In this document: one piece after another, positions 1-64,000 of the stretch
How the letters are laid out: each line of letters opens with the position of its first letter
Position numbering within the stretch: position 1 is the first letter of the stretch
Source: Candidatus Nitrosocosmicus arcticus
GTDB taxonomy: Archaea > Thermoproteota > Nitrososphaeria > Nitrososphaerales > Nitrososphaeraceae
Length of the DNA: 64,000 nucleotides
Direction: 5' to 3'
Assembly (NCBI RefSeq): GCF_007826885.1
Contig: NZ_ML675585.1
Coordinates: 62,001-126,000 of the forward strand
Translations under genes and position numbers: made by a program
The notes under the pieces: generated by a model
The model's database searches: none
Seen by the model: only the letters and a program-made list of their open reading frames with translations
What the model was told of the DNA's origin: nothing

Positions 1-228
1 ATCCGGTTAATATCGCTAAATAAATAATTTTCATAAAAACTCATAGAACCGCCTCGACAGGACCAATATCGTCTTGAAGTCAACAAGGTAGGTCGCTAAC
101 AGTCGTTTGATAGTTTACAGCACTACTTTTATTTTATAGAAAATTTAACTTGTAATATTATTACTTGATATTTTGGTTTCTCTATGGTTAAATTATAATC
201 ATTTTACCTGTGTCACATCAGAATGGAC

Positions 229-552
229 TTAATTCTTTAAAGGGAGGCTAAATGAAAATGTTGTACCTTGATCATCCTTATTGTTTTCAGCCCAAATCTT
301 ACCCCCATGAGCTTCGATAATTGCTTTGCAGATATAAAGGCCTAATCCAGTACCGCCAGTTTTGTAACTAAAGAATTTTGAGAAGACCTTAGAAAATAAT
401 TCAAAGTCTAGTCCTTTGCCGAAATCTTTTACCTTTACGATTATTTCTTGGGAGTTACTATTTATATTGTCTTTATTAGTACTGCTGCTAATAATAGTAA
501 TAACTATCAAACCTTTTTCGGTAAATTTAATAGCAATTAGGAAATGAGGATG
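229..552 (-). pseudogene. Histidine kinase fragment (C-terminal ATPase domain)
   Basis: The open frame carries only the end of a sensor histidine kinase ATPase domain. The remains of the N box read AIKFTEKG, followed by a DFGKGL G1-type motif and the G2 motif GTGLGLYICKAIIEAHGG, then a normal C-terminus (GTTFSFSLPL). The frame is closed by an in-frame TAG at 553-555, just before the N box. The dimerisation domain, phospho-acceptor His and conserved N-box Asn are therefore absent. No ATG is present; the first candidate start is a TTG inside the domain. It is read as a 5'-truncated remnant, not a working kinase. Confidence 0.75.
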
Positions 553-578
553 CTACACGAATATAGATCAAAAATAAA

Positions 579-1379
579 TTAGTTTAAACAATCTTTGCAA
601 GTTGTTTTGTAAGTACCTTTCTCTATCTTTATTATTACTTTACTTCCAATTTTCTTCGATAAACCTTCTGCTTCTTCTTTTATTTTGTTATAATAGCCAG
701 CTAGATCGTAGTATTTTCTAAGAACTATATCAGAATTTTTTAGGTACTCTATACCATTTTCTATCTTCGTCTTGTCCTCCGAGGTTATTGAGGCTATTAT
801 TTCAACACCATTAATTTTAAGTAATTCGTTTTCCCATACTAATCTGAAATCTTCCTTAGATTTCCAATAATTTTTTAGTCTTTCTAACAAAGTTCTTACT
901 ATTATAGTATTATTAGAGGGATTTCTCGATACTTCATCTGTTACAAAAAATCTATTTTCTTCAAAATAATTGGCTACTAATTCCTTTCGTTCATCCCTCT
1001 CAAATTTTTCAAGGTCAGAATTATACTCTTTGATATTATTTTCTATCCATGAGAATCGACTATCGAAGTTTGCTATATCATTTTTAAGATGTAGGTATCC
1101 TTCCTCCCAATAATCGGATCCACGAACAAATAAAGGATCAAATTCAATGATAGGAATAAAATAACAGGTTTCAATGGATGAAATGATATTTACTCTTAAA
1201 GGTAAAAATATATTATGATATAAAAGGGTATAAGTTTTATTTTGTATTGCTAGTTCATTAGTTTTTAATTCAATAAAGTCTAATTCTTGAGATAATTTGG
1301 AATTGTAACTCTCCCAAATTTCTTTTACAATTGGTATAACAACATCGATACCTATTTTTACGACATCAAAAGTATCCAA
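579..1379 (-). CDS. Hypothetical protein, helical, 266 aa
   Basis: The protein has no motif I recognise. It is rich in Lys, Glu and Asn and looks mostly helical, with a probable coiled-coil stretch around residues 95-135. A Cys-x2-Cys pair lies at the very C-terminus (TCKDCLN). There is no signal peptide. The start is TTG, since no ATG fits near the 5' end. It sits alone between a kinase remnant and an intergenic repeat, inside what may be the left part of an integrated element. Function unknown. Confidence 0.6.
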   Translation of the reverse strand: MDTFDVVKIGIDVVIPIVKEIWESYNSKLSQELDFIELKTNELAIQNKTYTLLYHNIFLPLRVNIISSIETCYFIPIIEFDPLFVRGSDYWEEGYLHLKNDIANFDSRFSWIENNIKEYNSDLEKFERDERKELVANYFEENRFFVTDEVSRNPSNNTIIVRTLLERLKNYWKSKEDFRLVWENELLKINGVEIIASITSEDKTKIENGIEYLKNSDIVLRKYYDLAGYYNKIKEEAEGLSKKIGSKVIIKIEKGTYKTTCKDCLN

Positions 1380-1747
1380 TCCAAGAATTGTTTAGCATTA
1401 TTCTAAATAAGATTTCCTTTAGTTAAGAGATAGACTAATAATACAGGAAATCAGTTTAATTCGGGTTATTACATATTTCAAATTGTTTTCCTGTATGAAC
1501 AAAGTTACCAATTTTCAACTGCTTTTGATTCGATAAAGGTAATTAGATAATAATTCTTCATGTACAGAGAAAAAACATATACTCAGTCAGGGGTAGTTTT
1601 TCTTAACATCTAAGAGGACAAGCTTACCGCATTTAAGATACAAAAATGTTGAGGAAAATTACTCCAAACTCGCGCTTTTTACGTCCATGATTGAGACATA
1701 TCTAGACAAACAAAAAGTGTATTAGATATGTCCACATATTAGCATCA
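1380..1747. other. Intergenic, one repeat copy
   Basis: I see no coding signal here. The only notable content is one copy of a 26-bp direct repeat (1583-1608). The last 50 bases are AT-rich and probably hold the promoter of the rightward gene that starts at 1748. Confidence 0.5.
1583..1608 (+). repeat. 26-bp direct repeat, copy 1
   Basis: This 26-bp stretch (core CAGTCAGGGGTAGTTTTTCT) recurs exactly at 2660-2685. The two copies bracket the 100-aa gene and a broken winged-helix gene. A weaker inverted relative (GTTAAGAAAATTTACCCCC) lies at about 3268-3286. Confidence 0.85.
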
Positions 1748-2050
1748 ATGCTAGTTAAAATAAACAGAATTAACGAAGCAGAAAACAAAGTAAATGTAAC
1801 CTTGCTTGATATTGATGATCTTGGCTCAGTAATTCCAGTAAAAGAATTTGACTTAAATATACTGTCAAATGATGAGTCCATAGTTAATATGCTAAAGACT
1901 TCTGTACATGCAATCATCTTTACTGAAGACTTTGATAATGCGATTGGTTCTACTATTATTTCTGCAATTAATTTAACTGATGATGAACTTAATCAAGAGA
2001 AAGAGAAAATGATCAAAGCGGCTAATGATAAGATCAAGAAAAGTGAATGA
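1748..2050 (+). CDS. Hypothetical protein, 100 aa
   Basis: This is a small acidic cytosolic protein. The first 60 residues alternate hydrophobic and charged positions as a beta-rich fold would, starting MLVKINRINEAENKVNVTLL. The C-terminal 30 residues (from LTDDELNQEK) look like an amphipathic charged helix. There is no signal peptide or metal motif. The ATG follows an AT-rich promoter-like stretch and fits well. The gene is bracketed by the 26-bp direct repeat. Not recognised; function unknown. Confidence 0.6.
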   Translation: MLVKINRINEAENKVNVTLLDIDDLGSVIPVKEFDLNILSNDESIVNMLKTSVHAIIFTEDFDNAIGSTIISAINLTDDELNQEKEKMIKAANDKIKKSE

Positions 2051-2194
2051 TGAATAGATTATCAAGTCCATCCAAGTTTGTTCAAATAAATGTGAAAATA
2101 ATATTTATTTCATTCAATATTATTTTCCTTATTGACATATCCTATTTAATTGTCTTAACTTTTGATTTAGATTATAAAAAAATAGTTTTTAGAT

Positions 2195-2482
2195 CTAAAG
2201 TGGTATTGCCTCTTTCTTTCTATTTTCTAGTTCATTAATTCCATCTGGAGTAATTTGGTAGTTTTCACCATCTGAAGAATGAATCAAACTTTAAGTAATC
2301 AAATCCTCAATAGCTTGATCGAATAAAGGGGACATTGTACTATCTACGGATTCCATCAATTCTCCAATGTTGATTGAAGGGTCACTTGCTGATGCATGTT
2401 GAGTTAATAATCTATCCAATACAAAACTTTCGACATTGTGAAGGGCACCATTGTCCTCCTCATCCATGGATAATTTATCCAT
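2195..2482 (-). pseudogene. Winged-helix-like small protein interrupted by a TAA
   Basis: The frame starts MDKLSMDEEDNGALHNVESF and reaches a TAA after FDQAIEDLIT. Read through the stop, the same frame continues SLIHSSDGENYQITPDGINE and ends at a TAG near 2195. The tail beyond the stop (YQITPDGINELENRKKE) is typical of the wing and last helix of archaeal winged-helix regulators. The simplest reading is a nonsense mutation in a roughly 95-aa winged-helix protein. A working truncated protein cannot be excluded. Confidence 0.55.
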
Positions 2483-3012
2483 GATTATAACTACATTCTA
2501 CGCTTAAATTATTATCTTTACCATTTGTAAATAGCAAACCGATTTAGAGGAAAAATAGACCAATTCAAGATGTCGAATCACATTTTTTAGCTAATCTCAA
2601 GATAAATCCTTTCAAAGTTATTTCGAGAATCGTAATGGATCTAATCTATATAATTTGCATCAGTCAGGGGTAGTTTTTCTTAACACTATTCATATTTGAA
2701 CTTAAATTGTTAGGTCAATACCATTGGCAGGTTTGACTATTGAGGCTCCACTGTTTTTGATATCGGTAAAATTTAATTCTTTCATTTCACAAGGTATTTG
2801 CAATTTTGTGATTACTTCAATAAGTTTGATGTTTTATTGTTGATATGCATGTAACACAAGCATATTTTAATCATCTATTACTAATTAGATATAACCAAAT
2901 TCCTCCAAATACCTGAAAAATATTGAAAAATTTGAACTCTACGGATTGTTATATCAGAAATATGTCAATATTTTTATAAAACAAAGTCCTAGAAGATTAT
3001 TAGGTATGTAAT
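2483..3012. other. Intergenic, second repeat copy
   Basis: This is AT-rich sequence with no convincing reading frame. It contains the second exact copy of the 26-bp repeat (2660-2685) and the probable promoter of the small gene starting at 3013. Confidence 0.5.
2660..2685 (+). repeat. 26-bp direct repeat, copy 2
   Basis: Exact second copy of the element at 1583-1608, in the same orientation, about 1.08 kb away. Copies this exact in non-coding DNA suggest a recent duplication, a mobile repeat or a shared regulatory site. Confidence 0.85.
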
Positions 3013-3249
3013 ATGAATATTCATACAACAGAATCCGACAGAGGTTTTGTAAAATTTGAAAAATTAAAAGACAATTTTGATTGGTTTTATTCTAATTACG
3101 ATGAATTGAAAATGGAGTACAACCTTCAATATGTAGCAGTTAAAGAAAAAAGACAAATAGATAATGATTACGACCTAGAAAGATTATTAAAAAGATTGAA
3201 TTTATACAACTGTGATGAATCAATCGCCATCGAATATGTAAACAATTAA
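3013..3249 (+). CDS. DUF5678-like small protein, 78 aa
   Basis: The middle of the protein (YDELKMEYNLQYVAVKEKRQ, then a conserved Asp and a LERLLKRL helix, ending IEYV) matches my memory of the small archaeal and bacterial DUF5678 family: a short helix, a beta strand with YVAV, a helix, and a final strand. Length is normal for that family. Function is unknown. It is convergent with the cation antiporter gene to its right, with a hairpin between them. Confidence 0.6.
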   Translation: MNIHTTESDRGFVKFEKLKDNFDWFYSNYDELKMEYNLQYVAVKEKRQIDNDYDLERLLKRLNLYNCDESIAIEYVNN

Positions 3250-3267
3250 TTTTATATCCTTACTGCG

Positions 3268-3313
3268 TTAAGAAAATTTACCCCCGGATCACATCTTTTT
3301 AGGGGGGAGTTTT
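3268..3313. terminator. Hairpin between convergent genes
   Basis: An imperfect inverted repeat pairs a CCCCC run at 3281-3285 with GGGGGG at 3302-3307. Flanking A-rich and T-rich arms could extend the stem. It lies between convergent genes, so it could act as a two-way terminator. The left arm also resembles an inverted copy of the 26-bp repeat. Confidence 0.4.
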
Positions 3314-3406
3314 ACCTTCTAGTAGTAAGAATAAATCTTTATTTTAATCCTTTAGTTTTGCAAACGAAACTGGCTTGCATTCTTATAAAATTTATTTAAA
3401 TGATAG

Positions 3407-3430
3407 GTGAAAGCAGTGAAGGCTGTGAAG
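3407..3430 (+). repeat. 24-bp direct repeat, right after the antiporter gene
   Basis: The sequence GTGAAAGCAGTGAAGGCTGT plus GAAG is internally periodic: GTGAA occurs three times at 9-bp spacing. An exact copy lies at 4688-4711. The two copies sit 20 bp and 28 bp outside the two ends of the cation antiporter gene. Confidence 0.85.
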
Positions 3431-3450
3431 GTTCTAGAGAGCGGGTTTAA

Positions 3451-4659
3451 TCATTTTATAAAGTAAAACCCCAGAGCAATTGCAATAAAAAAACCTACAA
3501 GTATCACACCCTGAAACCAATTCCCTCTTCCGCCATTAGTTATAAAATAAACTAAAAATATTGAAGCAAACATGGTGATTAATTCAAACGGAGTAAAGAT
3601 TAATGGAAATGATACGCCCATTATCATTGCACCAACAATGATAACTGGTAGTACAAATAATGCGATTTGAGAAGCGGAATTTGCAGCGATCCCTAGAGCC
3701 AAATCCAATTTTCCTTTCCTTGCCATCATCATAGAAGTGATTTTTTCAGGGACATTTCCTACAATACCAATTATGATAGCGCCCACAAATAACACTCCTA
3801 GGTTAAGATTGGTGATGGTCTCTTCCACAGTACTGACTAGTATTTCACTTATTATTGCAATTCCTATCATACTTATGGCCAGTATGCCAATTGCTTTCTT
3901 CTTGCTCCATATACGTGGATCATCTATTTTCTTAGTAATCAGAATCTCAGCATTTGAATTAGGTTTTGACATTAAATCTGTTTCATTGGTAGAGGTTACA
4001 AAGAGGTCTTTATGTGTCTTAAAAGTAAAAAATAAGCTTAAAACATACACAGATAAAAGTAATATTGCAAAAGAGTTACTCAAAATCATAACCATAAAAC
4101 CTGTTGATTCCATTTGATTTTCTATATTAGCTTCTGTGACTGTTAAATTTCCTAAAATCAATATAGTTGGAATCGATAGAATGGTAATGGATATGAGTAA
4201 CAGCGTAATATGAAATACAATGTTTTTTTTATTGAAAATTTGCTCTCGAAATTTTAACCCCCCCACAATCAAACTCAAACCAAAAACTAACAATAATTGG
4301 CCCAAGATAGACCCAACTATATTTGCCTTAACTAAATCGAATAAACCCGCCTGGATAGCTACTATCGATAGTATTATCTCTGGAGTATTTGAGAATGTGA
4401 CATTGATCAAGGAGCCTCCAGTATTTCCATAATGCTCTGCGAGGTGCTCTGTAGTGTCTCCTACTAATTTGGCCAATGGTATTAGGGCTAGTACTGATAA
4501 TGCAAACAATACTGTATTGTCGATAGAGAAGAAAATATCTAAAATAATTGTGATTGGCACGAAAATTAAGAGGATATAGAATACATTTGATATGTTAAAG
4601 AAATGGTTTAGTAGTCGAGCCAATAAATTTAACCATTTCTTTAGACTAATTGTAGACAT
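3451..4659 (-). CDS. Ca2+/H+ (cation) antiporter, CaCA family
   Basis: This membrane protein exchanges Ca2+ or a similar cation for protons across the cytoplasmic membrane. It shows two alpha repeats typical of the CAX branch: GNTGGSLINVTFSNTPEI at residues 78-95 and GNVPEKITSMMMARKGK from residue 301. Both contain the key acidic residue (E94, E305). About eleven hydrophobic segments are visible, with a polar acidic loop around residues 215-255 splitting the halves. The length of 402 aa is usual. The gene stands alone and is bracketed by a 24-bp direct repeat, which suggests it may have moved or been duplicated as a unit. Substrate (Ca2+ or Na+) is inferred from family only. Confidence 0.88.
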   Translation of the reverse strand: MSTISLKKWLNLLARLLNHFFNISNVFYILLIFVPITIILDIFFSIDNTVLFALSVLALIPLAKLVGDTTEHLAEHYGNTGGSLINVTFSNTPEIILSIVAIQAGLFDLVKANIVGSILGQLLLVFGLSLIVGGLKFREQIFNKKNIVFHITLLLISITILSIPTILILGNLTVTEANIENQMESTGFMVMILSNSFAILLLSVYVLSLFFTFKTHKDLFVTSTNETDLMSKPNSNAEILITKKIDDPRIWSKKKAIGILAISMIGIAIISEILVSTVEETITNLNLGVLFVGAIIIGIVGNVPEKITSMMMARKGKLDLALGIAANSASQIALFVLPVIIVGAMIMGVSFPLIFTPFELITMFASIFLVYFITNGGRGNWFQGVILVGFFIAIALGFYFIK

Positions 4660-4687
4660 ATAAATATATTAAGAATTTTTACAAATA

Positions 4688-4711
4688 GTGAAAGCAGTGA
4701 AGGCTGTGAAG
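4688..4711 (+). repeat. 24-bp direct repeat, just upstream of the antiporter gene
   Basis: Exact copy of 3407-3430 in the same orientation. It lies 28 bp upstream of the antiporter start codon, where a transcription regulator could bind. The triple GTGAA at 9-bp spacing resembles an operator or iteron. Confidence 0.85.
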
Positions 4712-4835
4712 CTTTAGAAGACTCCAAGAAATTTTTCTGTGTTAACAATTCATTATATCAGTTTTAGAGATGTTTATAAGAGATTAATTCGACATAACCT
4801 TTGAATAAAGGTTAGCTGATAGAAAAGAGGCACAT

Positions 4836-5510
4836 TTAAGAATCTATATTTGGCGATCTAATTAGATCAAGCCAGAATTTAAATATCGTAATTAATTTTG
4901 GCATCAAATGAATATTAGATTTTAATATGTTTAGGTTTTGATAATTGAAATCTTCTTCTGGATACCGAGGCATGTTATTCATTTTAAAAAGACTGATCGC
5001 TAGTAGCGCGCCGATTGATAAAATTACAGTTGGTTTAGCACTTTTATTACTACTCAATAGTAATTTGTACTGTTCATATTTAGAATAAATATTACTGAGG
5101 AAGGCTTCGTAATTATGCATATTGGTCACATAGTTATCTCTCATTATCCTGTTCTCTTTTTTTACAGTATTTTTTAAAAATTCTATATTTTCGACTAGTT
5201 TAGCATACTCCACAGGATCGTTTACTTCAAATTTTTTGTATGCTCTTATATGTTCATCACCAATCAGAATAATCAACTCGACTGATATCTCTTCGATACT
5301 GTGACCGATCTTTTTTATTTTACTATAAGTTGATTCTTCAGGTTTAAGATCAAGATACAACATTTTCAACTGCTTTTCTAATGCTTGATGTAAATGATAA
5401 AATATCAAAATATTTAACCGTTTATAAGTATATAAAATTTCAATTACCTCAAGATCATTGTTGATTGCTTGTCTGTATCCTTCAATTATATTTTTCATGT
5501 GGAGGGCCAT
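4836..5510 (-). CDS. HEPN-like helical protein, 224 aa
   Basis: The N-terminal half resembles HEPN domains. It has a helix with FYHLHQALEKQLKMLYLD at about residues 37-54 (like the YHAHQAAEKALKAL helix of HEPN proteins) and IGHSIEEI at about 68-75 (like GHDLEEL). The canonical R-x4-6-H RNase motif is not evident, so nuclease activity is doubtful. A hydrophobic stretch occurs near residues 160-172. It may be a toxin-type or scaffold protein carried by the neighbouring element. The fold call is tentative. Confidence 0.45.
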   Translation of the reverse strand: MALHMKNIIEGYRQAINNDLEVIEILYTYKRLNILIFYHLHQALEKQLKMLYLDLKPEESTYSKIKKIGHSIEEISVELIILIGDEHIRAYKKFEVNDPVEYAKLVENIEFLKNTVKKENRIMRDNYVTNMHNYEAFLSNIYSKYEQYKLLLSSNKSAKPTVILSIGALLAISLFKMNNMPRYPEEDFNYQNLNILKSNIHLMPKLITIFKFWLDLIRSPNIDS

Positions 5511-5668
5511 AGATTAATTTTGTTTCTGTATGAATTAATATGTAATTGTTGAATATGAAATGGTGGAACAAACTTGTTTATGATCATTAGATTTTTAGTT
5601 CACCTTTATAGTGCAATTTATTCAAGGGAGTAGATTGTCTCACGAGTAGTCATATTACTGCTAGCGAG

Positions 5669-6703
5669 CTAAGTTTTTAATAGATTGTAAAGGTCGAGAT
5701 TCTCTTTCTTTAAATTCTCTAAACTGATAGGCGGATATCCTTTATCATATCTTAGCTGTTCCATAATTCTTTGTGGATATTTCCATCTGATCTTGTTTAC
5801 CTTATTGCACCTATCCAACCATTCAGTTAGTATAGAAACCACTTCATGTTCCGACAAGCTTTTAATAGTTACGAGATACGGTATCAATATGTGCCATAAA
5901 CAATAGTATCTATAATCAGCAATTGGAGTTTCAAGTAATTTGTCTATCCACGCTATTTTATTGCTATTTCTTATTGAATCGCTGTTCTGTTTTCTCTTCT
6001 TCAACTCTTCATTTTCAATCTTTAGTTGTATGAGATGATCCAAGAAATGCAAAACTAATGGATTCGCTAATGCTTCAATATCGTCCCATTTTTGGATTAT
6101 TTTGACCTTTTCGTTATACTTTGAATTTATGGTTTCTGGGATTCTAATCAGGCATGAGTTAATAGAAGGATTGTGTTTTGAGTCTCCCTTACCATCTGTA
6201 AGATAATTTTCTGCAAAGCGAATAAATTCAGTAGTAAGGTCATTTCCTGTAAAGGGGGCGAATTCCTCTAATTCCTTAAAAGTTTCTAAAGGTTGTTTTT
6301 CTTGATTTTTGGTAACTATTTTAATTGGTTGATAAATATGGTATCCACCTCCTGTCCATAACACTGTAGATTGACCATCAATCTCCTCTTTTATCTTCTT
6401 TAATGTTTGCTTTAGAATGTAGTCAAGCTTTCTAATAGGATATTTACAAGTGGAACATAAAGATAGATCTAAATCGATAAAAATGAAGCTGGGGTATAGT
6501 TGGTTCATCTCTGACTCATTATGAGCAGGGTAACCATTAATTCTACAGTCAACAAAATTAGCTTCTGTAAAATACTTCATCATTTCATCTTCAGAATCGA
6601 CAAAGACCTGACCATTGGTTCTTGCAGTCATAATTGATCTAGGGAACTCAAATTCCTGTCCGGAGAAATGAGTTAGAATAAAATGGACGTTGTTCTCAGT
6701 CAT
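5669..6703 (-). CDS. Archaeo-eukaryotic primase-like protein, 344 aa
   Basis: Three hallmark motifs of the archaeo-eukaryotic primase superfamily are present in order. They are FIDLDL (residues 75-80; metal-binding Asp pair), TGGGYHIYQP (117-126; conserved His) and LIRIPETINSKY (185-196; third motif Arg). Cys83 and Cys86 may bind zinc. The C-terminal 90 residues (YYCLWHILIPYL through RIMEQLRYDKGYPP) look like a PriX/primase C-terminal helical domain. It would make primers on the element's DNA. It lies across the iteron array from a second, larger primase-helicase. Whether the two form one complex is unknown. Confidence 0.75.
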   Translation of the reverse strand: MTENNVHFILTHFSGQEFEFPRSIMTARTNGQVFVDSEDEMMKYFTEANFVDCRINGYPAHNESEMNQLYPSFIFIDLDLSLCSTCKYPIRKLDYILKQTLKKIKEEIDGQSTVLWTGGGYHIYQPIKIVTKNQEKQPLETFKELEEFAPFTGNDLTTEFIRFAENYLTDGKGDSKHNPSINSCLIRIPETINSKYNEKVKIIQKWDDIEALANPLVLHFLDHLIQLKIENEELKKRKQNSDSIRNSNKIAWIDKLLETPIADYRYYCLWHILIPYLVTIKSLSEHEVVSILTEWLDRCNKVNKIRWKYPQRIMEQLRYDKGYPPISLENLKKENLDLYNLLKT

Positions 6704-6883
6704 GGTTTAACCATTTCCTTTTAATGAACATAAAACAAAAAAGTAGAGACATCTAGTTACTGGTAGATAGAGGCTCATTTGACTTTTTTAATTTATATCA
6801 TAATGAATTTTAGCCGGTAGAGGTTATCTTTAGATTCTGGTTTTTTATTAGTAGTTGGCATAAATAATTATGATGATGATTTT

Positions 6884-6928
6884 TTGTCAGGGTTGTCAGG
6901 GTTGTCAGGGCTGTCAGGGCTGTCAGGG
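6884..6928 (+). repeat. Iteron array: five tandem 9-bp units
   Basis: Five head-to-tail units of TTGTCAGGG or CTGTCAGGG run without gaps. Two inverted relatives (CCCTGACA, CCCTGACG) follow at about 7011-7038. The array lies just beyond the 3' end of the primase-helicase gene and between it and the second primase gene. Iterons beside replication genes commonly mark plasmid origins, so this is a candidate replication origin of the integrated element. Confidence 0.75.
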
Positions 6929-7019
6929 TAGTTGTACTTGACTTCATAGTTATACATGATGTGGAAAAGAGAGATAGTAATAAAGCACTAATTATTTTCA
7001 GGGTACATAACCCTGACAT

Positions 7020-9344
7020 CTATGACGTCCCTGACGTCATTTCTACTAGCTCCATTTCTATTTTTTTCTCATATTCAGGACTTAACCTCACTCCATTCCA
7101 ACATGTTTTTCTTTTACCATCTATCTCTACACCTAATCTACCATCTTCAATGTTCATCTTCTTCTTTAGTTCTTTCCCCAAGGACTCTTTTTGTTTGATT
7201 GCTATCTTGTATTTGTTGCAGTATTTTACATATGCATCATACATATCATCCTTGGTTACCTTATCACTAACAACAGATTCTTGTAATACCGCTTCTTCAT
7301 AAAATGCTCTTATCGGATCAACTGCCTTTTCGTATTTTTCTCTTCTTTCTTCAATTGTTTTCTCGTTCAAGTATAATCCATTCCTATTTAGTAAAGTGCG
7401 TAAAGCAATCATCATCACGTTGAATATCCCTGACATCTCTTGTTCTGAGCTTAATTTTGTCAACAAGAAAGGATCATCTCTTTCTGTGCCTTCAAATGTA
7501 TTTGGGAAACTTATGATAACCTCTCTTCTATAGTATGCAGCAGTTTGATCAATAGTCTCGGTTATAGTATTGGTATTAAAGAAAAGCTTGGCATGCAAAT
7601 ATGTATCGTAAGCCTTCTGATTCTTTCTTTCTATTCTTATGGGTTGTTTTCGTCCTCCTGTAAGTTTCTTCAGGTTAGAAGTATCGTTAACAGAGGCGCT
7701 AGAGAGCTCGGTATCAATATTTACGTCCTTAAACTCTAAATCCGAGATTGCAAAGCGATTATCAACTATAGAAGAAATAGGTACGTTGCTTATATTTTTA
7801 GTATCATGCATAGCTGATAATAAACCTGTAAATACGCTCTTACCATTAGAACCATATCCAAACAGTTTAAAAAAGTGCTCATAAGGACAATCACGATAAA
7901 ATGTGTAGGCCATAGATTCAATAGCAGTTCTGACTTCACTAGAATATAAAACATCTTTCAGAAATTTCCCAAACAGTTTAGGTTTTATCTTTGGATTGTA
8001 TGTTATAGGTTTTTGGTTTAATGAAAGATAATCAGGAGAATGTGGTAGTAATTCATTTTTATTGAAATTGTATAAACCATTTCGTAGGTTTATTATATTA
8101 AGGTCAGCATCAAGTTCCTCTCTTCTATGATATGTCTTTCTAGCTATATGTCCTTTAATTTCAGCTATATGTTTGTTAGAAATTTTGTAACCACATATTC
8201 TTTCAGCCTCCTTTTCAATCAGAATATCGCCACCATATACATATGCTCCATCTTTGTAGTAGTAAACATCCCTCGATTCTTCGAAAGTTAAGAAGTAATT
8301 ATTTTCTAGTATTTTCTCAGTAGTCTGTTCTACGAGTTTACCTGCATCGAGTTCAGCTTCTGTTACCCTTGTAATATTATGGTTTCTAAAGTTCTTATTC
8401 TTGACCACAAAATTGGTACTACATTCCCAGATAGAATCCATCTCAACTCGTGGTAATGGATTAGGGGTACAGCACTTTTCATTGATTTCATAAAAGAACT
8501 GTTTCAATTTCTCTATATTACTCATATGTTCAAGTAGATGATTAAACAGTATGGAATTGGCTATAGACACAAGAGCGGAATGTCTTTCTCCTTCGTTGAT
8601 TACTACTCCGTTCTTATCATCGATTTCCAGAGTCTTTATTGCCTTTCTTAACTTCGTGATAGTCGATCCGTTATTTCTATCGATGTACTCTAAGCCATGT
8701 TTCCTGCATATGATATTAATGTGTTGCAACATTTCAATTGCTTGGACCTTTGTTAATTTTGGAGGTTCGTTAGTTCCCAAAATTTCCCATCGATGACCTT
8801 CAGAATGCATAGTTGGTGATGAAGCCATATATCCGTTACCCTCGATACTACCTTTGACTTCTAACCCTAATTTCGTATCTGCTCCCTTTGTAGGGAAAGG
8901 AATAGGAGAAAAGAAGTAAATATGTAATGAATTTAGGTCATCTTTATGTTGTTCAACCATGAATTTTAGGGAAAGCGTTTCTAATGGTTTGAATTCACCA
9001 TTAATAGTACTAAATGCTTCTATGGCTTGTCGGGTATCACAATCGATTCCTATCAAGTATAGTTCATCATTGTCTGAATAAGTACGTCCTGGCAGGACGG
9101 CAAACCCATCATTAAATAATCCTTCTCTTTTCCAAGTTTCAAACAAATTATCCGGAATCCTATTTGTTTTGAAAGAGAACCAATTTACTCTATTTGGTTT
9201 CTTATTTTTCGAATTAATGGGTATAACATTTACCTTTTTCTCATAATACCAATAGTCTAATGTCTCTATGATCTTGTTTTTGGTAGCAACTTTTATTTGT
9301 CCCGGTGTGTTAGAAATACTCACAGGACTTTGAATAGCAGACAA
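7020..9344 (-). CDS. Primase-polymerase / SF3 helicase fusion (D5-like), 774 aa
   Basis: A replication protein of plasmid or virus type. The N-terminal prim-pol domain shows IGIDCD (D101 and D103, metal site), LHIYFFSPIPFP and a conserved MHSEGHRWEILG block. The C-terminal superfamily 3 helicase has Walker A GYGSNGKS near residue 498, a Walker B-like DVNIDTELS, a sensor strand AKLFFNTNT near residue 588, and arginines in YYRREVIISFPNTF. A winged-helix-like tail ends the protein. The same layout is known from archaeal plasmids and from integrated thaumarchaeal elements. A zinc-ribbon gene lies 2 bp upstream, so the two are probably co-transcribed. Its 3' end overlaps an inverted-repeat box next to the iterons. 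Confidence 0.88.
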   Translation of the reverse strand: MSAIQSPVSISNTPGQIKVATKNKIIETLDYWYYEKKVNVIPINSKNKKPNRVNWFSFKTNRIPDNLFETWKREGLFNDGFAVLPGRTYSDNDELYLIGIDCDTRQAIEAFSTINGEFKPLETLSLKFMVEQHKDDLNSLHIYFFSPIPFPTKGADTKLGLEVKGSIEGNGYMASSPTMHSEGHRWEILGTNEPPKLTKVQAIEMLQHINIICRKHGLEYIDRNNGSTITKLRKAIKTLEIDDKNGVVINEGERHSALVSIANSILFNHLLEHMSNIEKLKQFFYEINEKCCTPNPLPRVEMDSIWECSTNFVVKNKNFRNHNITRVTEAELDAGKLVEQTTEKILENNYFLTFEESRDVYYYKDGAYVYGGDILIEKEAERICGYKISNKHIAEIKGHIARKTYHRREELDADLNIINLRNGLYNFNKNELLPHSPDYLSLNQKPITYNPKIKPKLFGKFLKDVLYSSEVRTAIESMAYTFYRDCPYEHFFKLFGYGSNGKSVFTGLLSAMHDTKNISNVPISSIVDNRFAISDLEFKDVNIDTELSSASVNDTSNLKKLTGGRKQPIRIERKNQKAYDTYLHAKLFFNTNTITETIDQTAAYYRREVIISFPNTFEGTERDDPFLLTKLSSEQEMSGIFNVMMIALRTLLNRNGLYLNEKTIEERREKYEKAVDPIRAFYEEAVLQESVVSDKVTKDDMYDAYVKYCNKYKIAIKQKESLGKELKKKMNIEDGRLGVEIDGKRKTCWNGVRLSPEYEKKIEMELVEMTSGTS
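7022..7040. promoter_or_regulatory. Perfect inverted repeat at the iteron edge
   Basis: ATGACGTC, a 3-bp spacer, and GACGTCAT form a perfect 8-bp inverted repeat. It overlaps the last codons of the primase-helicase gene and contains one of the CCCTGAC iteron relatives. It could be a dimeric protein-binding site in the origin region. Confidence 0.5.
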
Positions 9345-9346
9345 TA

Positions 9347-9592
9347 CTAAACTTGACCTCCGTCTTTTAAGATAAGCCGACTAGATGTGCTTGTTTGAAC
9401 CGCATTTGCATCTAGCTCACCTACGACTTGATTTTTTCTAATGCTTACTGATGTTTTACATTTACTACAGGAAGTTACATAGTTATTAGTTCCTGTATAT
9501 AACCATAAATTACCACAACGTTTACATGATAATGATACGTTTCTCGTCATTAGTTTATATTCTGGTAGTATGCGTAATTTATATGTTACCAT
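9347..9592 (-). CDS. Zinc-ribbon protein, 81 aa
   Basis: Two Cys-x2-Cys knuckles (SCKRCGNLW and SCSKCKTSV) form one zinc ribbon in the middle of the protein. The N-terminus has basic and aromatic residues and the C-terminus is Ser/Thr-rich. The gene ends 2 bp before the primase-helicase start, so the pair is likely one transcript. A small nucleic-acid-binding or regulatory role in replication of the element is inferred. The ATG start is preceded by AT-rich DNA. Confidence 0.7.
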   Translation of the reverse strand: MVTYKLRILPEYKLMTRNVSLSCKRCGNLWLYTGTNNYVTSCSKCKTSVSIRKNQVVGELDANAVQTSTSSRLILKDGGQV

Positions 9593-9859
9593 TACGAAAC
9601 ACTGGTATTAGATAATTATAACATAATTATTATTAAATGGGTAATAACTTCAAGGCAGGATTTTACCATAAAACGGATTTGATAAACAGGACTTAATATT
9701 TGGATATTCAAATCAGATTCCGACTAGTTCGGGGTTAATTATTATAAATCCCGAGCTTAAAAATCAATCTATTACGTTTTAGGATCATCTGAATCTGATT
9801 ATGTAGTATACGACAATAAATTGCGGCTAATGCTTAAGCAGAACCTTGTTTGAACACAA

Positions 9860-10621
9860 TCATGAATGGTAATCGGGTTTGCTCTTATCGATAAAATCAT
9901 CCAGGTTGTGCATATCAATCCTTAAATCTGTCTTTGAATAAACTTGTGATCTATTAATTCTTTGATTAGTTTTTGTAATTACTTTTAGATGTTCAAAAAC
10001 ATCGAGATCTGCTTTTAATGGTTGTCTATTTTGAATTGTTTCTCTATCGCCTATCATATCTTCTAGTTGGACTTTTGAAAATTGATTGCCTAATTTATTC
10101 ATGGCAAGCAACATTTTTCCTATGTGCGAATTGGGGTCATGAAAATCGCCTAGTTTGATATGCGTTTCTTTATTTTTTCCACCCGAAACAATGGCAATAA
10201 ATGAGCTATCCTTCCTAAAATACTGGTACGTAATCCTTTCGCCCTTCGGATTGTTCTTCCCTTCCTTCTCAAAAATATATTTATATCCATTATATTTTTC
10301 TTCAGGTGGTATCTTTTTTTTCCGATCCAATGAATTGGAATTTACAATAGTAACGTTATTACCACTGTTAGGGTTTAACACATAACGATCATCATAAAGT
10401 TTAATGATAATAAAAGCGTCAACCATTTTGTCAATAACAGAATAGGCCTTATCATGTAAATAATCGGGTAATTGTATAACTAACTGTTTTTTGGTGAATC
10501 GGGGTGATCTAATTATTTTAGAATCCATATAGGTATTTGCTAAAATCGTATTCTTGTATACTTTCCCGAAAATCATTTCTTCCTCTTCACTTAAATTAAT
10601 AAACCGCGTTGTCAAGGCCAT
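9860..10621 (-). CDS. Hypothetical element protein, 253 aa
   Basis: No family recognised. The protein is basic and Asn-rich, with no signal peptide. The C-terminal third (QFSKVQLEDMIGDRETIQNR through the LDVFEHLKVI segment) could fold as a winged helix, as in many plasmid proteins. It is transcribed divergently from the winged-helix gene at 10730 across a 108-bp AT-rich spacer, so that regulator may control it. Likely an accessory gene of the integrated element. Confidence 0.6.
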   Translation of the reverse strand: MALTTRFINLSEEEEMIFGKVYKNTILANTYMDSKIIRSPRFTKKQLVIQLPDYLHDKAYSVIDKMVDAFIIIKLYDDRYVLNPNSGNNVTIVNSNSLDRKKKIPPEEKYNGYKYIFEKEGKNNPKGERITYQYFRKDSSFIAIVSGGKNKETHIKLGDFHDPNSHIGKMLLAMNKLGNQFSKVQLEDMIGDRETIQNRQPLKADLDVFEHLKVITKTNQRINRSQVYSKTDLRIDMHNLDDFIDKSKPDYHS

Positions 10622-10698
10622 ATAATGATATTATACTTCGTTAAATATAAATATTGTGCGATTTAATTAATAAAAAGTATATTTACATAGAAATAAAA

Positions 10699-10710
10699 GT
10701 ATATATATTT
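10699..10710 (+). promoter_or_regulatory. TATA box of the winged-helix gene
   Basis: AGTATATATATT centred about 26 bp before the ATG at 10730. This spacing puts transcription start at or next to the start codon, so the mRNA is probably leaderless, as is common in archaea. Confidence 0.55.
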
Positions 10711-10729
10711 AGCATTATTATTATATTGT

Positions 10730-11131
10730 ATGAAGAATACTACTAGCTATAACCAGGAAAATGTCAACTCTGTTTCGGTCCGTTCCAGGTTAAATGAGAA
10801 GGATGATCGTTTAATGACACATCAGGATATAGAGGAATTGAGTAATCGACCTTTGGCAAGAATATTCACAAGTCCCTCATCTGCTAGAATAATTGATTTT
10901 TTTATAGCCTTCAGAGAATTTGATTATTCTGAGGTGGACATTGCGAGAAAAAACAATCTCTCACAGAAAACAGTATCCAAGGAATTAGAGAATTTGTTAA
11001 AGGAAGATCTGATAAAAATAACCAGGAAAAGTGGCCGATCTATAATGTATAAATTGAATGAGGGAAAAACGTCTGAAGGGTTAATTTTATATGTAAATAA
11101 TAAGATTGAGAACATTAGGGCCAAAGTTTAG
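10730..11131 (+). CDS. Winged-helix transcription regulator, 133 aa
   Basis: After a 30-residue polar N-terminus, the protein reads as an ArsR/MarR-like winged helix. A first helix (LARIFTSPSSARIIDFFIAF) is followed by a recognition region (EVDIARKNNLSQKTVSKELE) and a wing (LIKITRKSGRSIMYKLNE). No sensor domain or metal site is visible. It is divergent from the 253-aa gene and near the integrase, the usual place for an element's own regulator. Confidence 0.75.
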   Translation: MKNTTSYNQENVNSVSVRSRLNEKDDRLMTHQDIEELSNRPLARIFTSPSSARIIDFFIAFREFDYSEVDIARKNNLSQKTVSKELENLLKEDLIKITRKSGRSIMYKLNEGKTSEGLILYVNNKIENIRAKV

Positions 11132-11496
11132 TCCCGATTGTGACTGTCACTTGTTAGCAGTTGATGGATATTATGCCAACGGAAGGTTTTAGGGATCATA
11201 TGTTTCATTGCGGTAATTTTCAAGACTAACAATAAGGGGAGGTCCTTCAAATAGCAGCCTAGAACAGACCGAGTAACCACGTAACTAGTTCGTCAATTCA
11301 ATCGTTTGCAAGTTGATAATTCCTTTCTCAACTCATCCAAAACTGGCCCTATCCTTCTTGTTATTAATTCGTTAATGAAAATTGTAATGTTTTTGGTTGG
11401 AGCATAAATTCCTCAAAAATACATAGATTCCTATAATCTGAGCTTTTGTCCCTTCATCTTTTCAAATAGATGTGGTGACTATGATCTATTATCGTT
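11132..11496. other. Intergenic between regulator and integrase
   Basis: The regulator and integrase genes converge on this 365-bp stretch. I find no reading frame, tRNA or clear repeat in it. Confidence 0.5.
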
Positions 11497-12381
11497 TTAA
11501 TTACTATTAATAAGATCATATAGTTTATCCAGCAACTTAGATAACTGGTTAAATTTGTCTAATGGTGGCCGATAGTAGTGCCTTAAGAATATCGAGTTGG
11601 GGATACGACCTTGGAGCAAATCTATAATCTCTGCTTCAACTCCTTCATTTCTTAGAAATGTTGCAAAAACTTTGCGACAATACGACATTTTGAAGTTTTG
11701 ATTGTTTCTTTGAAATGTTAATCTAATCTTAGAATAATTCGGAATAGAGTTTTCTGGATCCTTGACCAATCTTAATATATTCTCGTTTATGAGCGAAATG
11801 AATGCCTTTTTAGTCCTCCTCAAAAAGATAGTTGGATACTTGTAATGCTCTAATCTTTTTCCGTCATTAGAAATATATGATGATGAGGAAGACAGAAGTA
11901 AATTATATGATTCGAGTGCTTCGGTCGGTCTTAGCCCAGTGAGTGTATTGAATAGCAATATATTTCTAAAACGGGGGTATTTACCAATTACCAATTTAAT
12001 CCAATCAACCATATTATTAAGATCGCCATTTTCTAGAAGTATATTCTGAAATCCTCTAAGGGAATCTATGGATGACCATTTTAACTGATAATTCCTTCTG
12101 ACCTGTTGCCATTTTTCATATTGACCATTATACTTTGACAATAATGCGAGCGCTCTCATTATGTGACCCCTTTTCTCGTTCGATAATTTCACTAGTTCGG
12201 AGAGATCCCATGTTTCTAGTAGATGAGAATACTTGCGCGCATACACCATACGATTCCTTACTGTAGTCCTTTCGAGTTTTAGTGTCATCTCTAAGTATTC
12301 TCTAAAATTACTCATTGAGGCCGGGATTTGAGTGTTCCCTCTCAAGGCGACGATCCCGGGTTCAAATCCCGGCCGGAGCAT
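11497..12381 (-). CDS. Tyrosine integrase, SSV-type, probable int(C) part
   Basis: A site-specific recombinase. Conserved catalytic features are TGLRPTEA (first Arg), a Lys in the beta hairpin (RRTKKAF), YCRKVFATFLRN (HxxR-like box with Tyr/Cys in place of His) and SIFLRHYYRP with the tyrosine nucleophile. The first residues (MLRPGFEPGIVALRG) are the antisense translation of a tRNA-Glu T-arm, so the attachment site lies inside the coding frame. An in-frame TAA sits only 9 bases upstream of the ATG, in flanking DNA. This fits a gene split on integration, with int(N) at the other end of the element. Whether this part alone is active is unknown. Confidence 0.8.
   Translation of the reverse strand: MLRPGFEPGIVALRGNTQIPASMSNFREYLEMTLKLERTTVRNRMVYARKYSHLLETWDLSELVKLSNEKRGHIMRALALLSKYNGQYEKWQQVRRNYQLKWSSIDSLRGFQNILLENGDLNNMVDWIKLVIGKYPRFRNILLFNTLTGLRPTEALESYNLLLSSSSSYISNDGKRLEHYKYPTIFLRRTKKAFISLINENILRLVKDPENSIPNYSKIRLTFQRNNQNFKMSYCRKVFATFLRNEGVEAEIIDLLQGRIPNSIFLRHYYRPPLDKFNQLSKLLDKLYDLINSN
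12319..12374. repeat. 13-bp perfect inverted repeat at the attachment site
   Basis: GGCCGGGATTTGA (12319-12331) and its exact reverse complement TCAAATCCCGGCC (12362-12374) face each other across 30 bp. One arm is the tRNA T-arm/acceptor region; the other is extra. Paired arms of this size are typical binding sites of tyrosine recombinases. Confidence 0.8.
12339..12380 (+). other. 3' half of tRNA-Glu(CTC): attachment site (attR)
   Basis: From the anticodon loop onward this matches a tRNA: loop CTCTCAA with anticodon CTC (12341-12343), 3' stem GGCGA, T-stem CCGGG, loop TTCAAAT, CCCGG, acceptor CCGGAGC and A73. The 5' side is missing: no GCTCCGG acceptor strand or D-arm precedes it. It is therefore not a functional tRNA but the duplicated half left by integration. 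Confidence 0.8.
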
Positions 12382-13560
12382 TTCTGTTTAGTATCATTAT
12401 GTGCTGGTTTTAGATAATTTTCAGAAATATACATTGTTGGCCGATTATCATTAGTAATAGATGATAGAGAATAAGTATATTGTTTTGTTAAATCAGGCGA
12501 ATAATAAATATCGCAAGCGATATAGTAAAGTCCTACCTTTCTAAAGGATTCTTCGGAGCCTACTCAGATATAGTTTGAGTTTAAGCCCTTATGACAAAAT
12601 TGGCATCTAGTCAATTAACTACCATCAAAATACTGCTACTTGATCTATGTAAATGAATTATCACCTCAGAATCACTTTAGAAATTCATTATGGAATCCAT
12701 CCATTGAATTCTTGTTGTATGATTTGGATACATGTTTTTGTCCTCGTAGGAATTGAATTTCAGATTTGGAGAGAAGTGACATAAAGCATCTAATGAAATT
12801 ATGTTAAAAGATCTTTTGATTAGTTGTAATTGATTGTAAGACAAATCTAGTAATCATTCAACAACGACCTAGAATGTATGCTATAGCTTGACGTTGCGGG
12901 TTCAAATTCTATGTTTAAACGAAGAAAAGAAGAGGTGCGAAGTGCGTGATTTGAACCCGCGATCCCTTTCACTTTACAGATTACCTTTTTTGGTTACATT
13001 TGGATTTAGATAAGGAAGACACAGATCGGACATTGATATTCAAAAAAATAGGAAGTTCTTTTTTTATCAATGTTGAATTCATAATTGTGATTGTCTCCGA
13101 TAAGCTTAAGACAATCAATAACGCATGTCAAGAAATACGGAACATCTATTCTAAGAATCATTGTCTCTATGTTTTACAGGTTTATTGCTATTGTTAATGC
13201 CCCATTGCAACTCATACCGATTAGAACGTGAAAAATGATAATGTCCGGGGATAAATAACTTGTCAAATAACAGAGAATAAATTGTGAGTTTGAGTATTAC
13301 ACGTATTATTTTGTACTCAGAGGACCTAAGATTTAGATTATAACAGCTAGTGTATTGAAAACTAGAATACAAATATAAAAATAAGATAAATAAAGTATAC
13401 TTGTTTTAGAATTTGACAATCATACCCGAAAATATACACATTAGAGCTTATTTTATTATAAAAAAAGATAATGTGGAACGATTTAAAAAACTGATAAGAG
13501 AAATGAGTTAAGTTGTTGAGACCAACGAACCAGGTACGTTAGAGTATCGATTCTATCTTA
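12382..13560. other. Gene-poor junction region with tRNA-like remnants
   Basis: I find no credible gene. It contains a short perfect palindrome, ATATCGC-AA-GCGATAT (12508-12523), and two tRNA T-arm-like pieces facing each other (12896-12907 and 12949-12960). Frames of 65-73 codons here lack any coding character. It reads as debris flanking the integrated element. Confidence 0.5.
12896..12981 (-). other. Degenerate tRNA 3'-end remnants in inverted arrangement
   Basis: GCGGGTTCAAAT on the plus strand (12896-12907) faces its exact reverse complement (12949-12960). On the minus strand, the right-hand copy continues like the 3' half of a tRNA: a CTGTAAA loop (as in tRNA-Tyr), then GTGAA, the T-arm with one mismatch in its stem, and an ACTTCGCA end. 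The variable region is too long and no 5' half is present. It is likely an old attachment-site remnant; the tRNA identity is uncertain. Confidence 0.45.
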
Positions 13561-13791
13561 ATGAAGATGGAACTAAATGTAGTCCATGAAACATATGCCG
13601 ATTCCAAGGCCGGTCTATCTCACAATGATGGCGCCGCATCAAAAACAATTCTCCCGAATATTTTCAATTTGGCCCAATTAAATAGAATTGACGTTTATGG
13701 GAATCCTAATGACGAATTGAAAAAGGTGTTGGCAGGTCTTAGTTCACAGACGTTTAATTTGTTTACTGGATTCAGTCGGAAAAATGAATAA
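13561..13791 (+). CDS. Hypothetical protein, 76 aa
   Basis: A short reading frame with balanced composition, ending FNLFTGFSRKNE. It has no metal motif, signal peptide or membrane segment. The ATG is followed by a second ATG two codons later. It may be a genuine small protein or the tail of a decayed larger one; nothing around it helps decide. Confidence 0.35.
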   Translation: MKMELNVVHETYADSKAGLSHNDGAASKTILPNIFNLAQLNRIDVYGNPNDELKKVLAGLSSQTFNLFTGFSRKNE

Positions 13792-13883
13792 CAGAATAAG
13801 ATATCATCATTCTTTGTCTTTGTTTATTGATTAATGTCTCTCCACGCCACTCATGCAAGACCCGATTTTCCACCGATTCTCTT

Positions 13884-14042
13884 TTAACAATTCAAGATTT
13901 CTCGAAGGTTAGATGTATATTCAGTCTCCGAATCTATTAAATCACAAATTATCTGGTCGTTGTTTTGGTTACTATCTGTCAGGATATCCCCCATCTGATT
14001 TGCAGAATCAATTGAGTTGAATGTTATTACATACAGAAGCAT
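13884..14042 (-). CDS. Small ORF, 52 aa, unknown
   Basis: This frame begins MLLYVITFNSIDSANQMGDI and ends ILNC. Its amino-acid use is protein-like, rich in Asp, Asn, Ile and Ser, like other genes here. An AT-rich TATA-like stretch (ATATTAACGATATAAT) lies directly upstream. It could be a real small protein or a fragment. No family recognised. Confidence 0.3.
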   Translation of the reverse strand: MLLYVITFNSIDSANQMGDILTDSNQNNDQIICDLIDSETEYTSNLREILNC

Positions 14043-14147
14043 ATTATATCGTTAATATATTGCCACATCTTTTCGCCTTTACTGAACGTATTGCGATCCA
14101 CATATACGAATCAATAAAACGTTGCGAAACGCCTTATCATCAGTGCA

Positions 14148-14545
14148 ATGACTTTTATAATTTGTTCAACACAAGTTTCTGTGAGTTATAGCATAGATTG
14201 GATTGATACCATCAAAAAAGAGACAAAGGGCATAAATGGCAAGGATTTTGGAGAAGTCCAAGATGTGTCGAACGGTTATTTTTTAGTCCAGAGAGGCGTT
14301 GTCAACAAGGGAAGGTTTTGTACCTCGATATTTTAAGGGAGGCTAAGTCCACGGTGGTAAGGAAATGGATAGTATCATATTTGGCCACGAAGGGTATTCA
14401 GGCGCTGATTAACAGACTCGAATCAGAGGAGGAGACGGTAAAACACATCCGTGAAAGACAAAAACGCTTTTTAAAAACAATCAAGATTGTGGACCGTTAC
14501 CGATCTTATATAATTATGGATACTCCCCACAGGGGCTATTCATAG
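14148..14545 (+). pseudogene. Broken gene in two frames, unknown
   Basis: The first frame contains WIDTIKKETKGINGKDFGEV and VSNGYFLVQRGVVNKGRF, then stops at 14334. Coding character continues in another frame from about 14318 (REAKSTVVRKW, then a charged helical tail). The first part resembles the small PRC-barrel-like proteins of thaumarchaea that read EVQ-x-V-x-N-x-Y-x-V-x-R-G. The two halves probably belonged to one gene broken by a frameshift or small deletion. The family guess is weak. Confidence 0.4.
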
Positions 14546-14721
14546 GTTGGGTAATGGCATTTACTTTTATATCGATTCATGATGAGGTCTATCATTTTAA
14601 ACGGTTTGTCCTGATTCACATATATTGGATCATTGGGATCCATTTCTAATGAATTGTTGATAAGATAGGTAACAATTACAGATTTATCTAAAAAAATAAT
14701 GAAAGAGCAGGATACGAGAAT

Positions 14722-14913
14722 ATGTATTCTTTAGTTAAGTATGTCTATAAGGATGATGGGAAAGTAGATTCATTTGGTTTTACCATCAATAAAGAGAATC
14801 TTAAAATCTTAAAAGCAATGATTGATGTGGTATTAATTGCTGATGATAAATCAGATAATAATAAAAAGGTTAAAACCCCCCTAGCATACCGTATATCCAT
14901 GTTCTCACCATAG
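14722..14913 (+). CDS. Hypothetical protein, 63 aa
   Basis: A small protein with a plausible alpha/beta pattern. It starts MYSLVKYVYKDDGKVDSFGF and continues with a helix (NKENLKILKAMIDVVLIA). It ends in a Lys-rich segment followed by a short uncharged tail. The ATG is preceded by AT-rich DNA. Not recognised; isolated in a gene-poor stretch. Confidence 0.4.
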   Translation: MYSLVKYVYKDDGKVDSFGFTINKENLKILKAMIDVVLIADDKSDNNKKVKTPLAYRISMFSP

Positions 14914-15029
14914 GTAATTCTAAATCAAATACAGTTTGATTGCGGACAAGAATTCAAATGTGAGGTATTTGCTTCCCGATAATAGTTTAAAATTATGCCA
15001 AAAAAGCTAATAAGGTTTAGAAATAATAT

Positions 15030-15209
15030 TTGAGAAAAACTATAATTGTCAGGTATGGCCCTGTAAATGGTTTTCGCAGACCCACAATTTGGTGGTCGCT
15101 AACACAGTATGGTGAAAAATATTTCAGTAAACATGGCGAGGAACTACATGAATATCAGAATAATAGATTTTGTATCGTGGATCATAGTGAATCTCGCAGG
15201 TGCTCTTAA
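15030..15209 (+). CDS. Small ORF, 59 aa, TTG start, unknown
   Basis: The frame reads RKTIIVRYGPVNGFRRPTIW, then WSLTQYGEKYFSKHGEEL, and ends SRRCS. The aromatic and basic pattern looks like a real protein domain, not chance coding. The start is TTG; no ATG is available at the 5' end. It may be a small DNA- or RNA-binding protein or the end of a lost gene. No family recognised. Confidence 0.35.
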   Translation: MRKTIIVRYGPVNGFRRPTIWWSLTQYGEKYFSKHGEELHEYQNNRFCIVDHSESRRCS

Positions 15210-15263
15210 AAAATCTAACAATGATTCAACTGTTTTTTTGATAAAAGTATATAATGGATCTAT

Positions 15264-15857
15264 ATGTTAGAACAGTTAGTTAGAATATTGATCAATACTT
15301 ATATCTTAGTAACACTTTTGGCAGTTATCGTCATGGTTGTCGTTGTGCCTATGTCCAGTGCTCAACCAACATGGGAGTTGTATGAAAACGAGTACTGTGG
15401 AATATCACTAAAACATCCATATGTTTCAGACACTATATCAGATGATGATAATTCCGACAATAATTTTCAAATCTATAGTTTCGTAGACCACGCGGATCCT
15501 GATTCAATGAACATGACGTTAATGGTTTCCTGCATAGACAAAGCAATTCCAATAACTTATGAGGTCATGGAATTAGCAAAATCGAGTTTGTTAAAGGATT
15601 CTAAAACCATCGTTCTTGAAGATATTTCATTTAATAGGACGACAATTGATGGTGAAACAGCAGGGTCAGTGGCAGTTAGCAAGCCTATTGGATTAGCAGA
15701 TATCACAGAAATTGACAACACTATTGAAACCAATCATTCCAATCAAACCTATGTCATTAAACTAAATTTTGCCGGGGGTGAAGGTCTTAGCGGATTTTAC
15801 AACAACTATAAGTATCTGGAAGACAACCTGATTGACTCGATTAAATTTTCTGAGTGA
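15264..15857 (+). CDS. Exported protein with PsbP-like features, 197 aa
   Basis: The N-terminus is a long hydrophobic segment (about residues 11-33) ending SSAQP, a typical signal peptide. The mature part begins with WELYENEYCGISLKHPY, like the aromatic start of PsbP/lipoprotein-type domains common among thaumarchaeal exported proteins. Two cysteines could form a disulphide outside the cell. The rest is Asp/Asn/Ser-rich. Function unknown; the domain call is by pattern only. Confidence 0.65.
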   Translation: MLEQLVRILINTYILVTLLAVIVMVVVVPMSSAQPTWELYENEYCGISLKHPYVSDTISDDDNSDNNFQIYSFVDHADPDSMNMTLMVSCIDKAIPITYEVMELAKSSLLKDSKTIVLEDISFNRTTIDGETAGSVAVSKPIGLADITEIDNTIETNHSNQTYVIKLNFAGGEGLSGFYNNYKYLEDNLIDSIKFSE

Positions 15858-16422
15858 TTGGATCATTTACAAATATTGTTTTGAATCATAAATTAATTCA
15901 TTATGATTTTAAAATACAGTCAAAGAAATTGTTATATTTATTTTTCTTTGGTTTATCTAAGGAAATATCTGATTATGAGTAATTTGTGAGATTGTTGATG
16001 TATAATTTAACTGAGTTTTTCATTAATAATGCATACCCTCTAATTTATTCAATGTATCCTTCTGTCCTATTGCTATTTGGATTATAAGTCTAAATAATCA
16101 GATTCATAATATGCCTACAGGGCAAATACGCATTTGTTAACCATATTATTTTAGTTAAGTTGTTTGACATATTCTCATTAGACAATCGATAAAGGTGATA
16201 GTAAATTAATATATTTTAATAATCGCTAGAATTATTTATTAATTAAATAATATTCTTGGTTGAAATACAATGCTATCTTGTTTTTTTTAGGTACAATTGG
16301 TTAAAGCCGTCCATAAGATCTCCCTATCTAAATAAATGATAAGCAATGACCATTTAAGGTTTTAATTGTAGTATAGTGAAGCTACTAGATCAAGTCGACA
16401 TCTGGGAGAGCTTAAAACAGTA
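15858..16422. other. Intergenic, nothing recognised
   Basis: This is very AT-rich sequence with no persuasive frame on either strand and no repeat longer than chance. It separates convergent genes. Confidence 0.5.
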
Positions 16423-16854
16423 TCATCTTTTCAGCCGCTTAACAATTTCAACAAGTTCATTTACTAATTCTGCCTCCTCTTTAAGAATGTCGTGTTCCTT
16501 GAGATAGTATTCATATTCATTTTCCAATAGCACAATCCCACGATCTAAGTCTTTTCCATATATATTAAGGACACTCCTCAGAAGAGCCGTGTTCAAATAT
16601 TGACGATTTGGGTTGTTATCAGATTTGTCAAAAAGAATGCCGATGTTATTTAAAACATTCTTTTTGTTTGTGTCCAATGAATGCAGTATGAGATTTGCTT
16701 GGGCTATAACTACTGGATTATTATTATTTTGTTGCTCTACTCTTATTTGACTATGGAGTTTATTTTTGTAAAAATCAAATGCATTTTCAACCATTCTAGA
16801 ATAGCGTACAAATCCATTAAGGTAATCTTCATTTATCATAATTAAGAATGACAT
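16423..16854 (-). CDS. Hypothetical helical protein, 143 aa
   Basis: An all-helical cytosolic protein. It has a central Asn-rich linker (QQNNNNP) and a C-terminal coiled coil (YYLKEHDILKEEAELVNELV to the end). It has no metal motif or signal. A start at the second Met (MINEDYLNG) is also possible. Not recognised. Confidence 0.55.
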   Translation of the reverse strand: MSFLIMINEDYLNGFVRYSRMVENAFDFYKNKLHSQIRVEQQNNNNPVVIAQANLILHSLDTNKKNVLNNIGILFDKSDNNPNRQYLNTALLRSVLNIYGKDLDRGIVLLENEYEYYLKEHDILKEEAELVNELVEIVKRLKR

Positions 16855-18244
16855 GATAGCGTATTAATTTCTATACAAATGTTAAATACGAAAATGGTTA
16901 GATTTTCTATTTGGCATCAAAATAACAAATGGAGCTGTGGTTTTATTTTTTTTACATAATGACAAAAAGGAAACCCGTTTCATGTGATTAATATCTAATA
17001 CATCACTAGCCGTACATGTTGTTCCTTTATAGCATATGTAGATTAATTATCCATTTTAGAGTCTTATTCAAATAGTTGAAAATAAGAACGTTTATTTGAT
17101 TCTTACAAATCTGATTGTATTGTTTCTGTCAGATAGTTTTTCTTAGGTATCTATATTGAAGGAACAAGGGATAGATAGACGTAGTGTGGTTTAATTTTTC
17201 GCGCACGATAATGGTGCGAATCTAGTTCAAATAATAAAGAAATCCTACGCTTCATTTTAGACTTGTATCTGCACTGAAAAATAAACCGTCGAATCAAATC
17301 ATGAAATTATTAACTAATTTGGGAAACTAGCGCCGAGGCATAAAAAATAATTAAGATTGCAAATATACAAATTCATGGATTTGAACTTGGCGTATTATGA
17401 GTACGCAGTAAAATTAGTCCATACAAATAGAAAATTAGTTAGTACTAGCTGTGGTTTGTTTCTTTTTGGATCTATTAAATACTTTCATTATTTTTTCTTT
17501 TATTGAGTTATTAGTTTTCGTCATTTACTACTTGTATATATAGGAGGGATGTCGGTCTTAAACCTTCTTATGACTTTGCCGGCCGACTCGTTAGGTTCCC
17601 TAAAATCTCGTTGATTCAAACAGTTACTATTACTATTTCGAGTCAAAGGAAAATACTCCCCTGCTTGGTGAATCTCCTTTCTGATTCAGTGTGATGATAA
17701 TGCGCCTTAGAACCAAGCCAGAAATTAAATGGTTAGGAAGACCAAGACGTGAGGTATTTAGATTTTAGTGTATATCATGAATGGGCGTTGAGTGTTGTTT
17801 GATTTTCGAGCTAAAAAATGAGGATATGCCTTGATTAAGATTGATGTAGGGATAAACAGAATACATTAACTTGTAACTCTGAAATTCCTATCCGAATTTA
17901 AACGAAGCAAGTTTTGAGTAATATAAAAGCAAAAAGATACGACGCCACATTAAATCTATCCTTCCTGCAAGGACGGTTGAGACGCATAAACATTAGTAAT
18001 TGAATCGGAAATAATTTTGTTTCAGGAGGTATATCCTGAAAATTAATCTTTTTGCAACTATAACAAAAAAACAGAATCAAATTATCAGATTGTTTTAGTA
18101 AAACCCATTTTAATATTCCCACTATTTACCCACAATATTTTAGTCCTTAAAAACCAGATAATTATTCTAGAAAAAAATTAACTATCAATCATAGTATAGC
18201 ATTGTATTAAACCTAATTATACACATATTTTCACTTAAAGGGTT
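16855..18244. other. Long gene-poor stretch
   Basis: Almost 1.4 kb holds no gene I can support. A 74-codon frame on the minus strand (17898-18122) contains a Cys-x2-Cys but otherwise looks like chance. A nested hairpin lies at 17545-17601, and a partial relative of the 26-bp repeat (TAGTTTTTCTTA) occurs near 17134. Confidence 0.45.
17545..17601 (+). ncRNA. Candidate structured RNA (nested hairpin)
   Basis: An outer stem AGGGA (17545-17549) pairs with TCCCT (17597-17601). Inside it, GTCGGTC (17551-17557) pairs with GGCCGAC (17581-17587) with one G-U, closing a 23-nt loop. The stretch is GC-rich in AT-rich surroundings and follows a TATATATA sequence. No known RNA family recognised. Confidence 0.3.
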
Positions 18245-18607
18245 ATGGCGATCACCTTGTCATCATCTACATCAACCACAAATTCTCTTATGGAAGAAGA
18301 TGAAATGAGGTTCCGTTTAGAGAAAATAGACGTATGTAACCAGCTCCTTAGAAGATTAGATGGAGGAATACACTATATTAAATGGGATGGAATTTTACCA
18401 TTGACAAAATATTCAGCAAAGTCAAATGTACAAAAAAAAATTGAAATTAAAATTGAATCCGATATAGAATATGGTAAATTCATTTATTTAAGAAAACCCT
18501 ACATTACTAAGAAAATCAAAATATGTGGAAGGGATTCATCATGGATAAAATCGTGGAAAACTGAACAGTTAACCGAACTAGCCTCTAAACTTTCATTCCT
18601 TAACTGA
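18245..18607 (+). CDS. Hypothetical protein, 120 aa
   Basis: The first 15 residues are Ser/Thr-rich, followed by an acidic helix (LMEEDEMRFRLEKIDVCNQL) and a beta-rich basic second half (KIEIKIESDIEYGKFIYLRK). There is no membrane segment or metal motif. The ATG has AT-rich DNA upstream. Not recognised; it is the first clear gene after the gene-poor zone. Confidence 0.55.
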   Translation: MAITLSSSTSTTNSLMEEDEMRFRLEKIDVCNQLLRRLDGGIHYIKWDGILPLTKYSAKSNVQKKIEIKIESDIEYGKFIYLRKPYITKKIKICGRDSSWIKSWKTEQLTELASKLSFLN

Positions 18608-19102
18608 ATTAAAATATTTTGGTTCCCACATGTGTTTCGAGTATAACTAATGGTATGTTTCTAAACCTATTCTCAACTTTACTGAACAGTTAAGGTTTTC
18701 AAATTTTTTACTAATTGCAATCATTTTCGTATTTAATTCCAGTTTGGACATGTACCTATTTCTCCATTAATTGTCTGTGCGTTTGCTGAAAGCACAAACG
18801 GAACAACAAGACTCAGATATAAATTAAATTCCAAGCTAACTATTATTATGCAAAAATTATTTTAAGATTCAGCCTTTAGCAAATTTGACAATTATAAAGT
18901 TAATTTATTAAGCTCTGAATCCCTCTGAAGTTACCTAACAACGGATGTGGTAAAAACCCGGCCCATGACCAATATTTCCAATCTTCAAACTCTATGCTTG
19001 TCGCAAAAACAGATTAAATCCCGTCAATTATGGCTTTTAATTCATCGGCACAGAACTGAAAACTAAAAGCAAACTAACTAACTAAAAAAAACAAAAAAAA
19101 GA
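18608..19102. other. Intergenic downstream of amoC
   Basis: No gene supported. A short hairpin can form from CGTTTG and CAAACG around 18780-18797. The stretch just before the amoC stop is A-rich (AAAAAAACAAAAAAAAG), which on the amoC strand is a T-tract and may terminate its transcript. Confidence 0.45.
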
Positions 19103-19666
19103 TTAAGGAACTGATCTGCTGTAGAGTTTTCCTTCTAAGGCTAGTTTGTACATTTCTGCTACATAGGGGTTTCTTGCAGGAGTTTCCGCGCCAAGTTCCA
19201 CCAAACGTGCGTATACCCTAACTACATAGGCCAAAGCACCCATGAAAGCTACTACTACACCCATGTTAAACATCCAGTGGTTAGGTACTGAAAATATTTC
19301 TTCAACAAACCAAAAGTGCCACATTTCATTGATACCAATAGTGAACATGGTAGCTAAATAACCGATAATGGTTATCTTTAGACCAGTATTCATTGAATTG
19401 TTTGGTCCTCTTAAAACTGGTACTCTTCTGTCATACATTGCAACAAATCCCCAACCTAGTGGGAGTGCAATAAAGTGACTGTATAACCACCAATGAGCTG
19501 GTGTAAATGCACTGTCTCTGATGGCTGTTTGGTGTAATGATCCGTCAACAAAGTTGTCTACTTCTACTGATGCAGCAATAGACCCTAGCATAATGACCAT
19601 TAAATAGATCTTTTTTAGCCTTTGGATTTCTACTTCCTTTGGAATTAATGCAGGCATTTGTGCCAT
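19103..19666 (-). CDS. amoC: Archaeal ammonia monooxygenase subunit C
   Basis: A membrane subunit of ammonia monooxygenase, which oxidises ammonia to hydroxylamine. The sequence is the typical thaumarchaeal form, with EVDNFVDGSLHQT, RDSAFTPAHWWLYSHFIALP and NEMWHFWFVEEIFSVPNHW. These contain the Asp and His residues of the conserved metal-binding helix region. About five to six membrane helices are visible. I start at the internal ATG (MAQMPALIPKEVEIQ), not at the upstream GTG. That matches the usual family N-terminus and the TATA box at 19695-19704 leaves room only for this start. No amoA or amoB lies in the window, so this is a solitary copy; Nitrososphaerales often carry extra amoC genes. 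Confidence 0.97.
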   Translation of the reverse strand: MAQMPALIPKEVEIQRLKKIYLMVIMLGSIAASVEVDNFVDGSLHQTAIRDSAFTPAHWWLYSHFIALPLGWGFVAMYDRRVPVLRGPNNSMNTGLKITIIGYLATMFTIGINEMWHFWFVEEIFSVPNHWMFNMGVVVAFMGALAYVVRVYARLVELGAETPARNPYVAEMYKLALEGKLYSRSVP

Positions 19667-19694
19667 TTTTACTATCACTATACCTTTGTCGATT

Positions 19695-19704
19695 AAATAT
19701 ATAA
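19695..19704 (-). promoter_or_regulatory. TATA box of amoC
   Basis: TTATATATTT on the minus strand lies about 29-38 bp before the chosen amoC ATG. This gives a very short leader and supports that start. Confidence 0.55.
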
Positions 19705-19874
19705 GATATGAACTAAAATATTTATTAATAATCCTAGGAATAGATGTAATATTATTAAATAATTAGATCGTTAGCTAATTAATTAACTAAATTTCTGATG
19801 TTTTATCAGTATTGTCAAGCTTATCGGCTTTGATTATCACAATTGATTGACTAATATATAAAAAAGGTAGAAGC

Positions 19875-20435
19875 TTATGAGATAGTTATATTTTTAGTTA
19901 TCTCAAAAGATTTGCCTGAATTCTCATCGGTAATCTCATAAATTATTCCATAATCTCCTGTCGGGAAGGGTACAGATTGTGTCACAGTAAACGGTATGAA
20001 CACCTCCTTATTTTGATTATGAGATATTATATTTCCAATTGGTACATTTTCCTGACCTCCGAGAATGGTACCATTTGAACTCGTTATAAGAAAACTCGCA
20101 CCAAAGTCAATTGAAAAGAGAGGTGCTCCATTTTCATCTGTAATATTATTATATTCAAAACCAACTGGTTCGATGTATAATATTATTGATTCTCCAGGAG
20201 AATAAGAAGTAGAATTCTTTTCTTCGTATATTCCGAAGCCATTAGGCTCTGTTGTCACAAATAAATCCTTATTTGAGTAAAAGTCACTTGTACTATTGCT
20301 GTCACTTGTACTATTGCTGACACTCATCCCCTGAGCATTGGCTTGCCCATAATTGAATCCAGTGACCGGACTGCCCATGACCGCAAAGAACAAAAGTGCA
20401 AATAAGAACACAAATTTTGATGATTTATCATTCAT
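19875..20435 (-). CDS. Exported protein with Ig-like pattern, 187 aa
   Basis: The chosen ATG begins MNDKSSKFVFLFALLFFAVM, a signal peptide that ends near NAQG. A low-complexity Asn/Ser/Thr linker (a repeated SNSTSD) follows. The mature domain is beta-rich (TEPNGFGIYEEKNSTSYSPG, then SIILYIEPVGFEY) as in Ig-like surface proteins of thaumarchaea. Upstream in-frame codons add a hydrophobic stretch without signal-peptide order, so I reject the longer form. The gene is divergent from the one at 20536. Confidence 0.65.
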   Translation of the reverse strand: MNDKSSKFVFLFALLFFAVMGSPVTGFNYGQANAQGMSVSNSTSDSNSTSDFYSNKDLFVTTEPNGFGIYEEKNSTSYSPGESIILYIEPVGFEYNNITDENGAPLFSIDFGASFLITSSNGTILGGQENVPIGNIISHNQNKEVFIPFTVTQSVPFPTGDYGIIYEITDENSGKSFEITKNITIS

Positions 20436-20535
20436 ACTATACTTCTTTAATTTTAGATAATTTATTAAGATAGCTGTTAGAGTAATATACAATTTTAAAA
20501 TTAATTTAATAATTAATATTTGTAAAAGGATATAG

Positions 20536-20967
20536 ATGATAAGTCTATTAGAATACCTCCCAATAATAACTTCTGGGCTCTTATTTCTGTCCATCCTCAC
20601 TCTAGTTGCAAATAGAAAGAATTTGAGATTACAAAGCGAATATCAAATATACGCAAGAATGATAGAGGCTCGATTGAAACTAGAGACCTCAGAGCCTTTT
20701 ATTAAAATGGCAAGAGAAAGTCCATTCTATGCAGACAGATTTGCTCTTGTGGATAGCCCTGATCAATTCTACATGCTTAGAGCTTTTATAGATTTGTATG
20801 AATTCATTTATAGACTTCACAAGACTCATGTTATTGATGATCAACTTTGGCTAAGATGGATGTCGTCTGCGAAAGCTATGAAATCTATTCCTAAATTCTT
20901 AAGTGTGTGGGAGAAAACTAAGTCGGTTCATTCGCCTGACTTCGTCAAATTTATTGATTCATTGTAG
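20536..20967 (+). CDS. Membrane-anchored hypothetical protein, 143 aa
   Basis: A single N-terminal membrane helix (residues about 7-25) is followed by a basic stretch and a helical cytosolic domain with several Trp and Phe residues (FYMLRAFIDLYEFIYRLHKT, then WLRWMSSAKAMKS). It resembles proteins with a membrane anchor and a DUF4760-like helical domain, but I cannot assign it. Divergent from the exported protein to its left. Confidence 0.6.
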   Translation: MISLLEYLPIITSGLLFLSILTLVANRKNLRLQSEYQIYARMIEARLKLETSEPFIKMARESPFYADRFALVDSPDQFYMLRAFIDLYEFIYRLHKTHVIDDQLWLRWMSSAKAMKSIPKFLSVWEKTKSVHSPDFVKFIDSL

Positions 20968-21132
20968 TGGAGGCGAATCTAGTTATTAGTTTAGAAAGGA
21001 GTTTACATGTTTATTCATGCGTACAAATTATTACGAAATAAACATAACAATTATCAATTACAAATCCAATGTCATTTCTTATTAGAAAATTACGGAAAAT
21101 GGATATATTTTTTTAAAATATACATAATGTAA

Positions 21133-22188
21133 ATGGCAATACAAAACAAGAAAATCTTATCAATTGCAATACTAGCATCTTTACTAGTTTTTAGCTTCAC
21201 CGTTTCATCTTCAACGGCAATATCCTTTGCCCAAAGGGATGGAGGGAGCGGAGGAAACCAAGCTGCAGGTCAAAACAGTCAAGATGGGGATAATGACTCT
21301 GAAAGTGGAATTAGTCAATCAAGTTCCAGCTCTCAAAGCTCTGAATGTCTGTCTGAAGGAAGTACAATCGCAAGTTGCAACAACGTAAGTGTACAAGCAA
21401 ACCAGAATGGAAATTCTGATGACGAAGAGAAAGCAACATCAGATGCAGAACCAAGAGCCACTGTAACCCCAGAAAGCGAATCATCACCCGCTGCCCAAGC
21501 CACTGCAGAACCAGTCAAGGCATCTGTATCTTGCGGAGAGGTAATCAAACAAAGTGTTAAGTTGACCTCCAATCTTGATTGTAAGACCGACGGTTTAATC
21601 ATTGGAGCAGACGGAATCACAGTTAACCTAAACGGTCACACGATTTCTGGCCCTGGTGTATCAACATCTAAGGTCGGAGTAATGTTAAGCGACCAAGACA
21701 GTGTTAACATTGTAGGCCCAGGTATTATCCAAAACTTCCAAGCAGGAGTATTAAACACAGGTGGTCAAGATGACAAAATATCCGCTGTAACATTTACCCA
21801 AAATCAAATAGGGTCATTTAACACAGGCTCTGCAAACACTTCAATAGAGGACAACCTGTTCTTTAGCAATAACATAGGTGTAGCATCCCATTCCTCAACA
21901 GGAGCTAAATTGATTACAAACCTGTTTAAAACAAACGACCTTGCAGGTGTAACATTCGTGAACTCTGCAGCAAACGAAGTTTCATTTAACACCATCCAAG
22001 GCTCAGTTAGCGGATTGTTCTTTGACGGACAAAGTAGCGACAACGTAGTCAATGCAAACAACATTTTGGACAATAGTGGTGTAGATATCAACAATGCAAA
22101 CGGCCTTCCATTGAATGTGAACAACAACCTATTCAACGACAACAACTGCAATAATTCCATACCAGTCGGCCTTTGTTTAGGTAAATAA
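21133..22188 (+). CDS. Secreted right-handed beta-helix protein, 351 aa
   Basis: A signal peptide (IAILASLLVFSFTVSSSTAI) is cleaved near FAQRDG. A low-complexity Gly/Ser/Gln/Glu stalk runs to about residue 130. The C-terminal 220 residues show parallel beta-helix (NosD/PbH1-like) repeats such as ADGITVNLNGHTISGPGV, INNANGLPLNVNNNLF and NEVSFNTIQG, about 22 residues per turn. Four cysteines may form disulphides. It probably sits on the cell surface and may bind or cleave polysaccharide. No catalytic residues are identified. Codon use is less AT-rich than its neighbours, suggesting high expression. Confidence 0.8.
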   Translation: MAIQNKKILSIAILASLLVFSFTVSSSTAISFAQRDGGSGGNQAAGQNSQDGDNDSESGISQSSSSSQSSECLSEGSTIASCNNVSVQANQNGNSDDEEKATSDAEPRATVTPESESSPAAQATAEPVKASVSCGEVIKQSVKLTSNLDCKTDGLIIGADGITVNLNGHTISGPGVSTSKVGVMLSDQDSVNIVGPGIIQNFQAGVLNTGGQDDKISAVTFTQNQIGSFNTGSANTSIEDNLFFSNNIGVASHSSTGAKLITNLFKTNDLAGVTFVNSAANEVSFNTIQGSVSGLFFDGQSSDNVVNANNILDNSGVDINNANGLPLNVNNNLFNDNNCNNSIPVGLCLGK

Positions 22189-22342
22189 AACCACTTTTTT
22201 TTTAACTTTAACTTTTGATTTAAATCATAATTTAATTATTAATTTATGACTATCTTCTACATAATACTCAAAGTCATTATTGATGAGTTGGATCTTTAGA
22301 TCGTTCTGCTTTGGGATTCTAATCTCTTTCGTAATATCGTTA

Positions 22343-22689
22343 TTAATCATCTTTGACAAAATCGTATAGTTGATCGATAAATATTGCAGACCTTAGGTCG
22401 AAATCAGAAATTGGATTGTTTAAAGCCCATGAGTGTAATTCAATAGTAACTTTATCCCAATCAATATCAATAATGGGATGATGGTTTATCATTTGTGACA
22501 TTTCACTAACCAAATATGAAAATTTGATTGCTTCAGGGAAACTCTCAAAGGAGAATTCTTTGATAAACTTTGTGATTCTCCAGATTCATCACCTAACACT
22601 ACCCACCCATCAGACTTTGTTAAATATTCAATGATAATATCGTTTTCAACTACTTGATACTTATTTGTAGAATTATCATAAACTTGCAA
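22343..22689 (-). pseudogene. Pterin-4a-carbinolamine dehydratase, frameshifted
   Basis: Two frames together make a pterin-4a-carbinolamine dehydratase (PCD). The first gives the N-terminus up to SDGWVVLGDES. A one-base shift near 22582-22588 then leads to WRITKFIKEFSFESFPEAIK, the signature MINHHPIIDIDWDKVTIELH with the catalytic HHP motif, and ISDFDLRSAIFIDQLYDF. Inserting one base restores a roughly 115-aa protein of normal length. The enzyme recycles the pterin cofactor of aromatic hydroxylases. This is either a fresh pseudogene or a sequencing error. Confidence 0.8.
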
Positions 22690-22732
22690 TAAATTTTGTT
22701 TTATAATATCCCCGTGTTAATATTTGTGCTTA

Positions 22733-23491
22733 TTACTCCCCGCTTGTGTAAGGGACATTTTTCATAGGATTATATGACTCTGAAGGAAGTACCAAAAAGT
22801 CATATATAGTTTCATAATCCCATCCGATTGGAAAGCAAAATGAAGCACTATTATTAGTAGCGCTGTGATATTCTTGAGAACCATTTGAAAAACCTCCTTC
22901 AAAGGTAATGATGTGCTTTCCGATAGAAACATGATTCTGAATGGATTTCGCACACGTTGTTAGTCCATCCATACTTTTTATCGCTGGATATTCGATGTAT
23001 GAACATTCGGAATTAAGGATAGGAAATAGAATGCCAACATTGTCAGGTACTAGGCATGATCGGGTTGCTGAATATTTAAAAGTTCCAGAAAAAAACCATA
23101 CGGGGCCAACTTGACTTTTGTTGCAATTGATTCCACAGTCATCATAGGCGGGGTTTTCATTAACAGGGATTGAATATGCCCATTTCCACCATTTCGCAGT
23201 CCAATCTTCGTATGATTTTCCAAATATTTGAGATTTATTGTCGTACATTCCATCGAAATTCGAACGATTAATTTTAGAATCAAAGTAATGTTCCTCGGCA
23301 TAGAAAACTTCCATGATAGAGTTCAATGGGAGCAATTGATTTAAAATAAGAAATATGGTCTCCAAAGAAGGGATTAGAGTCACTGTCGTTTCACTGAGGT
23401 GACCATTTGAATTAAATCCAGAAGTGAAATAATTGTCATAGTTATAATGCTTAATAATTATTATATATATGATTTTGTAGTCAAAAGACAT
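22733..23491 (-). CDS. Putative exported protein, 252 aa
   Basis: The centre carries WTAKWWKWAYSIPVNENPAY, CGINCNKSQVGPVWFFSGTF and a Cys-x-VP...FPILNSECS block. This combination occurs in a family of exported proteins of unknown function in bacteria and archaea. The start is uncertain: the first Met precedes a hydrophobic stretch, but a later start at MEVFYAEEHY (23314) would lose the signal. Six conserved Cys suggest extracellular disulphides. Confidence 0.6.
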   Translation of the reverse strand: MSFDYKIIYIIIIKHYNYDNYFTSGFNSNGHLSETTVTLIPSLETIFLILNQLLPLNSIMEVFYAEEHYFDSKINRSNFDGMYDNKSQIFGKSYEDWTAKWWKWAYSIPVNENPAYDDCGINCNKSQVGPVWFFSGTFKYSATRSCLVPDNVGILFPILNSECSYIEYPAIKSMDGLTTCAKSIQNHVSIGKHIITFEGGFSNGSQEYHSATNNSASFCFPIGWDYETIYDFLVLPSESYNPMKNVPYTSGE

Positions 23492-23720
23492 TTATGCAAT
23501 TTTATATAATAAAGGTCACAATATTTCCAGCTTTGAATAATTACTCTAGCGAATCAATCGCATTGAGGGAGTCGTACTCGTTAGGTTTTAGGGATTTGGG
23601 TTTATCATTTATTCTCCACAGAGGGTAGAGATTGTTAAATTTTTACAAATTATACTTTCTCTCTCTGATTGATATTATTATTCGATAAATTATTATACAA
23701 ATTATGTATTTAAAAAATGG

Positions 23721-24110
23721 ATGAGCGGCATTGACACTATTGTAAAGAAATTTGATGAATTTGAAAATTCTATGAAAGAAGGATTGCCCAAAGTGGACGA
23801 GAGATTGGTTATCGATATGCTTCATCGGATGAAAAGGGATGACTCACCAATGTATACGATTGAAATATTTCTTAAAGAAAAACCGAATTCAGATGAAATT
23901 AGGTCTATTATTACAGAGGGTTTGGGGGTAATGCCTGCATTATACGATCATGGGACTCATATAGTAGTAGCACATCGATTCAATTTGCAGATGCTTGAAT
24001 ATATATCGAATAATTTGAATGTTGAAAAGATCAGAGGGACATTTACAGGAGCGGGTAGAGGTGCCTCCATAGGTCCCGTTTTTGAAAGAGACGATAAACC
24101 AGATTACTAG
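23721..24110 (+). CDS. Conserved hypothetical protein, 129 aa
   Basis: A cytosolic alpha/beta protein. The pattern MYTIEIFLKEKPNSDEIRSI, VMPALYDHGTHIVVAHRFNL and VEKIRGTFTGAGRGASIGPV shows regular strands and helices and a glycine-rich C-terminal loop. It resembles thaumarchaeal proteins of unknown function. No catalytic motif recognised. Confidence 0.6.
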   Translation: MSGIDTIVKKFDEFENSMKEGLPKVDERLVIDMLHRMKRDDSPMYTIEIFLKEKPNSDEIRSIITEGLGVMPALYDHGTHIVVAHRFNLQMLEYISNNLNVEKIRGTFTGAGRGASIGPVFERDDKPDY

Positions 24111-24818
24111 TGTAAAGAACAAATAAGAAAGAAAGAAAATCAATCTTCTTCAAAACAGAACATTTCTTATATGTTTGGTTTCACACAGGTTGGACCGTAC
24201 CATACTAGTCTTTGAGCAATTGTTTTAATTGTTTTCTGCTTAGTTAGTATCGCTCGGATGGTCCATGATGTGCTCGGTTAATCGTTGTAATGTTTTTATA
24301 CAGATATTGAATGCTCCAACAAAAGGAGCTTTCAAAGGGACGAGGGCTAATCAAATATGACATTCTCTTCTTCTAAACCATACTATTCCGAAAATAATAT
24401 CAAGTTACGGTTCCTATAATCTATTATAAGCGCATCTTGACCTCATTTAAAATTATTCTGTATTGTAAAAATTTTCAAAATTTAGATATCAATGTATGGC
24501 ATCATGCCGTTCTAGAATCAAATTGAGAGAAGAACTAGAATGTATAAAGTTCCAAATCTTTCCCAAAAAAAGATTATCTCAAAGAGATCTGATGGACTAA
24601 TAAATTAATTCACGTAAAAAAAAATCCCAACAAGTCTACAATAAAAAGTATCTTGGTTTCAGGCATAGGTTTTGACTTATAGGCAGCCCATGTTTAATCC
24701 CAGACAATATTAATACCCTAAATAATCAAAGAGGAAAATGGATTAGTTTGTTAATTATTTTTTTCATTTAATTAGAGTAAATTGATTTTAATATCCGACT
24801 AATATATTTAGAGCATTT
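24111..24818. other. Intergenic with a candidate structured RNA
   Basis: No gene found in 700 bp. The left part holds the nested hairpin described at 24191-24265. The right part is AT-rich, and its end should contain the promoter for the gene at 24819. Confidence 0.5.
24191..24265 (+). ncRNA. Candidate structured RNA (three nested stems)
   Basis: Three perfect stems nest inside each other. TGGACC (24191-24196) pairs with GGTCCA (24260-24265), ATACTA (24202-24207) with TAGTAT (24245-24250), and CAATT (24217-24221) with AATTG (24227-24231). The 75-nt length is like a tRNA, but there is no T-arm. Three concentric stems by chance are unlikely. Family unknown. Confidence 0.4.
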
Positions 24819-25742
24819 ATGGACAATGAACACATTTTTTATTTACTTGGATCAAAATTTCCTGAATTGGATTCTATCTTGATAGGTTGTCATGCTGATA
24901 ATAGAATAATCCCCCATGAATGTTGCGAATATGATCTTATTTCGATATATGATGATACCATACTATTTCATGAATATTGGGCGTCAAAAAAGAAATCAAA
25001 TGTACTACAAAATAGTAATAAATTTTATGAAGTTTTGGTCTTATCATCTCAAGAATTTATAAAAAATCCAGATATCAAATATACTAATTTTGTTCAGTTT
25101 CCAGGACATGTTTTGAAATCCAATACTGTTAACCATTTTCATGAGAAATGTGACAGATATCATAAATCGTTCAATTTCATGATAAAAACTAATATTATTA
25201 ATAATATTTGTGAAATCACAAATATGCATAGTTTACTTTCTAGTGAATCTGTGGATGAAAGATTTATTTCATTCCAATTAAAAATGATTTCGCTTAAAAC
25301 ATTAAAGATTTTTATTAATTTCTACCTTAATATGGAAGATAGACCATCCCATCTCAAATATCAGATAAACTTGGTCAAACAAAATGAGAATTTGAAGACC
25401 AGAGAACATGTCGATCTGCTGTTAGAATATATTGGAAGTAATCGAGCAAATATTTCTTCTTTGACACGAAGCGAAAAATCATTAAGTTTCCTAATAAGAA
25501 ATGAAGATATCACAAATAATAAGATATTATTTAATAAGTTAGATTTTTTTAAGCGAAAATCAATGTACGTCGACGGTATTTTATTAATTAACAATTTTAT
25601 TCTAGAGCGGGTGTATGACAATCAATTCGTTCAGAAATACAATAAATTATTAAACCATGTAACTGACATTCAAACTAAAGAAAAAATAACGATGTTAAAG
25701 GAAGTAAACTTACTACTAGAAATTAATAAAAATCTAATCTAA
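24819..25742 (+). CDS. Hypothetical protein, 307 aa
   Basis: The first 60 residues (LGSKFPELDSILIGCHADNR, then CCEYDLISIYDD) have the spacing of a nucleotidyltransferase-like fold with two acidic positions. The catalytic G-S pair is missing. The rest is mostly helical, with many Lys and Asn. No signal peptide. Unknown function; the fold suggestion is weak. It converges on the zinc-ribbon gene, only 5 bp away. Confidence 0.55.
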   Translation: MDNEHIFYLLGSKFPELDSILIGCHADNRIIPHECCEYDLISIYDDTILFHEYWASKKKSNVLQNSNKFYEVLVLSSQEFIKNPDIKYTNFVQFPGHVLKSNTVNHFHEKCDRYHKSFNFMIKTNIINNICEITNMHSLLSSESVDERFISFQLKMISLKTLKIFINFYLNMEDRPSHLKYQINLVKQNENLKTREHVDLLLEYIGSNRANISSLTRSEKSLSFLIRNEDITNNKILFNKLDFFKRKSMYVDGILLINNFILERVYDNQFVQKYNKLLNHVTDIQTKEKITMLKEVNLLLEINKNLI

Positions 25743-25747
25743 AGTAA

Positions 25748-25987
25748 TTATTGAATCACTATTGCTTGTTCTAGTGGTTCAACTGTTTTGTTTCTTGCCC
25801 TCAATTTTGCTTTATATTTTAAGTTTCTTGGTTTAGTTCTTAGTCTATATCCACAGCATGGACACCACAAACCGTCCCATTTTATAAAAATTTCACAAAT
25901 CTGACATCGTTTTTGACCGCTTGCGTAACGGCCCGATCCCACCGGCTTTTGAGCTTTATGTCTGATACAAATACCTTTACAAGTCAT
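25748..25987 (-). CDS. Conserved thaumarchaeal zinc-ribbon protein, 79 aa
   Basis: The start at MTCKGICIRHKAQKP gives the conserved N-terminus I associate with this thaumarchaeal family; the longer frame adds an unlikely leader. Three Cys pairs appear: CKGIC, CQIC and CPCC. The C-terminus is very basic (LRTKPRNLKYKAKLRARN), fitting nucleic-acid binding. It may be a small transcription or RNA-associated protein. Confidence 0.75.
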   Translation of the reverse strand: MTCKGICIRHKAQKPVGSGRYASGQKRCQICEIFIKWDGLWCPCCGYRLRTKPRNLKYKAKLRARNKTVEPLEQAIVIQ

Positions 25988-26082
25988 ACTTGAAAACCAT
26001 ATCAATGTCGGCGATCTCACTTATAAACTTATATAAGCTTCAACAGATATTTATAACTAAATAAAAAATGGAGTTGATGAAG

Positions 26083-26340
26083 TTAACCTGTCACTGTTAT
26101 TTTCTTTGGTTGAAATAGTTCATGCATAGTCAGGTATTCATCCAGTTTCATCCTTATGTCATCTTCTGTGGTGTCATCCATGCCAGAAAATCCTGCTTTA
26201 AAACTAATTTTATTTCCTGAAACGTTTACATCTGAAACTTCCATATCTGCATAAACATTCCCCATTTCATTAACCCATTCTTGTGCTTCGTTTGTATCTA
26301 ATCCTTCGGCTTCTATATTCACATTATACGTCTTGGTCAC
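26083..26340 (-). CDS. Hypothetical protein, 85 aa
   Basis: A small acidic alpha/beta protein with two strand-helix units: TYNVNIEAEGLDTNEAQEWV and VNVSGNKISFKAGFSGMDDT. It has no Cys and no signal. The size and pattern suggest a ferredoxin-like fold. Not recognised. Confidence 0.6.
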   Translation of the reverse strand: MTKTYNVNIEAEGLDTNEAQEWVNEMGNVYADMEVSDVNVSGNKISFKAGFSGMDDTTEDDIRMKLDEYLTMHELFQPKKITVTG

Positions 26341-26429
26341 ATTATACCACTGCTTTTTTTTTATTTAGGATATTAATAAAGATGATGTAATGTGATGCGA
26401 TGTGATGTAAATAATACCTTGATTTACCT

Positions 26430-26594
26430 TCATTTCTTTTCCTCAAATCCCCAATATTTCATCAAGTCTTTTTCAAACTTTGAAGCTTGATCTTCACTAA
26501 GGGGGTCGCCGCAATTTTTGCAGGAAGGGACTACCTTCATACCGTATAATTTAAAATCCACATCGTAAAAGTGAATTTTTGCGCAATTACACAT
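26430..26594 (-). CDS. Small zinc-binding protein, 54 aa
   Basis: Starts MCNCAKIHFYDVDFKLYGMK and contains CKNCGDPLSEDQASKF. The two Cys-x-Cys/Cys-x2-Cys pairs would hold one zinc, and the tail is a charged helix (KDLMKYWGFEEKK). The ATG, the stop and the codon use are convincing although the gene is very short. It precedes the 85-aa gene on the same strand. Confidence 0.6.
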   Translation of the reverse strand: MCNCAKIHFYDVDFKLYGMKVVPSCKNCGDPLSEDQASKFEKDLMKYWGFEEKK

Positions 26595-26701
26595 TTTATA
26601 GGTTCGTATAGGCGGTTTACTAATTTATCTCTTCTCAAAGATATAAATGAAGAAACGAAAAATTAGTAAACATTTAAAGAGTAATAAATATTAATTATTC
26701 T

Positions 26702-27769
26702 ATGCAAATGAATAGAAAAAAAACGGTAAATAAAATAACAGTATTTTTTCTAATAACTATGCTAGGCGTATCAGCCTTGCAAGTCAATCAGTTGATCGGA
26801 ATGGCTTTTGCTCAATCAGAAAACTGGTATGTAGGCAAAGGTGTAAAGCCAGATACTCATTATACTTATGAAATCAAAAATGCGGATACTAATCAAGGAC
26901 AGCCTTTTACGATGACTATTTATTTTAAAGAATATAATGAAACAGGAAAATATTGGGTAGCTCCCACATTTGTAGTTGATCAGGGAAAAGTAATCAATGG
27001 CACATTGTATCTCAGTGATTTGGATCTTACCGCCCTAGGAACTTCACCAATTCCCCCAGAGATGACCCAATATCGTAGTGCTTATGCAACAACTCTAACA
27101 TGGCTATCAGCGTTCGTATCAAAGCCTGGGCAGTCCTTAAGCTCACCATCTTGGGGCAAAATAGCTGCAATAGGTGGATCCGAGATAAGGCCATCAGGTA
27201 GCGCAAAAGTTACAACCCCAGCCGGCACATTTGATACCACGGCCATAAGTTACCACAAGGGTGTGGATAATCACATTTATGTAAATAAGGATATGCCTTA
27301 CCCGGTTAAAGCTGAGACATTTGCGGACGTTACATCTGGGAAACCACCAATTCAATATGCTTTTGAATTGAAAGCGACTGGGATAGGCCAACCCCCTATA
27401 CCAGCAAGCCAAGTCCAAATTCCAGTACCACCATTGAATATTCAGACTCCCCGAGGAACATACAATGTTCAGCTATTATGGGAGCCAGTTGAAATAAAAG
27501 CAGGCAATGACACTCAATTTGGTGCAATATTTACCGACGATAAGAACAATATCGTCGATAGAGTAACATATGGTTATAAAGTGATGGATGGAAATAGGAC
27601 AGTTATAGATGAATTCAAGAATCAAAGAGCAACTGAAGGAATAGGCCAATTTACTTATAAATTTGACACACAAGGAGAGAAGTACCTTCAGATCACGCTA
27701 GAAACTGCAACAGGAGAAAATCTCGGAATGTTTGTTGAGTCTGCTACTTTTCTCCTTTTAGTTCAATAA
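26702..27769 (+). CDS. Exported thaumarchaeal surface protein, 355 aa
   Basis: A signal peptide (residues about 12-38, ending GMAFAQSEN) leads to a beta-rich extracellular protein. The first domain has WYVGKGVKPDTHYTYEIKNA and the strand-rich region with GGSEIRPSGSAKVTTPAGTF. A second Ig-like domain begins near LNIQTPRGTYNVQLLWEPVE. Such proteins are abundant on ammonia-oxidising archaea; the role is unknown. A start at the third codon (MNRKK) is equally possible. Confidence 0.7.
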   Translation: MQMNRKKTVNKITVFFLITMLGVSALQVNQLIGMAFAQSENWYVGKGVKPDTHYTYEIKNADTNQGQPFTMTIYFKEYNETGKYWVAPTFVVDQGKVINGTLYLSDLDLTALGTSPIPPEMTQYRSAYATTLTWLSAFVSKPGQSLSSPSWGKIAAIGGSEIRPSGSAKVTTPAGTFDTTAISYHKGVDNHIYVNKDMPYPVKAETFADVTSGKPPIQYAFELKATGIGQPPIPASQVQIPVPPLNIQTPRGTYNVQLLWEPVEIKAGNDTQFGAIFTDDKNNIVDRVTYGYKVMDGNRTVIDEFKNQRATEGIGQFTYKFDTQGEKYLQITLETATGENLGMFVESATFLLLVQ

Positions 27770-27776
27770 ACGGAAT

Positions 27777-28298
27777 TTAAGTAGGGAATTCTCCACCTTT
27801 ATTTTTAACTCTCTCATAGTAGACGTTCGATAATAACCAATTACCAAACTTTTGAATTTCATCATCTATTTTAGTCCAAATATGAAATGAACCTGGTAAT
27901 AGATCTATGCGTGAATTATTGGATTCTGGATCTTTAAAATTTATTTTTAGCCCTTCTTTTCCCTCATACATGTAGGCATCAATAATTTGGACATTGCCTG
28001 TGAGGTCCTTGGTTGCTTGAAGCTTAATTTGATCCCGCTCAATCGGAAAAGTTTTTCTGAATTTATCAAATATGAAACTCATGTTTTCAGTCCCATACTC
28101 TCGAATGTCACCTATCTTCCTACGATCTGGAAAATGAATTTCCATGACCAGGCCATACCTTGATCCTACAAAATTTGATAATTCGTTTATCTTGTAGTAA
28201 GCAAGGGTGGGGTTCCGGATAACATTTTTCTGAAAAAATTCCAAGTTAGCTTCTATATTATTTTTGAATTCAAGCAACAGGCTAGTAAATTCATCCAT
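27777..28298 (-). CDS. Hypothetical protein, 173 aa
   Basis: I start at MDEFTSLLLEFKNNIEANLE. The longer frame would overlap the divergent gene at 28335 and has an unlikely hydrophobic leader. The protein has a helical N-terminus and a beta-rich remainder (YGLVMEIHFPDRRKIGDIRE, GLKINFKDPES, LPGSFHIWTKID). It is divergent from the gene at 28335, with 36 bp between. Unknown function. Confidence 0.6.
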   Translation of the reverse strand: MDEFTSLLLEFKNNIEANLEFFQKNVIRNPTLAYYKINELSNFVGSRYGLVMEIHFPDRRKIGDIREYGTENMSFIFDKFRKTFPIERDQIKLQATKDLTGNVQIIDAYMYEGKEGLKINFKDPESNNSRIDLLPGSFHIWTKIDDEIQKFGNWLLSNVYYERVKNKGGEFPT

Positions 28299-28334
28299 AA
28301 GTATGTTGAAATTAAAGTTTAATAAATAAGTTAA

Positions 28335-28976
28335 ATGACTAACCTTTACCCCATAATGTTCGCGTCCGATAGAGATTCTGAACGAGCCACTAGCATAGAA
28401 GATTACCAGAATACATGTACTGAATTCATACAAGATATAAGTAAAGACTATAGGGATTGGATAGAGAGATACCAACTTCCAAAAGATGAAGAGGTTCAGA
28501 GAAATACGGGGATCGATGATACAGTAAGCAAAACGAATGAGTGCATATTCAAGTTTGGAAACACCATAAAAAAGATTGATATAATCATGAATGATGGGAT
28601 CAACAAGATGGCTGAAATTACTGCAGGATATCCATTTCAGATAGATGTATCCAGCATCAGTCAAAAAAGATATATAATTCATGGGGAAAAATCTATAAAA
28701 CTAAACCTAAGGTCATATCCACGTCAGATGAGACGGGTCAGGTTGTGTAACTATGACAAGGACAATATATTCCTATTATCATCTAGTAATAAGATAGATG
28801 TAAAATACAGCAAGACTAGTTTTGAGTCTTCGGATCTCCTCAACGAATTTATTGTAATTAACCCAATTCAATTTGATAATGAAGAGGTTATTTCAATAAC
28901 TATCAAAGTTGAAGAATTAGAAAATGAGGTTGTTAAAGAAAGTCGCGGTTATACCACGCTTATAATAGCAAGATAA
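28335..28976 (+). CDS. Hypothetical protein, 213 aa
   Basis: The N-terminal half is helical and charged (TEFIQDISKDYRDWIERYQL). The C-terminal half is strand-rich (KLNLRSYPRQMRRVRLCNYD, then VISITIKVEELENE). No signal or metal site. It may share a promoter region with the divergent 173-aa gene. A later Met (MFASDRDSE) is an alternative start. Confidence 0.55.
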   Translation: MTNLYPIMFASDRDSERATSIEDYQNTCTEFIQDISKDYRDWIERYQLPKDEEVQRNTGIDDTVSKTNECIFKFGNTIKKIDIIMNDGINKMAEITAGYPFQIDVSSISQKRYIIHGEKSIKLNLRSYPRQMRRVRLCNYDKDNIFLLSSSNKIDVKYSKTSFESSDLLNEFIVINPIQFDNEEVISITIKVEELENEVVKESRGYTTLIIAR

Positions 28977-28990
28977 CAACAATTAGTTAA

Positions 28991-29830
28991 CTAAGAACCT
29001 ATCTTTAAATTCTTTGCACAAATACCCCTTAGACATTCTATTGCCGACAAGATGGCCAAATAACTAGTTTTAGGGTTGTCAGGACTAGGCATGTTATCAA
29101 CCTTGATCTGGAAACATCCAAATTTCCACTTGACATGAATCTCGTGTTGATTGTTTATTATTTTCGGATCGACAACTATCTTGACCCTGGTTTTTTCAAA
29201 CCCGATGCCTGCTAAACTAACTAACGCTGAAATATTAACATTTGATGGAAATCCTTTGATTGCATCAATTGCGTTACCTTCAAAAATAACCTTCCTTTCT
29301 TTGATGGTATCTATATCGATATCTTTATTATAAAAATATGGTGCACCCTTTAATGATTTATTACTTTTTGTGGTAACTATGGTAACATCATCTATATAGT
29401 CTTTCACGCTTCGAATAATGTCAGCGCCACCGATCGCGCCCGAAGGGAGAAAAACATTGCGATCAGTATCGGCCAATAACTGAATAAGGGTTTCATAAAA
29501 TGCTGGATCCGAAAAAGCGCCTATACTCATTATCATGACGTCCTTCCCTTGTTCCAGTATTGTAGCCATGTAGGTTTGAGCTGCTTTAACAGACGCGGCT
29601 TCAATGACCAGATTGACATTTTGATAGTCATTTGATAAAACAAGTTCATTGAAGTTGTTAAATGTACTAGAGGGTTTGTTATTCAACTCATTATACAACA
29701 ATTCGAGCTTCTGAATATCTATGTCGAATATGATAGATAACTTACAGTTTGGAATCTTCTGAGCATCAATACTAAAAGCTATTTCACGTCCGATGGCTCC
29801 ACAACCTATTATTGCAACTTTTATATCCAA
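28991..29830 (-). CDS. nadX: L-aspartate dehydrogenase
   Basis: Oxidises L-aspartate to iminoaspartate, the first step of NAD synthesis. The N-terminus is a Rossmann fold (VAIIGCGAIGREIAFSI) and the central block LPSGAIGGADIIRSVKD is characteristic of the family. The substrate-site His appears in EIHVKWKFG. Length 279 aa is near the usual 260-270. Start is TTG. It lies 37 bp after purE and probably shares its transcript, linking NAD and purine synthesis. Confidence 0.85.
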   Translation of the reverse strand: MDIKVAIIGCGAIGREIAFSIDAQKIPNCKLSIIFDIDIQKLELLYNELNNKPSSTFNNFNELVLSNDYQNVNLVIEAASVKAAQTYMATILEQGKDVMIMSIGAFSDPAFYETLIQLLADTDRNVFLPSGAIGGADIIRSVKDYIDDVTIVTTKSNKSLKGAPYFYNKDIDIDTIKERKVIFEGNAIDAIKGFPSNVNISALVSLAGIGFEKTRVKIVVDPKIINNQHEIHVKWKFGCFQIKVDNMPSPDNPKTSYLAILSAIECLRGICAKNLKIGS

Positions 29831-29867
29831 CTTTCATTTATGATAAAAAAAAATCATTTATAATCAT

Positions 29868-30500
29868 TTATCTTCGGGTCTGAGCCTTTTGAAGTCCCTT
29901 TAGGTATTTATCTAATCCCACTTCATCCAATTTTGCGTTCTTTAGCTTCACTTCCGCTCTCATTTTCTCCTTGAACTGATTCAACTTCCTTAGCAATGAA
30001 GGTTGGGAAATAGAGAGTATTGAACATGCCAAAATACCAGCATTCTTTGCTCCATTAATTGCAACTGTTGCAACAGGTATACCAGGTGGCATTTGGATTA
30101 TGGAATAGAGCGAATCGATCCCATTTAGAGGATTTGCCGAATTGTTTATAGGTACTCCGATCACAGGTATAGATGTCATTGAGGCGACCATACCCGGAAG
30201 ATGTGCAGATCCTCCCGCACCACTAATTATGATCTTGATACCACGTATTTCAGCAGTTTGAGAATATTCAAACAATTCAACTGGTGTTCTATGAGCAGAG
30301 ACTATCTTTACTTCATACGAGATTTCAAACTCATTCAATATGCGAGCGGCTTCCTTCATTATCGGCAAGTCTGAATCACTACCCATAATTATTCCAACTA
30401 TTGGTGAGGTATTTTTTTCTAGATTCACTGATTCACTAATGTCGGGTTGGCCCTCAGAAATATTTTTGCTCTTATTTTTAATAGGATTAGATTTTGACAA
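29868..30500 (-). CDS. purE: N5-CAIR mutase (PurE)
   Basis: Rearranges N5-carboxyaminoimidazole ribonucleotide to CAIR in purine synthesis. Signature motifs are [29 protein letters not shown] and [16 protein letters not shown]; the His of SAHRTP is catalytic. The first 35 residues are a Ser/Asn-rich extension absent from most PurE proteins. The C-terminal tail is Lys-rich. Start is TTG. It follows purK by 45 bp. Confidence 0.93.
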
Positions 30501-30545
30501 AGAATTTATATGATCTTCCCATTAGTGGAATTTGAATTTTTAGAT

Positions 30546-31721
30546 CTAAGACGATGCCTCTCGGACTTTCAGAAAATCTTCCACGTTGCACTTAATTAAG
30601 AGAGGATCCATGTTATTTGATACAACCGTCACGTGACCGAGTTTTCTACTTGGTTTCGTTTCTAGTTTACCATATACATGAATTTTAGCTCCTGGAATGG
30701 CAAACAAATCATCAATTCCTGTAATTTCATATGGGCCCGTATAATTGTTTGGCCCAAGAATATTAACCATTATGGCATTTGATAATAAAGATGGTTGAAG
30801 AAGTGGATAATTAAGTATTGCCCTAATGTGTTGCTCAAATTGGGAAATTGAACAGGCTTCAATAGAATAATGGCCGGAGTTATGAGGTCGTGGGGCAATT
30901 TCATTAATTAATACGTTGTCATCCTCATCTATGAACATCTCAATTCCAAAAATACCAGATCCCTTTAAAGATTTCATAGTCATTATTGCCAAATCTATTG
31001 CTTTCTTTTCAGTTTCTTTACTGATTCTGGCAGGAATTATCGAAGTTTTTAGTATGTGATTTTCATGAATATTCTCAGCTATTGGAAAGTATGAAATAGT
31101 CCCCGATAAATTTCTGGCCACCATTATGGAAATTTCTTTTTTAAAATTCACGAATTTTTCTACCATGCATTGACGGCCTGAAAAGTAGGTTAGAGCTTTA
31201 CTTATTTCATTTTCTGATTTAATCAAATAATTTCCTCGACCGTCGTATGAATCTTCACATGCCTTTAATAATACAGGAAACCCAGATATCGAACAATAGT
31301 TCTTTAATTGTTCTTCGCTAGAAACTAGTTCAAAGTCGGGGACCGTAATCCTGCTATCTCTCAAAAATTTTTTTTGACGGTACTTATTTTGAATGATGGA
31401 GAGTGTTTTTGGTGATGGATGTACCAAGAATCCAGATTCTTCAAGATTATTGAGGGCTGTAGCATTTGCTAATTCAATTTCATATGTTATAATATCCACC
31501 TCTTTTGATAAATCATATATTTTTTGCTCGTCAGAGAAGTCGCCTATGATTAGTTTGTCAGCTATACTTGAAGCAGGACAATCTACGCTGGGATCTAGTA
31601 TAACCACTTTCATAAACATGCGCTTTGCCTCAGCGGCCATCATCTTTCCAAGCTGTCCTCCACCAACAATACCCAATCTGACTGGTTTTATAATTGAAAA
31701 CTTGTCTTTGTATAATGTCAA
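30546..31721 (-). CDS. purK: N5-CAIR synthetase (PurK)
   Basis: ATP-grasp enzyme that carboxylates AIR to N5-CAIR, the substrate of PurE. It shows the N-terminal GIVGGGQLGKMMAAEAK, the ATP-grasp lysine region (KACEDSYDGRGNYLI), FVNFKKEISIMVARN, and the metal/phosphate block INEIAPRPHNSGHYS. Length 391 aa is normal. Start is TTG (the usual ATG is missing). It is the first gene of the likely purK-purE-nadX operon. Confidence 0.95.
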   Translation of the reverse strand: MTLYKDKFSIIKPVRLGIVGGGQLGKMMAAEAKRMFMKVVILDPSVDCPASSIADKLIIGDFSDEQKIYDLSKEVDIITYEIELANATALNNLEESGFLVHPSPKTLSIIQNKYRQKKFLRDSRITVPDFELVSSEEQLKNYCSISGFPVLLKACEDSYDGRGNYLIKSENEISKALTYFSGRQCMVEKFVNFKKEISIMVARNLSGTISYFPIAENIHENHILKTSIIPARISKETEKKAIDLAIMTMKSLKGSGIFGIEMFIDEDDNVLINEIAPRPHNSGHYSIEACSISQFEQHIRAILNYPLLQPSLLSNAIMVNILGPNNYTGPYEITGIDDLFAIPGAKIHVYGKLETKPSRKLGHVTVVSNNMDPLLIKCNVEDFLKVREASS

Positions 31722-31787
31722 CTAGCTAACCTAGTAAGAATTCCTTGAACTAAATTTAATAAAGACATAACCATCTCACAACTAGAT

Positions 31788-32837
31788 TTATTTCACAAAT
31801 ATTTTTATCGCCTGTGGAGGACAGACATTTTCGCACGCCAAACAAAAAATACAATCCTTTTCTCTAATCATAAATGGTTTCCTCTCTGATGCTGGATGAC
31901 CGGGCGTATCAAGCCATTCATAAACGTTAACCGGGCAAGCATCAATACAAGCACCATCTGAAATACAAATGTCAAAATCAACGCATACATCCGTACCCCA
32001 GATCCCAAGTTGTCCTGGTGAATCATATGGACCCCACACTTGAATTCCTTGAAATTTTCCTACTGGTTGTCTTTTAGCCTTAAAGCCAGTATCTATGGGT
32101 CCTCCTGCTGCCTGGTAGTCTGTTCCAGTGCCTGTAAGTTGAATTGTGGTATTAGCAGAAAGTTTTGCAGCGTTGGATCTAGGAGCAGGAGATGGTACAG
32201 CAACTGATGATGCAATTGATTGATTCTCGTTAAGATTCTCAACTGATGGCTTTCCTGTTGTTGATGTTAGAGATGGGTTGACTAATGATTTTTTCTCCTC
32301 TTTAAGGTTCTTTTGAGCATTTGCTAAAGGTGTTATAGATTCTAATTTTTTTATTGATTCGACCGGGCTCAGTTTCTGTATTTTCTGGTAATAAGTAATT
32401 AATTTTTGTCCTATCTTGGTGTTACGAATTATATTATCTATAATTATTTTAGCATTATGATCAGCCTTTTGCCTGTAATTTCTTATCCAATAAAGGTCAC
32501 CAAATGTTTCTAGAGGTTTTATCTGATAAATTATGTCCAATACCTCACCGATGACTATTTCAACTGTTACATATAGTTCTGCAGATTGTTCTTTATTTGT
32601 GTATATATCAAAACCTTTTTCATTCCATTTAAAAGTCACAAAAATTCTGTCGGCATAATTATCGAGTACGTACCCATAAGTTTTAAGTTCACTCATAACT
32701 GCATTAACCTCTGATTGCCCAACGATGTCAACAGGCAATCTATATATTCCGAGCTTAGCACTGTGAGTTGGATAAACACCTCGTTTTGCAACTTCAGAAA
32801 GCATTACCCAGACTTTATCTGATAGCAAGAGAGACAT
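31788..32837 (-). CDS. Ferredoxin with long N-terminal extension, 349 aa
   Basis: The last 110 residues are a di-cluster ferredoxin. [20 protein letters not shown] and [16 protein letters not shown] hold the cluster cysteines, and the [13 protein letters not shown] loop is typical of archaeal zinc/7Fe-type ferredoxins. The N-terminal 170 residues are different, with a possible winged-helix ([20 protein letters not shown]), joined by a Pro/Ser/Thr-rich linker. The ferredoxin would carry electrons in the cytoplasm; the extension may dock it to a partner. I believe such fusions exist in other thaumarchaea, but cannot check. Confidence 0.85.
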
Positions 32838-32897
32838 GGACTATAAATACTTTTTATTCAGGATATTAAAACTTATGTATATTCAAATGAATAAATT

Positions 32898-33227
32898 CTA
32901 GAGATCGTCCGGGCAGGTCATCTCTCTTATTTCTAAATATCTTTTTTCCATTCTTTCTGCAATAGTAGTAACGAACTCCAAATCGTAATTGGATTTAGGA
33001 TAAAAACATCGTTTTACAACCTTGTGGCCTGTACCTTCCATATCATAAATCATACCTCTTTCGGAAATCACTTTACTCTTTTCGTCAGTTATTTTATCTT
33101 TAATCTCTAAACCACGTTTGGTTTTGTCCACCAATATTAGAAACTGAGAATCTTCAAAGATAAAATAGAATTTCCCTTTCTTGATCAATCTAAGTTCAGG
33201 ATTCGATGTAGTAATTTCGCTTGACAT
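32898..33227 (-). CDS. Hypothetical protein, 109 aa
   Basis: A strand-rich small protein (LRLIKKGKFYFIFEDSQFLI) with a C-terminal helix and a conserved-looking KRCFYPKSNYDLEF. I chose ATG at 33227 (MSSEITTSN), which leaves a short gap after the rhodanese stop; a TTG at 33269 would overlap it. It is on the same strand just after the rhodanese gene, so probably co-transcribed. Unknown function. Confidence 0.6.
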   Translation of the reverse strand: MSSEITTSNPELRLIKKGKFYFIFEDSQFLILVDKTKRGLEIKDKITDEKSKVISERGMIYDMEGTGHKVVKRCFYPKSNYDLEFVTTIAERMEKRYLEIREMTCPDDL

Positions 33228-33246
33228 CAAATAATCGACTCCATAT

Positions 33247-34095
33247 TTATTTTTCAATTGGATTTCCAATCATATTTCCCCATTCTGTCCAAGAGCCGTC
33301 ATAGTTCTTGACTGATGGATATCCCAACAAATATTTCAGTACAAACCAAGTATGCGATGAACGTTCCCCAATCCTGCAGTAGCAAATAATATGTTTATCA
33401 GGTGTAATGCCTTGCTTTCGGTATAAAGCCTCCAAATCTTCTGCTGATTTAAATGTCCCATCATCATCAATAGCTTGAAGCCAAGGAATGTTTTTAGCTC
33501 CTGGAATATGCCCACCTCTCTGAGCATGCTCCATCGGATATTCTGGGGGTGCGGTTATCTCCCCATTAAATTCTTTAACAGACCTAACGTCGACTAATCC
33601 GACCTCCTCCTTCTTAAATGAACGCTTGACATCGTCTAGATAAGCTCGTACGCCTTCATCAGGAGCAGCTGCTACATAATTCGAGGGATTTTCAACGGGT
33701 TCATCCTTGGTATAAGACCGATTTTCATTTTCCCATTTTTTTCTTCCCCCGTTCATTATTCTAATTTTTTTGTGACCAAAGTACTTGAAGACCCAAAATG
33801 CAAAAGCGGCAAACCAGTTATTGAAATCTCCATATAGGATCAACTCATCATCCGGTTTTACCCCGAGACGTGACATTAACTCTTCGAATTGGTGTTTGTT
33901 GATAATATCTCGAGTTGATGAATCGTTAATATCCTTTCTCCACCATACCATATGAGAATTCGGTAAGTGACCCTCTTTGTAGGCATTTTCTACATCGTAA
34001 TCTACTTCTAAGATTTTTACTTTATCATTATTGAGATTATTATTAACCCAATCGGTTTCACAAAGCACATCTTGATTGGCATATTGTTTGGTCAT
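33247..34095 (-). CDS. Thiosulfate/3-mercaptopyruvate sulfurtransferase (rhodanese)
   Basis: Two tandem rhodanese domains. The N-terminal one is inactive and begins VLCETDWVNNNL. The C-terminal one has DVRSVKEFNG, HIPGAKNIPW and the active-site loop CYCRIGERSSHTW with the catalytic Cys. Length 282 aa is standard. It moves sulfane sulfur to acceptors such as cyanide or proteins, in the cytoplasm. It lies next to the tRNA-Ala gene. Confidence 0.9.
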   Translation of the reverse strand: MTKQYANQDVLCETDWVNNNLNNDKVKILEVDYDVENAYKEGHLPNSHMVWWRKDINDSSTRDIINKHQFEELMSRLGVKPDDELILYGDFNNWFAAFAFWVFKYFGHKKIRIMNGGRKKWENENRSYTKDEPVENPSNYVAAAPDEGVRAYLDDVKRSFKKEEVGLVDVRSVKEFNGEITAPPEYPMEHAQRGGHIPGAKNIPWLQAIDDDGTFKSAEDLEALYRKQGITPDKHIICYCRIGERSSHTWFVLKYLLGYPSVKNYDGSWTEWGNMIGNPIEK

Positions 34096-34213
34096 GAGTA
34101 ATTTATGACATTAAACTATATAATGCATTTGTCTTCTAACAACATGTTCTAAAAACGACATTAAAAACAATAAAATAGCACGAGAAAATATGTTTGAGTA
34201 AAACAGGCTAAAA

Positions 34214-34305
34214 GGGCCGGTAGTTTAGCCTGGTAGAATACCTGCCTTGCATGCAATTAGCAGAGGATACGTAGGTGGTCGTGGGTTCAAATCCCACCCG
34301 GTCCA
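34214..34305 (+). tRNA. tRNA-Ala(TGC) with an 18-nt intron
   Basis: Acceptor GGGCCGG pairs with CCGGTCC. Anticodon stem CCTGC pairs with GTAGG, and the T-arm is GTGGG-TTCAAAT-CCCAC. The anticodon is TGC at 34248-34250. An extra piece of about 18 nt (34252-34269) sits after position 37, the canonical archaeal intron site. A73 is at 34305 and CCA is not encoded. The last 16 bases recur at 37605-37620, so the gene serves as an integration site. Confidence 0.93.
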
Positions 34306-34344
34306 CATCTATAATGGTACTAAAATATGGTTCCCCCGTAAATA

Positions 34345-34363
34345 GTCATAGTGAATCTATGAC
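34345..34363. repeat. Perfect 7-bp hairpin after tRNA-Ala
   Basis: GTCATAG, a 5-nt loop and CTATGAC. It lies 40 bp downstream of the tRNA, inside the small integrated element. It could be a transcription stop or a protein-binding site. Confidence 0.4.
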
Positions 34364-34606
34364 ATATTTAGTGAAATGGAGATAGATCCATACCAATTGT
34401 TCGTGAATACATTCAGGTCTCCTGAGATGAGTGGAAAATATCAAAGGAGTATATTGTTAAAAATTTTTTAGTTTGATTTTCTTGATACCGTTGATTTTGG
34501 CCCCCTTTCAAAGACGATTAAAATTATCAAAATGATTTAAACATAAACATCAAAATCTGCCATATGATATAAACCCCAGACACATGAAATAATTCCCATC
34601 TACCAT

Positions 34607-35131
34607 TCAAGGTTGAACATTAAAAACGGTATCAATTATACAAGTTTTAGTTTCGTCAGGATGTATAACCCCGGAACAACCCTCTCCATTTGTTATATGA
34701 GAATATTGTCCAATCAGACCATTATTTGGTGTCTGTGTGACCTTATAACTACCGATTCCTAGTTTTACGTCAACTACTTCTTCAGACCCAGGGAAAGTAT
34801 CTGGTGTCTGATGGTTCCCATCTACTCTGACGGTGTAATCGGAAGCCCTCGCATCAAAATCGTTTCCTGGTATATTATTCATATCAGTAATGACATTAAG
34901 ATATCCAAATTCTATTCCCTCTCCTTGAGGTTCTGTAGATCAGGTATCTCCTTTGTCACCCTCAGGTCCTTATTCTGCAGGACTTGAAGAGCCATTAGTA
35001 TCAAAATTGAAGCCATTCGGCCCCACAAAGTTAAATGACAAGGCCGCTATAGCCTTCGAAGATAATGCAGCACTAGTAAACAGAGAGAATAATAATAGAG
35101 AGGTAAAAGCAAGTATCGAGATTCTTGGCAT
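34607..35131 (-). pseudogene. Secreted collagen-like protein with two in-frame stops
   Basis: Read through, one frame gives a 174-codon protein. It begins with a signal peptide (MPRISILAFTSLLLFSLFTS, then SSKAIAALSF) and continues with FVGPNGFNFD. A collagen-like G-x-y stretch (GPEGDKGDT) follows, then a beta domain (EFGYLNVITDMNNIPGNDFD, DYTVRVDGN, VKLGIGSYKVTQTPNN) with a Cys pair near the end. Stops are TAA at 34970-34972, before the collagen stretch, and TGA at 34940-34942, after it. Two different stops argue for decay, not recoding. The 91-aa frame left after the second stop may still look like a gene. Confidence 0.75.
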
Positions 35132-35250
35132 AAAAAGTTATCATTCATTTCAGAATAAATTGATTTCAAAATTTTTACTCTATGATTTTATAGTAATTGA
35201 GTATTTCAGGCTGTAAGACCCAATATCCTCTAAGTTTTCTGGTTGTATTA

Positions 35251-35718
35251 TTAGTTGAGTCGAATCTCCCAGGTCATTTCTGTTTTGTTAACAGAGTATT
35301 TGGATCCTAACTTTGTAACTATTTTTGCTCCAGGGTAGAAATTAGAAGCGAATTCACCAAATTCATTTGCATTCTTGACACATTCTTCAGAATTTGACTG
35401 ATTGGACCTCGATGAAGATTGTCCATTGTTCCCTTGTTGTGGACTGTAATCATTTCCTGATGACGAACATGCAGTAACCCCAGAATTATATCCCGTCATG
35501 AAGTCTGCTGTATGTAATGATGGACCTCTCTCATCTTGGTTTATGTGCCTATCAGATGGACTTGATATCTCTGCGTCATCACAGCCATGATTATAGCCAG
35601 AATCATACGGACTTATAGCAGACAGTTGAACGGCACTCAGGGATGGTGAAAGCATTAATGCACAAATAATAGAAAATACCATTAGTGGTAATGTATATAC
35701 TATAATAGACATCAACAT
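35251..35718 (-). CDS. Exported protein, 155 aa
   Basis: A signal peptide covers residues 1-30 (MVFSIICALMLSPSLSAVQL). The mature part begins SPYDSGYNHGCDDAEISSPS and contains DFMTGYNSGVTAC, a pattern repeated among thaumarchaeal exported proteins, with Cys in both halves. A Gln/Ser/Asn-rich linker separates a C-terminal domain with one Cys. Role unknown. It lies inside the tRNA-Ala element. Confidence 0.65.
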   Translation of the reverse strand: MLMSIIVYTLPLMVFSIICALMLSPSLSAVQLSAISPYDSGYNHGCDDAEISSPSDRHINQDERGPSLHTADFMTGYNSGVTACSSSGNDYSPQQGNNGQSSSRSNQSNSEECVKNANEFGEFASNFYPGAKIVTKLGSKYSVNKTEMTWEIRLN

Positions 35719-35990
35719 GGTTATACAAACAGCTGTTTAGGTATTGTTTTTTCCTGGCATATATTATCAATTATACGCACTTATGAAAAGAAGTGGCCGC
35801 GCAGATACGAGTTAAGGAACCCAACGCCTAAGCACCTTATCAAAACTTTTTTCTAAATATGAGGCTTTAATACAAGTTAAAGAACCGATACCAATATTAT
35901 CCCCACCCAGTCCATCTAATTTTTATGTAATTGAAGTTTCTTGTAATTTTTTACCAAAACCTTTATTGTCAACGTTGTACATGTAAAGTC

Positions 35991-37547
35991 ATGTCAGAGT
36001 CAACAACAGAGAGTCGAAGTGGCAAAACTGCGACTCAACAACAAAGAGCTTTAGTCTTTCAGGGTGGTGGGGCTTTAGGAGCTTATGAAGCAGGAATCTA
36101 TAAGGCATTGTATGAAGGCCTTAAGTCAGAAGTAAATGAAATTAGACCCCTATTTGATATAGTAGCCGGTACTTCCGCAGGCGCAATAAACGCAACCTTG
36201 ATAGTTAACCATTTTTTACAAAACAAGGAAAAGATGAATCCTTGGGAAGGGTCAGCTGAAATACTTTATCAATATTGGCAAGATGTTTCAACAAATACTT
36301 TGCAGTATGAAAATCCGTTTATGAAGGGCTGGTTAGAAGCTTCTTCTTTTTTAAGAGAGGGATTCAATAACTTTTGGGTCAATGCATTAAGGCCTTTTGA
36401 CGGTTACTTTGGTAATATTAGAGAACAATCACCATTCTTGCCTTCCTATTATTTGTGGCCTGATAGATTGGGGAGTTTAGCCTCAACTGAGGCTTTTAGG
36501 AGATACTGGTCATGGTATCAGTTCTCTTATCTTCCGTGGGGTACTCATAACGTTCTGTCTCCTCCCATATACCAACCGGATTTTAGATTTCTAAATCCTT
36601 CTAATTACATGCTACGATTTGATAATTCCCCTATTGTTAAAACGATTCGAAAGTTTTGGGATGATTCAAAAAATCCAATTAAGACTGACGAAGGTCAACC
36701 AAGGCTCTTGTTGGTAGGTGTAGATGTACAAGATGCAACAACCATAACTTTTGATAGCTATCCAAAGAAGCATAAGCAAAGAATGTCCGTATATGGCGAT
36801 GATGATAGTAAATTAAAGCATGTAATAGAATATCCGGATGGCATAAAGATGGAACACCTCCTTACTACCATGTCCTCTCATCTGAGGTACAAATTCCCAG
36901 AACTGCTAGCTATTACAGGCGAAGTCATCGATGATAAAATTCCGGAAGGAAAACAGAATGATAGAATATTTATGGATGGTTATTATCTTAGTAATACGCC
37001 TTTAAGAGAAGTTATTCAATCACACAGGGACTATTGGTATAAGGTTAAGGGTTTGAAGGATAATGTTCCGCCCTTAGAAGTGTATATAGGCGATTTGTAC
37101 CCCACCAAAGAGCAAGGAATCCCTGAAGACCCGGATTCTATCAATAACAGGGTTCAGAATATTTTATTTCATGATAAATCAAAATATGATGAAAAGGTAA
37201 CAGCGATGGTATCTGATTATGTGAACATAATAAACTCTCTAATGGATATGATTAGGTCAGACCGCAATTATTCATCAAACGACTATATTTACAGAGATTT
37301 GAAAAAACCATTAGCTAACAAGATAGTTAGTATAAGTAGAAATGGCGATACAAGAGAAATAAGAAAACTCATTGAGGGAAGAGTAACGATAAATAAATTA
37401 CAAAGAATAGGATATGGAGAGGGTCAATCTTTAGAGAATAGCAATGATATTAATGGGAAAGCATTTGATTTCTCGAGAAAAACAATAAATGATTTAATAA
37501 ATCAGGGAAGCGAAGATACAAAAGCTCAGTGTGATTTCCAACCCTGA
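35991..37547 (+). CDS. Patatin-like phospholipase, 518 aa
   Basis: A serine lipid acyl hydrolase. It has the oxyanion motif FQGGGALGAYEAG near residue 25, the nucleophile elbow GTSAG near residue 60, and the catalytic Asp in MDGYYLSNTP near residue 328: a complete Ser-Asp dyad. A large insertion rich in aromatics separates the two. I start at MSESTTESRS because the longer frame adds a short Cys-rich leader with no sense. No signal peptide. It is the main cargo of the tRNA-Ala element. Patatin proteins can act in membrane lipid turnover or as effectors in anti-phage systems; no partner genes are seen here. Confidence 0.88.
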   Translation: MSESTTESRSGKTATQQQRALVFQGGGALGAYEAGIYKALYEGLKSEVNEIRPLFDIVAGTSAGAINATLIVNHFLQNKEKMNPWEGSAEILYQYWQDVSTNTLQYENPFMKGWLEASSFLREGFNNFWVNALRPFDGYFGNIREQSPFLPSYYLWPDRLGSLASTEAFRRYWSWYQFSYLPWGTHNVLSPPIYQPDFRFLNPSNYMLRFDNSPIVKTIRKFWDDSKNPIKTDEGQPRLLLVGVDVQDATTITFDSYPKKHKQRMSVYGDDDSKLKHVIEYPDGIKMEHLLTTMSSHLRYKFPELLAITGEVIDDKIPEGKQNDRIFMDGYYLSNTPLREVIQSHRDYWYKVKGLKDNVPPLEVYIGDLYPTKEQGIPEDPDSINNRVQNILFHDKSKYDEKVTAMVSDYVNIINSLMDMIRSDRNYSSNDYIYRDLKKPLANKIVSISRNGDTREIRKLIEGRVTINKLQRIGYGEGQSLENSNDINGKAFDFSRKTINDLINQGSEDTKAQCDFQP

Positions 37548-37604
37548 AGGAAAATATCCGGATAATTCTCCATTTTTGTTAAGACCTTAACTAATATCGA
37601 TATT

Positions 37605-37620
37605 AATCCCACCCGGTCCA
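37605..37620 (+). repeat. 16-bp copy of the tRNA-Ala 3' end (attR)
   Basis: AATCCCACCCGGTCCA is identical to the last 16 bases of the tRNA-Ala gene at 34290-34305. Identity ends exactly after A73 on the right and within the T-loop on the left. It closes the 3.3-kb element. Confidence 0.85.
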
Positions 37621-37886
37621 TTGTATTTTTGCTGTTTTATAAAACAAAATAAGATAGAGAATGAGAAAATGTTAATCGAATATAAAATTACAACAATAAC
37701 AGAAAATTCAGATAAAAAAAATTTGAAGAAATTCACCGGGAAGGAAAAGTTAGAAATATGACGACCAATCGGATTGTTATGAATTAAATTACATCAGAAT
37801 ATTGAAAGATACATAATTCAATAACAACTTTAACTATTCAACTCTTGCTTAACGTTTATAAGTATTATTTGAACATATAATTATAA
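37621..37886. other. Intergenic right of the small element
   Basis: AT-rich. A 31-codon frame starting near 37669 (MLIEYKITTITENSDKKNLK) could be a truncated gene end, but is too short to support. The promoter of the response regulator should lie near 37860. Confidence 0.35.
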
Positions 37887-38270
37887 TTGAACTTATTGAC
37901 TATCGATGATAATATAGACACCACAGAGGCATTGACTGATTATTGTAATATGCATGGGATAGATAGTAAGGTTGTCAATGAGGGTCAAAAAGGGTTATTT
38001 GAGATACAAAAGCGTGAATATGATGTTATATTTTTAGACATAGCGATACCTGAATACACGGGATTTGATATTCTAAGGCAATTGAAAAAACAAAATGTAC
38101 GGCATAAATCCATAGTAATAATAACCGCATTGAATTTGAAGATGGAGGATTTCAGTGACTATGTGGATGTTGGAGTCAAAGAAATACTGAAAAAACCGAT
38201 AGGACTTGACTGCCTTGATGAGGTACTCCAAAGAAATATGAAAAATGTTAGACAGCCCTTTCTATCATAA
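37887..38270 (+). CDS. Stand-alone response regulator receiver protein, 127 aa
   Basis: A CheY-like receiver domain with no output domain. It has the acidic pair D7-D8 (LLTIDDN), phospho-acceptor D51 (FLDIAIP), T80 and K103 (KKP): a complete phosphorylation site. Start is TTG, with no ATG nearby. No kinase gene lies beside it, so its partner is elsewhere. It may pass a phosphate signal by protein contact. Confidence 0.85.
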   Translation: MNLLTIDDNIDTTEALTDYCNMHGIDSKVVNEGQKGLFEIQKREYDVIFLDIAIPEYTGFDILRQLKKQNVRHKSIVIITALNLKMEDFSDYVDVGVKEILKKPIGLDCLDEVLQRNMKNVRQPFLS

Positions 38271-38456
38271 ATTAAAATAATATTTTTAGATGGAAATGAT
38301 AATATTAAATGTCGAATGAGTTAATAAAGCGTTAGTAGTCTCCCGCGCAGTTCGTGGAATTTAGGTTTCGTTACATCCCAGTACTTGACTTGAATACAAG
38401 TTTCAATAATAGATTTTATAAAAAGATTTTAGTTTGGAGTGATTCAATCAATAACA

Positions 38457-40166
38457 ATGTCGATTTCAGCTTTTGTAAAGACGACTGCATTGTATAGCAT
38501 CTTTATAGTTTCATTTCTAATTATATTTCAAACCTCAAGCAACATCGCGTATGTTCTAGGTAGCACCATAGAAAATCCTCATAGAAGCTCAATGGCCAGC
38601 TCAAATACATCTTTTCAATTACACGACCTCAAACCAGAGGATCTAAAAAAACATTTTGAAACAGGTATGGAAGAAAGTAATAGAGATAACTGGATATTTG
38701 TCAACCACGATATTTATGGGACCAGGAACAGTAATCAAACTCAGATTGACGAATCCAACGTGGGAGATCTAAAAGTAAAATGGAGACTAAATAATACATT
38801 TGAAATCCAAGACCCTCCTATAATAGTAAATGAGAGTGGTTATTTTCAGGATTACATTGGAAACCTCGTTGCTTTTGATACTTTAACTGGAAACATTAAA
38901 TGGAAACTCGATTTAGATGGAGGCCCCACAATGGGTCTATATTTTTCAGATGGAATAATTTATGCTACCATAGGAACTAAGGCTAAAATTATTTCGGTTG
39001 ACTCTACGGATGGAAAAACATTGTGGCAGTCCCCGAAATTAGGAGACATAGGTTTAGGATATGCCATAAATTCACCTCCTTTGATTTGGAACGATTATGT
39101 AATCGCAGGATCTGGCGGTAGTGGATTACCCCCTGGCAAGGGATTTGTAAAGGGTAACATAACGGCTCTAAACAAAACAGACGGGAGCATGCTATGGAAT
39201 ATTGAAACAACTACTGGAGAATGGGTTGAAAAAGGTAAAAATCCACCCAATGGGGGAGCAACAGCTTGGTCAGGTGGCTCAATTGATGTGGAAACAGGAA
39301 TTGCCTATATTCCCTTGGGTAGTGCTTCCCCGAATTTCAACGCTTCAACAAGACAATTACCCAATCTCTATTCTAATCACATGGTAGCAGTAGATATTAA
39401 GGAAGGCAAAATCATCTGGGCAACTCCATTTATTGCTCATGGAACAGTTTTGAACATTCAAGTTCCAGACACGCATGATTGGGATACTTCTTGGGGAAGT
39501 AGTGTAAGTAATGTAAAATACGAAAATGGGTCATCTAAAAAAATAGTGATAGGGCATGACAAAATGGGCAACGTAATTGCAATGGATGCACTGACTGGGG
39601 AAGAAATATGGTGGAAAACATTGGGAAAACAAATTAACATTAACAGCCTACCCTCGCCCTCAGGGAGCGAAATGATTTGGTCATACGGAATTTATAATTA
39701 TCATGCAGTAGATGAAGACACCGTGTACATAACTGCAACTAATAGAGGGCTTAATTTTTTTACTGATGGGCTAAGCGGGCATAAAGAGGATCCCGAAAAC
39801 TCGATAGAGCAGGGACTAGTTAATGGTACCATATATGCCCTAGATAAAAAATCAGGTGTCATTAAATGGAAGATTGACACTGATTATCCACCCAGAGTTT
39901 CTCCTTTGGTGTCAAAAGGGGTTGTTTACACCGGTTACATCAAGTTCGGTGAAAACGATAGGACAGGTATTATTTTGGCACTAGACAAGAACAGTGGGGA
40001 AAAACTATGGGAATATGATGTTCGAGGCTCTATCTCTCCGGTCGGAGCATCTATTGGGAACGGAATGCTTTTTGTCCCTACTGACAAAGTTAACCTTTAT
40101 CCAAACGAAGGGGAAGGGAAAGAGATAGGAGGTTCGATCGTAGCATTCACGCCGACTAATAATTAA
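38457..40166 (+). CDS. Exported quinoprotein-like (PQQ) dehydrogenase, 569 aa
   Basis: The signal peptide spans residues about 5-35. The mature protein is an eight-bladed propeller of PQQ-dependent dehydrogenases. It shows DNWIFVNHDIYGTRNSNQTQ (like W-P-x-Y-G-x-D-x-x-N-x-R), repeated AFDTLTGNIKWK / ALDKKSGVIKWK blade motifs (W-docking), GGATAWSGGSIDVETGIAYI, and DTHDWDTSWG. It probably faces outside the membrane and may oxidise an alcohol or sugar. The Cys-Cys ring of methanol dehydrogenases is missing. I start at the ATG seven codons after the GTG, which fits the signal peptide and the TATA stretch at 38413-38422. Confidence 0.75.
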   Translation: MSISAFVKTTALYSIFIVSFLIIFQTSSNIAYVLGSTIENPHRSSMASSNTSFQLHDLKPEDLKKHFETGMEESNRDNWIFVNHDIYGTRNSNQTQIDESNVGDLKVKWRLNNTFEIQDPPIIVNESGYFQDYIGNLVAFDTLTGNIKWKLDLDGGPTMGLYFSDGIIYATIGTKAKIISVDSTDGKTLWQSPKLGDIGLGYAINSPPLIWNDYVIAGSGGSGLPPGKGFVKGNITALNKTDGSMLWNIETTTGEWVEKGKNPPNGGATAWSGGSIDVETGIAYIPLGSASPNFNASTRQLPNLYSNHMVAVDIKEGKIIWATPFIAHGTVLNIQVPDTHDWDTSWGSSVSNVKYENGSSKKIVIGHDKMGNVIAMDALTGEEIWWKTLGKQININSLPSPSGSEMIWSYGIYNYHAVDEDTVYITATNRGLNFFTDGLSGHKEDPENSIEQGLVNGTIYALDKKSGVIKWKIDTDYPPRVSPLVSKGVVYTGYIKFGENDRTGIILALDKNSGEKLWEYDVRGSISPVGASIGNGMLFVPTDKVNLYPNEGEGKEIGGSIVAFTPTNN

Positions 40167-40178
40167 TTGATTCAACCT

Positions 40179-40457
40179 TTATTTTTTTTCTTCAGTGGAA
40201 CATTCTAAACAACATAATGAAATAGAATTTGATTTGTTATTTTTATATTTAATGGTACAGCTCTTGCATTGATCAAATGGACAATAATCACACTTTCTAA
40301 GTTCATTATCGCAAATGATTTTTGTACACAATCTACAAAAACTAAAGTGTTTATTGCAAATTGTATTATTACAGTAATAACATCTTTTTATTTCCTGACC
40401 CCTAGTCACATCGATGTTCTTTTCACATACTATACAGATTTTCTTAGCGGGAGGCAT
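40179..40457 (-). CDS. Cysteine-rich zinc-finger protein, 92 aa
   Basis: Sixteen cysteines in paired knuckles (CIVCEKN, CYYCNNTIC, CRLCTKIIC, CDYCPFDQC, CCLEC) with one His in the second finger (NKHFSFC) suggest three or four zinc sites in a cross-brace arrangement. There is no DNA-binding helix of known type. It could mediate protein contacts. Converges with the quinoprotein gene, 12 bp apart. Confidence 0.65.
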   Translation of the reverse strand: MPPAKKICIVCEKNIDVTRGQEIKRCYYCNNTICNKHFSFCRLCTKIICDNELRKCDYCPFDQCKSCTIKYKNNKSNSISLCCLECSTEEKK

Positions 40458-40987
40458 TTTTGATCAGATTCCTTTCTTGCATCGTATTAATTATAGTACT
40501 TAGATAGTTAATTTACTTTATTCATATAACTAATTGAGTGATCTAACCAGACCAAGGAGGTATTTGGATTAGTAGAATTGTTTGGTATGACCATTTACAG
40601 GAATTTTCAGATTTGAATATTAAAGCAAATAACAATCCAAAATGCATGGTATGAAGTCGAAATGCAGTGCTTATAACCATTGTAATCTAATTTGTCTGTT
40701 TGTCGTCGCTTGCTCGGTTCCCGCGGGGTCTTACGGATTAGATGGGTGTTTCACTTTGCAATTAAAAACGATAAACTCTTTTTAATCATTTATGCACTTT
40801 CAGCATCTTTTTGAATAGGGGCTTTAAATGATTTAGAATCGTATAGATTAATTATAAACTAAAATCTAATCGACATTTCTATTTGATCTTTATGGTAGAA
40901 AGAAATCCCTGATAAGATTTTTGGTTTAATTGTACGGCCTCATCTTAAGAATTTTAAATAAATTAAAAAACCTATCAAACATTGATA
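40458..40987. other. Intergenic with a GC-rich structured stretch
   Basis: No gene. The GC-rich island at 40685-40743 is listed as a candidate RNA. The right end is AT-rich promoter-like sequence for the exported protein at 40988. Confidence 0.5.
40685..40743 (+). ncRNA. Candidate structured RNA
   Basis: ATCTAATTTGT (40685-40695) pairs with ACGGATTAGAT (40733-40743) over 11 positions, two of them G-U. Inside is a 37-nt loop with a CCC-GC-GGG hairpin. The stretch is clearly more GC-rich than its surroundings. No known family recognised. Confidence 0.4.
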
Positions 40988-41332
40988 ATGAAGAATATTA
41001 TGATGATTACTATGATTACTATGATTACGTTATTTTCGATTATAAATACCAATTATGTTTTTGCAGATAATAAAGATCCGGAAACTCAAACTAAGGAGGG
41101 CACAGATGAACAAACCAGAGATCTTGTTCAAGATAATTACCAAAACAATCAATGTAGAGACGAATCAAAATGCGAAAATCAATCACTCGAACAATTGAAT
41201 AATCAAATTAATCAATGTAGGGAAGGTGCAAACTGCGTCAATGAATCAGTTTCTAACATATTCGTATGCGAGGAGAGATCCTTGTGTTTGATACAATATG
41301 AAGGACCATTCGAATTGCTAAATCCATATTAA
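40988..41332 (+). CDS. Small exported Cys-rich protein, 114 aa
   Basis: The signal peptide contains an odd repeat, MMITMITMITLFSI, coded by a tandem ATGATTACT array, and ends near VFADNK. The mature protein has two matching units, NQCRDESKCENQSLEQ and NQCREGANCVNESVSN, and a third Cys pair (CEERSLC). The regular pairs point to disulphides outside the cell. Unknown function. Confidence 0.6.
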   Translation: MKNIMMITMITMITLFSIINTNYVFADNKDPETQTKEGTDEQTRDLVQDNYQNNQCRDESKCENQSLEQLNNQINQCREGANCVNESVSNIFVCEERSLCLIQYEGPFELLNPY

Positions 41333-41847
41333 ATTCGGCTCAAATTACCAAGTTTCGGTTTTCATGTTGAGGAAATTTTCTTTATAGGAACATAGACGCG
41401 GATGTTTCTACCAAGCCTTTTAGAAATCTTTTCCCCTCTTTTTTGAGGTATTTCTATTAAATGTTATATAAGGTACAAGTACAGCAACCTTTTTTATCTT
41501 TATTAGAGTCCCGTCCTCTTCCAGCCATTCATAAATTCTCCATAGGTCCTTTTTATGGATTCAATCTTTATAATAGTAAGTTCAAACGTATTCCGCTGAG
41601 CGATTTTCAAAAAGCATAAATACTAAATATTGTATTAAACCATGCACATTCTATTTTGAATGTTTGTTGATGATGGGAACGAATAGACCCCATTTTCAAA
41701 TATTACGCACAGAATGAGTTTAATATTAACTGCACTTGCTACAATTATAACCTAATATGTTTTGACCAAAATTACGGACCAAAAACCTATTGAATTATTC
41801 TCAATTCATTACAAAGGTTTAAAAAATTATAGGAATCCAGTAAGGGT
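41333..41847. other. Intergenic with a broken gene
   Basis: This stretch holds the frameshifted gene at 41362-41610; the remaining bases show no coding signal. Confidence 0.4.
41362..41610 (-). pseudogene. Small gene with two frameshifts, unknown
   Basis: Three frames in succession give one continuous-looking protein. First KIAQRNTFELTIIKIESIK, then KDLWRIYEWLEEDGTLIKIK with KVAVLVPYITFNRNTSKKRG, then EKISKRLGRNIRVYVPIKKI. Each piece has good protein character and they join without gap or overlap. A TTG at 41610 could be the start. The gene appears to have been broken by two small indels. Family unknown. Confidence 0.45.
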
Positions 41848-42018
41848 ATGAAAGTACAACAATTAATTTGTGACCAATGCAAGATTGTATTACTAGAGAA
41901 GGATTCAAAGCATCTGAATGACGAAAAATTTCCGATAACCGAGGAGGAAGCCAAGATGATTGATAGGGATCACAGAGGTCATGAATGCCATATTGAATTG
42001 GTTGAAAAATTTGCATAA
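41848..42018 (+). CDS. Small zinc-binding protein, 56 aa
   Basis: Begins MKVQQLICDQCKIVLLEKDS and ends with DRDHRGHECHIELVEKFA. One Cys-x2-Cys and a later His/Cys cluster (HRGHECH) could hold a zinc. Short, but start, stop and composition are convincing, and a family of such proteins seems present in this genome (compare 26430 and 42202). Confidence 0.6.
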   Translation: MKVQQLICDQCKIVLLEKDSKHLNDEKFPITEEEAKMIDRDHRGHECHIELVEKFA

Positions 42019-42201
42019 AATCACTCAAGCATAAACAAATACCTTTAATTAGAAATAAACACAAAAGGGATTGGCAATGAAGAAAAATTTTGATGATATC
42101 GATGATTAAAAAATGTTATCCCTCGGAGCCAAATAGCAAAAACAGCGGAATATGAATGGCCATTTATCCAAAAATTTGGTAAAACAAATATCGTACTAAA
42201 T

Positions 42202-42381
42202 CTACGATCCTAAGTACTCTGCTTTGTGTTCTTCACTACAAAAATAATCGATTTTTTTTACTCCCAGATTTGAGTCACCATTAACATGAGGCCAAGCCTG
42301 AGTGTGTGCTATTTCTCGACCGCATAATGCACAATGAATTATCCTTTCGTCAAAATCCTTATCATCGTCAAGATTATTCAC
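42202..42381 (-). CDS. Small zinc-binding protein, 59 aa, GTG start
   Basis: Reads NNLDDDKDFDERIIHCALCG, REIAHTQAWPHVNGDSNLG and IDYFCSEEHKAEYLG. The CALCG and FCSEEH pairs make a TRASH- or YHS-like zinc knuckle. The start is GTG; no ATG fits. Faces the HNH-like gene across 85 bp (divergent). Confidence 0.55.
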   Translation of the reverse strand: MNNLDDDKDFDERIIHCALCGREIAHTQAWPHVNGDSNLGVKKIDYFCSEEHKAEYLGS

Positions 42382-42466
42382 AGATTAATCCATTTGAACT
42401 AGACCTTATATAATCTAGATTACTAAACAAAGAATTTATGTAAGATAACTAAAGAAGATAGATATA

Positions 42467-42760
42467 TTGTCTTTCTTTGGAAATGCATCAGGTAATAATA
42501 GTAAGAAACGTGACAAGTACAAAGAATTAACACTTGCGATAAAGCAAATTGTACTTGAAAGGTCAAAGTATAGGTGTCAGGAATGTTCAAAGAAATTATC
42601 TGGAACAAATCAACCCAATTTTATCCATATAAATGGATCAAAAAAGGATAACAAACCAGAAAACTTACGAGCTGTTTGTCCTGAATGTTATGAAGGTAAT
42701 GCACCGAAGAACAACGGAAATATGTTCTCTTCAATCAAAAAAATATTTTCAAAACCATAG
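42467..42760 (+). CDS. HNH-like zinc protein, 97 aa
   Basis: A degenerate HNH fold: CQECSKKLSGTNQPNFIHIN, then DNKPENLRAVCPECY. The two Cys pairs form the zinc ribbon, and HIN plus N-L are the positions of the HNH motif. The first catalytic His is replaced or shifted (FIHIN), so nuclease action is uncertain. Start is TTG. Flanks are Lys-rich. Confidence 0.65.
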   Translation: MSFFGNASGNNSKKRDKYKELTLAIKQIVLERSKYRCQECSKKLSGTNQPNFIHINGSKKDNKPENLRAVCPECYEGNAPKNNGNMFSSIKKIFSKP

Positions 42761-42818
42761 ATCCACCCTTAAAACTTTTTTTTTAAGAAATTATTTCACT
42801 TTCTAACCGGTAATGGGT

Positions 42819-43628
42819 CTAACTCAAGGTAATTGAGGCTTTCATGAAAGGATGTAAAGTACAAAAGTAATCGTACTTTGATTCGGTTAGAGCTGACGTA
42901 TCAAGGACGTATTTCTTATCGGTCATTATCAATGATGAATCAAAGGATTTGCCATCATCAGCGAAACTAGTCACTGTATGTGGAACATTGTCTAAATTAG
43001 TCCATTCTATAGCTTCGCCTTTTTTTGCTTCAATTATTGCGGGTTCATAGGCTGGATTTCCCTGACCCGAGGCACCTGCAGGGATAGTGGCAGAAACAAT
43101 TGTAGTATTAACCACTTTGGGTATAGTTGAGTTTTGAGAGTCGGCTCCCGTATTTTCATCCTCTGATGTAGCAGTAGCTGGTGCGGCCAGCCATGCAGTA
43201 GATATTATCAGTCCAGATCCTATTATCATAACAACTACGCATGCGGCAGCTATTTTCAATAAATGAGCAGCTCTTCTATAAGAAGCGATTATTATTATTA
43301 GTGATGGAATACTTATTGTAAGAATAATGGCGACAAATGAAAATATTGAAGGAACCTTGGTACTGACTTGCAAAGCCCCGATGATTCCAGCAGTTATAAA
43401 TAGAATCAATATTATGGCTACTGCAGTTTTTGATTTTTTTGAGGTAGGAAAACCATCCTTAAAGAGCCCAGCACTCAAAAATATTAATCCAAAGAACATT
43501 AATAAGATTGAAACGGCGTGCATCCCATCCATAAAGGTTTTAGCGATTCCAGAAAGAGCTACGGCTACTCCAATAGCACCAACAGCTGTTAAACCAGCGC
43601 CTGGCATGAGCAAGTCCCAGTCTGTCAT
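42819..43628 (-). CDS. Membrane-bound cupredoxin (plastocyanin-like), 269 aa
   Basis: Five hydrophobic segments fill residues 5-165. The outer C-terminal domain is a type 1 copper protein: EWTNLDNVPHTVTSF (first His), then CTLHPFMK (Cys, His, Met), a complete copper site. Thaumarchaea use such proteins in place of cytochrome c to carry electrons from ammonia oxidation. The gene stands alone; the partner is unknown. Confidence 0.85.
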   Translation of the reverse strand: MTDWDLLMPGAGLTAVGAIGVAVALSGIAKTFMDGMHAVSILLMFFGLIFLSAGLFKDGFPTSKKSKTAVAIILILFITAGIIGALQVSTKVPSIFSFVAIILTISIPSLIIIIASYRRAAHLLKIAAACVVVMIIGSGLIISTAWLAAPATATSEDENTGADSQNSTIPKVVNTTIVSATIPAGASGQGNPAYEPAIIEAKKGEAIEWTNLDNVPHTVTSFADDGKSFDSSLIMTDKKYVLDTSALTESKYDYFCTLHPFMKASITLS

Positions 43629-43724
43629 AAATATATTAACAGGTAAATACGGTATAATTAATAGTTTCTTTATTTTAATTCTTAAAAACGCGTTTCTATT
43701 TTAAAGGCGAGTAACGGATAGCAA

Positions 43725-44159
43725 TTGAACCAACTAACTATAACGCTCAGAGTTAGTCAACTATTAACATTAGATCAGACTGCCGATAGGAGTAATCCAC
43801 ATGAGTCGTGCGCGCTGCTTCTTGGCAAGAGGAGAGAGAACGTCTATGATGTCGAGGAGGTAATCCCCGTGAGTAACAAGTATTCATCTGAAGTCAGCTT
43901 TGCGATGGATGAAAATGAATTATTGAAAATTTACAAATATGCGGAATTATCAAACACTTCGGTCGTAGGGATATTTCATTCACATCCTTCCAAACCTTTC
44001 CCATCAGATACCGACAAGACTTTCATGGAGATTAATCCAGTACCATGGATAATCAAATCCACAATAACTGATGAGATGAGATGTTTCATTTTCAGTGATG
44101 TATTAAAAGGAAAAATTGACGGTATCGAAGAAATTAAGATGATTGTTGTCAAGGACTAA
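43725..44159 (+). CDS. JAMM/MPN+ metalloprotease-like protein, 144 aa
   Basis: A zinc isopeptidase of the JAMM family. The signature is complete: Glu in HESCALLLG, HSHPSKPFPSDTD with both His, Ser and Asp. Such enzymes remove ubiquitin-like proteins (SAMP/Urm1) in archaea or act in sulfur carrier processing. Start is TTG. Its 3' end overlaps the aspS 3' end by 11 bp (convergent). Confidence 0.85.
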   Translation: MNQLTITLRVSQLLTLDQTADRSNPHESCALLLGKRRENVYDVEEVIPVSNKYSSEVSFAMDENELLKIYKYAELSNTSVVGIFHSHPSKPFPSDTDKTFMEINPVPWIIKSTITDEMRCFIFSDVLKGKIDGIEEIKMIVVKD

Positions 44160-45489
44160 TCCTTGAAGTATCTCTAGGGTATAAAACTGCCTCTCTAATA
44201 TTATTAAGACCTAATAATACCATCATCAATCTATCAAATCCCAGCCCACTACCCGAATGTGGTGGCATCCCCCACTCAAAAACTCTCAAATGATCTTTAA
44301 AGTTTTCAGCTGATAATCCTTGCTCTGCTAGTCGACTTTTTAGTTTCGACACATCATGTTGTCTGGTCCCTCCAGAAACTAGCTCAAGATGGCCAAATTG
44401 CAAATCAAATGATTTTGACAAGGCAGGATTGGATTCCTTCTCGTGTATGTAAAAAGGTTTTAGATTAAGTGGCCAATCAACGATGAAATAAAACTTGTCA
44501 AATTTTTCCCCTAACTTTCTTAAAGAAGAATCAGATAAATCATCTCCAAAGGTAACTTTTTCTCCAACACTAGTTAATTCGTCCAAACATTTATCGTAAC
44601 TTATCTTTGGAAATGGTATTGAAATTAAATCGTTTAATGAGTTTTCTTTAAAGAGCGGATTCTCATTATCAAAATAATTGGAATCTCTCATATACACGAG
44701 AATTTTCTTGATTAATTCTTCCATTAAATTCATTATATCATAATAATCAAGGTAAGCTGCTTCTAGATCAACACTCAAAAATTCATTGAGATGTCGAAGA
44801 GTATGGGAATTTTCAGCTCTGAAATATGGTGCTATTTCAAACACGCGATCCAAGGACAATACCAGTTGTTCCTTATACAACTGAGGGCTTTGAGCCAAAA
44901 ATCCTTTTCGTTTGAAATAATTAAATGAAAAAAGGTTTGATCCTCCTTCGCTCGCACTTCCAATGATTTTTGGTGTATTCACCTCTATGAACTTATTTTC
45001 AGAGAAAAAATCTCGGATTATTCTCAAAATATTAGAACGAAGGATAAAGATATTAGAAATTTTGGGGTTTCTCAAATCCAAAGCTCTACTGTCCAACCGG
45101 GTATCCAAATTTGATTCAACCCTGCCAGTTGGATCGACAGGTAGAGAGAGAGAAGCGTGTGAGAAAACAAAAATTTCCGTGACCTTAATCTCGATTGGAA
45201 AATTCTTAGATTTTGTACCCTGCACTACCCCAGTAATTAAAATATTACTTTGTCTAGGAATAGATTTAGCTTTTTGTAAATTCTCCCCTACCAAAACGGT
45301 TTGAACCAACCCGGTTACATCTCTAAGCAATATGAATCCAAGTTTACCGATATCCCTGAAATCTTCAATCCACCCTGCAACCTTAACTTCGGAACCTATT
45401 GGCAACTCTTGCAATTGAGAGGTGAAGTGAGTTCTAGTATTGCTGTTTGTTTCTTTCTGAGCTGATGGAGTCATAATAAATGAAATCAA
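44149..45489 (-). CDS. aspS: Aspartyl-tRNA synthetase, archaeal type
   Basis: Attaches aspartate to tRNA-Asp (and perhaps tRNA-Asn). N-terminal OB-fold (KVAGWIEDFRDIGKLGFILL), class II motif 1 (FFSENKFIEVNTPKIIGSAS), motif 2 (FRAENSHTLRHLNEF) and motif 3 (GSGLGFDRLMMVLLGLNNIR). Length 446 aa and lack of the bacterial insertion mark the archaeal type. An ATG five codons downstream (MTPSAQKE) may be the real start. Confidence 0.95.
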   Translation of the reverse strand: MISFIMTPSAQKETNSNTRTHFTSQLQELPIGSEVKVAGWIEDFRDIGKLGFILLRDVTGLVQTVLVGENLQKAKSIPRQSNILITGVVQGTKSKNFPIEIKVTEIFVFSHASLSLPVDPTGRVESNLDTRLDSRALDLRNPKISNIFILRSNILRIIRDFFSENKFIEVNTPKIIGSASEGGSNLFSFNYFKRKGFLAQSPQLYKEQLVLSLDRVFEIAPYFRAENSHTLRHLNEFLSVDLEAAYLDYYDIMNLMEELIKKILVYMRDSNYFDNENPLFKENSLNDLISIPFPKISYDKCLDELTSVGEKVTFGDDLSDSSLRKLGEKFDKFYFIVDWPLNLKPFYIHEKESNPALSKSFDLQFGHLELVSGGTRQHDVSKLKSRLAEQGLSAENFKDHLRVFEWGMPPHSGSGLGFDRLMMVLLGLNNIREAVLYPRDTSRISP

Positions 45490-45540
45490 TCAACTCCTTT
45501 TAATAAACTACCTGTTCAATAGTGGGATTCAAATTAAGTT

Positions 45541-46050
45541 TCAATCAAACTCAATTATGAGATCGATTTGTCTGACTGCCATGGATATCTTTTTAATAGT
45601 TTCCAACCTCTTTTCATCTACTCCTTTAGAATTGTTTTTCAATACAACCCTTGTTGACTTACTCCCATCAGGTAACCAGACAAAATTCATACTTTCTAAC
45701 TTTAAAGGATGAAATAGATTATCTAGAAATCTTCGATCATTAGAATCAGATTCAATTATCCAAATATCTTTCTGGAATGATTTATTTATGATATCACTAA
45801 GATCGTTGTTTGAACGGATTAGCCTAATATCAGAACTCCTTAGGATTAGTATATGTTCATTTTCAATATCTTTTGCCGAAATTAACGTCATTTTATTTAT
45901 GTTCGAATTTTTTTGAGCTAGTCTTGTAAGAACTATTGAGCTCTCAACATCCGACTGAGTGATCTGGCCTGACTCAAGTTTGCTTTCACATAAGTTACAC
46001 AAAATACCTGTTTTAGCATCAAAAGCACAAATTGGGGTTTTCAGTACCAC
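45541..46050 (-). CDS. NusA-like KH-domain protein with zinc motif, 169 aa
   Basis: The first 25 residues contain PICAFDAKTGILCNLCESKL, like the Cys-x-x-Cys start of archaeal NusA-related proteins. The rest matches the two-KH arrangement, but the GxxG loops are weak (RSSDIRLIRSNNDL). Close to aspS on the same strand, 51 bp apart. A role in RNA binding or transcription is inferred. Confidence 0.65.
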   Translation of the reverse strand: MVLKTPICAFDAKTGILCNLCESKLESGQITQSDVESSIVLTRLAQKNSNINKMTLISAKDIENEHILILRSSDIRLIRSNNDLSDIINKSFQKDIWIIESDSNDRRFLDNLFHPLKLESMNFVWLPDGSKSTRVVLKNNSKGVDEKRLETIKKISMAVRQIDLIIEFD

Positions 46051-46250
46051 TCTAAACTTAATAAAGAATACACTTAAATATCTTTGATTTTTTAAGATGG
46101 TTCATCAATATCCTGAGAACTTTGAATCAAGAGTTCATTTTTTCTTCATAATAACTAGATAGGAAATTTTAACAAAATTGTTGTTTAAGACCGAATCAAA
46201 CTTTATGACAGATCAAGATGCATTTATGCTAAAGCCGAGATGAAGCGACG

Positions 46251-46508
46251 TTAGCATTTTGACAAATATTTAAGATTATTGGGCAGTTTGACATTAGTAG
46301 TGGTAGTAAGATAAGGTTCATTAGTAGAGGTGTGTCTAAGTGCAAATACCCTTACCCTAATCCCATTTGCTATAGTAAAATACGTGTTCTCTCGGGACCA
46401 TATCTTTTCGGCAATAGTTTTAACATCAAAAATATTTCCATCAATTCCTACTTGCACTATGATCCCTTGTGCGTTTTTTTTTACACAGGTTATGAGTAAT
46501 TCGGTCAT
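46251..46508 (-). CDS. DUF3892-like protein, 85 aa
   Basis: Matches the short DUF3892 pattern: ITCVKKNAQGIIVQVGIDGN at the start, a YFTIANGIRVRVFALRH strand pair in the middle, and EPYLTTTTNVKLPNNLKYLS at the end with final Cys. I start at MTELLITCV (ATG); the upstream TTG would add five residues. Function unknown. Confidence 0.65.
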   Translation of the reverse strand: MTELLITCVKKNAQGIIVQVGIDGNIFDVKTIAEKIWSRENTYFTIANGIRVRVFALRHTSTNEPYLTTTTNVKLPNNLKYLSKC

Positions 46509-46674
46509 GAATCCGGAAATCAAAATTAAATAGCCGGATCACCAATAAAATTGTTTAACACTAACTCAAATTGGAGACCAATACGCAAGAATATTATAAA
46601 ACAAACAAGAAAGTAAACTTATGACGATTAAACTAAGGCTAGGTCTGCATAATCAGATAATAAAGTAATTTGAA

Positions 46675-47682
46675 ATGAATCAGAGAAACAAAATCAATGG
46701 AAACAATCCTGATAAGAGTGTAACCGGAGCATTAGTAGTCAATGATCTCTCTATAGTTTATAAAACCAGATCAGGAGTTTTGAAGGCCGTAGATAAAATT
46801 TCGTTCAAGATCAAGGATACCCAAGGTATCGGCATAATAGGGGAATCGGGATCAGGAAAGAGTACACTAGGTTACGGACTCATGAGATCATTGGCAGAAA
46901 ACGGGTCAGTTGTATCAGGAAGTTTCATCTTTGAGGATCAAGATATTTTGAATATCTCAGAAAAGGATTTCAATGAGAAATACAGATGGAAGAAAATATC
47001 TATGGTGTTTCAAGGTTCAATGAACAGTCTTGATCCGGTGTTTACCATAGAGGATCAGATGAAGGAAATTTTATCATCTCATAGGAAAAAAATATCTAGT
47101 AAAGATCGTATTTCAATCATCAGAGCTGCTCTTACTGATGTAGGATTGAATCCGGACTTTGTTTCTAGAAAATACCCACATGAATTGAGTGGAGGAATGA
47201 AGCAACGCATAGTAATAGCCAATGCTTTATTGCTGGGGCCCAGAATTCTAATCGCAGACGAACCAACAACAGCATTAGATGTAGTGATTCAGTCACAAGT
47301 TTTGAGGTTATTAAAAAAACTGAGAGAGGAAAAAAACATGAAAATAATAGTCATAACTCATGATATGTCACTGATTCCAAATTTAGTAGATAGAGTAATC
47401 ATAATGTATGCAGGGCAAGCTGTTGAAATATCAGATGTCAAAACAGTGTTTGAAAAACCTTTGCACCCATATACCCAAGCCCTCATTCAATCAATACCTA
47501 ACATAAGATCCTCAGAGAAATCCATCAAATTCATAAAAGGAGATCCACCAAATTTATCAGAAATAGGAGAAGGTTGCCGGTTTATAGATAGATGTCCCCA
47601 TGCATTTGAAGATTGCAAAAACGATCCACCTGATATTCTAATTGGTAATAATTTGGTGAAGTGCTGGTTGTATAAAAAATAA
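46675..47682 (+). CDS. ABC transporter ATPase, oligopeptide type (DppD/OppD-like)
   Basis: ATP-binding subunit with Walker A GIIGESGSGKSTLGYG, the Q-loop MVFQGSMNSLDP, signature ELSGGMKQRI, Walker B ILIADEPTTALD and switch HDMS. The Cys-containing C-terminal block (GCRFIDRCPHAFEDC) is the oligopeptide/dipeptide-type extension. No permease or binding-protein gene is adjacent, so the rest of the transporter lies elsewhere. Start could be one of several codons. Confidence 0.88.
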   Translation: MNQRNKINGNNPDKSVTGALVVNDLSIVYKTRSGVLKAVDKISFKIKDTQGIGIIGESGSGKSTLGYGLMRSLAENGSVVSGSFIFEDQDILNISEKDFNEKYRWKKISMVFQGSMNSLDPVFTIEDQMKEILSSHRKKISSKDRISIIRAALTDVGLNPDFVSRKYPHELSGGMKQRIVIANALLLGPRILIADEPTTALDVVIQSQVLRLLKKLREEKNMKIIVITHDMSLIPNLVDRVIIMYAGQAVEISDVKTVFEKPLHPYTQALIQSIPNIRSSEKSIKFIKGDPPNLSEIGEGCRFIDRCPHAFEDCKNDPPDILIGNNLVKCWLYKK

Positions 47683-47784
47683 CTGTTGACTTCATATCAT
47701 CTAAACATTTTGAGCTCAATTATTCCGTGAATATTTTTTATAGATATTAAGTTTATATCTCAAAATATAGGATAATAAACATTA

Positions 47785-49035
47785 ATGCAAGCCCTTTTAG
47801 ACGTTCGTAAGATAAGACAGGATTTTCCCATTTTAAGTAGACGGCTAAATGATGGAAAAAGGTTGGTATATCTTGATAATGCTGCAACTACTCAAAAGCC
47901 CAAAGAAGTTATAGATACAATTTGTAGATATTATTCAGAGTATAATTCCAATATTCATAGAGCAGTTTATCAAATTGCTGAAGAAGCTACGGAGGAATAT
48001 GAAGGAGCAAGGGAGAACGTGAGAAAATTCATAAATGCAAAATACCAAGAAGAAATTATTTTTACGAGAAACACCACCGAGTCGATCAATCTAGTATCTT
48101 ACTCATGGGGAAATGCCAACATTAAGAAGGGAAATACAATACTTTTGACCGAATACGAACACCATAGTAATATCGTTCCTTGGCAGATTCTATGCAAAAG
48201 TAGAGGAGCAAAAATCAAATACTTGGAGGTCGATGAGGATGGATATCTGGACCTAGAGGCATTGGAGGAACTTTTGTCAAGGAAAGGTGATGGGAAAATT
48301 AAGTTGGTATCTCTTAGTGAAATGTCAAACGTATTAGGGACTATATTTCCAGCCAGGGAAATTATCAAAATCGCGCATGAAAAAAACATCCCTGTTGTTT
48401 TGGATGGTGCCCAGTCCGTTCCACATTTGAAAACGGATGTCCAACAAACAGGATGTGATTTTTTAGCATTTTCGGCTCATAAAATGCTTGGCCCTACAGG
48501 CGTTGGAGTGTTGTACGTCAAAAAAGCAATATTAGAGCAGATGAAGCCATTTATTTCTGGTGGCGATATGATAAAAGAGGTACATAAAGAAAACACGATA
48601 TTTAATGATCTGCCTTACAGATTTGAAGGTGGAACGCCAAATATTGCTGATGTAATCGGCTTTAGCTCTGCAATAAAGTATCTCAATAGGATAGGGATGG
48701 ATAATGTTCGTGATCATGAATTAGAAATGACCGCCTATCTTCTAAGCCGCATTCAAGAAATAAAAAATATTAAAGTGTATGGCCCCAAAATTGCAAAAGA
48801 TAGAGGAGGCCTTGTCTCATTTAACATCGAAGGAATTCACCCCCATGATTGCGCCACAATATTAAATGATTTTGGCATAGCCATTAGGTCAGGACATCAT
48901 TGTGCCCAGGTGCTGATGGAAAAACTCGACATTGTAGCTTCGTCTAGAGCTAGTCTATATATTTATAATACTAAAGAGGAAATTGATATATTAATAGATG
49001 CTTTAAATCATGCTAGGAGGATATTCAATATATGA
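47785..49035 (+). CDS. sufS: Cysteine desulfurase (SufS)
   Basis: PLP enzyme that takes sulfur from cysteine for Fe-S clusters. Key regions: YLDNAATTQKPKEVID, HHSNIVPWQ, the PLP lysine in SAHKMLGPTGVG (near residue 231) and the catalytic Cys in RSGHHCAQ (near 373). Length 416 aa is standard for type II desulfurases. Its stop overlaps the sufU start (ATGA), so the two are translated together. Confidence 0.95.
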   Translation: MQALLDVRKIRQDFPILSRRLNDGKRLVYLDNAATTQKPKEVIDTICRYYSEYNSNIHRAVYQIAEEATEEYEGARENVRKFINAKYQEEIIFTRNTTESINLVSYSWGNANIKKGNTILLTEYEHHSNIVPWQILCKSRGAKIKYLEVDEDGYLDLEALEELLSRKGDGKIKLVSLSEMSNVLGTIFPAREIIKIAHEKNIPVVLDGAQSVPHLKTDVQQTGCDFLAFSAHKMLGPTGVGVLYVKKAILEQMKPFISGGDMIKEVHKENTIFNDLPYRFEGGTPNIADVIGFSSAIKYLNRIGMDNVRDHELEMTAYLLSRIQEIKNIKVYGPKIAKDRGGLVSFNIEGIHPHDCATILNDFGIAIRSGHHCAQVLMEKLDIVASSRASLYIYNTKEEIDILIDALNHARRIFNI

Positions 49036-49460
49036 GTGAAGATATTTACAGGGAAATGATACTCGACCACTATAGGAATCCACGAAATAAGGGAAAGATC
49101 GAGGATCCGGATATAAGAATAAATGATAGTAATCCACTGTGTGGTGATGAGATTTCAATTGATCTGAAAGTTGAAGGTGATATAATTAAAGACATCAAGT
49201 TTGATGGGAGGGGATGTGCTATTAGCCAGGCTAGTGCCTCGATGTTGACTGAAATGGTTTCAAATAAACCACTAACAACAATAAAAGATATCACAAAAGA
49301 CGACGTACTCGAAAATATTGGTCTGACAAATTTGGGCCCTGCTAGAATAAAGTGTGCTTTACTTTCCTTGAAAGTTTTAAAACTAGGAATGGTAAAATAT
49401 TATGTTGATAGGGATCCATCATCAGCTGCTCAGATGAAAGATGAATCAAAAGTCTTTTAA
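49032..49460 (+). CDS. sufU: Fe-S scaffold/sulfur acceptor, SufU/IscU type
   Basis: Receives sulfur from SufS and passes it to Fe-S assembly. Three conserved Cys are present: NPLCGDEI, GRGCAISQAS and IKCALLSLK, with Asp of CGD. Begins YREMILDHYRNPRNKGKIED, the usual start. Length 142 aa fits. Four-base overlap with sufS. Confidence 0.93.
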   Translation: MSEDIYREMILDHYRNPRNKGKIEDPDIRINDSNPLCGDEISIDLKVEGDIIKDIKFDGRGCAISQASASMLTEMVSNKPLTTIKDITKDDVLENIGLTNLGPARIKCALLSLKVLKLGMVKYYVDRDPSSAAQMKDESKVF

Positions 49461-49524
49461 CAAATAGTAGATGACCGTTGAATTAAATCTCAGAAAGCAG
49501 AAACGAACAGTTTGCTAGTAATTT

Positions 49525-50238
49525 ATGGTGAATAAAAAGATTCAAATAGAACAGATAAATCCTTATTGGAATATTAAAATATCTTTTATTTTTCTATTTT
49601 TGTTTATTTTTGTTATTATGAGCGTTCTTGCAGTCACAGGGATAACGGGTAATTTAGACAAAATAGTAACAAAATTTATTAGTCAAATAAGAAGCCAAAT
49701 ATTAGATACAACATTTATTATCATAACTACCACATCAGATACTATTAATTTAATAATTGTAGGTTTTATTCTTACAATTTTAAAGAGAACTAGAAGGTTT
49801 GGAATGATTTTGTTGATTACTTTGGTTTCCGTTACCATTCTAGTAACTTATATCAAACCCTTGTTTGCAATTGAGCACCCAAGTGTCGATTTTAAACCAT
49901 TAGTAATATTACCAGATAAATTTACTCTCGAACGGGATAGTTTTATGCCTTTTGCCCAGGACTACTCATACCCCTCCAACCACATCGCTTCGGCAGCCGC
50001 TTTCAGTTTTATTGTGGGCGGATTGTCCTATAGAAATTCGCCTAGGTTCGCAATAGCATTTCTAATATTTTTCCCAGTGCTAATAGGTTTCACGAAACTG
50101 TATCTTTTTCAACACAACTTTATAGATTTGGTAGGGGGGTATTTTTTTGGTTTGGTAATAGTTACGATAATAGTAAAGGCCCTAAAAGCCAACGAGGAGC
50201 AAAGAATTAACATTGTAGACTCGAACCAAAGGGATTAA
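49525..50238 (+). CDS. PAP2-family membrane phosphatase, 237 aa
   Basis: About six membrane helices. The active-site motifs are K-P at TYIKPLFAIEHP, PSNHIASA near residue 150 (PSGH motif) and QHNFIDLVGG near residue 197 (with the final His and Asp). It probably dephosphorylates a lipid or isoprenoid phosphate at the outer membrane face. Its helical start could use an alternative Met. Confidence 0.85.
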   Translation: MVNKKIQIEQINPYWNIKISFIFLFLFIFVIMSVLAVTGITGNLDKIVTKFISQIRSQILDTTFIIITTTSDTINLIIVGFILTILKRTRRFGMILLITLVSVTILVTYIKPLFAIEHPSVDFKPLVILPDKFTLERDSFMPFAQDYSYPSNHIASAAAFSFIVGGLSYRNSPRFAIAFLIFFPVLIGFTKLYLFQHNFIDLVGGYFFGLVIVTIIVKALKANEEQRINIVDSNQRD

Positions 50239-50310
50239 TGCTAGTAGTAACAACATGGCTTTCTGGATTTTTGATTCATATTCTAAAGACGATAGAACGA
50301 TAACATAGTT

Positions 50311-50652
50311 TCAGTTGAATCGATTTGTTAACGCTGGATCCAGTAATAACCAGCCAAAGTGTGAATCATCGTGAACATATCGGTAATCCTTAATATTTGG
50401 CCTCATTTTTAAAGACCTGATTCCAGATAACAATTCGTTTTGAAGTTGCAATCCCAATTTCCTTGAAATATCATTCGCTTTTGGAGATTCAATTGACCTT
50501 GGTAACAAAATCTTATAACTAAAATTATGACTGGAATAACATTTGGTATAATGATTTAACAGTTTCTTGGATACGGTTGAAACATCTTTATAACTATCCA
50601 GATTCTCTGTATAATCTGCGGAAAAGCGTTTTAGGAATTCAATATTTACCAA
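50311..50652 (-). CDS. Hypothetical protein, 113 aa
   Basis: A basic protein with a helical N-terminus and a strand-rich end (YVHDDSHFGWLLLDPALT). No signal, metal or catalytic motif. Converges with the PAP2 gene. Not recognised. Confidence 0.5.
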   Translation of the reverse strand: MVNIEFLKRFSADYTENLDSYKDVSTVSKKLLNHYTKCYSSHNFSYKILLPRSIESPKANDISRKLGLQLQNELLSGIRSLKMRPNIKDYRYVHDDSHFGWLLLDPALTNRFN

Positions 50653-50843
50653 ACAAATATTAGAATATTAATAATACTATTAATATACATTCTGACCGAA
50701 AATAAAAATTTGTTACTGATGGTATTGAATAAAGGTAAAGTAAAAAATTAGAAAGTATTATTTTTTCGATTAAATTTCTTTCTCAACGTGACTTTGAGTC
50801 TGTTTAACTAGTAGATGATGATTTAATCGAAGATACTGTTTTT

Positions 50844-51002
50844 TTATTTCTTTAGAAGCGGACTGATCTCTATTCTTATCTCGTTATTTTGATTTTCTGG
50901 TGCCCACAAATACCCTAATTTCCAAATGTTAAATAGTTTATGTTCCTCTCCAGTAGAAAATAGTACAATCAAAAAAGCAAAAAGATCACTAAACGATTCG
51001 TT
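50844..51002 (-). pseudogene. Gene-end remnant, 52 codons without start
   Basis: The frame is open from a TGA at 51003-51005 to a TAA at 50844. Its residues (NIWKLGYLWAPE, EIRIEISPLLKK) look protein-like, but the only possible start is a late TTG. Likely the 3' part of a decayed gene. Confidence 0.35.
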
Positions 51003-51057
51003 TCATCTAGAATTTTTAAACATTTTATTTTAAAAAAGATCATTCAGTATCTTCGGA

Positions 51058-51091
51058 GGTATCATGGATGAGCATATGCTATTATGATACC
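51058..51091. repeat. 34-bp interrupted palindrome
   Basis: GGTATCAT (51058-51065) pairs with ATGATACC (51084-51091), and AGCATATGCT (51071-51080) is a perfect 10-bp palindrome between them. It may be a two-part operator or a hairpin RNA. Confidence 0.6.
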
Positions 51092-51652
51092 AGTTAAGAT
51101 GGATTTAGTAAGTCTAAAATGGGCAATCAATCATAGAATTTGAAAGCGAACACATCATTTAGTGGTTATTAAAAACATTGTGTACGGCACAAGGGAGCCA
51201 AAATCCAAATTTCAAATCAATTTGGTTTCTGGGCTAATTGAACCCTGTTTTTGTGCTTTAATTAGGAGAGTAGAAATGAACAAAATAGGTAAAATAATTT
51301 ATCGCGTTTTTATCTAGGATATAGGATCTAATTATTTTAAGGCAAAGTTCCCCATTGTTATTCTGTTAACACTACCAAAGTTAAATTGAAGAGGTCAAAT
51401 TGAGAGTATAGTCAAGTAGTGATTGACAAAACAATATCTGATTAAAAAAATTAAATCGTCGTGTGAGAACCTATCTTTATTTATATTAGATTAGTGTCAA
51501 TAATAGAGCATTAGGTATCTTTATAATAGCTATAAAATATTCAATCAATTTCTGATATTGTCCGATTAAATCTATCCATCTCTAAAATATCAAATTGCGG
51601 TAGTGACTTTTTGATTAAATTTAAATATATCAAAATTTTTCCCTCTAGTATA

Positions 51653-52927
51653 ATGACAAGTAATACTAACGAATATGCATCGACTAATAATCCCTATCAA
51701 ATGGCTTTGAAGCAGCTTCAAGAAACTGCAAAAATTATCAATTTAGATGAAGGTATCCACAAGATACTTGCTAAACCAAAGAGAATCTTAACCGTATCTC
51801 TACCTGTCAAAATGGACGACGGGAGGATAGAAGTTTTTACTGGGTTCCGCTCTCAACACAATGATGCAAGGGGTCCTTTTAAAGGTGGGATCAGATATCA
51901 TCCTCAAGTAACCATAGAGGAAGTAATGGCACTTTCTATGTGGATGACATGGAAATGTGCTATAGTAGGGATCCCGCTTGGCGGGGGTAAAGGAGGCATT
52001 ATTTGCAATCCAAAGAAAATGTCAAACTCAGAGCTAGAAAGGATGACAAGAAGATATGCGTATGCTATATCCGACATTATTGGACCGTACACCGACATTC
52101 CGGCACCAGATGTATACACTGGGGGTCAAGAAATGGCATGGATTATGGATACCTACTCTACCCTCAAGGGCAATCATGGAGAACCTGCAGTAATTACTGG
52201 GAAACCACTCTCTATAGGCGGATCATTGGGTAGAACTGAAGCTACTGGAAGAGGACTATCTTTTACGGTAAGAGAGGCTGCCAAAAGACAAAATATCGAT
52301 ATGAATGGGGCAACAGTAGTCGTTCAAGGGTTTGGTAATGCAGGACAGTATGCAGCTCAATTGGTTGAAGAGCAGGGGGCGAAAATTATAGCTGTTTCTG
52401 ATACGCAGGGAGCCATAATCAACAAGAATGGATTTAGTGCTCACGAATTAATTAAATTTAAGTTAGAAAATAAATCGATCCGTGGCTTCCCTGGGTCGAC
52501 TGAAATAAGTAATGATGAATTATTAACCACAGAATGTACTATTTTGATCCCAGCCGCACTTGAGAATCAGATTACGAAGGACAACGCATCTAGAATTAAG
52601 ACTAAAATTGTTGCTGAAGCTGCAAATGGTCCAACTACCCCCGAAGCTGATAAAATTTTTTATGAAAATAATATTTTGGTTATCCCAGATGTACTTGCTA
52701 ATAGTGGTGGAGTGACAGTATCATATTTTGAATGGCTCCAAAATCTGAGGAGAGAATATTGGTCTGAAGCTGAAGTAAATGAGAGATTAGATGTAATAAT
52801 GACAAGAGCATTTGGCGAGGTATATGAAGCGCATCAAAGATATAGCACAAACATGCGTACTGCAAGTATTGCCTTGGCAGTCAATAGAGTAGCTGAAGCC
52901 ATAAAGTTAAGGGGAATTTGGCCCTAA
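51653..52927 (+). CDS. gdhA: Glutamate dehydrogenase
   Basis: Interconverts glutamate and 2-oxoglutarate plus ammonia, linking nitrogen assimilation and carbon flow. It shows GFRSQHNDARGPFKGGIRYH, the catalytic region PLGGGKGGIICNPK with the Lys of GKGG, PAPDVYTGGQEMAWIMD and the Rossmann motif VQGFGNAGQYAAQ. I start at the ATG MTSNTNEYAS; the longer frame is a poor leader. Length 424 aa is usual for hexameric archaeal forms. Confidence 0.95.
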   Translation: MTSNTNEYASTNNPYQMALKQLQETAKIINLDEGIHKILAKPKRILTVSLPVKMDDGRIEVFTGFRSQHNDARGPFKGGIRYHPQVTIEEVMALSMWMTWKCAIVGIPLGGGKGGIICNPKKMSNSELERMTRRYAYAISDIIGPYTDIPAPDVYTGGQEMAWIMDTYSTLKGNHGEPAVITGKPLSIGGSLGRTEATGRGLSFTVREAAKRQNIDMNGATVVVQGFGNAGQYAAQLVEEQGAKIIAVSDTQGAIINKNGFSAHELIKFKLENKSIRGFPGSTEISNDELLTTECTILIPAALENQITKDNASRIKTKIVAEAANGPTTPEADKIFYENNILVIPDVLANSGGVTVSYFEWLQNLRREYWSEAEVNERLDVIMTRAFGEVYEAHQRYSTNMRTASIALAVNRVAEAIKLRGIWP

Positions 52928-53111
52928 TTACTAACCGGCTTTAGATAGAAACAATTTGATCTGATGTAAGTCCTGAAAAATAGGTCAGTTTAATACGTTC
53001 AAGTCATTATTTGACTCCTTTTGGCCATATTATTAATATGTTTAAATCGCGATATTTCAAAAAGAATAAAAAGAAATAAAATAGGACAGGATTCTTGAAT
53101 AGTTGAAAAAA

Positions 53112-53462
53112 TTACTCAGTAGAAAATGAGTGACCACATGAGCAGCTCTTTGTAACGTTTGGGTTAGATATCTTAAACCCTGATCCCATCAAGCTTTCAA
53201 TGTAATCGACTACCGCTCCCTTTAAGTATTTTTGACTATAATTATCTACTAAAATTTTAACTTTGTTTTGTTCCAGTATCACATCATCTTCATCTGGATT
53301 TTCTTCAAACCCCATTCCATAGGATAATCCAGAACATCCACCGCCAGTGACATAGACTCTCAAATAGAGATTATCTTTTCCTTCTTGTTTCATAAATTCT
53401 GTAACCTTTTCTGCAGCCTTTGCTGTAACATCAATAATTTTAGATTGTTGTACACTTGCCAT
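53112..53462 (-). CDS. Iron-sulfur cluster insertion protein, IscA/ErpA type
   Basis: A-type carrier that delivers Fe-S clusters. It has all three cysteines: GGGCSGLSYGMGFEENPD and SCSCGHSF at the C-terminus. Length 116 aa is standard. Works with the SufS-SufU pair at 47.8-49.5 kb by inference. Confidence 0.93.
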   Translation of the reverse strand: MASVQQSKIIDVTAKAAEKVTEFMKQEGKDNLYLRVYVTGGGCSGLSYGMGFEENPDEDDVILEQNKVKILVDNYSQKYLKGAVVDYIESLMGSGFKISNPNVTKSCSCGHSFSTE

Positions 53463-53547
53463 GATATATTATAATTGGTCATACAAATTTAATAAGGTTT
53501 TCCTATAAATAAACCAAAAAATAGAGATGACCTTGTAAAAAATAGGT

Positions 53548-55671
53548 CTACTCTTGAGACTTTGATAATGCAGACCATTTGGCTAATGAACTAGCTGCTA
53601 TGCTCCAGGTATTTACCGATTGATAGACGGGCACATTATTCTCCTCTAATCTGTTCGCCATTTTTTGAGTAAATGGACCGCCCAATGCTCCAACAAGTAT
53701 GGGCTTTTTCCCTTCCTTATTAAATTCAGCCAGAATATCGACTATTTTCTCCTCAAGTGGATCGTCTTGGAATACGAACCAGGGCATTACAATATCGACA
53801 TTCGGGTCATCCATAAATGTCTGGATCGCAAATTTATAGTCGTCAGCATTTGCAGATCCTGTGACATCACATGGATTGCCGATTACGTAAGTAGCGGGAT
53901 AATGAGACTTGAATGATTTCATACTTTCTTCACTTAGGTTAGCTACCTGTAATCCCATTCTCTCAAATTGATCAATGGCTGCAATTATCGGCCCCGCACC
54001 ATTCGTAACCATTGCAACTCTGTTTCCATTTGGTACCGGTTGCCATGAAAGGGCTTTGAGGGAAGCAGTCAGTTCATCGTAGCTGTCCACTGAAATTATG
54101 CCATTTTGTGAAAATGCACCCTTCACTACGCTGTAAGTTCCTCCAAGAGAGCCAGTGTGAGAAGCAGCTTGTTTAGCACCCCTTGTAGTTCGCCCATTTT
54201 TGAATACTATTATCGGCTTATTTCGGTCAGAAATTACCTTCTTAGCAGTGTTTACAAACTTTCGGCCATCGCCCAAGCCTTCAACATATAATCCAATAAC
54301 CTTGGTTTGTGGGTCCTCGGATAAATACCAAATCATGTCAGCTTCGTCTACATCAGATCGGTTTCCATAAGAAACCATTTTACTCATTCCAAAAGGAAAT
54401 GAATGTTCCATAAATGCGATGCCTATTGTTCCACTTTGCGACAAGAATGCCACATTGCCATTTTTAGGTCTAAGCATACGTTCATGCCCCTGGAACGCAC
54501 AATCAAGCCTATTCTCGCCGTTAAACATACCAATGCAGTTTGGTCCAATAATCCTAATATTTAACTGAGATGACAATTCCTTAACTTGTTGTTCAATAAC
54601 CGCTCTTTCCCCTCCTAACTCTTTCCCACCTCCGGAAATGATTACAACATTGTGGATTGATTTATCGCCACAAATCTTCAACAAATCAGGAACAAATTTT
54701 AAATCTACAGTAACAACTACTACGTCAATAGGATCCTTAATATCATTTAGACTCTTGTATGCTGGTACTCCCATTATTTCGGGGTAGCCTTTTGCGTTTA
54801 CGGGATACACCTTCCCTTTATAGTCATGCTTTACCAATGTTTCCAGCACAGAGTTTCCTATCTTTCCTATTTCAGGGGAGGCCCCTATCAATGCGACAGA
54901 TTTTGCATTAAAAAACAAATCTATGTTGGTTGAATTTGGTTCAGTTTTAGAAACAACATCATATTTAGGACGTTCTGATAAAATAATCTTTGCATCAGCT
55001 ACAAAATAACTGTCCGGATATACAATCATAGGATTGAAATCTATGCTTTCATAATAAGGCGAAATATCGTATCCTAATTTTCCTATATTGAGTAAGGCAG
55101 TAGTCAACATTTCCATATCTATCGGATCTGAACCACGATATCCTTTTAACAGCATTTTACCCTGAAGTTCTTCTATCATTTGTATTGCATCCTCTTTGGT
55201 AAGAGGGAGAACCCGAAACGAAACATCTTTGAATAATTCAGTGAAAATTCCTCCTAGTCCAACCATCATAACAGGGCCAAACTGGGGATCGTTTTGCAAC
55301 CCAACAATCATCTCAACCCCTTTGGGGACCATTTTCTCGAGTAGGACCCCCTTTACATCATAATCCTTTGATAGTCTATCATACATATCATTAAATGCAG
55401 ATTTAACAGATTCTTCATCTTTAAGATCAATCTTAACTCCTCCTACATCGGTTTTGTGCAAAATTTGTGGGGAGACTATTTTTGCCACTAATGGAAAACC
55501 CAATTTTCTTGCTTCAGTGACTGTTGAGCCAACATCCTTGACCAACGCAAACCTAGGAACGCTAATATTATATTCAGAAAGAATGCCTTTAGCAATTTCT
55601 TCAGTAATGACTTTGGTCTTATTCTTAAAAGAATCCTCAAATATCGATTTAATTTTGTTTTGATCTGTCAA
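53548..55671 (-). CDS. ADP-forming acyl-CoA synthetase, 707 aa
   Basis: A single-chain NDP-forming CoA ligase. The ATP-grasp domain comes first ([20 protein letters not shown]). It is followed by the CoA-binding domain ([19 protein letters not shown]) and the ligase domain with the phospho-His ([20 protein letters not shown]). This order is that of the thaumarchaeal 3-hydroxypropionyl-CoA and 4-hydroxybutyryl-CoA synthetases of the 3HP/4HB cycle. Which of these, or acetyl-CoA synthetase, cannot be told from sequence alone. Confidence 0.85.
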
Positions 55672-55818
55672 TGAAGGTTCATTATTCGATTCGGTTTATA
55701 ATTTTTCTTACTTTAAATCCTAAATTTTGAATTTATAGAAAGGAATTCATTTTTCGCTAAAACAAAGATCACTTTGATATTTTAGCAATGTGCATGATAA
55801 AGCAGAATCATGAAATGA

Positions 55819-56529
55819 TTATTTATAAGCAATCACAATTATGGCCCCTCCCAGCAGCTTTTTATTAAACTCTACCTTGGAAAATTTTTTTAATAACAAA
55901 TCATTTAGCTCTTTGTTTCTTGGCCACCTAAGAAATGTACCGTATAGTGTACGAAAAGGTAATCCCTCCCTCCCAGCGGCTAAGAATGCCATGATTACAA
56001 GGAAATACTTTAGATAGAAGGATACAAGATAACGGGCCAAAAAATTATCAGGTTTTCCGAGATCAACAATTAATAACCTTCCATTTTTCTTTAAAACCCG
56101 GTGAATTTCTGCAAAGGAATCATTCAAAGCGATAGAATCTCTAATAGAATAACCACATAGAACAGCATCAAATGTATTAGACCTGTAAGGAATCTTTTCA
56201 AAGATGCCACTACATAAAAAATAACTATTATTGTAATTCTTAAATTTGTTTTTGATTTTACCCAACATTTCAGGAATAGGATCATAAAAATTTATAGTTA
56301 CATTCTCAGAGACGAAATCCAGAACTAGTTTTGACATGTTGCCATATCCAGAGCCCGCATCTAGTACATGATCTCCAGGGAAAACGCTTTTCCTTATTCC
56401 TTCTTTTCGAAACTGATTGTCTTTTCCCAATGAAATAGCACTATTTACCTTATCGTAAACAGGAATAATATTCCTAAGTACCTTAATCACTTCTTTCCAA
56501 TATAAATTGCCTAATCCAATATCCTTCAA
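55819..56529 (-). CDS. SAM methyltransferase, UbiE/MenG-like
   Basis: Class I methyltransferase. Motif I is HVLDAGSGYGNMSKL, followed by DPIPEMLGKIKNKF, the CGYSIRDSIALNDS block and EIHRVLKKNGRLLIVDLGKP, as in the quinone methyltransferase family. A hydrophobic stretch (YLVSFYLKYFLVIMAFLAA) suggests membrane contact, fitting a menaquinone precursor. Substrate by family only. Divergent from the Cgi121 gene. Confidence 0.8.
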   Translation of the reverse strand: MKDIGLGNLYWKEVIKVLRNIIPVYDKVNSAISLGKDNQFRKEGIRKSVFPGDHVLDAGSGYGNMSKLVLDFVSENVTINFYDPIPEMLGKIKNKFKNYNNSYFLCSGIFEKIPYRSNTFDAVLCGYSIRDSIALNDSFAEIHRVLKKNGRLLIVDLGKPDNFLARYLVSFYLKYFLVIMAFLAAGREGLPFRTLYGTFLRWPRNKELNDLLLKKFSKVEFNKKLLGGAIIVIAYK

Positions 56530-56555
56530 TGTAAAAAGTATAAGAAAACCAGATA

Positions 56556-57182
56556 TTGAATTTTTGTATCAGCCCAGATCATAAAGCTATTAGTCAAGAA
56601 GTCATCAATAGACTTGGAGTGGAGGTCGGGGACAACAAGAGGATCATTAGCCTGGATACCTTAAAATCAATTATCGTGGGATTTTCCTTTTTTGACACGG
56701 ATGTAAGAAGGGTCTATGACGAGCTAAAATCAGAAGATAAAACTATCAACATAATATTTGTTAATTCAAAATTGGTTTATGGGTGGGACCATGTACTGGG
56801 AATCTTAAAGATAATTAACGAGGAGGAAAAAAGAAATATCAAATCGGGCATAAAAAACGTCGAAATTGAATTTTTACTTAGAATATGCTACACAAATCAA
56901 ATAAAAGATGCCCTAGAAGCAAACTTTGGAGATAGCAAAAATAAAACTTTTGTCGTAGTATTGATTTCTAAATTTGGAGACAATTTGAGTAATACTCTCG
57001 GTACTCTCATGTCCTACGGTTTTGAAGATAGTAACTTGGTAGTTTCTAATACCACCAAGAAGGACTACATCCTCAATTGCTTCTTTAAAGACAAATTCAA
57101 AGGCAATTCATATTTATTATTAAATAATGAAGAAAAATATTTGAAATTCCTTGTTGAGAAAGCAGCGATATCCCTAAATTAA
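56556..57182 (+). CDS. KEOPS subunit Cgi121-like
   Basis: Resembles Cgi121, the KEOPS subunit that helps tRNA t6A modification. The core region FVNSKLVYGWDHVLGILKII, KNVEIEFLLRICYTNQIKDA (E-x-L-L...QI motif) matches the family. A 26-bp spacer separates it from the divergent methyltransferase. Nearby Sua5 makes the substrate for the same pathway. Confidence 0.7.
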   Translation: MNFCISPDHKAISQEVINRLGVEVGDNKRIISLDTLKSIIVGFSFFDTDVRRVYDELKSEDKTINIIFVNSKLVYGWDHVLGILKIINEEEKRNIKSGIKNVEIEFLLRICYTNQIKDALEANFGDSKNKTFVVVLISKFGDNLSNTLGTLMSYGFEDSNLVVSNTTKKDYILNCFFKDKFKGNSYLLLNNEEKYLKFLVEKAAISLN

Positions 57183-57233
57183 GTGATGTTGGAATTGAGA
57201 CTGCATTCTTGTTACCATAATTTAATTTAACCC

Positions 57234-57761
57234 CTATTCTGAAACCCTTTTTTCAGTCATCGAACTAAACATCATCTCGGAGTTGATAACAGATATTCCT
57301 GAATATTTCCCAATAATCTCCACAAGCAGAATCCATACAGGATTGGTTAAATTTACAGGATAATTCAAATGAGGTCCCACTGAGTCTATAATGTCTTTTT
57401 TACTTAATTTGGTATGTCTTTTTTCAACCAGAATTTTTACAGGTCCATTGTTAACAATTTTCTCTTTAGCCAAATTGAGCAAACAATTTCTAATTTCTCC
57501 GACCTCGGTTAACACCACCTTCTGAATGGGAACAAATCTTAGCAAATTCCGAATCTCCCATGGTGAATCTTTTAGCTTTGCCCTCAAAAATGGTACAAAA
57601 AGCTCTGAATCCTTTGAAGATTTTCCCACAATAAGTCCCGAAATATTAGTTTCGTGTACTTCCACTGTGGTTTCCCCAAAGTCGTAATAGAGCCCTCCTA
57701 GTTCGTCCATTAAGTCTTCCTCCTTGTATCTATATGTTGTTGCAAGAAAATTGAATATCAT
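57234..57761 (-). CDS. THUMP-domain tRNA modification protein (TAN1-like)
   Basis: The C-terminal half is a THUMP domain: RFVPIQKVVLTEVGEIRNCL, VEKRHTKLSKKDIIDSVGPH and NPVWILLVEIIGKYSGISVI. This is like TAN1, the tRNA adaptor for ac4C formation. The first 70 residues are a short ferredoxin-like stretch. It follows Sua5 by 11 bp on the same strand. Confidence 0.75.
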   Translation of the reverse strand: MIFNFLATTYRYKEEDLMDELGGLYYDFGETTVEVHETNISGLIVGKSSKDSELFVPFLRAKLKDSPWEIRNLLRFVPIQKVVLTEVGEIRNCLLNLAKEKIVNNGPVKILVEKRHTKLSKKDIIDSVGPHLNYPVNLTNPVWILLVEIIGKYSGISVINSEMMFSSMTEKRVSE

Positions 57762-57772
57762 TATTTACTCCG

Positions 57773-58414
57773 CTATACATTCCTCAGAGCCGCTAGGATT
57801 TTTTCCTTTGGAATCGCACCTTCCCTAATTATTTCAGGAAATCCCGATCCTGAAACATCCACTATAGTTGATCCACTATCGTTGCCAGATAATATTTCGT
57901 TACGAATTATGGCATCGCATTTACCCAAGATAGTTTTATCAATGTCTTCTAATCTCGTTGATGGAAGTTTTTTTGATAAGTTGGCGCTCGTTCCCACTAA
58001 TAATTTAGATCTAGTCATGCTTATTAGATCTAAGATGCATGGACTGTTAGGAATACGTAATCCAATAGTATTATTATCATTGTTAATCACATATTTAGAC
58101 AACCCATGGTTTTCTTTCAATTTTAGAATTAGAGTCAACTTTCCAGGCCAAAATAATTTGTAGAGTGTACTGGCTTGAGAAGTTATATGAGAAATTCTTG
58201 AGACCATTCTCCAGTCATGTGTCAGTACTGGTAGCGATTTTTCCAATGGTCTTTCTTTGATACCATATAATCGTAAAACCGATTTATCCATTGTGGGATC
58301 GCAACCTATACCAAAAACAGTGTCAGTGGGATAGACAACCACGCCCCCATTATCAATAATTTCAGCGCATTTCTCAAGGTCGTCAAGTTTACTGCAATCC
58401 ATATAATAGACCAA
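57773..58414 (-). CDS. L-threonylcarbamoyladenylate synthase (Sua5/YrdC)
   Basis: Makes the activated intermediate of tRNA t6A. YrdC domain with NGGVVVYPTDTVFGIGCDPT, KERPLEKSLPVL, WPGKLTLILKL, GLRIPNSP and LLVGTSANLSKK. Length 213 aa shows YrdC alone without the Sua5 extra domain. It lies within a small tRNA-modification group with THUMP and Cgi121. Confidence 0.92.
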   Translation of the reverse strand: MVYYMDCSKLDDLEKCAEIIDNGGVVVYPTDTVFGIGCDPTMDKSVLRLYGIKERPLEKSLPVLTHDWRMVSRISHITSQASTLYKLFWPGKLTLILKLKENHGLSKYVINNDNNTIGLRIPNSPCILDLISMTRSKLLVGTSANLSKKLPSTRLEDIDKTILGKCDAIIRNEILSGNDSGSTIVDVSGSGFPEIIREGAIPKEKILAALRNV

Positions 58415-58479
58415 TATGTTAGTGAACTTGCAATTTCAATTTAACCTAACCTATTAGCCTTTACCTTAAAGTAAAAATT

Positions 58480-59255
58480 TTGAATACATTTGTTTTAGAA
58501 AAGCATATACAGTTATTTTGGTATAGATTGTTAAGAAAATGCGATATCGATGTTTTGGGATATGAAAACTATGACAAGATAGTAGGAATGTATAACCAAT
58601 TCAAGATTCAAAATTTAAAGACATTAGATAGGAGCATTCGATCATCAGAGACGTGCAAAAAGCCGATAACTATTGTTTTTTGGGATATTAGGGGGTTTTC
58701 AAAGTTTACAAAGATGTTTTATTCGTTGGATAGCGAATATCCTGTTAGAATTCTTAGAAGGATATTACAAGATTGCAAGGTGCATAATTGCACATAATGA
58801 TGAGTATGGGACAAAACAATCGGAGATGGCACCATGTCTTGGTTTGGGTTCTTGGGAAAAATGTAGTAACTAGGACTATTGATAAGGATGATGGAGCCTT
58901 TGATGCTATAAATGCTGCAATTGAACTTAGAAATAGCTTCCAGAATTTAAAGTACAAGATGATATCAGATCGTAAAATAGATGGAATCAACTTAGACTTT
59001 AACATAAAGTGTGGTATTATTACGAGCCCCGCTTAGATTGGCCTTGTCTACGATCGGTTTACAGCCATGGGAACAAATGTTAATATTGCTCGTAGGCTCC
59101 AATAATTTGCGAAAAGTAGTCAAATAATTATTTCAAACACAACAATGGAAAACACATGTTCAAAAGGTTTTGATTTTAGGAGAATTTCTGTAGATTCGAA
59201 TAATCCTATAAAATCATTTGAAGACATCGATTGTTGTTTTGAGATTTTATTCTAA
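58480..59255 (+). pseudogene. Class III nucleotide cyclase, decayed
   Basis: Read across frames, the sequence keeps the cyclase pattern. ITIVFWDIRGFSKFTKMF holds the metal-binding Asp, DGAFDAINAAIELRN comes next, then FNIKCGIITSPA, IGLVYDRFTAMGTNVNIARR and SSQIIISNTTMENT. A frameshift near 58790, a TAG near 59035 and a TAA near 59099 break it. It would have made cAMP or cGMP; now dead. Confidence 0.8.
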
Positions 59256-59387
59256 AGAAGAGAAAAGGAGATCAGAAGCATTGTCCGACAGTTTTTTATG
59301 ATACCAACTAACTTTCTCAAATGTAGAATAACAAAAGTATTTTTATTTGAAAGTGTACTATAACTTCAATTAATAACACAGATTAAA

Positions 59388-59999
59388 ATGATAGAAAAAG
59401 AGAGTTTAAAGGGAAAGGGTATAAACGAGGTTTATCTTAGCGAAAACAGGGCTGAATTTGATAGCACTGTTAATGGTTATTACAGGCTGATTGGTGGTGA
59501 GAATGGCAATTACGACCAAGAAACCAGTAGGAGGCTACGGGCATTTGGGGAAGAATTGTTTAAAAAGAGATCGTATGAGAAATTCACTGCCTTTAAGGCA
59601 GATCATGATGATATGATAATTGGAAATCATTTGAGATTATTCTCATTTTGTGAACATCATTTGCTTCCATTTTTTGGGGAGGTTGCGATAGGATATATTC
59701 CAAATCACAAAATATTTGGGCTTTCAAAATTCCAGCGACTGGTGGACAAAGTATCTTCTAGACCTCAACTTCAAGAGAGACTCACCTACCAAATTCTTGA
59801 GGAAATCAAAAATAGACTCGAACCTAAAGGCGTAGGCGTTGTTATAAAGGCTATTCATACGTGCGTTTTTGCAAGGGGCACGCAATCAAGTTCAGCAGAA
59901 TTTACAACCTCAGCAGTCGACGGGATTTTCAAGGAAAACATCAACACAAAGCAGGAGTTCTTTTCAATAATAAATTCTGACGGTAGACTCAGACTGTGA
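59388..59999 (+). CDS. folE: GTP cyclohydrolase I
   Basis: Converts GTP to dihydroneopterin triphosphate, the first step of pterin synthesis. Zinc ligands and active-site pieces: FSFCEHHLLPFFGEVAIGYI, GLSKFQRLVDKVSSRPQLQE, and HTCVFARGTQSSSAEFTTS. Length 203 aa normal. The pterin dehydratase homolog in this window is frameshifted, so the later fate of the pterin is not clear. Confidence 0.95.
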   Translation: MIEKESLKGKGINEVYLSENRAEFDSTVNGYYRLIGGENGNYDQETSRRLRAFGEELFKKRSYEKFTAFKADHDDMIIGNHLRLFSFCEHHLLPFFGEVAIGYIPNHKIFGLSKFQRLVDKVSSRPQLQERLTYQILEEIKNRLEPKGVGVVIKAIHTCVFARGTQSSSAEFTTSAVDGIFKENINTKQEFFSIINSDGRLRL

Positions 60000-60198
60000 C
60001 ATCCAGATTTATTAGATAAGAATTTAGACATAATTTTATATACACGCCCGGTCCGTAACCTAGTAACTTCTACTAAAATAGTTGTGATACGGAATCATAT
60101 TTAATTTTGGTAATTTCGTGGTGCATATATCATTTGGACACTATATTTAAGTCTACGATATATTTTAATTAGATAGGAGAGCGAGAAAATCTAAATTG

Positions 60199-61017
60199 AT
60201 GTCTGCGGCCGCCAATGATGCAAATATAGAGTATATTGACTGGAATAATGCTTTTGAAATTTTAGATAAGGCTTATAAACTTGGTATTTTTGTCCTAATA
60301 ATTGGTCCAAAAGGAACTGGCAAAACCACACTAGTTAGAAAATTCGCTGCTCAGGTAAATAAAGAACTATCCTCAGTAAATTTTAGCCTCAGGACTAGAG
60401 AATCACACCTAATTGGAACTAACACAATTGATAATGGTCAGATAAATTTTGTAAACGGAGTTTTGGTTCATTCTATGACTCAAGGGGATTTATTATACCT
60501 AGATGAGCTTAACGCGGCCGAACCGGACGTGCTGCTTCGACTGGACGAGGCTTTAGACGACAGAAAACAGATTGTTTTGAAAGAATTTCATGGACAGACT
60601 ATAAAGGCAGCGGAAAACTGGTTTGTAATTGCGACCATCAATCCATTATCGCATGTTGGAACAAAAGAACTTCCACCACAGATTCTAAGCAGATTCCCAA
60701 TTAGAATAATGCTGGATTACCCTCCAGAAGATACTGAAATGGATATTATCAAAAAACATGTTAAGGTAAGTAATCAGCACGATGAAGAAAATATTAAAAG
60801 TGCAATAAAATTGGCTCACAATCTTCGAAAGGCAGCTTCTCTTGAAGAAATCTTTTATAGCCCTAGTTTGAGAGAAACGATTGCTTTTTCGAAATTGGTA
60901 ACGAACAATACGAATGCAAAAGAAGCAGCTGAAATTGTTTTTGCAAACGTTTACCATCAATGGGGCGAAATTGAGTACCGAAAGGTAATGGATATAATCG
61001 CTTCTATATTCATTTAA
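60199..61017 (+). CDS. MoxR/CbbQ-type AAA+ ATPase, 272 aa
   Basis: Walker A GPKGTGKTTLVRK, Walker B LLYLDELNAAEPDVLLRLDE, sensor 1 IATINPLSHVGTKELPPQIL, and Arg finger region RFPIRI. These ATPases work with a VWA protein to remodel or insert metals into enzymes; the next gene is such a protein. I use the ATG one codon after TTG. Confidence 0.9.
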   Translation: MSAAANDANIEYIDWNNAFEILDKAYKLGIFVLIIGPKGTGKTTLVRKFAAQVNKELSSVNFSLRTRESHLIGTNTIDNGQINFVNGVLVHSMTQGDLLYLDELNAAEPDVLLRLDEALDDRKQIVLKEFHGQTIKAAENWFVIATINPLSHVGTKELPPQILSRFPIRIMLDYPPEDTEMDIIKKHVKVSNQHDEENIKSAIKLAHNLRKAASLEEIFYSPSLRETIAFSKLVTNNTNAKEAAEIVFANVYHQWGEIEYRKVMDIIASIFI

Positions 61018-61033
61018 TTTATGTTGACAAAGT

Positions 61034-62806
61034 ATGTCTATTTTTTGGAACATAAAAGACAATGGTAATAATTCAAGACCTGTGGAATCTAATGATCAAT
61101 ATAATGATGAATCCTCTGATAAGAAAGTAAAAAGCAAGGTATACAAGAAGAGGTCCGAATCGTTTTTAAGATTTGATGATCTAGATCTGGAGAATATCCA
61201 CATCAGAAATGATGTATTGCTTGAGATTGCTACATTCTTATCTAGACGGTGGTCAGATAATTCTGAATCAACTATTCATATTTCAAGAGATGGAAAAATC
61301 TCGACTAATTTAGACAAGAAAAGAATCACCCTTCCTGGATTAGATTATTTCTTTGGTAATATTTTTCAAAAGTACAGACAATGGCGAACATTACTATGGT
61401 ATGAATCAGTCAGATTAAAATATTCATTTAAGATTTTTGATACCGACGTCGTCTTTGGGTTTGTATTTAACATTTTGGAGACAAAACGGATAGAAATATT
61501 GGGATTAGAAGAGTGGAAAGGTATGATAAAAGAAATTATATACTGCGAAGGGCTATCCTGGCACAACAAACTACTACTGAATTCACTACATGGGAAAAAC
61601 AAAGTTTTAGAAGCATTTTCTCAGTTCTTTTTGACAGGATATATAAAGGGTGAACTCTATGGTGGAGAAAATGAAAGAGTAATAAACGCATCAGAATATG
61701 CACACGGAATTTTGAGAGATTATATAAAAAATTTTAAACTAAATAACAAAACTTATGACCCAATTAAGGACCAAAAGTGGTTAGAATATGAAACAAGAAA
61801 GATAATTAAAATCCTTCAAGTTGATTCACTGATGTCGGTCCCACCCATCCCTATTCTGATGCCAAGGAGCAAAGTAGGGCTTTCGATGAAACAGGAGGAA
61901 ATACTATCACAAATTGAAAAATTAGTGAGGACAAAGACCAAGGAGATTGAAATAGAGAAATTAAAAAAAGAAATTGTCCAGGGCGATGATATCAACGAAG
62001 AGTTTAGAATAATAGTCAATGAGAGCAAGAAAAATGATAACAAAGGTTTTGAAACAACTGAAAACCTTTCCATTGTAATCCCAGACAACACTGGTGTTGA
62101 TGAAATTGCCATTTATGATTTTGATTTAATTAACAAGGTGAAAACGGCCCTTAAGGAATGGAAAACCGGATGGAAAGAAAAATATGATTTTAACGGAGAC
62201 GAAATAGAGATTGAAAACTACATTGAAAAGCAGCCAAAAGTTTTCATCAGTGATAAGAAAATTGCTATAAATGTAAAAATATCGGTACTTTTGGACCTTT
62301 CAAGCAGTATAGAGGACAATGAAATGGAGTACAAAAAAGCCACAGTTGCACTATGTGAGGGATTAGAATATCTAGGAATTAAATTTTCTATATATGCTTT
62401 TAATACAGAATCTAGAACGGTTAAATGTTGGGTTATTAAACCACCAACGGCAAGATGGGGATCCATATATGCAAGAAGACTTATGCAAGTAAAACCAGTA
62501 GGAGGAACGCCCTTGGCAGAGATCTACAAGATCCTTCAGCCAAGCATTAGTGCATTTAAACCAGATATTTTCGTAACACTTACGGACGGTGAACCCTCAG
62601 ATATGGATGCTGTGCGTTCAATAGTCCTGTCTTACAAGAGAAGTGGTGTGGAAATGATTGCTATAGGTTTGGGAGCTGATTTGGGAGACGCGATAGGAAT
62701 TGGATATAATTTGAAATACCTCAACTATCAAAGAATTTTAACATTATCAAAAAAGAGGTTGCAGGATTTACCTAAAAAAGTTTTGGGACTTTTAACTACA
62801 GAATGA
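61034..62806 (+). CDS. VWA-domain protein (CoxE/NorD-like), 590 aa
   Basis: The C-terminal third is a von Willebrand A domain with a full MIDAS: LLDLSSSIED near residue 420, GGTPLAEIY and TLTDGEPSD near 517. The N-terminal part is helical with a long charged coiled-coil (around residues 290-330). It is 16 bp after the ATPase gene, so one transcript. Together they likely activate an unknown enzyme complex. Confidence 0.85.
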   Translation: MSIFWNIKDNGNNSRPVESNDQYNDESSDKKVKSKVYKKRSESFLRFDDLDLENIHIRNDVLLEIATFLSRRWSDNSESTIHISRDGKISTNLDKKRITLPGLDYFFGNIFQKYRQWRTLLWYESVRLKYSFKIFDTDVVFGFVFNILETKRIEILGLEEWKGMIKEIIYCEGLSWHNKLLLNSLHGKNKVLEAFSQFFLTGYIKGELYGGENERVINASEYAHGILRDYIKNFKLNNKTYDPIKDQKWLEYETRKIIKILQVDSLMSVPPIPILMPRSKVGLSMKQEEILSQIEKLVRTKTKEIEIEKLKKEIVQGDDINEEFRIIVNESKKNDNKGFETTENLSIVIPDNTGVDEIAIYDFDLINKVKTALKEWKTGWKEKYDFNGDEIEIENYIEKQPKVFISDKKIAINVKISVLLDLSSSIEDNEMEYKKATVALCEGLEYLGIKFSIYAFNTESRTVKCWVIKPPTARWGSIYARRLMQVKPVGGTPLAEIYKILQPSISAFKPDIFVTLTDGEPSDMDAVRSIVLSYKRSGVEMIAIGLGADLGDAIGIGYNLKYLNYQRILTLSKKRLQDLPKKVLGLLTTE

Positions 62807-62851
62807 TGTAATACTATAAAAGGGATCAAAAAAAATAAAATGATAAATAAA

Positions 62852-63517
62852 TTAGAATCCAAGATCAGGGTTATCTTTCTCTAGTTTTTTCCAATCCGAC
62901 AAGAATGAATCCAGGCCCTTGTCTGTCAGTGGATGGCGTATCATCTTGTCTAAGATGTCTGGTGGAAGAGTAACGACGTCTGCACCCATTTTTGCCGCTT
63001 CGATCACATGTAATGGATGACGAACACTAGCCACCAATAACTGGGTTGAGATATCGTAACTAGCAAATATTTGAACAATTTCACTTACCAGATTCAGACC
63101 CTCAGTTCCAATATCATCTAACCGGCCAATAAACGGACTTACATAAGTAGCTCCGGCTTTTGCAGCTAATAACGCTTGATTTGCAGAAAAAATGAGGGTC
63201 ACATTAGTTTTTATGCCCTTTTTGGTTAGGGCATGCACAACTTTTAGCCCATCCAGGGTCATAGGAATCTTTACAACCACATTTTCCCCATACTTTGCTA
63301 ATTTCAACGACTCTTCCATCATCTTATCAAAGTTAGTCGCAACTACTTCAAGGCTTACTGGTCCCTTCACAATCTCTACGATTTTCTTCATGGTTTTAAT
63401 GGGGTTGCCTTTTTCTTTTGAAAGTAATGTTGGGTTGGTAGTGATACCATCTACGACCCCTAATTCATCGTATTTTTCTATAGATTCAACATTAGCAGTA
63501 TCTAAGAAGATTTTCAT
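62852..63517 (-). CDS. Transaldolase (TalC-like), 221 aa
   Basis: Short transaldolase/fructose-6-phosphate aldolase family. It begins [20 protein letters not shown], with [12 protein letters not shown], the Schiff-base Lys in [16 protein letters not shown] and [14 protein letters not shown]. Length fits the short type. It overlaps the transketolase gene by 4 bp, a clear pentose-phosphate pair. Confidence 0.92.
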
Positions 63518-64000
63518 TTTTTTTCACTCTTTTTTAGGGCGACCACATTTTTTACTATTTCCCCTGGAGACAAGCCATACTTATCTAAGAGTGAATCGAT
63601 CTCTTCGTCTCTTGCAGACTCACCGTATCTGTCTCTAATTCCTATTTTTCGTACGAAAGTAGGGCATATTTCAGAGGTAACTTCTGAAATTGCCGACCCT
63701 AATCCCCCTACTATATTATGCTCTTCTATAGAAGCCAATGAGCCTGTTTCCTTTGTACATCTGTAAATCAAATCTGAGTCTATCGGTTTGATAGAGTACA
63801 TATCGACAACCCTACAAGAAATATCATGATCCTTTTTCAATGTGTCGCTTGCCTTCAGTGAGGTTGAGACCATTGTTCCACATGAAAATAAACTGATATC
63901 GTTACCATCTTTTATTATTGTTCCTTTTCCTATTTCAAAGTCGGATTCCTCAGAATAGATTTCCTCAGTTGAAGGCCTGGCTAACCGTACATAGAATGGA
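63514..64000 (-). CDS. Transketolase, C-terminal subunit (partial)
   Basis: Only the end of the gene is inside the window; the frame is open through the right edge (start not seen). It holds [38 protein letters not shown], the [12 protein letters not shown] block and [18 protein letters not shown], which form the last domain. Archaeal transketolases are split in two subunits; this is the C-terminal one. Translated together with the transaldolase (4-bp overlap). Confidence 0.9.

Follow-up and report, generated by a model that had tools for sequence, protein, structure and literature searches.

PriX is described as a primase subunit of the Sulfolobales. The origin of the plasmid pRN1 is a stem-loop located just 3′ of its primase-helicase gene, and is stated to lack iterons (PMC4234260). 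For thaumarchaeal integrated elements, the parts of Krupovic et al. 2019 considered here describe integration in tRNA genes, split integrases of the SSV type and primpol-S3H replication proteins (PMC6563490); the word PriX is absent from that paper, and no element with two AEP proteins was found in those parts of it. Here, a locus carrying two primases was analyzed in the window, i.e., the whole stretch of 64,000 nucleotides under study. Positions 5669–12380 are the right-hand part only of an element that an ammonia-oxidising soil archaeon carries integrated in its chromosome, and the following features were considered in and around it:

3407–3431, + strand: second AGTGAAGGC array, bracketing a Na/Ca exchanger gene together with the array at 4687–4711
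4687–4711, + strand: second iteron family, AGTGAAGGC × 2.8, 3′ of the AEP-PriX gene
5669–6703, − strand: AEP-PriX primase, 344 aa, with a PriS-like AEP domain (D77, D79, H122; RIPETIN motif) and a fused PriX domain (D263, R265)
6704–6813, − strand: upstream segment homologous to the CL10 ATPase gene 3′ end and spacer of G323 C97, putative recombination junction
6882–6932, + strand: iteron array 1, with five copies of the 9-bp unit TTGTCAGGG/CTGTCAGGG, between the two primase genes
7011–7038, − strand: inverted half-array of CCCTGAC units across the SF3 gene 3′ end, predicted to form a stem-loop with array 1 (Tandem Repeats Finder and core scan)
7020–9344, − strand: SF3-primpol, 774 aa, TTG start, Prim-Pol / PriCT-like / D5_N / SF3 helicase / winged-helix protein with a self-contained, pRN1 ORF904-like architecture
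9347–9592, − strand: 81-aa Zn-ribbon protein, separated by 2 bp from the downstream SF3-primpol start
9860–10621, − strand: 253-aa protein of no recognised family (Pfam, PHROG, NCBIfam)
10730–11131, + strand: divergent winged-helix (ArsR/MarR-like) regulator, 133 aa, weak matches below cut-off
11497–12381, − strand: int(C), encoding the C-terminal portion of a tyrosine integrase of the SSV type and beginning within the att derived from the tRNA (PF16795, E 1.2e−8; phrog_5127 integrase)
12337–12380, + strand: right att, a 44-bp exact copy of the tRNA-Glu(CTC) 3′ half
16423–19678: host flank (143-aa gene, 120-aa gene, AmoC), which directly follows an empty tRNA-Glu(CTC) in congener G154

Two primases and the ends of the element

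The initial annotation had placed two different primase-type proteins on either side of an iteron array. Both genes are indeed intact at the coordinates listed above, and the array was confirmed in the 316-bp spacer that separates them (5.1 copies of TTGTCAGGG at 6884–6929, score 78, Tandem Repeats Finder). The primase-like 344-aa protein with a PriX-like tail was likewise borne out: residues 251–343 matched PriX in Pfam (E 2.5e−10), the PriX equivalog domain NF033412 of NCBIfam scored 57.4 bits (cut-off 50 bits), and the AEP motifs were present. A missing primase fold had been named as grounds for abandoning the proposal; the AlphaFold model (pLDDT 88) contains one, and Foldseek matched both of its folds, the AEP part to CAPP Prim-Pol, RepB', PriS and LigD, and the PriX domain to 4wyh/5of3 (TM 0.77–0.82). 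Across 18 aligned AEP-PriX sequences, D77, D79, G118, G120 and H122 of the AEP domain were invariant, as were D263 and R265, which align to D70 and R72 of PriX. The protein belongs to the AEP superfamily by its fold, DxD, (S/G)xH-like motif and basic motif III, and its C-terminal domain is a PriX by domain match and initiating-nucleotide residues; it does not represent a PriSLX heterotrimer, as PriX is fused to AEP and no PriL domain was found in the 344-aa protein with Pfam or NCBIfam. The dN/dS against relatives was ~0.08–0.13 where dS was unsaturated, and the sequence comparison indicates an intact gene under strong purifying selection relative to these relatives. No viral, plasmid or phage relatives were detected in IMG/VR (single-sequence and alignment scans), PLSDB or INPHARED; by fold, the nearest among such candidates was the uncultured archaeal virus protein A0A1S5Y2Y2.

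The separate prim-pol/SF3 helicase fusion of the initial annotation was upheld by Pfam matches above cut-off (PF09250, PF08706, PF19263, PF03288, including Prim-Pol, D5_N and DUF5906/SF3) as well as by TIGR01613 (NCBIfam). PDB profiles matched the 774-aa protein to ORF904 (weak, direct) and to the SaPI-type primase 7ola, and its invariant residues include D101, D103, H141 and a GxGxNGKS P-loop. Carrying Prim-Pol, D5_N, SF3 Walker motifs and a winged helix, it falls among the Prim-Pol/SF3 proteins (pRN1 ORF904-like, D5-like) and is a complete Prim-Pol/SF3 helicase with its own intact primase and PriCT-like domains. A chance pairing of weak motifs was ruled out by the profile, fold and conservation evidence for two primases.

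The right end of the element lies at the tRNA-Glu(CTC) att and the left end (tRNA-Glu and int(N)) on contig C3 of the same genome, where the int(N) matching int(C) was found beside an intact tRNA-Glu, the ends of this putative SSV-type element lying on different contigs; both integrase halves occur at the equivalent site in G093. The tRNA-Glu was recognised by reading its sequence, which has an apparent D-arm intron, while an Rfam scan for it gave no match above threshold. Placing the left end in the window by synteny was dropped: C8:40–57 kb, left of the element, matches scattered, unrelated chromosomal loci in complete congeners, and no conserved position was seen for the flank immediately left of AEP-PriX, from which we infer a rearrangement.

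Partners of the two primases in related elements

Members of the AEP-PriX family are encoded by Nitrososphaerales genomes, where a single genome has up to six matches and integrated elements are a frequent location. At 10 independent loci AEP-PriX lies directly 3′ of a CL10 gene, being full-length in nine of these ten, and several pairs have intergenic gaps of about 30–50 bp. CL10 encodes a P-loop ATPase (P-loop GDNGVGKS in L135) with no recognised primase domain and no Pfam, PHROG or NCBIfam match. Its classification as an SF3 protein was rejected, as only the P-loop is present, the hhalign probability to the SF3 profile was 1.6%, giving no profile support, and the structure model was poor (pLDDT 58).

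The initial annotation had proposed looking for the same pairing elsewhere and would have counted its absence as a refutation; the pairing does recur, in related arrangements. AEP-PriX directly follows an SF3 helicase at two loci of distant class members (G026 and G032, the latter helicase having no Prim-Pol domain), and decayed remnants lie downstream of SF3-primpols in G070 (tblastn E 3e−9) and on contig C2 of the same genome (HMM E 6e−6); an intact AEP-PriX was present at none of the eight SF3-primpol loci scanned. AEP-PriX thus appears to decay more readily beside SF3-primpols than beside CL10, in small numbers of loci. For the SF3-primpol relatives in G070, G100, G248 and G201, the nearby integrase is of another type. 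A 64-aa Zn-ribbon homologue precedes the C2 SF3-primpol, and a partial match is found near CL10 in L137. A single ancestral SF3-primpol/AEP-PriX pair is less likely, since the window AEP-PriX is closest to CL10-linked genes (78% to G323 C97) and the G070 remnant to other AEP-PriX genes.

Other AEP-PriX genes lie in different settings. Copies 60–75% identical to that of the window, without CL10 or iterons, were found in G070, G093, G114, G154 and G244, and a more distant form sits in a conserved chromosomal setting with a SixA-like phosphatase and a DUF2127-like protein (L139, L140, L145). Both would fit an orphan or domesticated AEP-PriX with a host or defence role, alongside which the SF3-primpol element landed or recombined; for comparison, the primase-polymerase of Thermus ICETh2 limits DNA uptake and is dispensable for replication of the element (PMC7693054). 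We consider this quite unlikely, as the synteny of the orphan copies is weak and the window copy keeps a AGTGAAGGC array and the CL10-type upstream segment, and is therefore element-derived.

Iteron families, junction and a probable mosaic

Arrays of 9-bp repeats are rare elsewhere: 241 kb of control DNA contained eight, all of them lacking an inverted counterpart. Inverted pairs occurred within ~300 bp of the SF3 gene 3′ end at 6/37 loci (4 distinct besides the window) vs. 0/277 control windows, and any 9-bp array near this end at 15/37 loci vs. 14/277 control windows. Paired inverted 9-bp iterons offer a sequence handle for locating origins in archaeal integrated elements. In the window, array 1 and its inverted half-array (7011–7038) give a DNA fold with z = −3.8, the stem being built of iterons. 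The TGTCAGGG iterons are shared exactly with another SF3-primpol of the same genome, on contig C2, 3′ of which an exact 27-bp match to array 1 was found. The AGTGAAGGC array at 4687–4711 has a counterpart in G323 C97 (L127 5934–5970) that agrees in core and is placed and oriented alike with respect to AEP-PriX; related arrays are present in L135 and L131, and AGTGAAGGC iterons otherwise occur beside CL10/AEP-PriX genes.

Homology to G323 C97 extends from AEP-PriX upstream to 6813 (76% over 217 bp), crosses the CL10 3′ end of that locus, with a frame reading EPLSTSN-stop in both, and ends short of array 1; the alignment locates the breakpoint in homology at about 6813–6884, in the spacer of the two primase genes. 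A 37–44 bp core of the CL10-tail segment recurs in two other places, G100 and the end of contig C3; this weakens a simple interpretation of the 110 bp upstream of AEP-PriX as a CL10 scar, and part of the CL10-tail homology may be a recurrent regulatory motif.

We regard it as probable that the integrated replicon is a mosaic, produced when recombination brought an SF3-primpol module and the origin belonging to it to a position upstream of an AEP-PriX gene of the CL10 type. We favour this reading because of what is directly observed, i.e., two intact primases (the selection on AEP-PriX being counted in favour), a different usual partner for each (CL10 vs. SF3-primpol elements with another integrase), two iteron families (TGTCAGGG with SF3-primpol, AGTGAAGGC with AEP-PriX loci) and a G323 C97 homology that stops between the genes, and further because inverted arrays recur 3′ of SF3 genes, a position comparable to that of the pRN1 stem-loop, and because AEP-PriX is decayed beside SF3-primpols and full-length beside CL10. 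The initial annotation had left a choice between a division of work and a merger of two elements; the iterons, partners and breakpoint strengthen the merger, and no positive evidence was obtained for the division of work.

In such a mosaic, the Zn ribbon and the Prim-Pol/SF3 protein, together with an origin made of inverted TGTCAGGG iterons at the 3′ end of the gene for the latter, would form a self-sufficient module, joined by recombination upstream of an AEP-PriX gene that would derive from a different element class, with a separate CL10 P-loop ATPase and AGTGAAGGC iterons. The C-terminal winged helix of SF3-primpol would bind the TGTCAGGG iterons, and, in line with the proposal for pRN1, the protein would unwind the origin and then prime through the Prim-Pol/PriCT domains it contains. 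In AEP-PriX, the PriX domain would keep the initiating nucleotide in place for the AEP domain of the same protein, which would be a retained spare primase, redundant for the TGTCAGGG origin, and would not serve as a dedicated second step. The locus would then show replication modules swapped at an iteron origin boundary.

Several points weigh against a mosaic. Variants of the pairing occur in G026, G032, C2 and G070, and it could therefore be an old functional arrangement and no accident; moreover, the 37–44 bp core is recurrent, the helicase activity of CL10 is putative and the counts of decayed vs. intact AEP-PriX are small. A true division of labour, with SF3-primpol opening the iteron origin and AEP-PriX making or restarting primers for elongation, e.g., on the lagging strand, would account for two intact, co-directional genes flanking one array, for the purifying selection on AEP-PriX and for a helicase-then-AEP-PriX order that is the rule in CL10 elements and has an SF3 helicase version in G026 and G032. 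It is nevertheless unlikely, given that intact primase and PriCT-like domains are already present in SF3-primpol itself, that most of its relatives have no AEP-PriX and two have decayed remnants only, and that the iteron-bearing spacer measures 316 bp here vs. about 30–50 bp in several CL10 pairs. We give a similarly small chance to a Nitrososphaerales modular replicon with a constant AEP-PriX and interchangeable upstream helicase-plus-iteron blocks (CL10, SF3 helicase, SF3-primpol), where the two active primases of the window would serve one replicon, PriX-assisted initiation and SF3-primpol synthesis being separate steps. Highly improbable are two complete elements, side by side or nested at a tRNA-Glu(CTC) hotspot, each an independent replicon: congeners do carry tandem insertions at this site (with three copies of the att in G100 and two in both G114 and G093), but no att-like sequence lies between the primase genes, which ruled out nested or tandem elements with an att there, and the AEP-PriX side has neither its ATPase nor the upstream iteron array and is therefore no complete replicon. 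With two intact primases, whether one replicon can use both becomes a testable question.

Comparison with known systems

The window resembles the elements in the part of Krupovic et al. 2019 considered here (PMC6563490) in apparent tRNA integration, a putative SSV-type split integrase and primpol-S3H proteins. RSF1010 (RepA/RepB'/RepC) similarly combines a separate helicase with an AEP-type primase at an iteron origin, comparable to CL10 with AEP-PriX, and RepB' is among the Foldseek matches; the likeness of CL10 to RepA is one of arrangement, and the window system is archaeal with a PriX-type C-terminal domain. SF3-primpol resembles pRN1/ORF904 of Sulfolobus plasmids in the order of its domains, with Prim-Pol first, then a helical PriCT/PriX-like domain, the SF3 helicase and the winged helix, and in having a predicted stem-loop 3′ of the gene as a candidate origin (cf. 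PMC4234260), whereas the stem in the window consists of 9-bp iterons, and beyond the putative origin there is a separate second primase, AEP-PriX. Compared with PriX of the Sulfolobus PriSLX, the window domain is a true PriX by sequence and fold (D70 and R72 corresponding to D263 and R265), but while the former joins PriS and PriL as a subunit of its own, the latter is fused to the catalytic AEP domain of an element-encoded protein, and this fusion of a genuine PriX domain offers a single-chain model for PriX-assisted initiation.

Two primase genes around an iteron array

Features of the window discussed here:
3407-3431 and 4687-4711: second iteron family, AGTGAAGGC, 3' of AEP-PriX
5669-6703, minus strand: AEP-PriX, a 344-aa primase
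6882-6932: five copies of the 9-bp iteron TGTCAGGG
7011-7038: inverted half-array of TGTCAGGG iterons
7020-9344, minus strand: SF3-primpol, a 774-aa protein
11497-12381: integrase, starting within a 44-bp stretch that matches the 3' half of tRNA-Glu(CTC) exactly

The host genome (2.64 Mb, 22 contigs) is thaumarchaeal, and most of its named relatives belong to Candidatus Nitrosocosmicus. The window corresponds to positions 62001-126000 of its contig C8. Both primase-type genes of the initial annotation, and the iteron array placed between them, are present, with both ORFs intact. The PriX-like tail proposed for the 344-aa protein was confirmed as a C-terminal PriX domain by Pfam (E 2.5e-10), NCBIfam (primase_PriX, above the equivalog-domain cut-off), a PDB profile (Sulfolobus PriX, E 1.7e-13) and Foldseek (PriX matched over ~100 residues). 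Across 18 relatives there is no variation, or almost none, in the AEP motifs of its N-terminal part (D77, D79, GGGYH and H122) or in PriX-domain residues D263 and R265. The latter two are aligned with Sulfolobus PriX D70 and R72, which keep the initiating nucleotide's triphosphate in place (PMC6393858). The AlphaFold model (pLDDT 88) has a primase fold, with Foldseek matches to the AEP enzymes CAPP, RepB', PriS and LigD, and dN/dS against relatives was ~0.08-0.13 where dS was not saturated. The 774-aa protein is indeed a fusion, with Prim-Pol, D5_N, DUF5906/SF3 and Pox_D5 domains and intact D101, D103, H141 and P-loop; a close homologue gave a weak PriCT_1 match.

Integration site and element ends

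Since the integrase opens inside tRNA-derived sequence, it fits the C-terminal half of an SSV-type split integrase; host contig C3 carries an intact tRNA-Glu(CTC) followed by the N-terminal half. In congener G154 this tRNA is empty, its left flank matches C3, and the next genes are directly those of window 16423-19678 (143-aa, 120-aa and AmoC), so the right end of an insertion at tRNA-Glu(CTC) lies in the window. Further left, C8:40-57 kb matches unrelated chromosomal loci of complete congeners, and thus a rearrangement probably separated the two ends, the left one not being placeable in the window.

Within the genus this tRNA is an insertion hotspot; several genomes carry two or three copies of att. 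The C3 copy (L005:6913-7020), not detected by ARAGORN or Rfam, has what looks like an intron in its D-arm region, with a different sequence in G154. Some 4 kb (12381-16400) separate the att site from the conserved host flank; the empty site of G154 lacks them. They contain a further tRNA-3'-like stretch, around 12940-12970, and may represent what is left of an older element. A 366-aa Xer-like integrase (C8:57831-58931, ~3-4 kb left of the window) shares 82% identity with one adjoining a CL10/AEP-PriX pair on G114 C12.

Usual neighbours of each primase and the junction

A class-wide scan covered 400 genomes, of which 65 gave AEP-PriX matches and 57 gave SF3-primpol matches. CL10, a P-loop ATPase of 580-840 aa, lies directly upstream of AEP-PriX in ten independent loci (G323 C97, C269 and C114; G248 C241; G328 C173; G194 C49; G100; G242 C47; G223; G114 C12), and in many other cases AEP-PriX is solitary. 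Two distant class members have an SF3 helicase, a small gene and then AEP-PriX; the helicase lacks a Prim-Pol domain in G032, and the G026 contig begins inside the helicase gene. AEP-PriX C-terminal remnants lie downstream of SF3-primpol in G070 (tblastn E 3e-9, two frames) and on host contig C2 (HMM E 6e-6). A DNA-level search of 70 family genomes, four candidates scored per genome, gave no second locus matching both genes adjacently. The intact pairing is therefore rare, yet not unique in kind. SF3-primpol relatives in G070, G100, G248 and G201 are accompanied by a different integrase type.

Five congeners carry a solitary intact AEP-PriX with 63-75% identity to the window copy and neither CL10 nor iterons (L112:10001-11065, L114:9298-10446, L116:4313-5365, L118:7952-8995, L099:6588-7619). 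More distant copies in three MAGs share a setting with a SixA-like phosphatase and a DUF2127-like membrane protein, with no ATPase or iterons and one copy broken (L139:8112-10110, L140:2172-4326, L145:6809-8808); they look like chromosomal orphans and may be domesticated.

Homology to G323 C97, a CL10-linked locus, extends from AEP-PriX upstream as far as 6813 (76% over 217 bp), ending ~70 bp short of the SF3 iterons. The matched stretch includes the 3' end of the G323 C97 CL10 gene, and the frame EPLSTSN-stop is common to both. A 37-44 bp core of the junction stretch has further copies, in G100 and at the end of C3, so a regulatory motif may form part of the stretch.

The simplest account is a mosaic of two replication modules, the merger that the initial annotation had proposed as one option. 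An SF3-primpol module with its own putative origin would have joined upstream of a CL10-class AEP-PriX gene, the CL10 ATPase and upstream iteron array of the latter's source being lost. SF3-primpol is predicted to suffice for initiation, and AEP-PriX would be a retained primase, probably redundant at the SF3-primpol putative origin; it tends to decay beside SF3-primpols and is full-length in nine of the ten loci beside CL10. The other option, a division of labour between the two proteins, is less likely.

Putative origins and known systems

Of 37 SF3 loci, 15 have 9-bp arrays at the 3' end of the gene and 6 have inverted pairs there, vs 14 and 0 of 277 control windows; some loci carry two ids and were tallied under both, which puts the numbers of distinct loci slightly lower. 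In the window, the stretch with both TGTCAGGG arrays gave a fold z of -3.8, and the core recurs at the same position by the C2 SF3-primpol, with 27 bp identical. The AGTGAAGGC arrays match those around AEP-PriX of G323 C97 in sequence and orientation; related repeats occur in L135 and L131, and similar arrays near the 3' end of CL10 genes. Some iterons lie in frame within the 3' coding part of CL10 (L136:1126-3651, L137:4106-5845, L142:5196-7499), giving the protein repeats such as VASVASVA, ESNESNE and VTDVTDLTD. The two AGTGAAGGC arrays of the window, direct copies of each other, exactly bracket a Na/Ca exchanger gene (3451-4659), and a 22-codon fragment 95% identical to it lies beside a decayed AEP-PriX on host contig C4 (L109:9351-10089).

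In the open-access literature we found no description of single-chain AEP-PriX primases from Nitrososphaerales elements, nor of the two-primase arrangement. PriX has been reported as specific to Sulfolobales (PMC9258230), and PriCT domains as structurally similar to it (PMC5862659). Primpol-S3H proteins and split integrases are already described in thaumarchaeal elements (PMC6563490). SF3-primpol has profile matches to pRN1 ORF904 and a SaPI-type primase. The pRN1 origin is a stem-loop directly downstream of the primase-helicase gene, on the same side as the putative origin in the window, but it is without iterons (PMC4234260).
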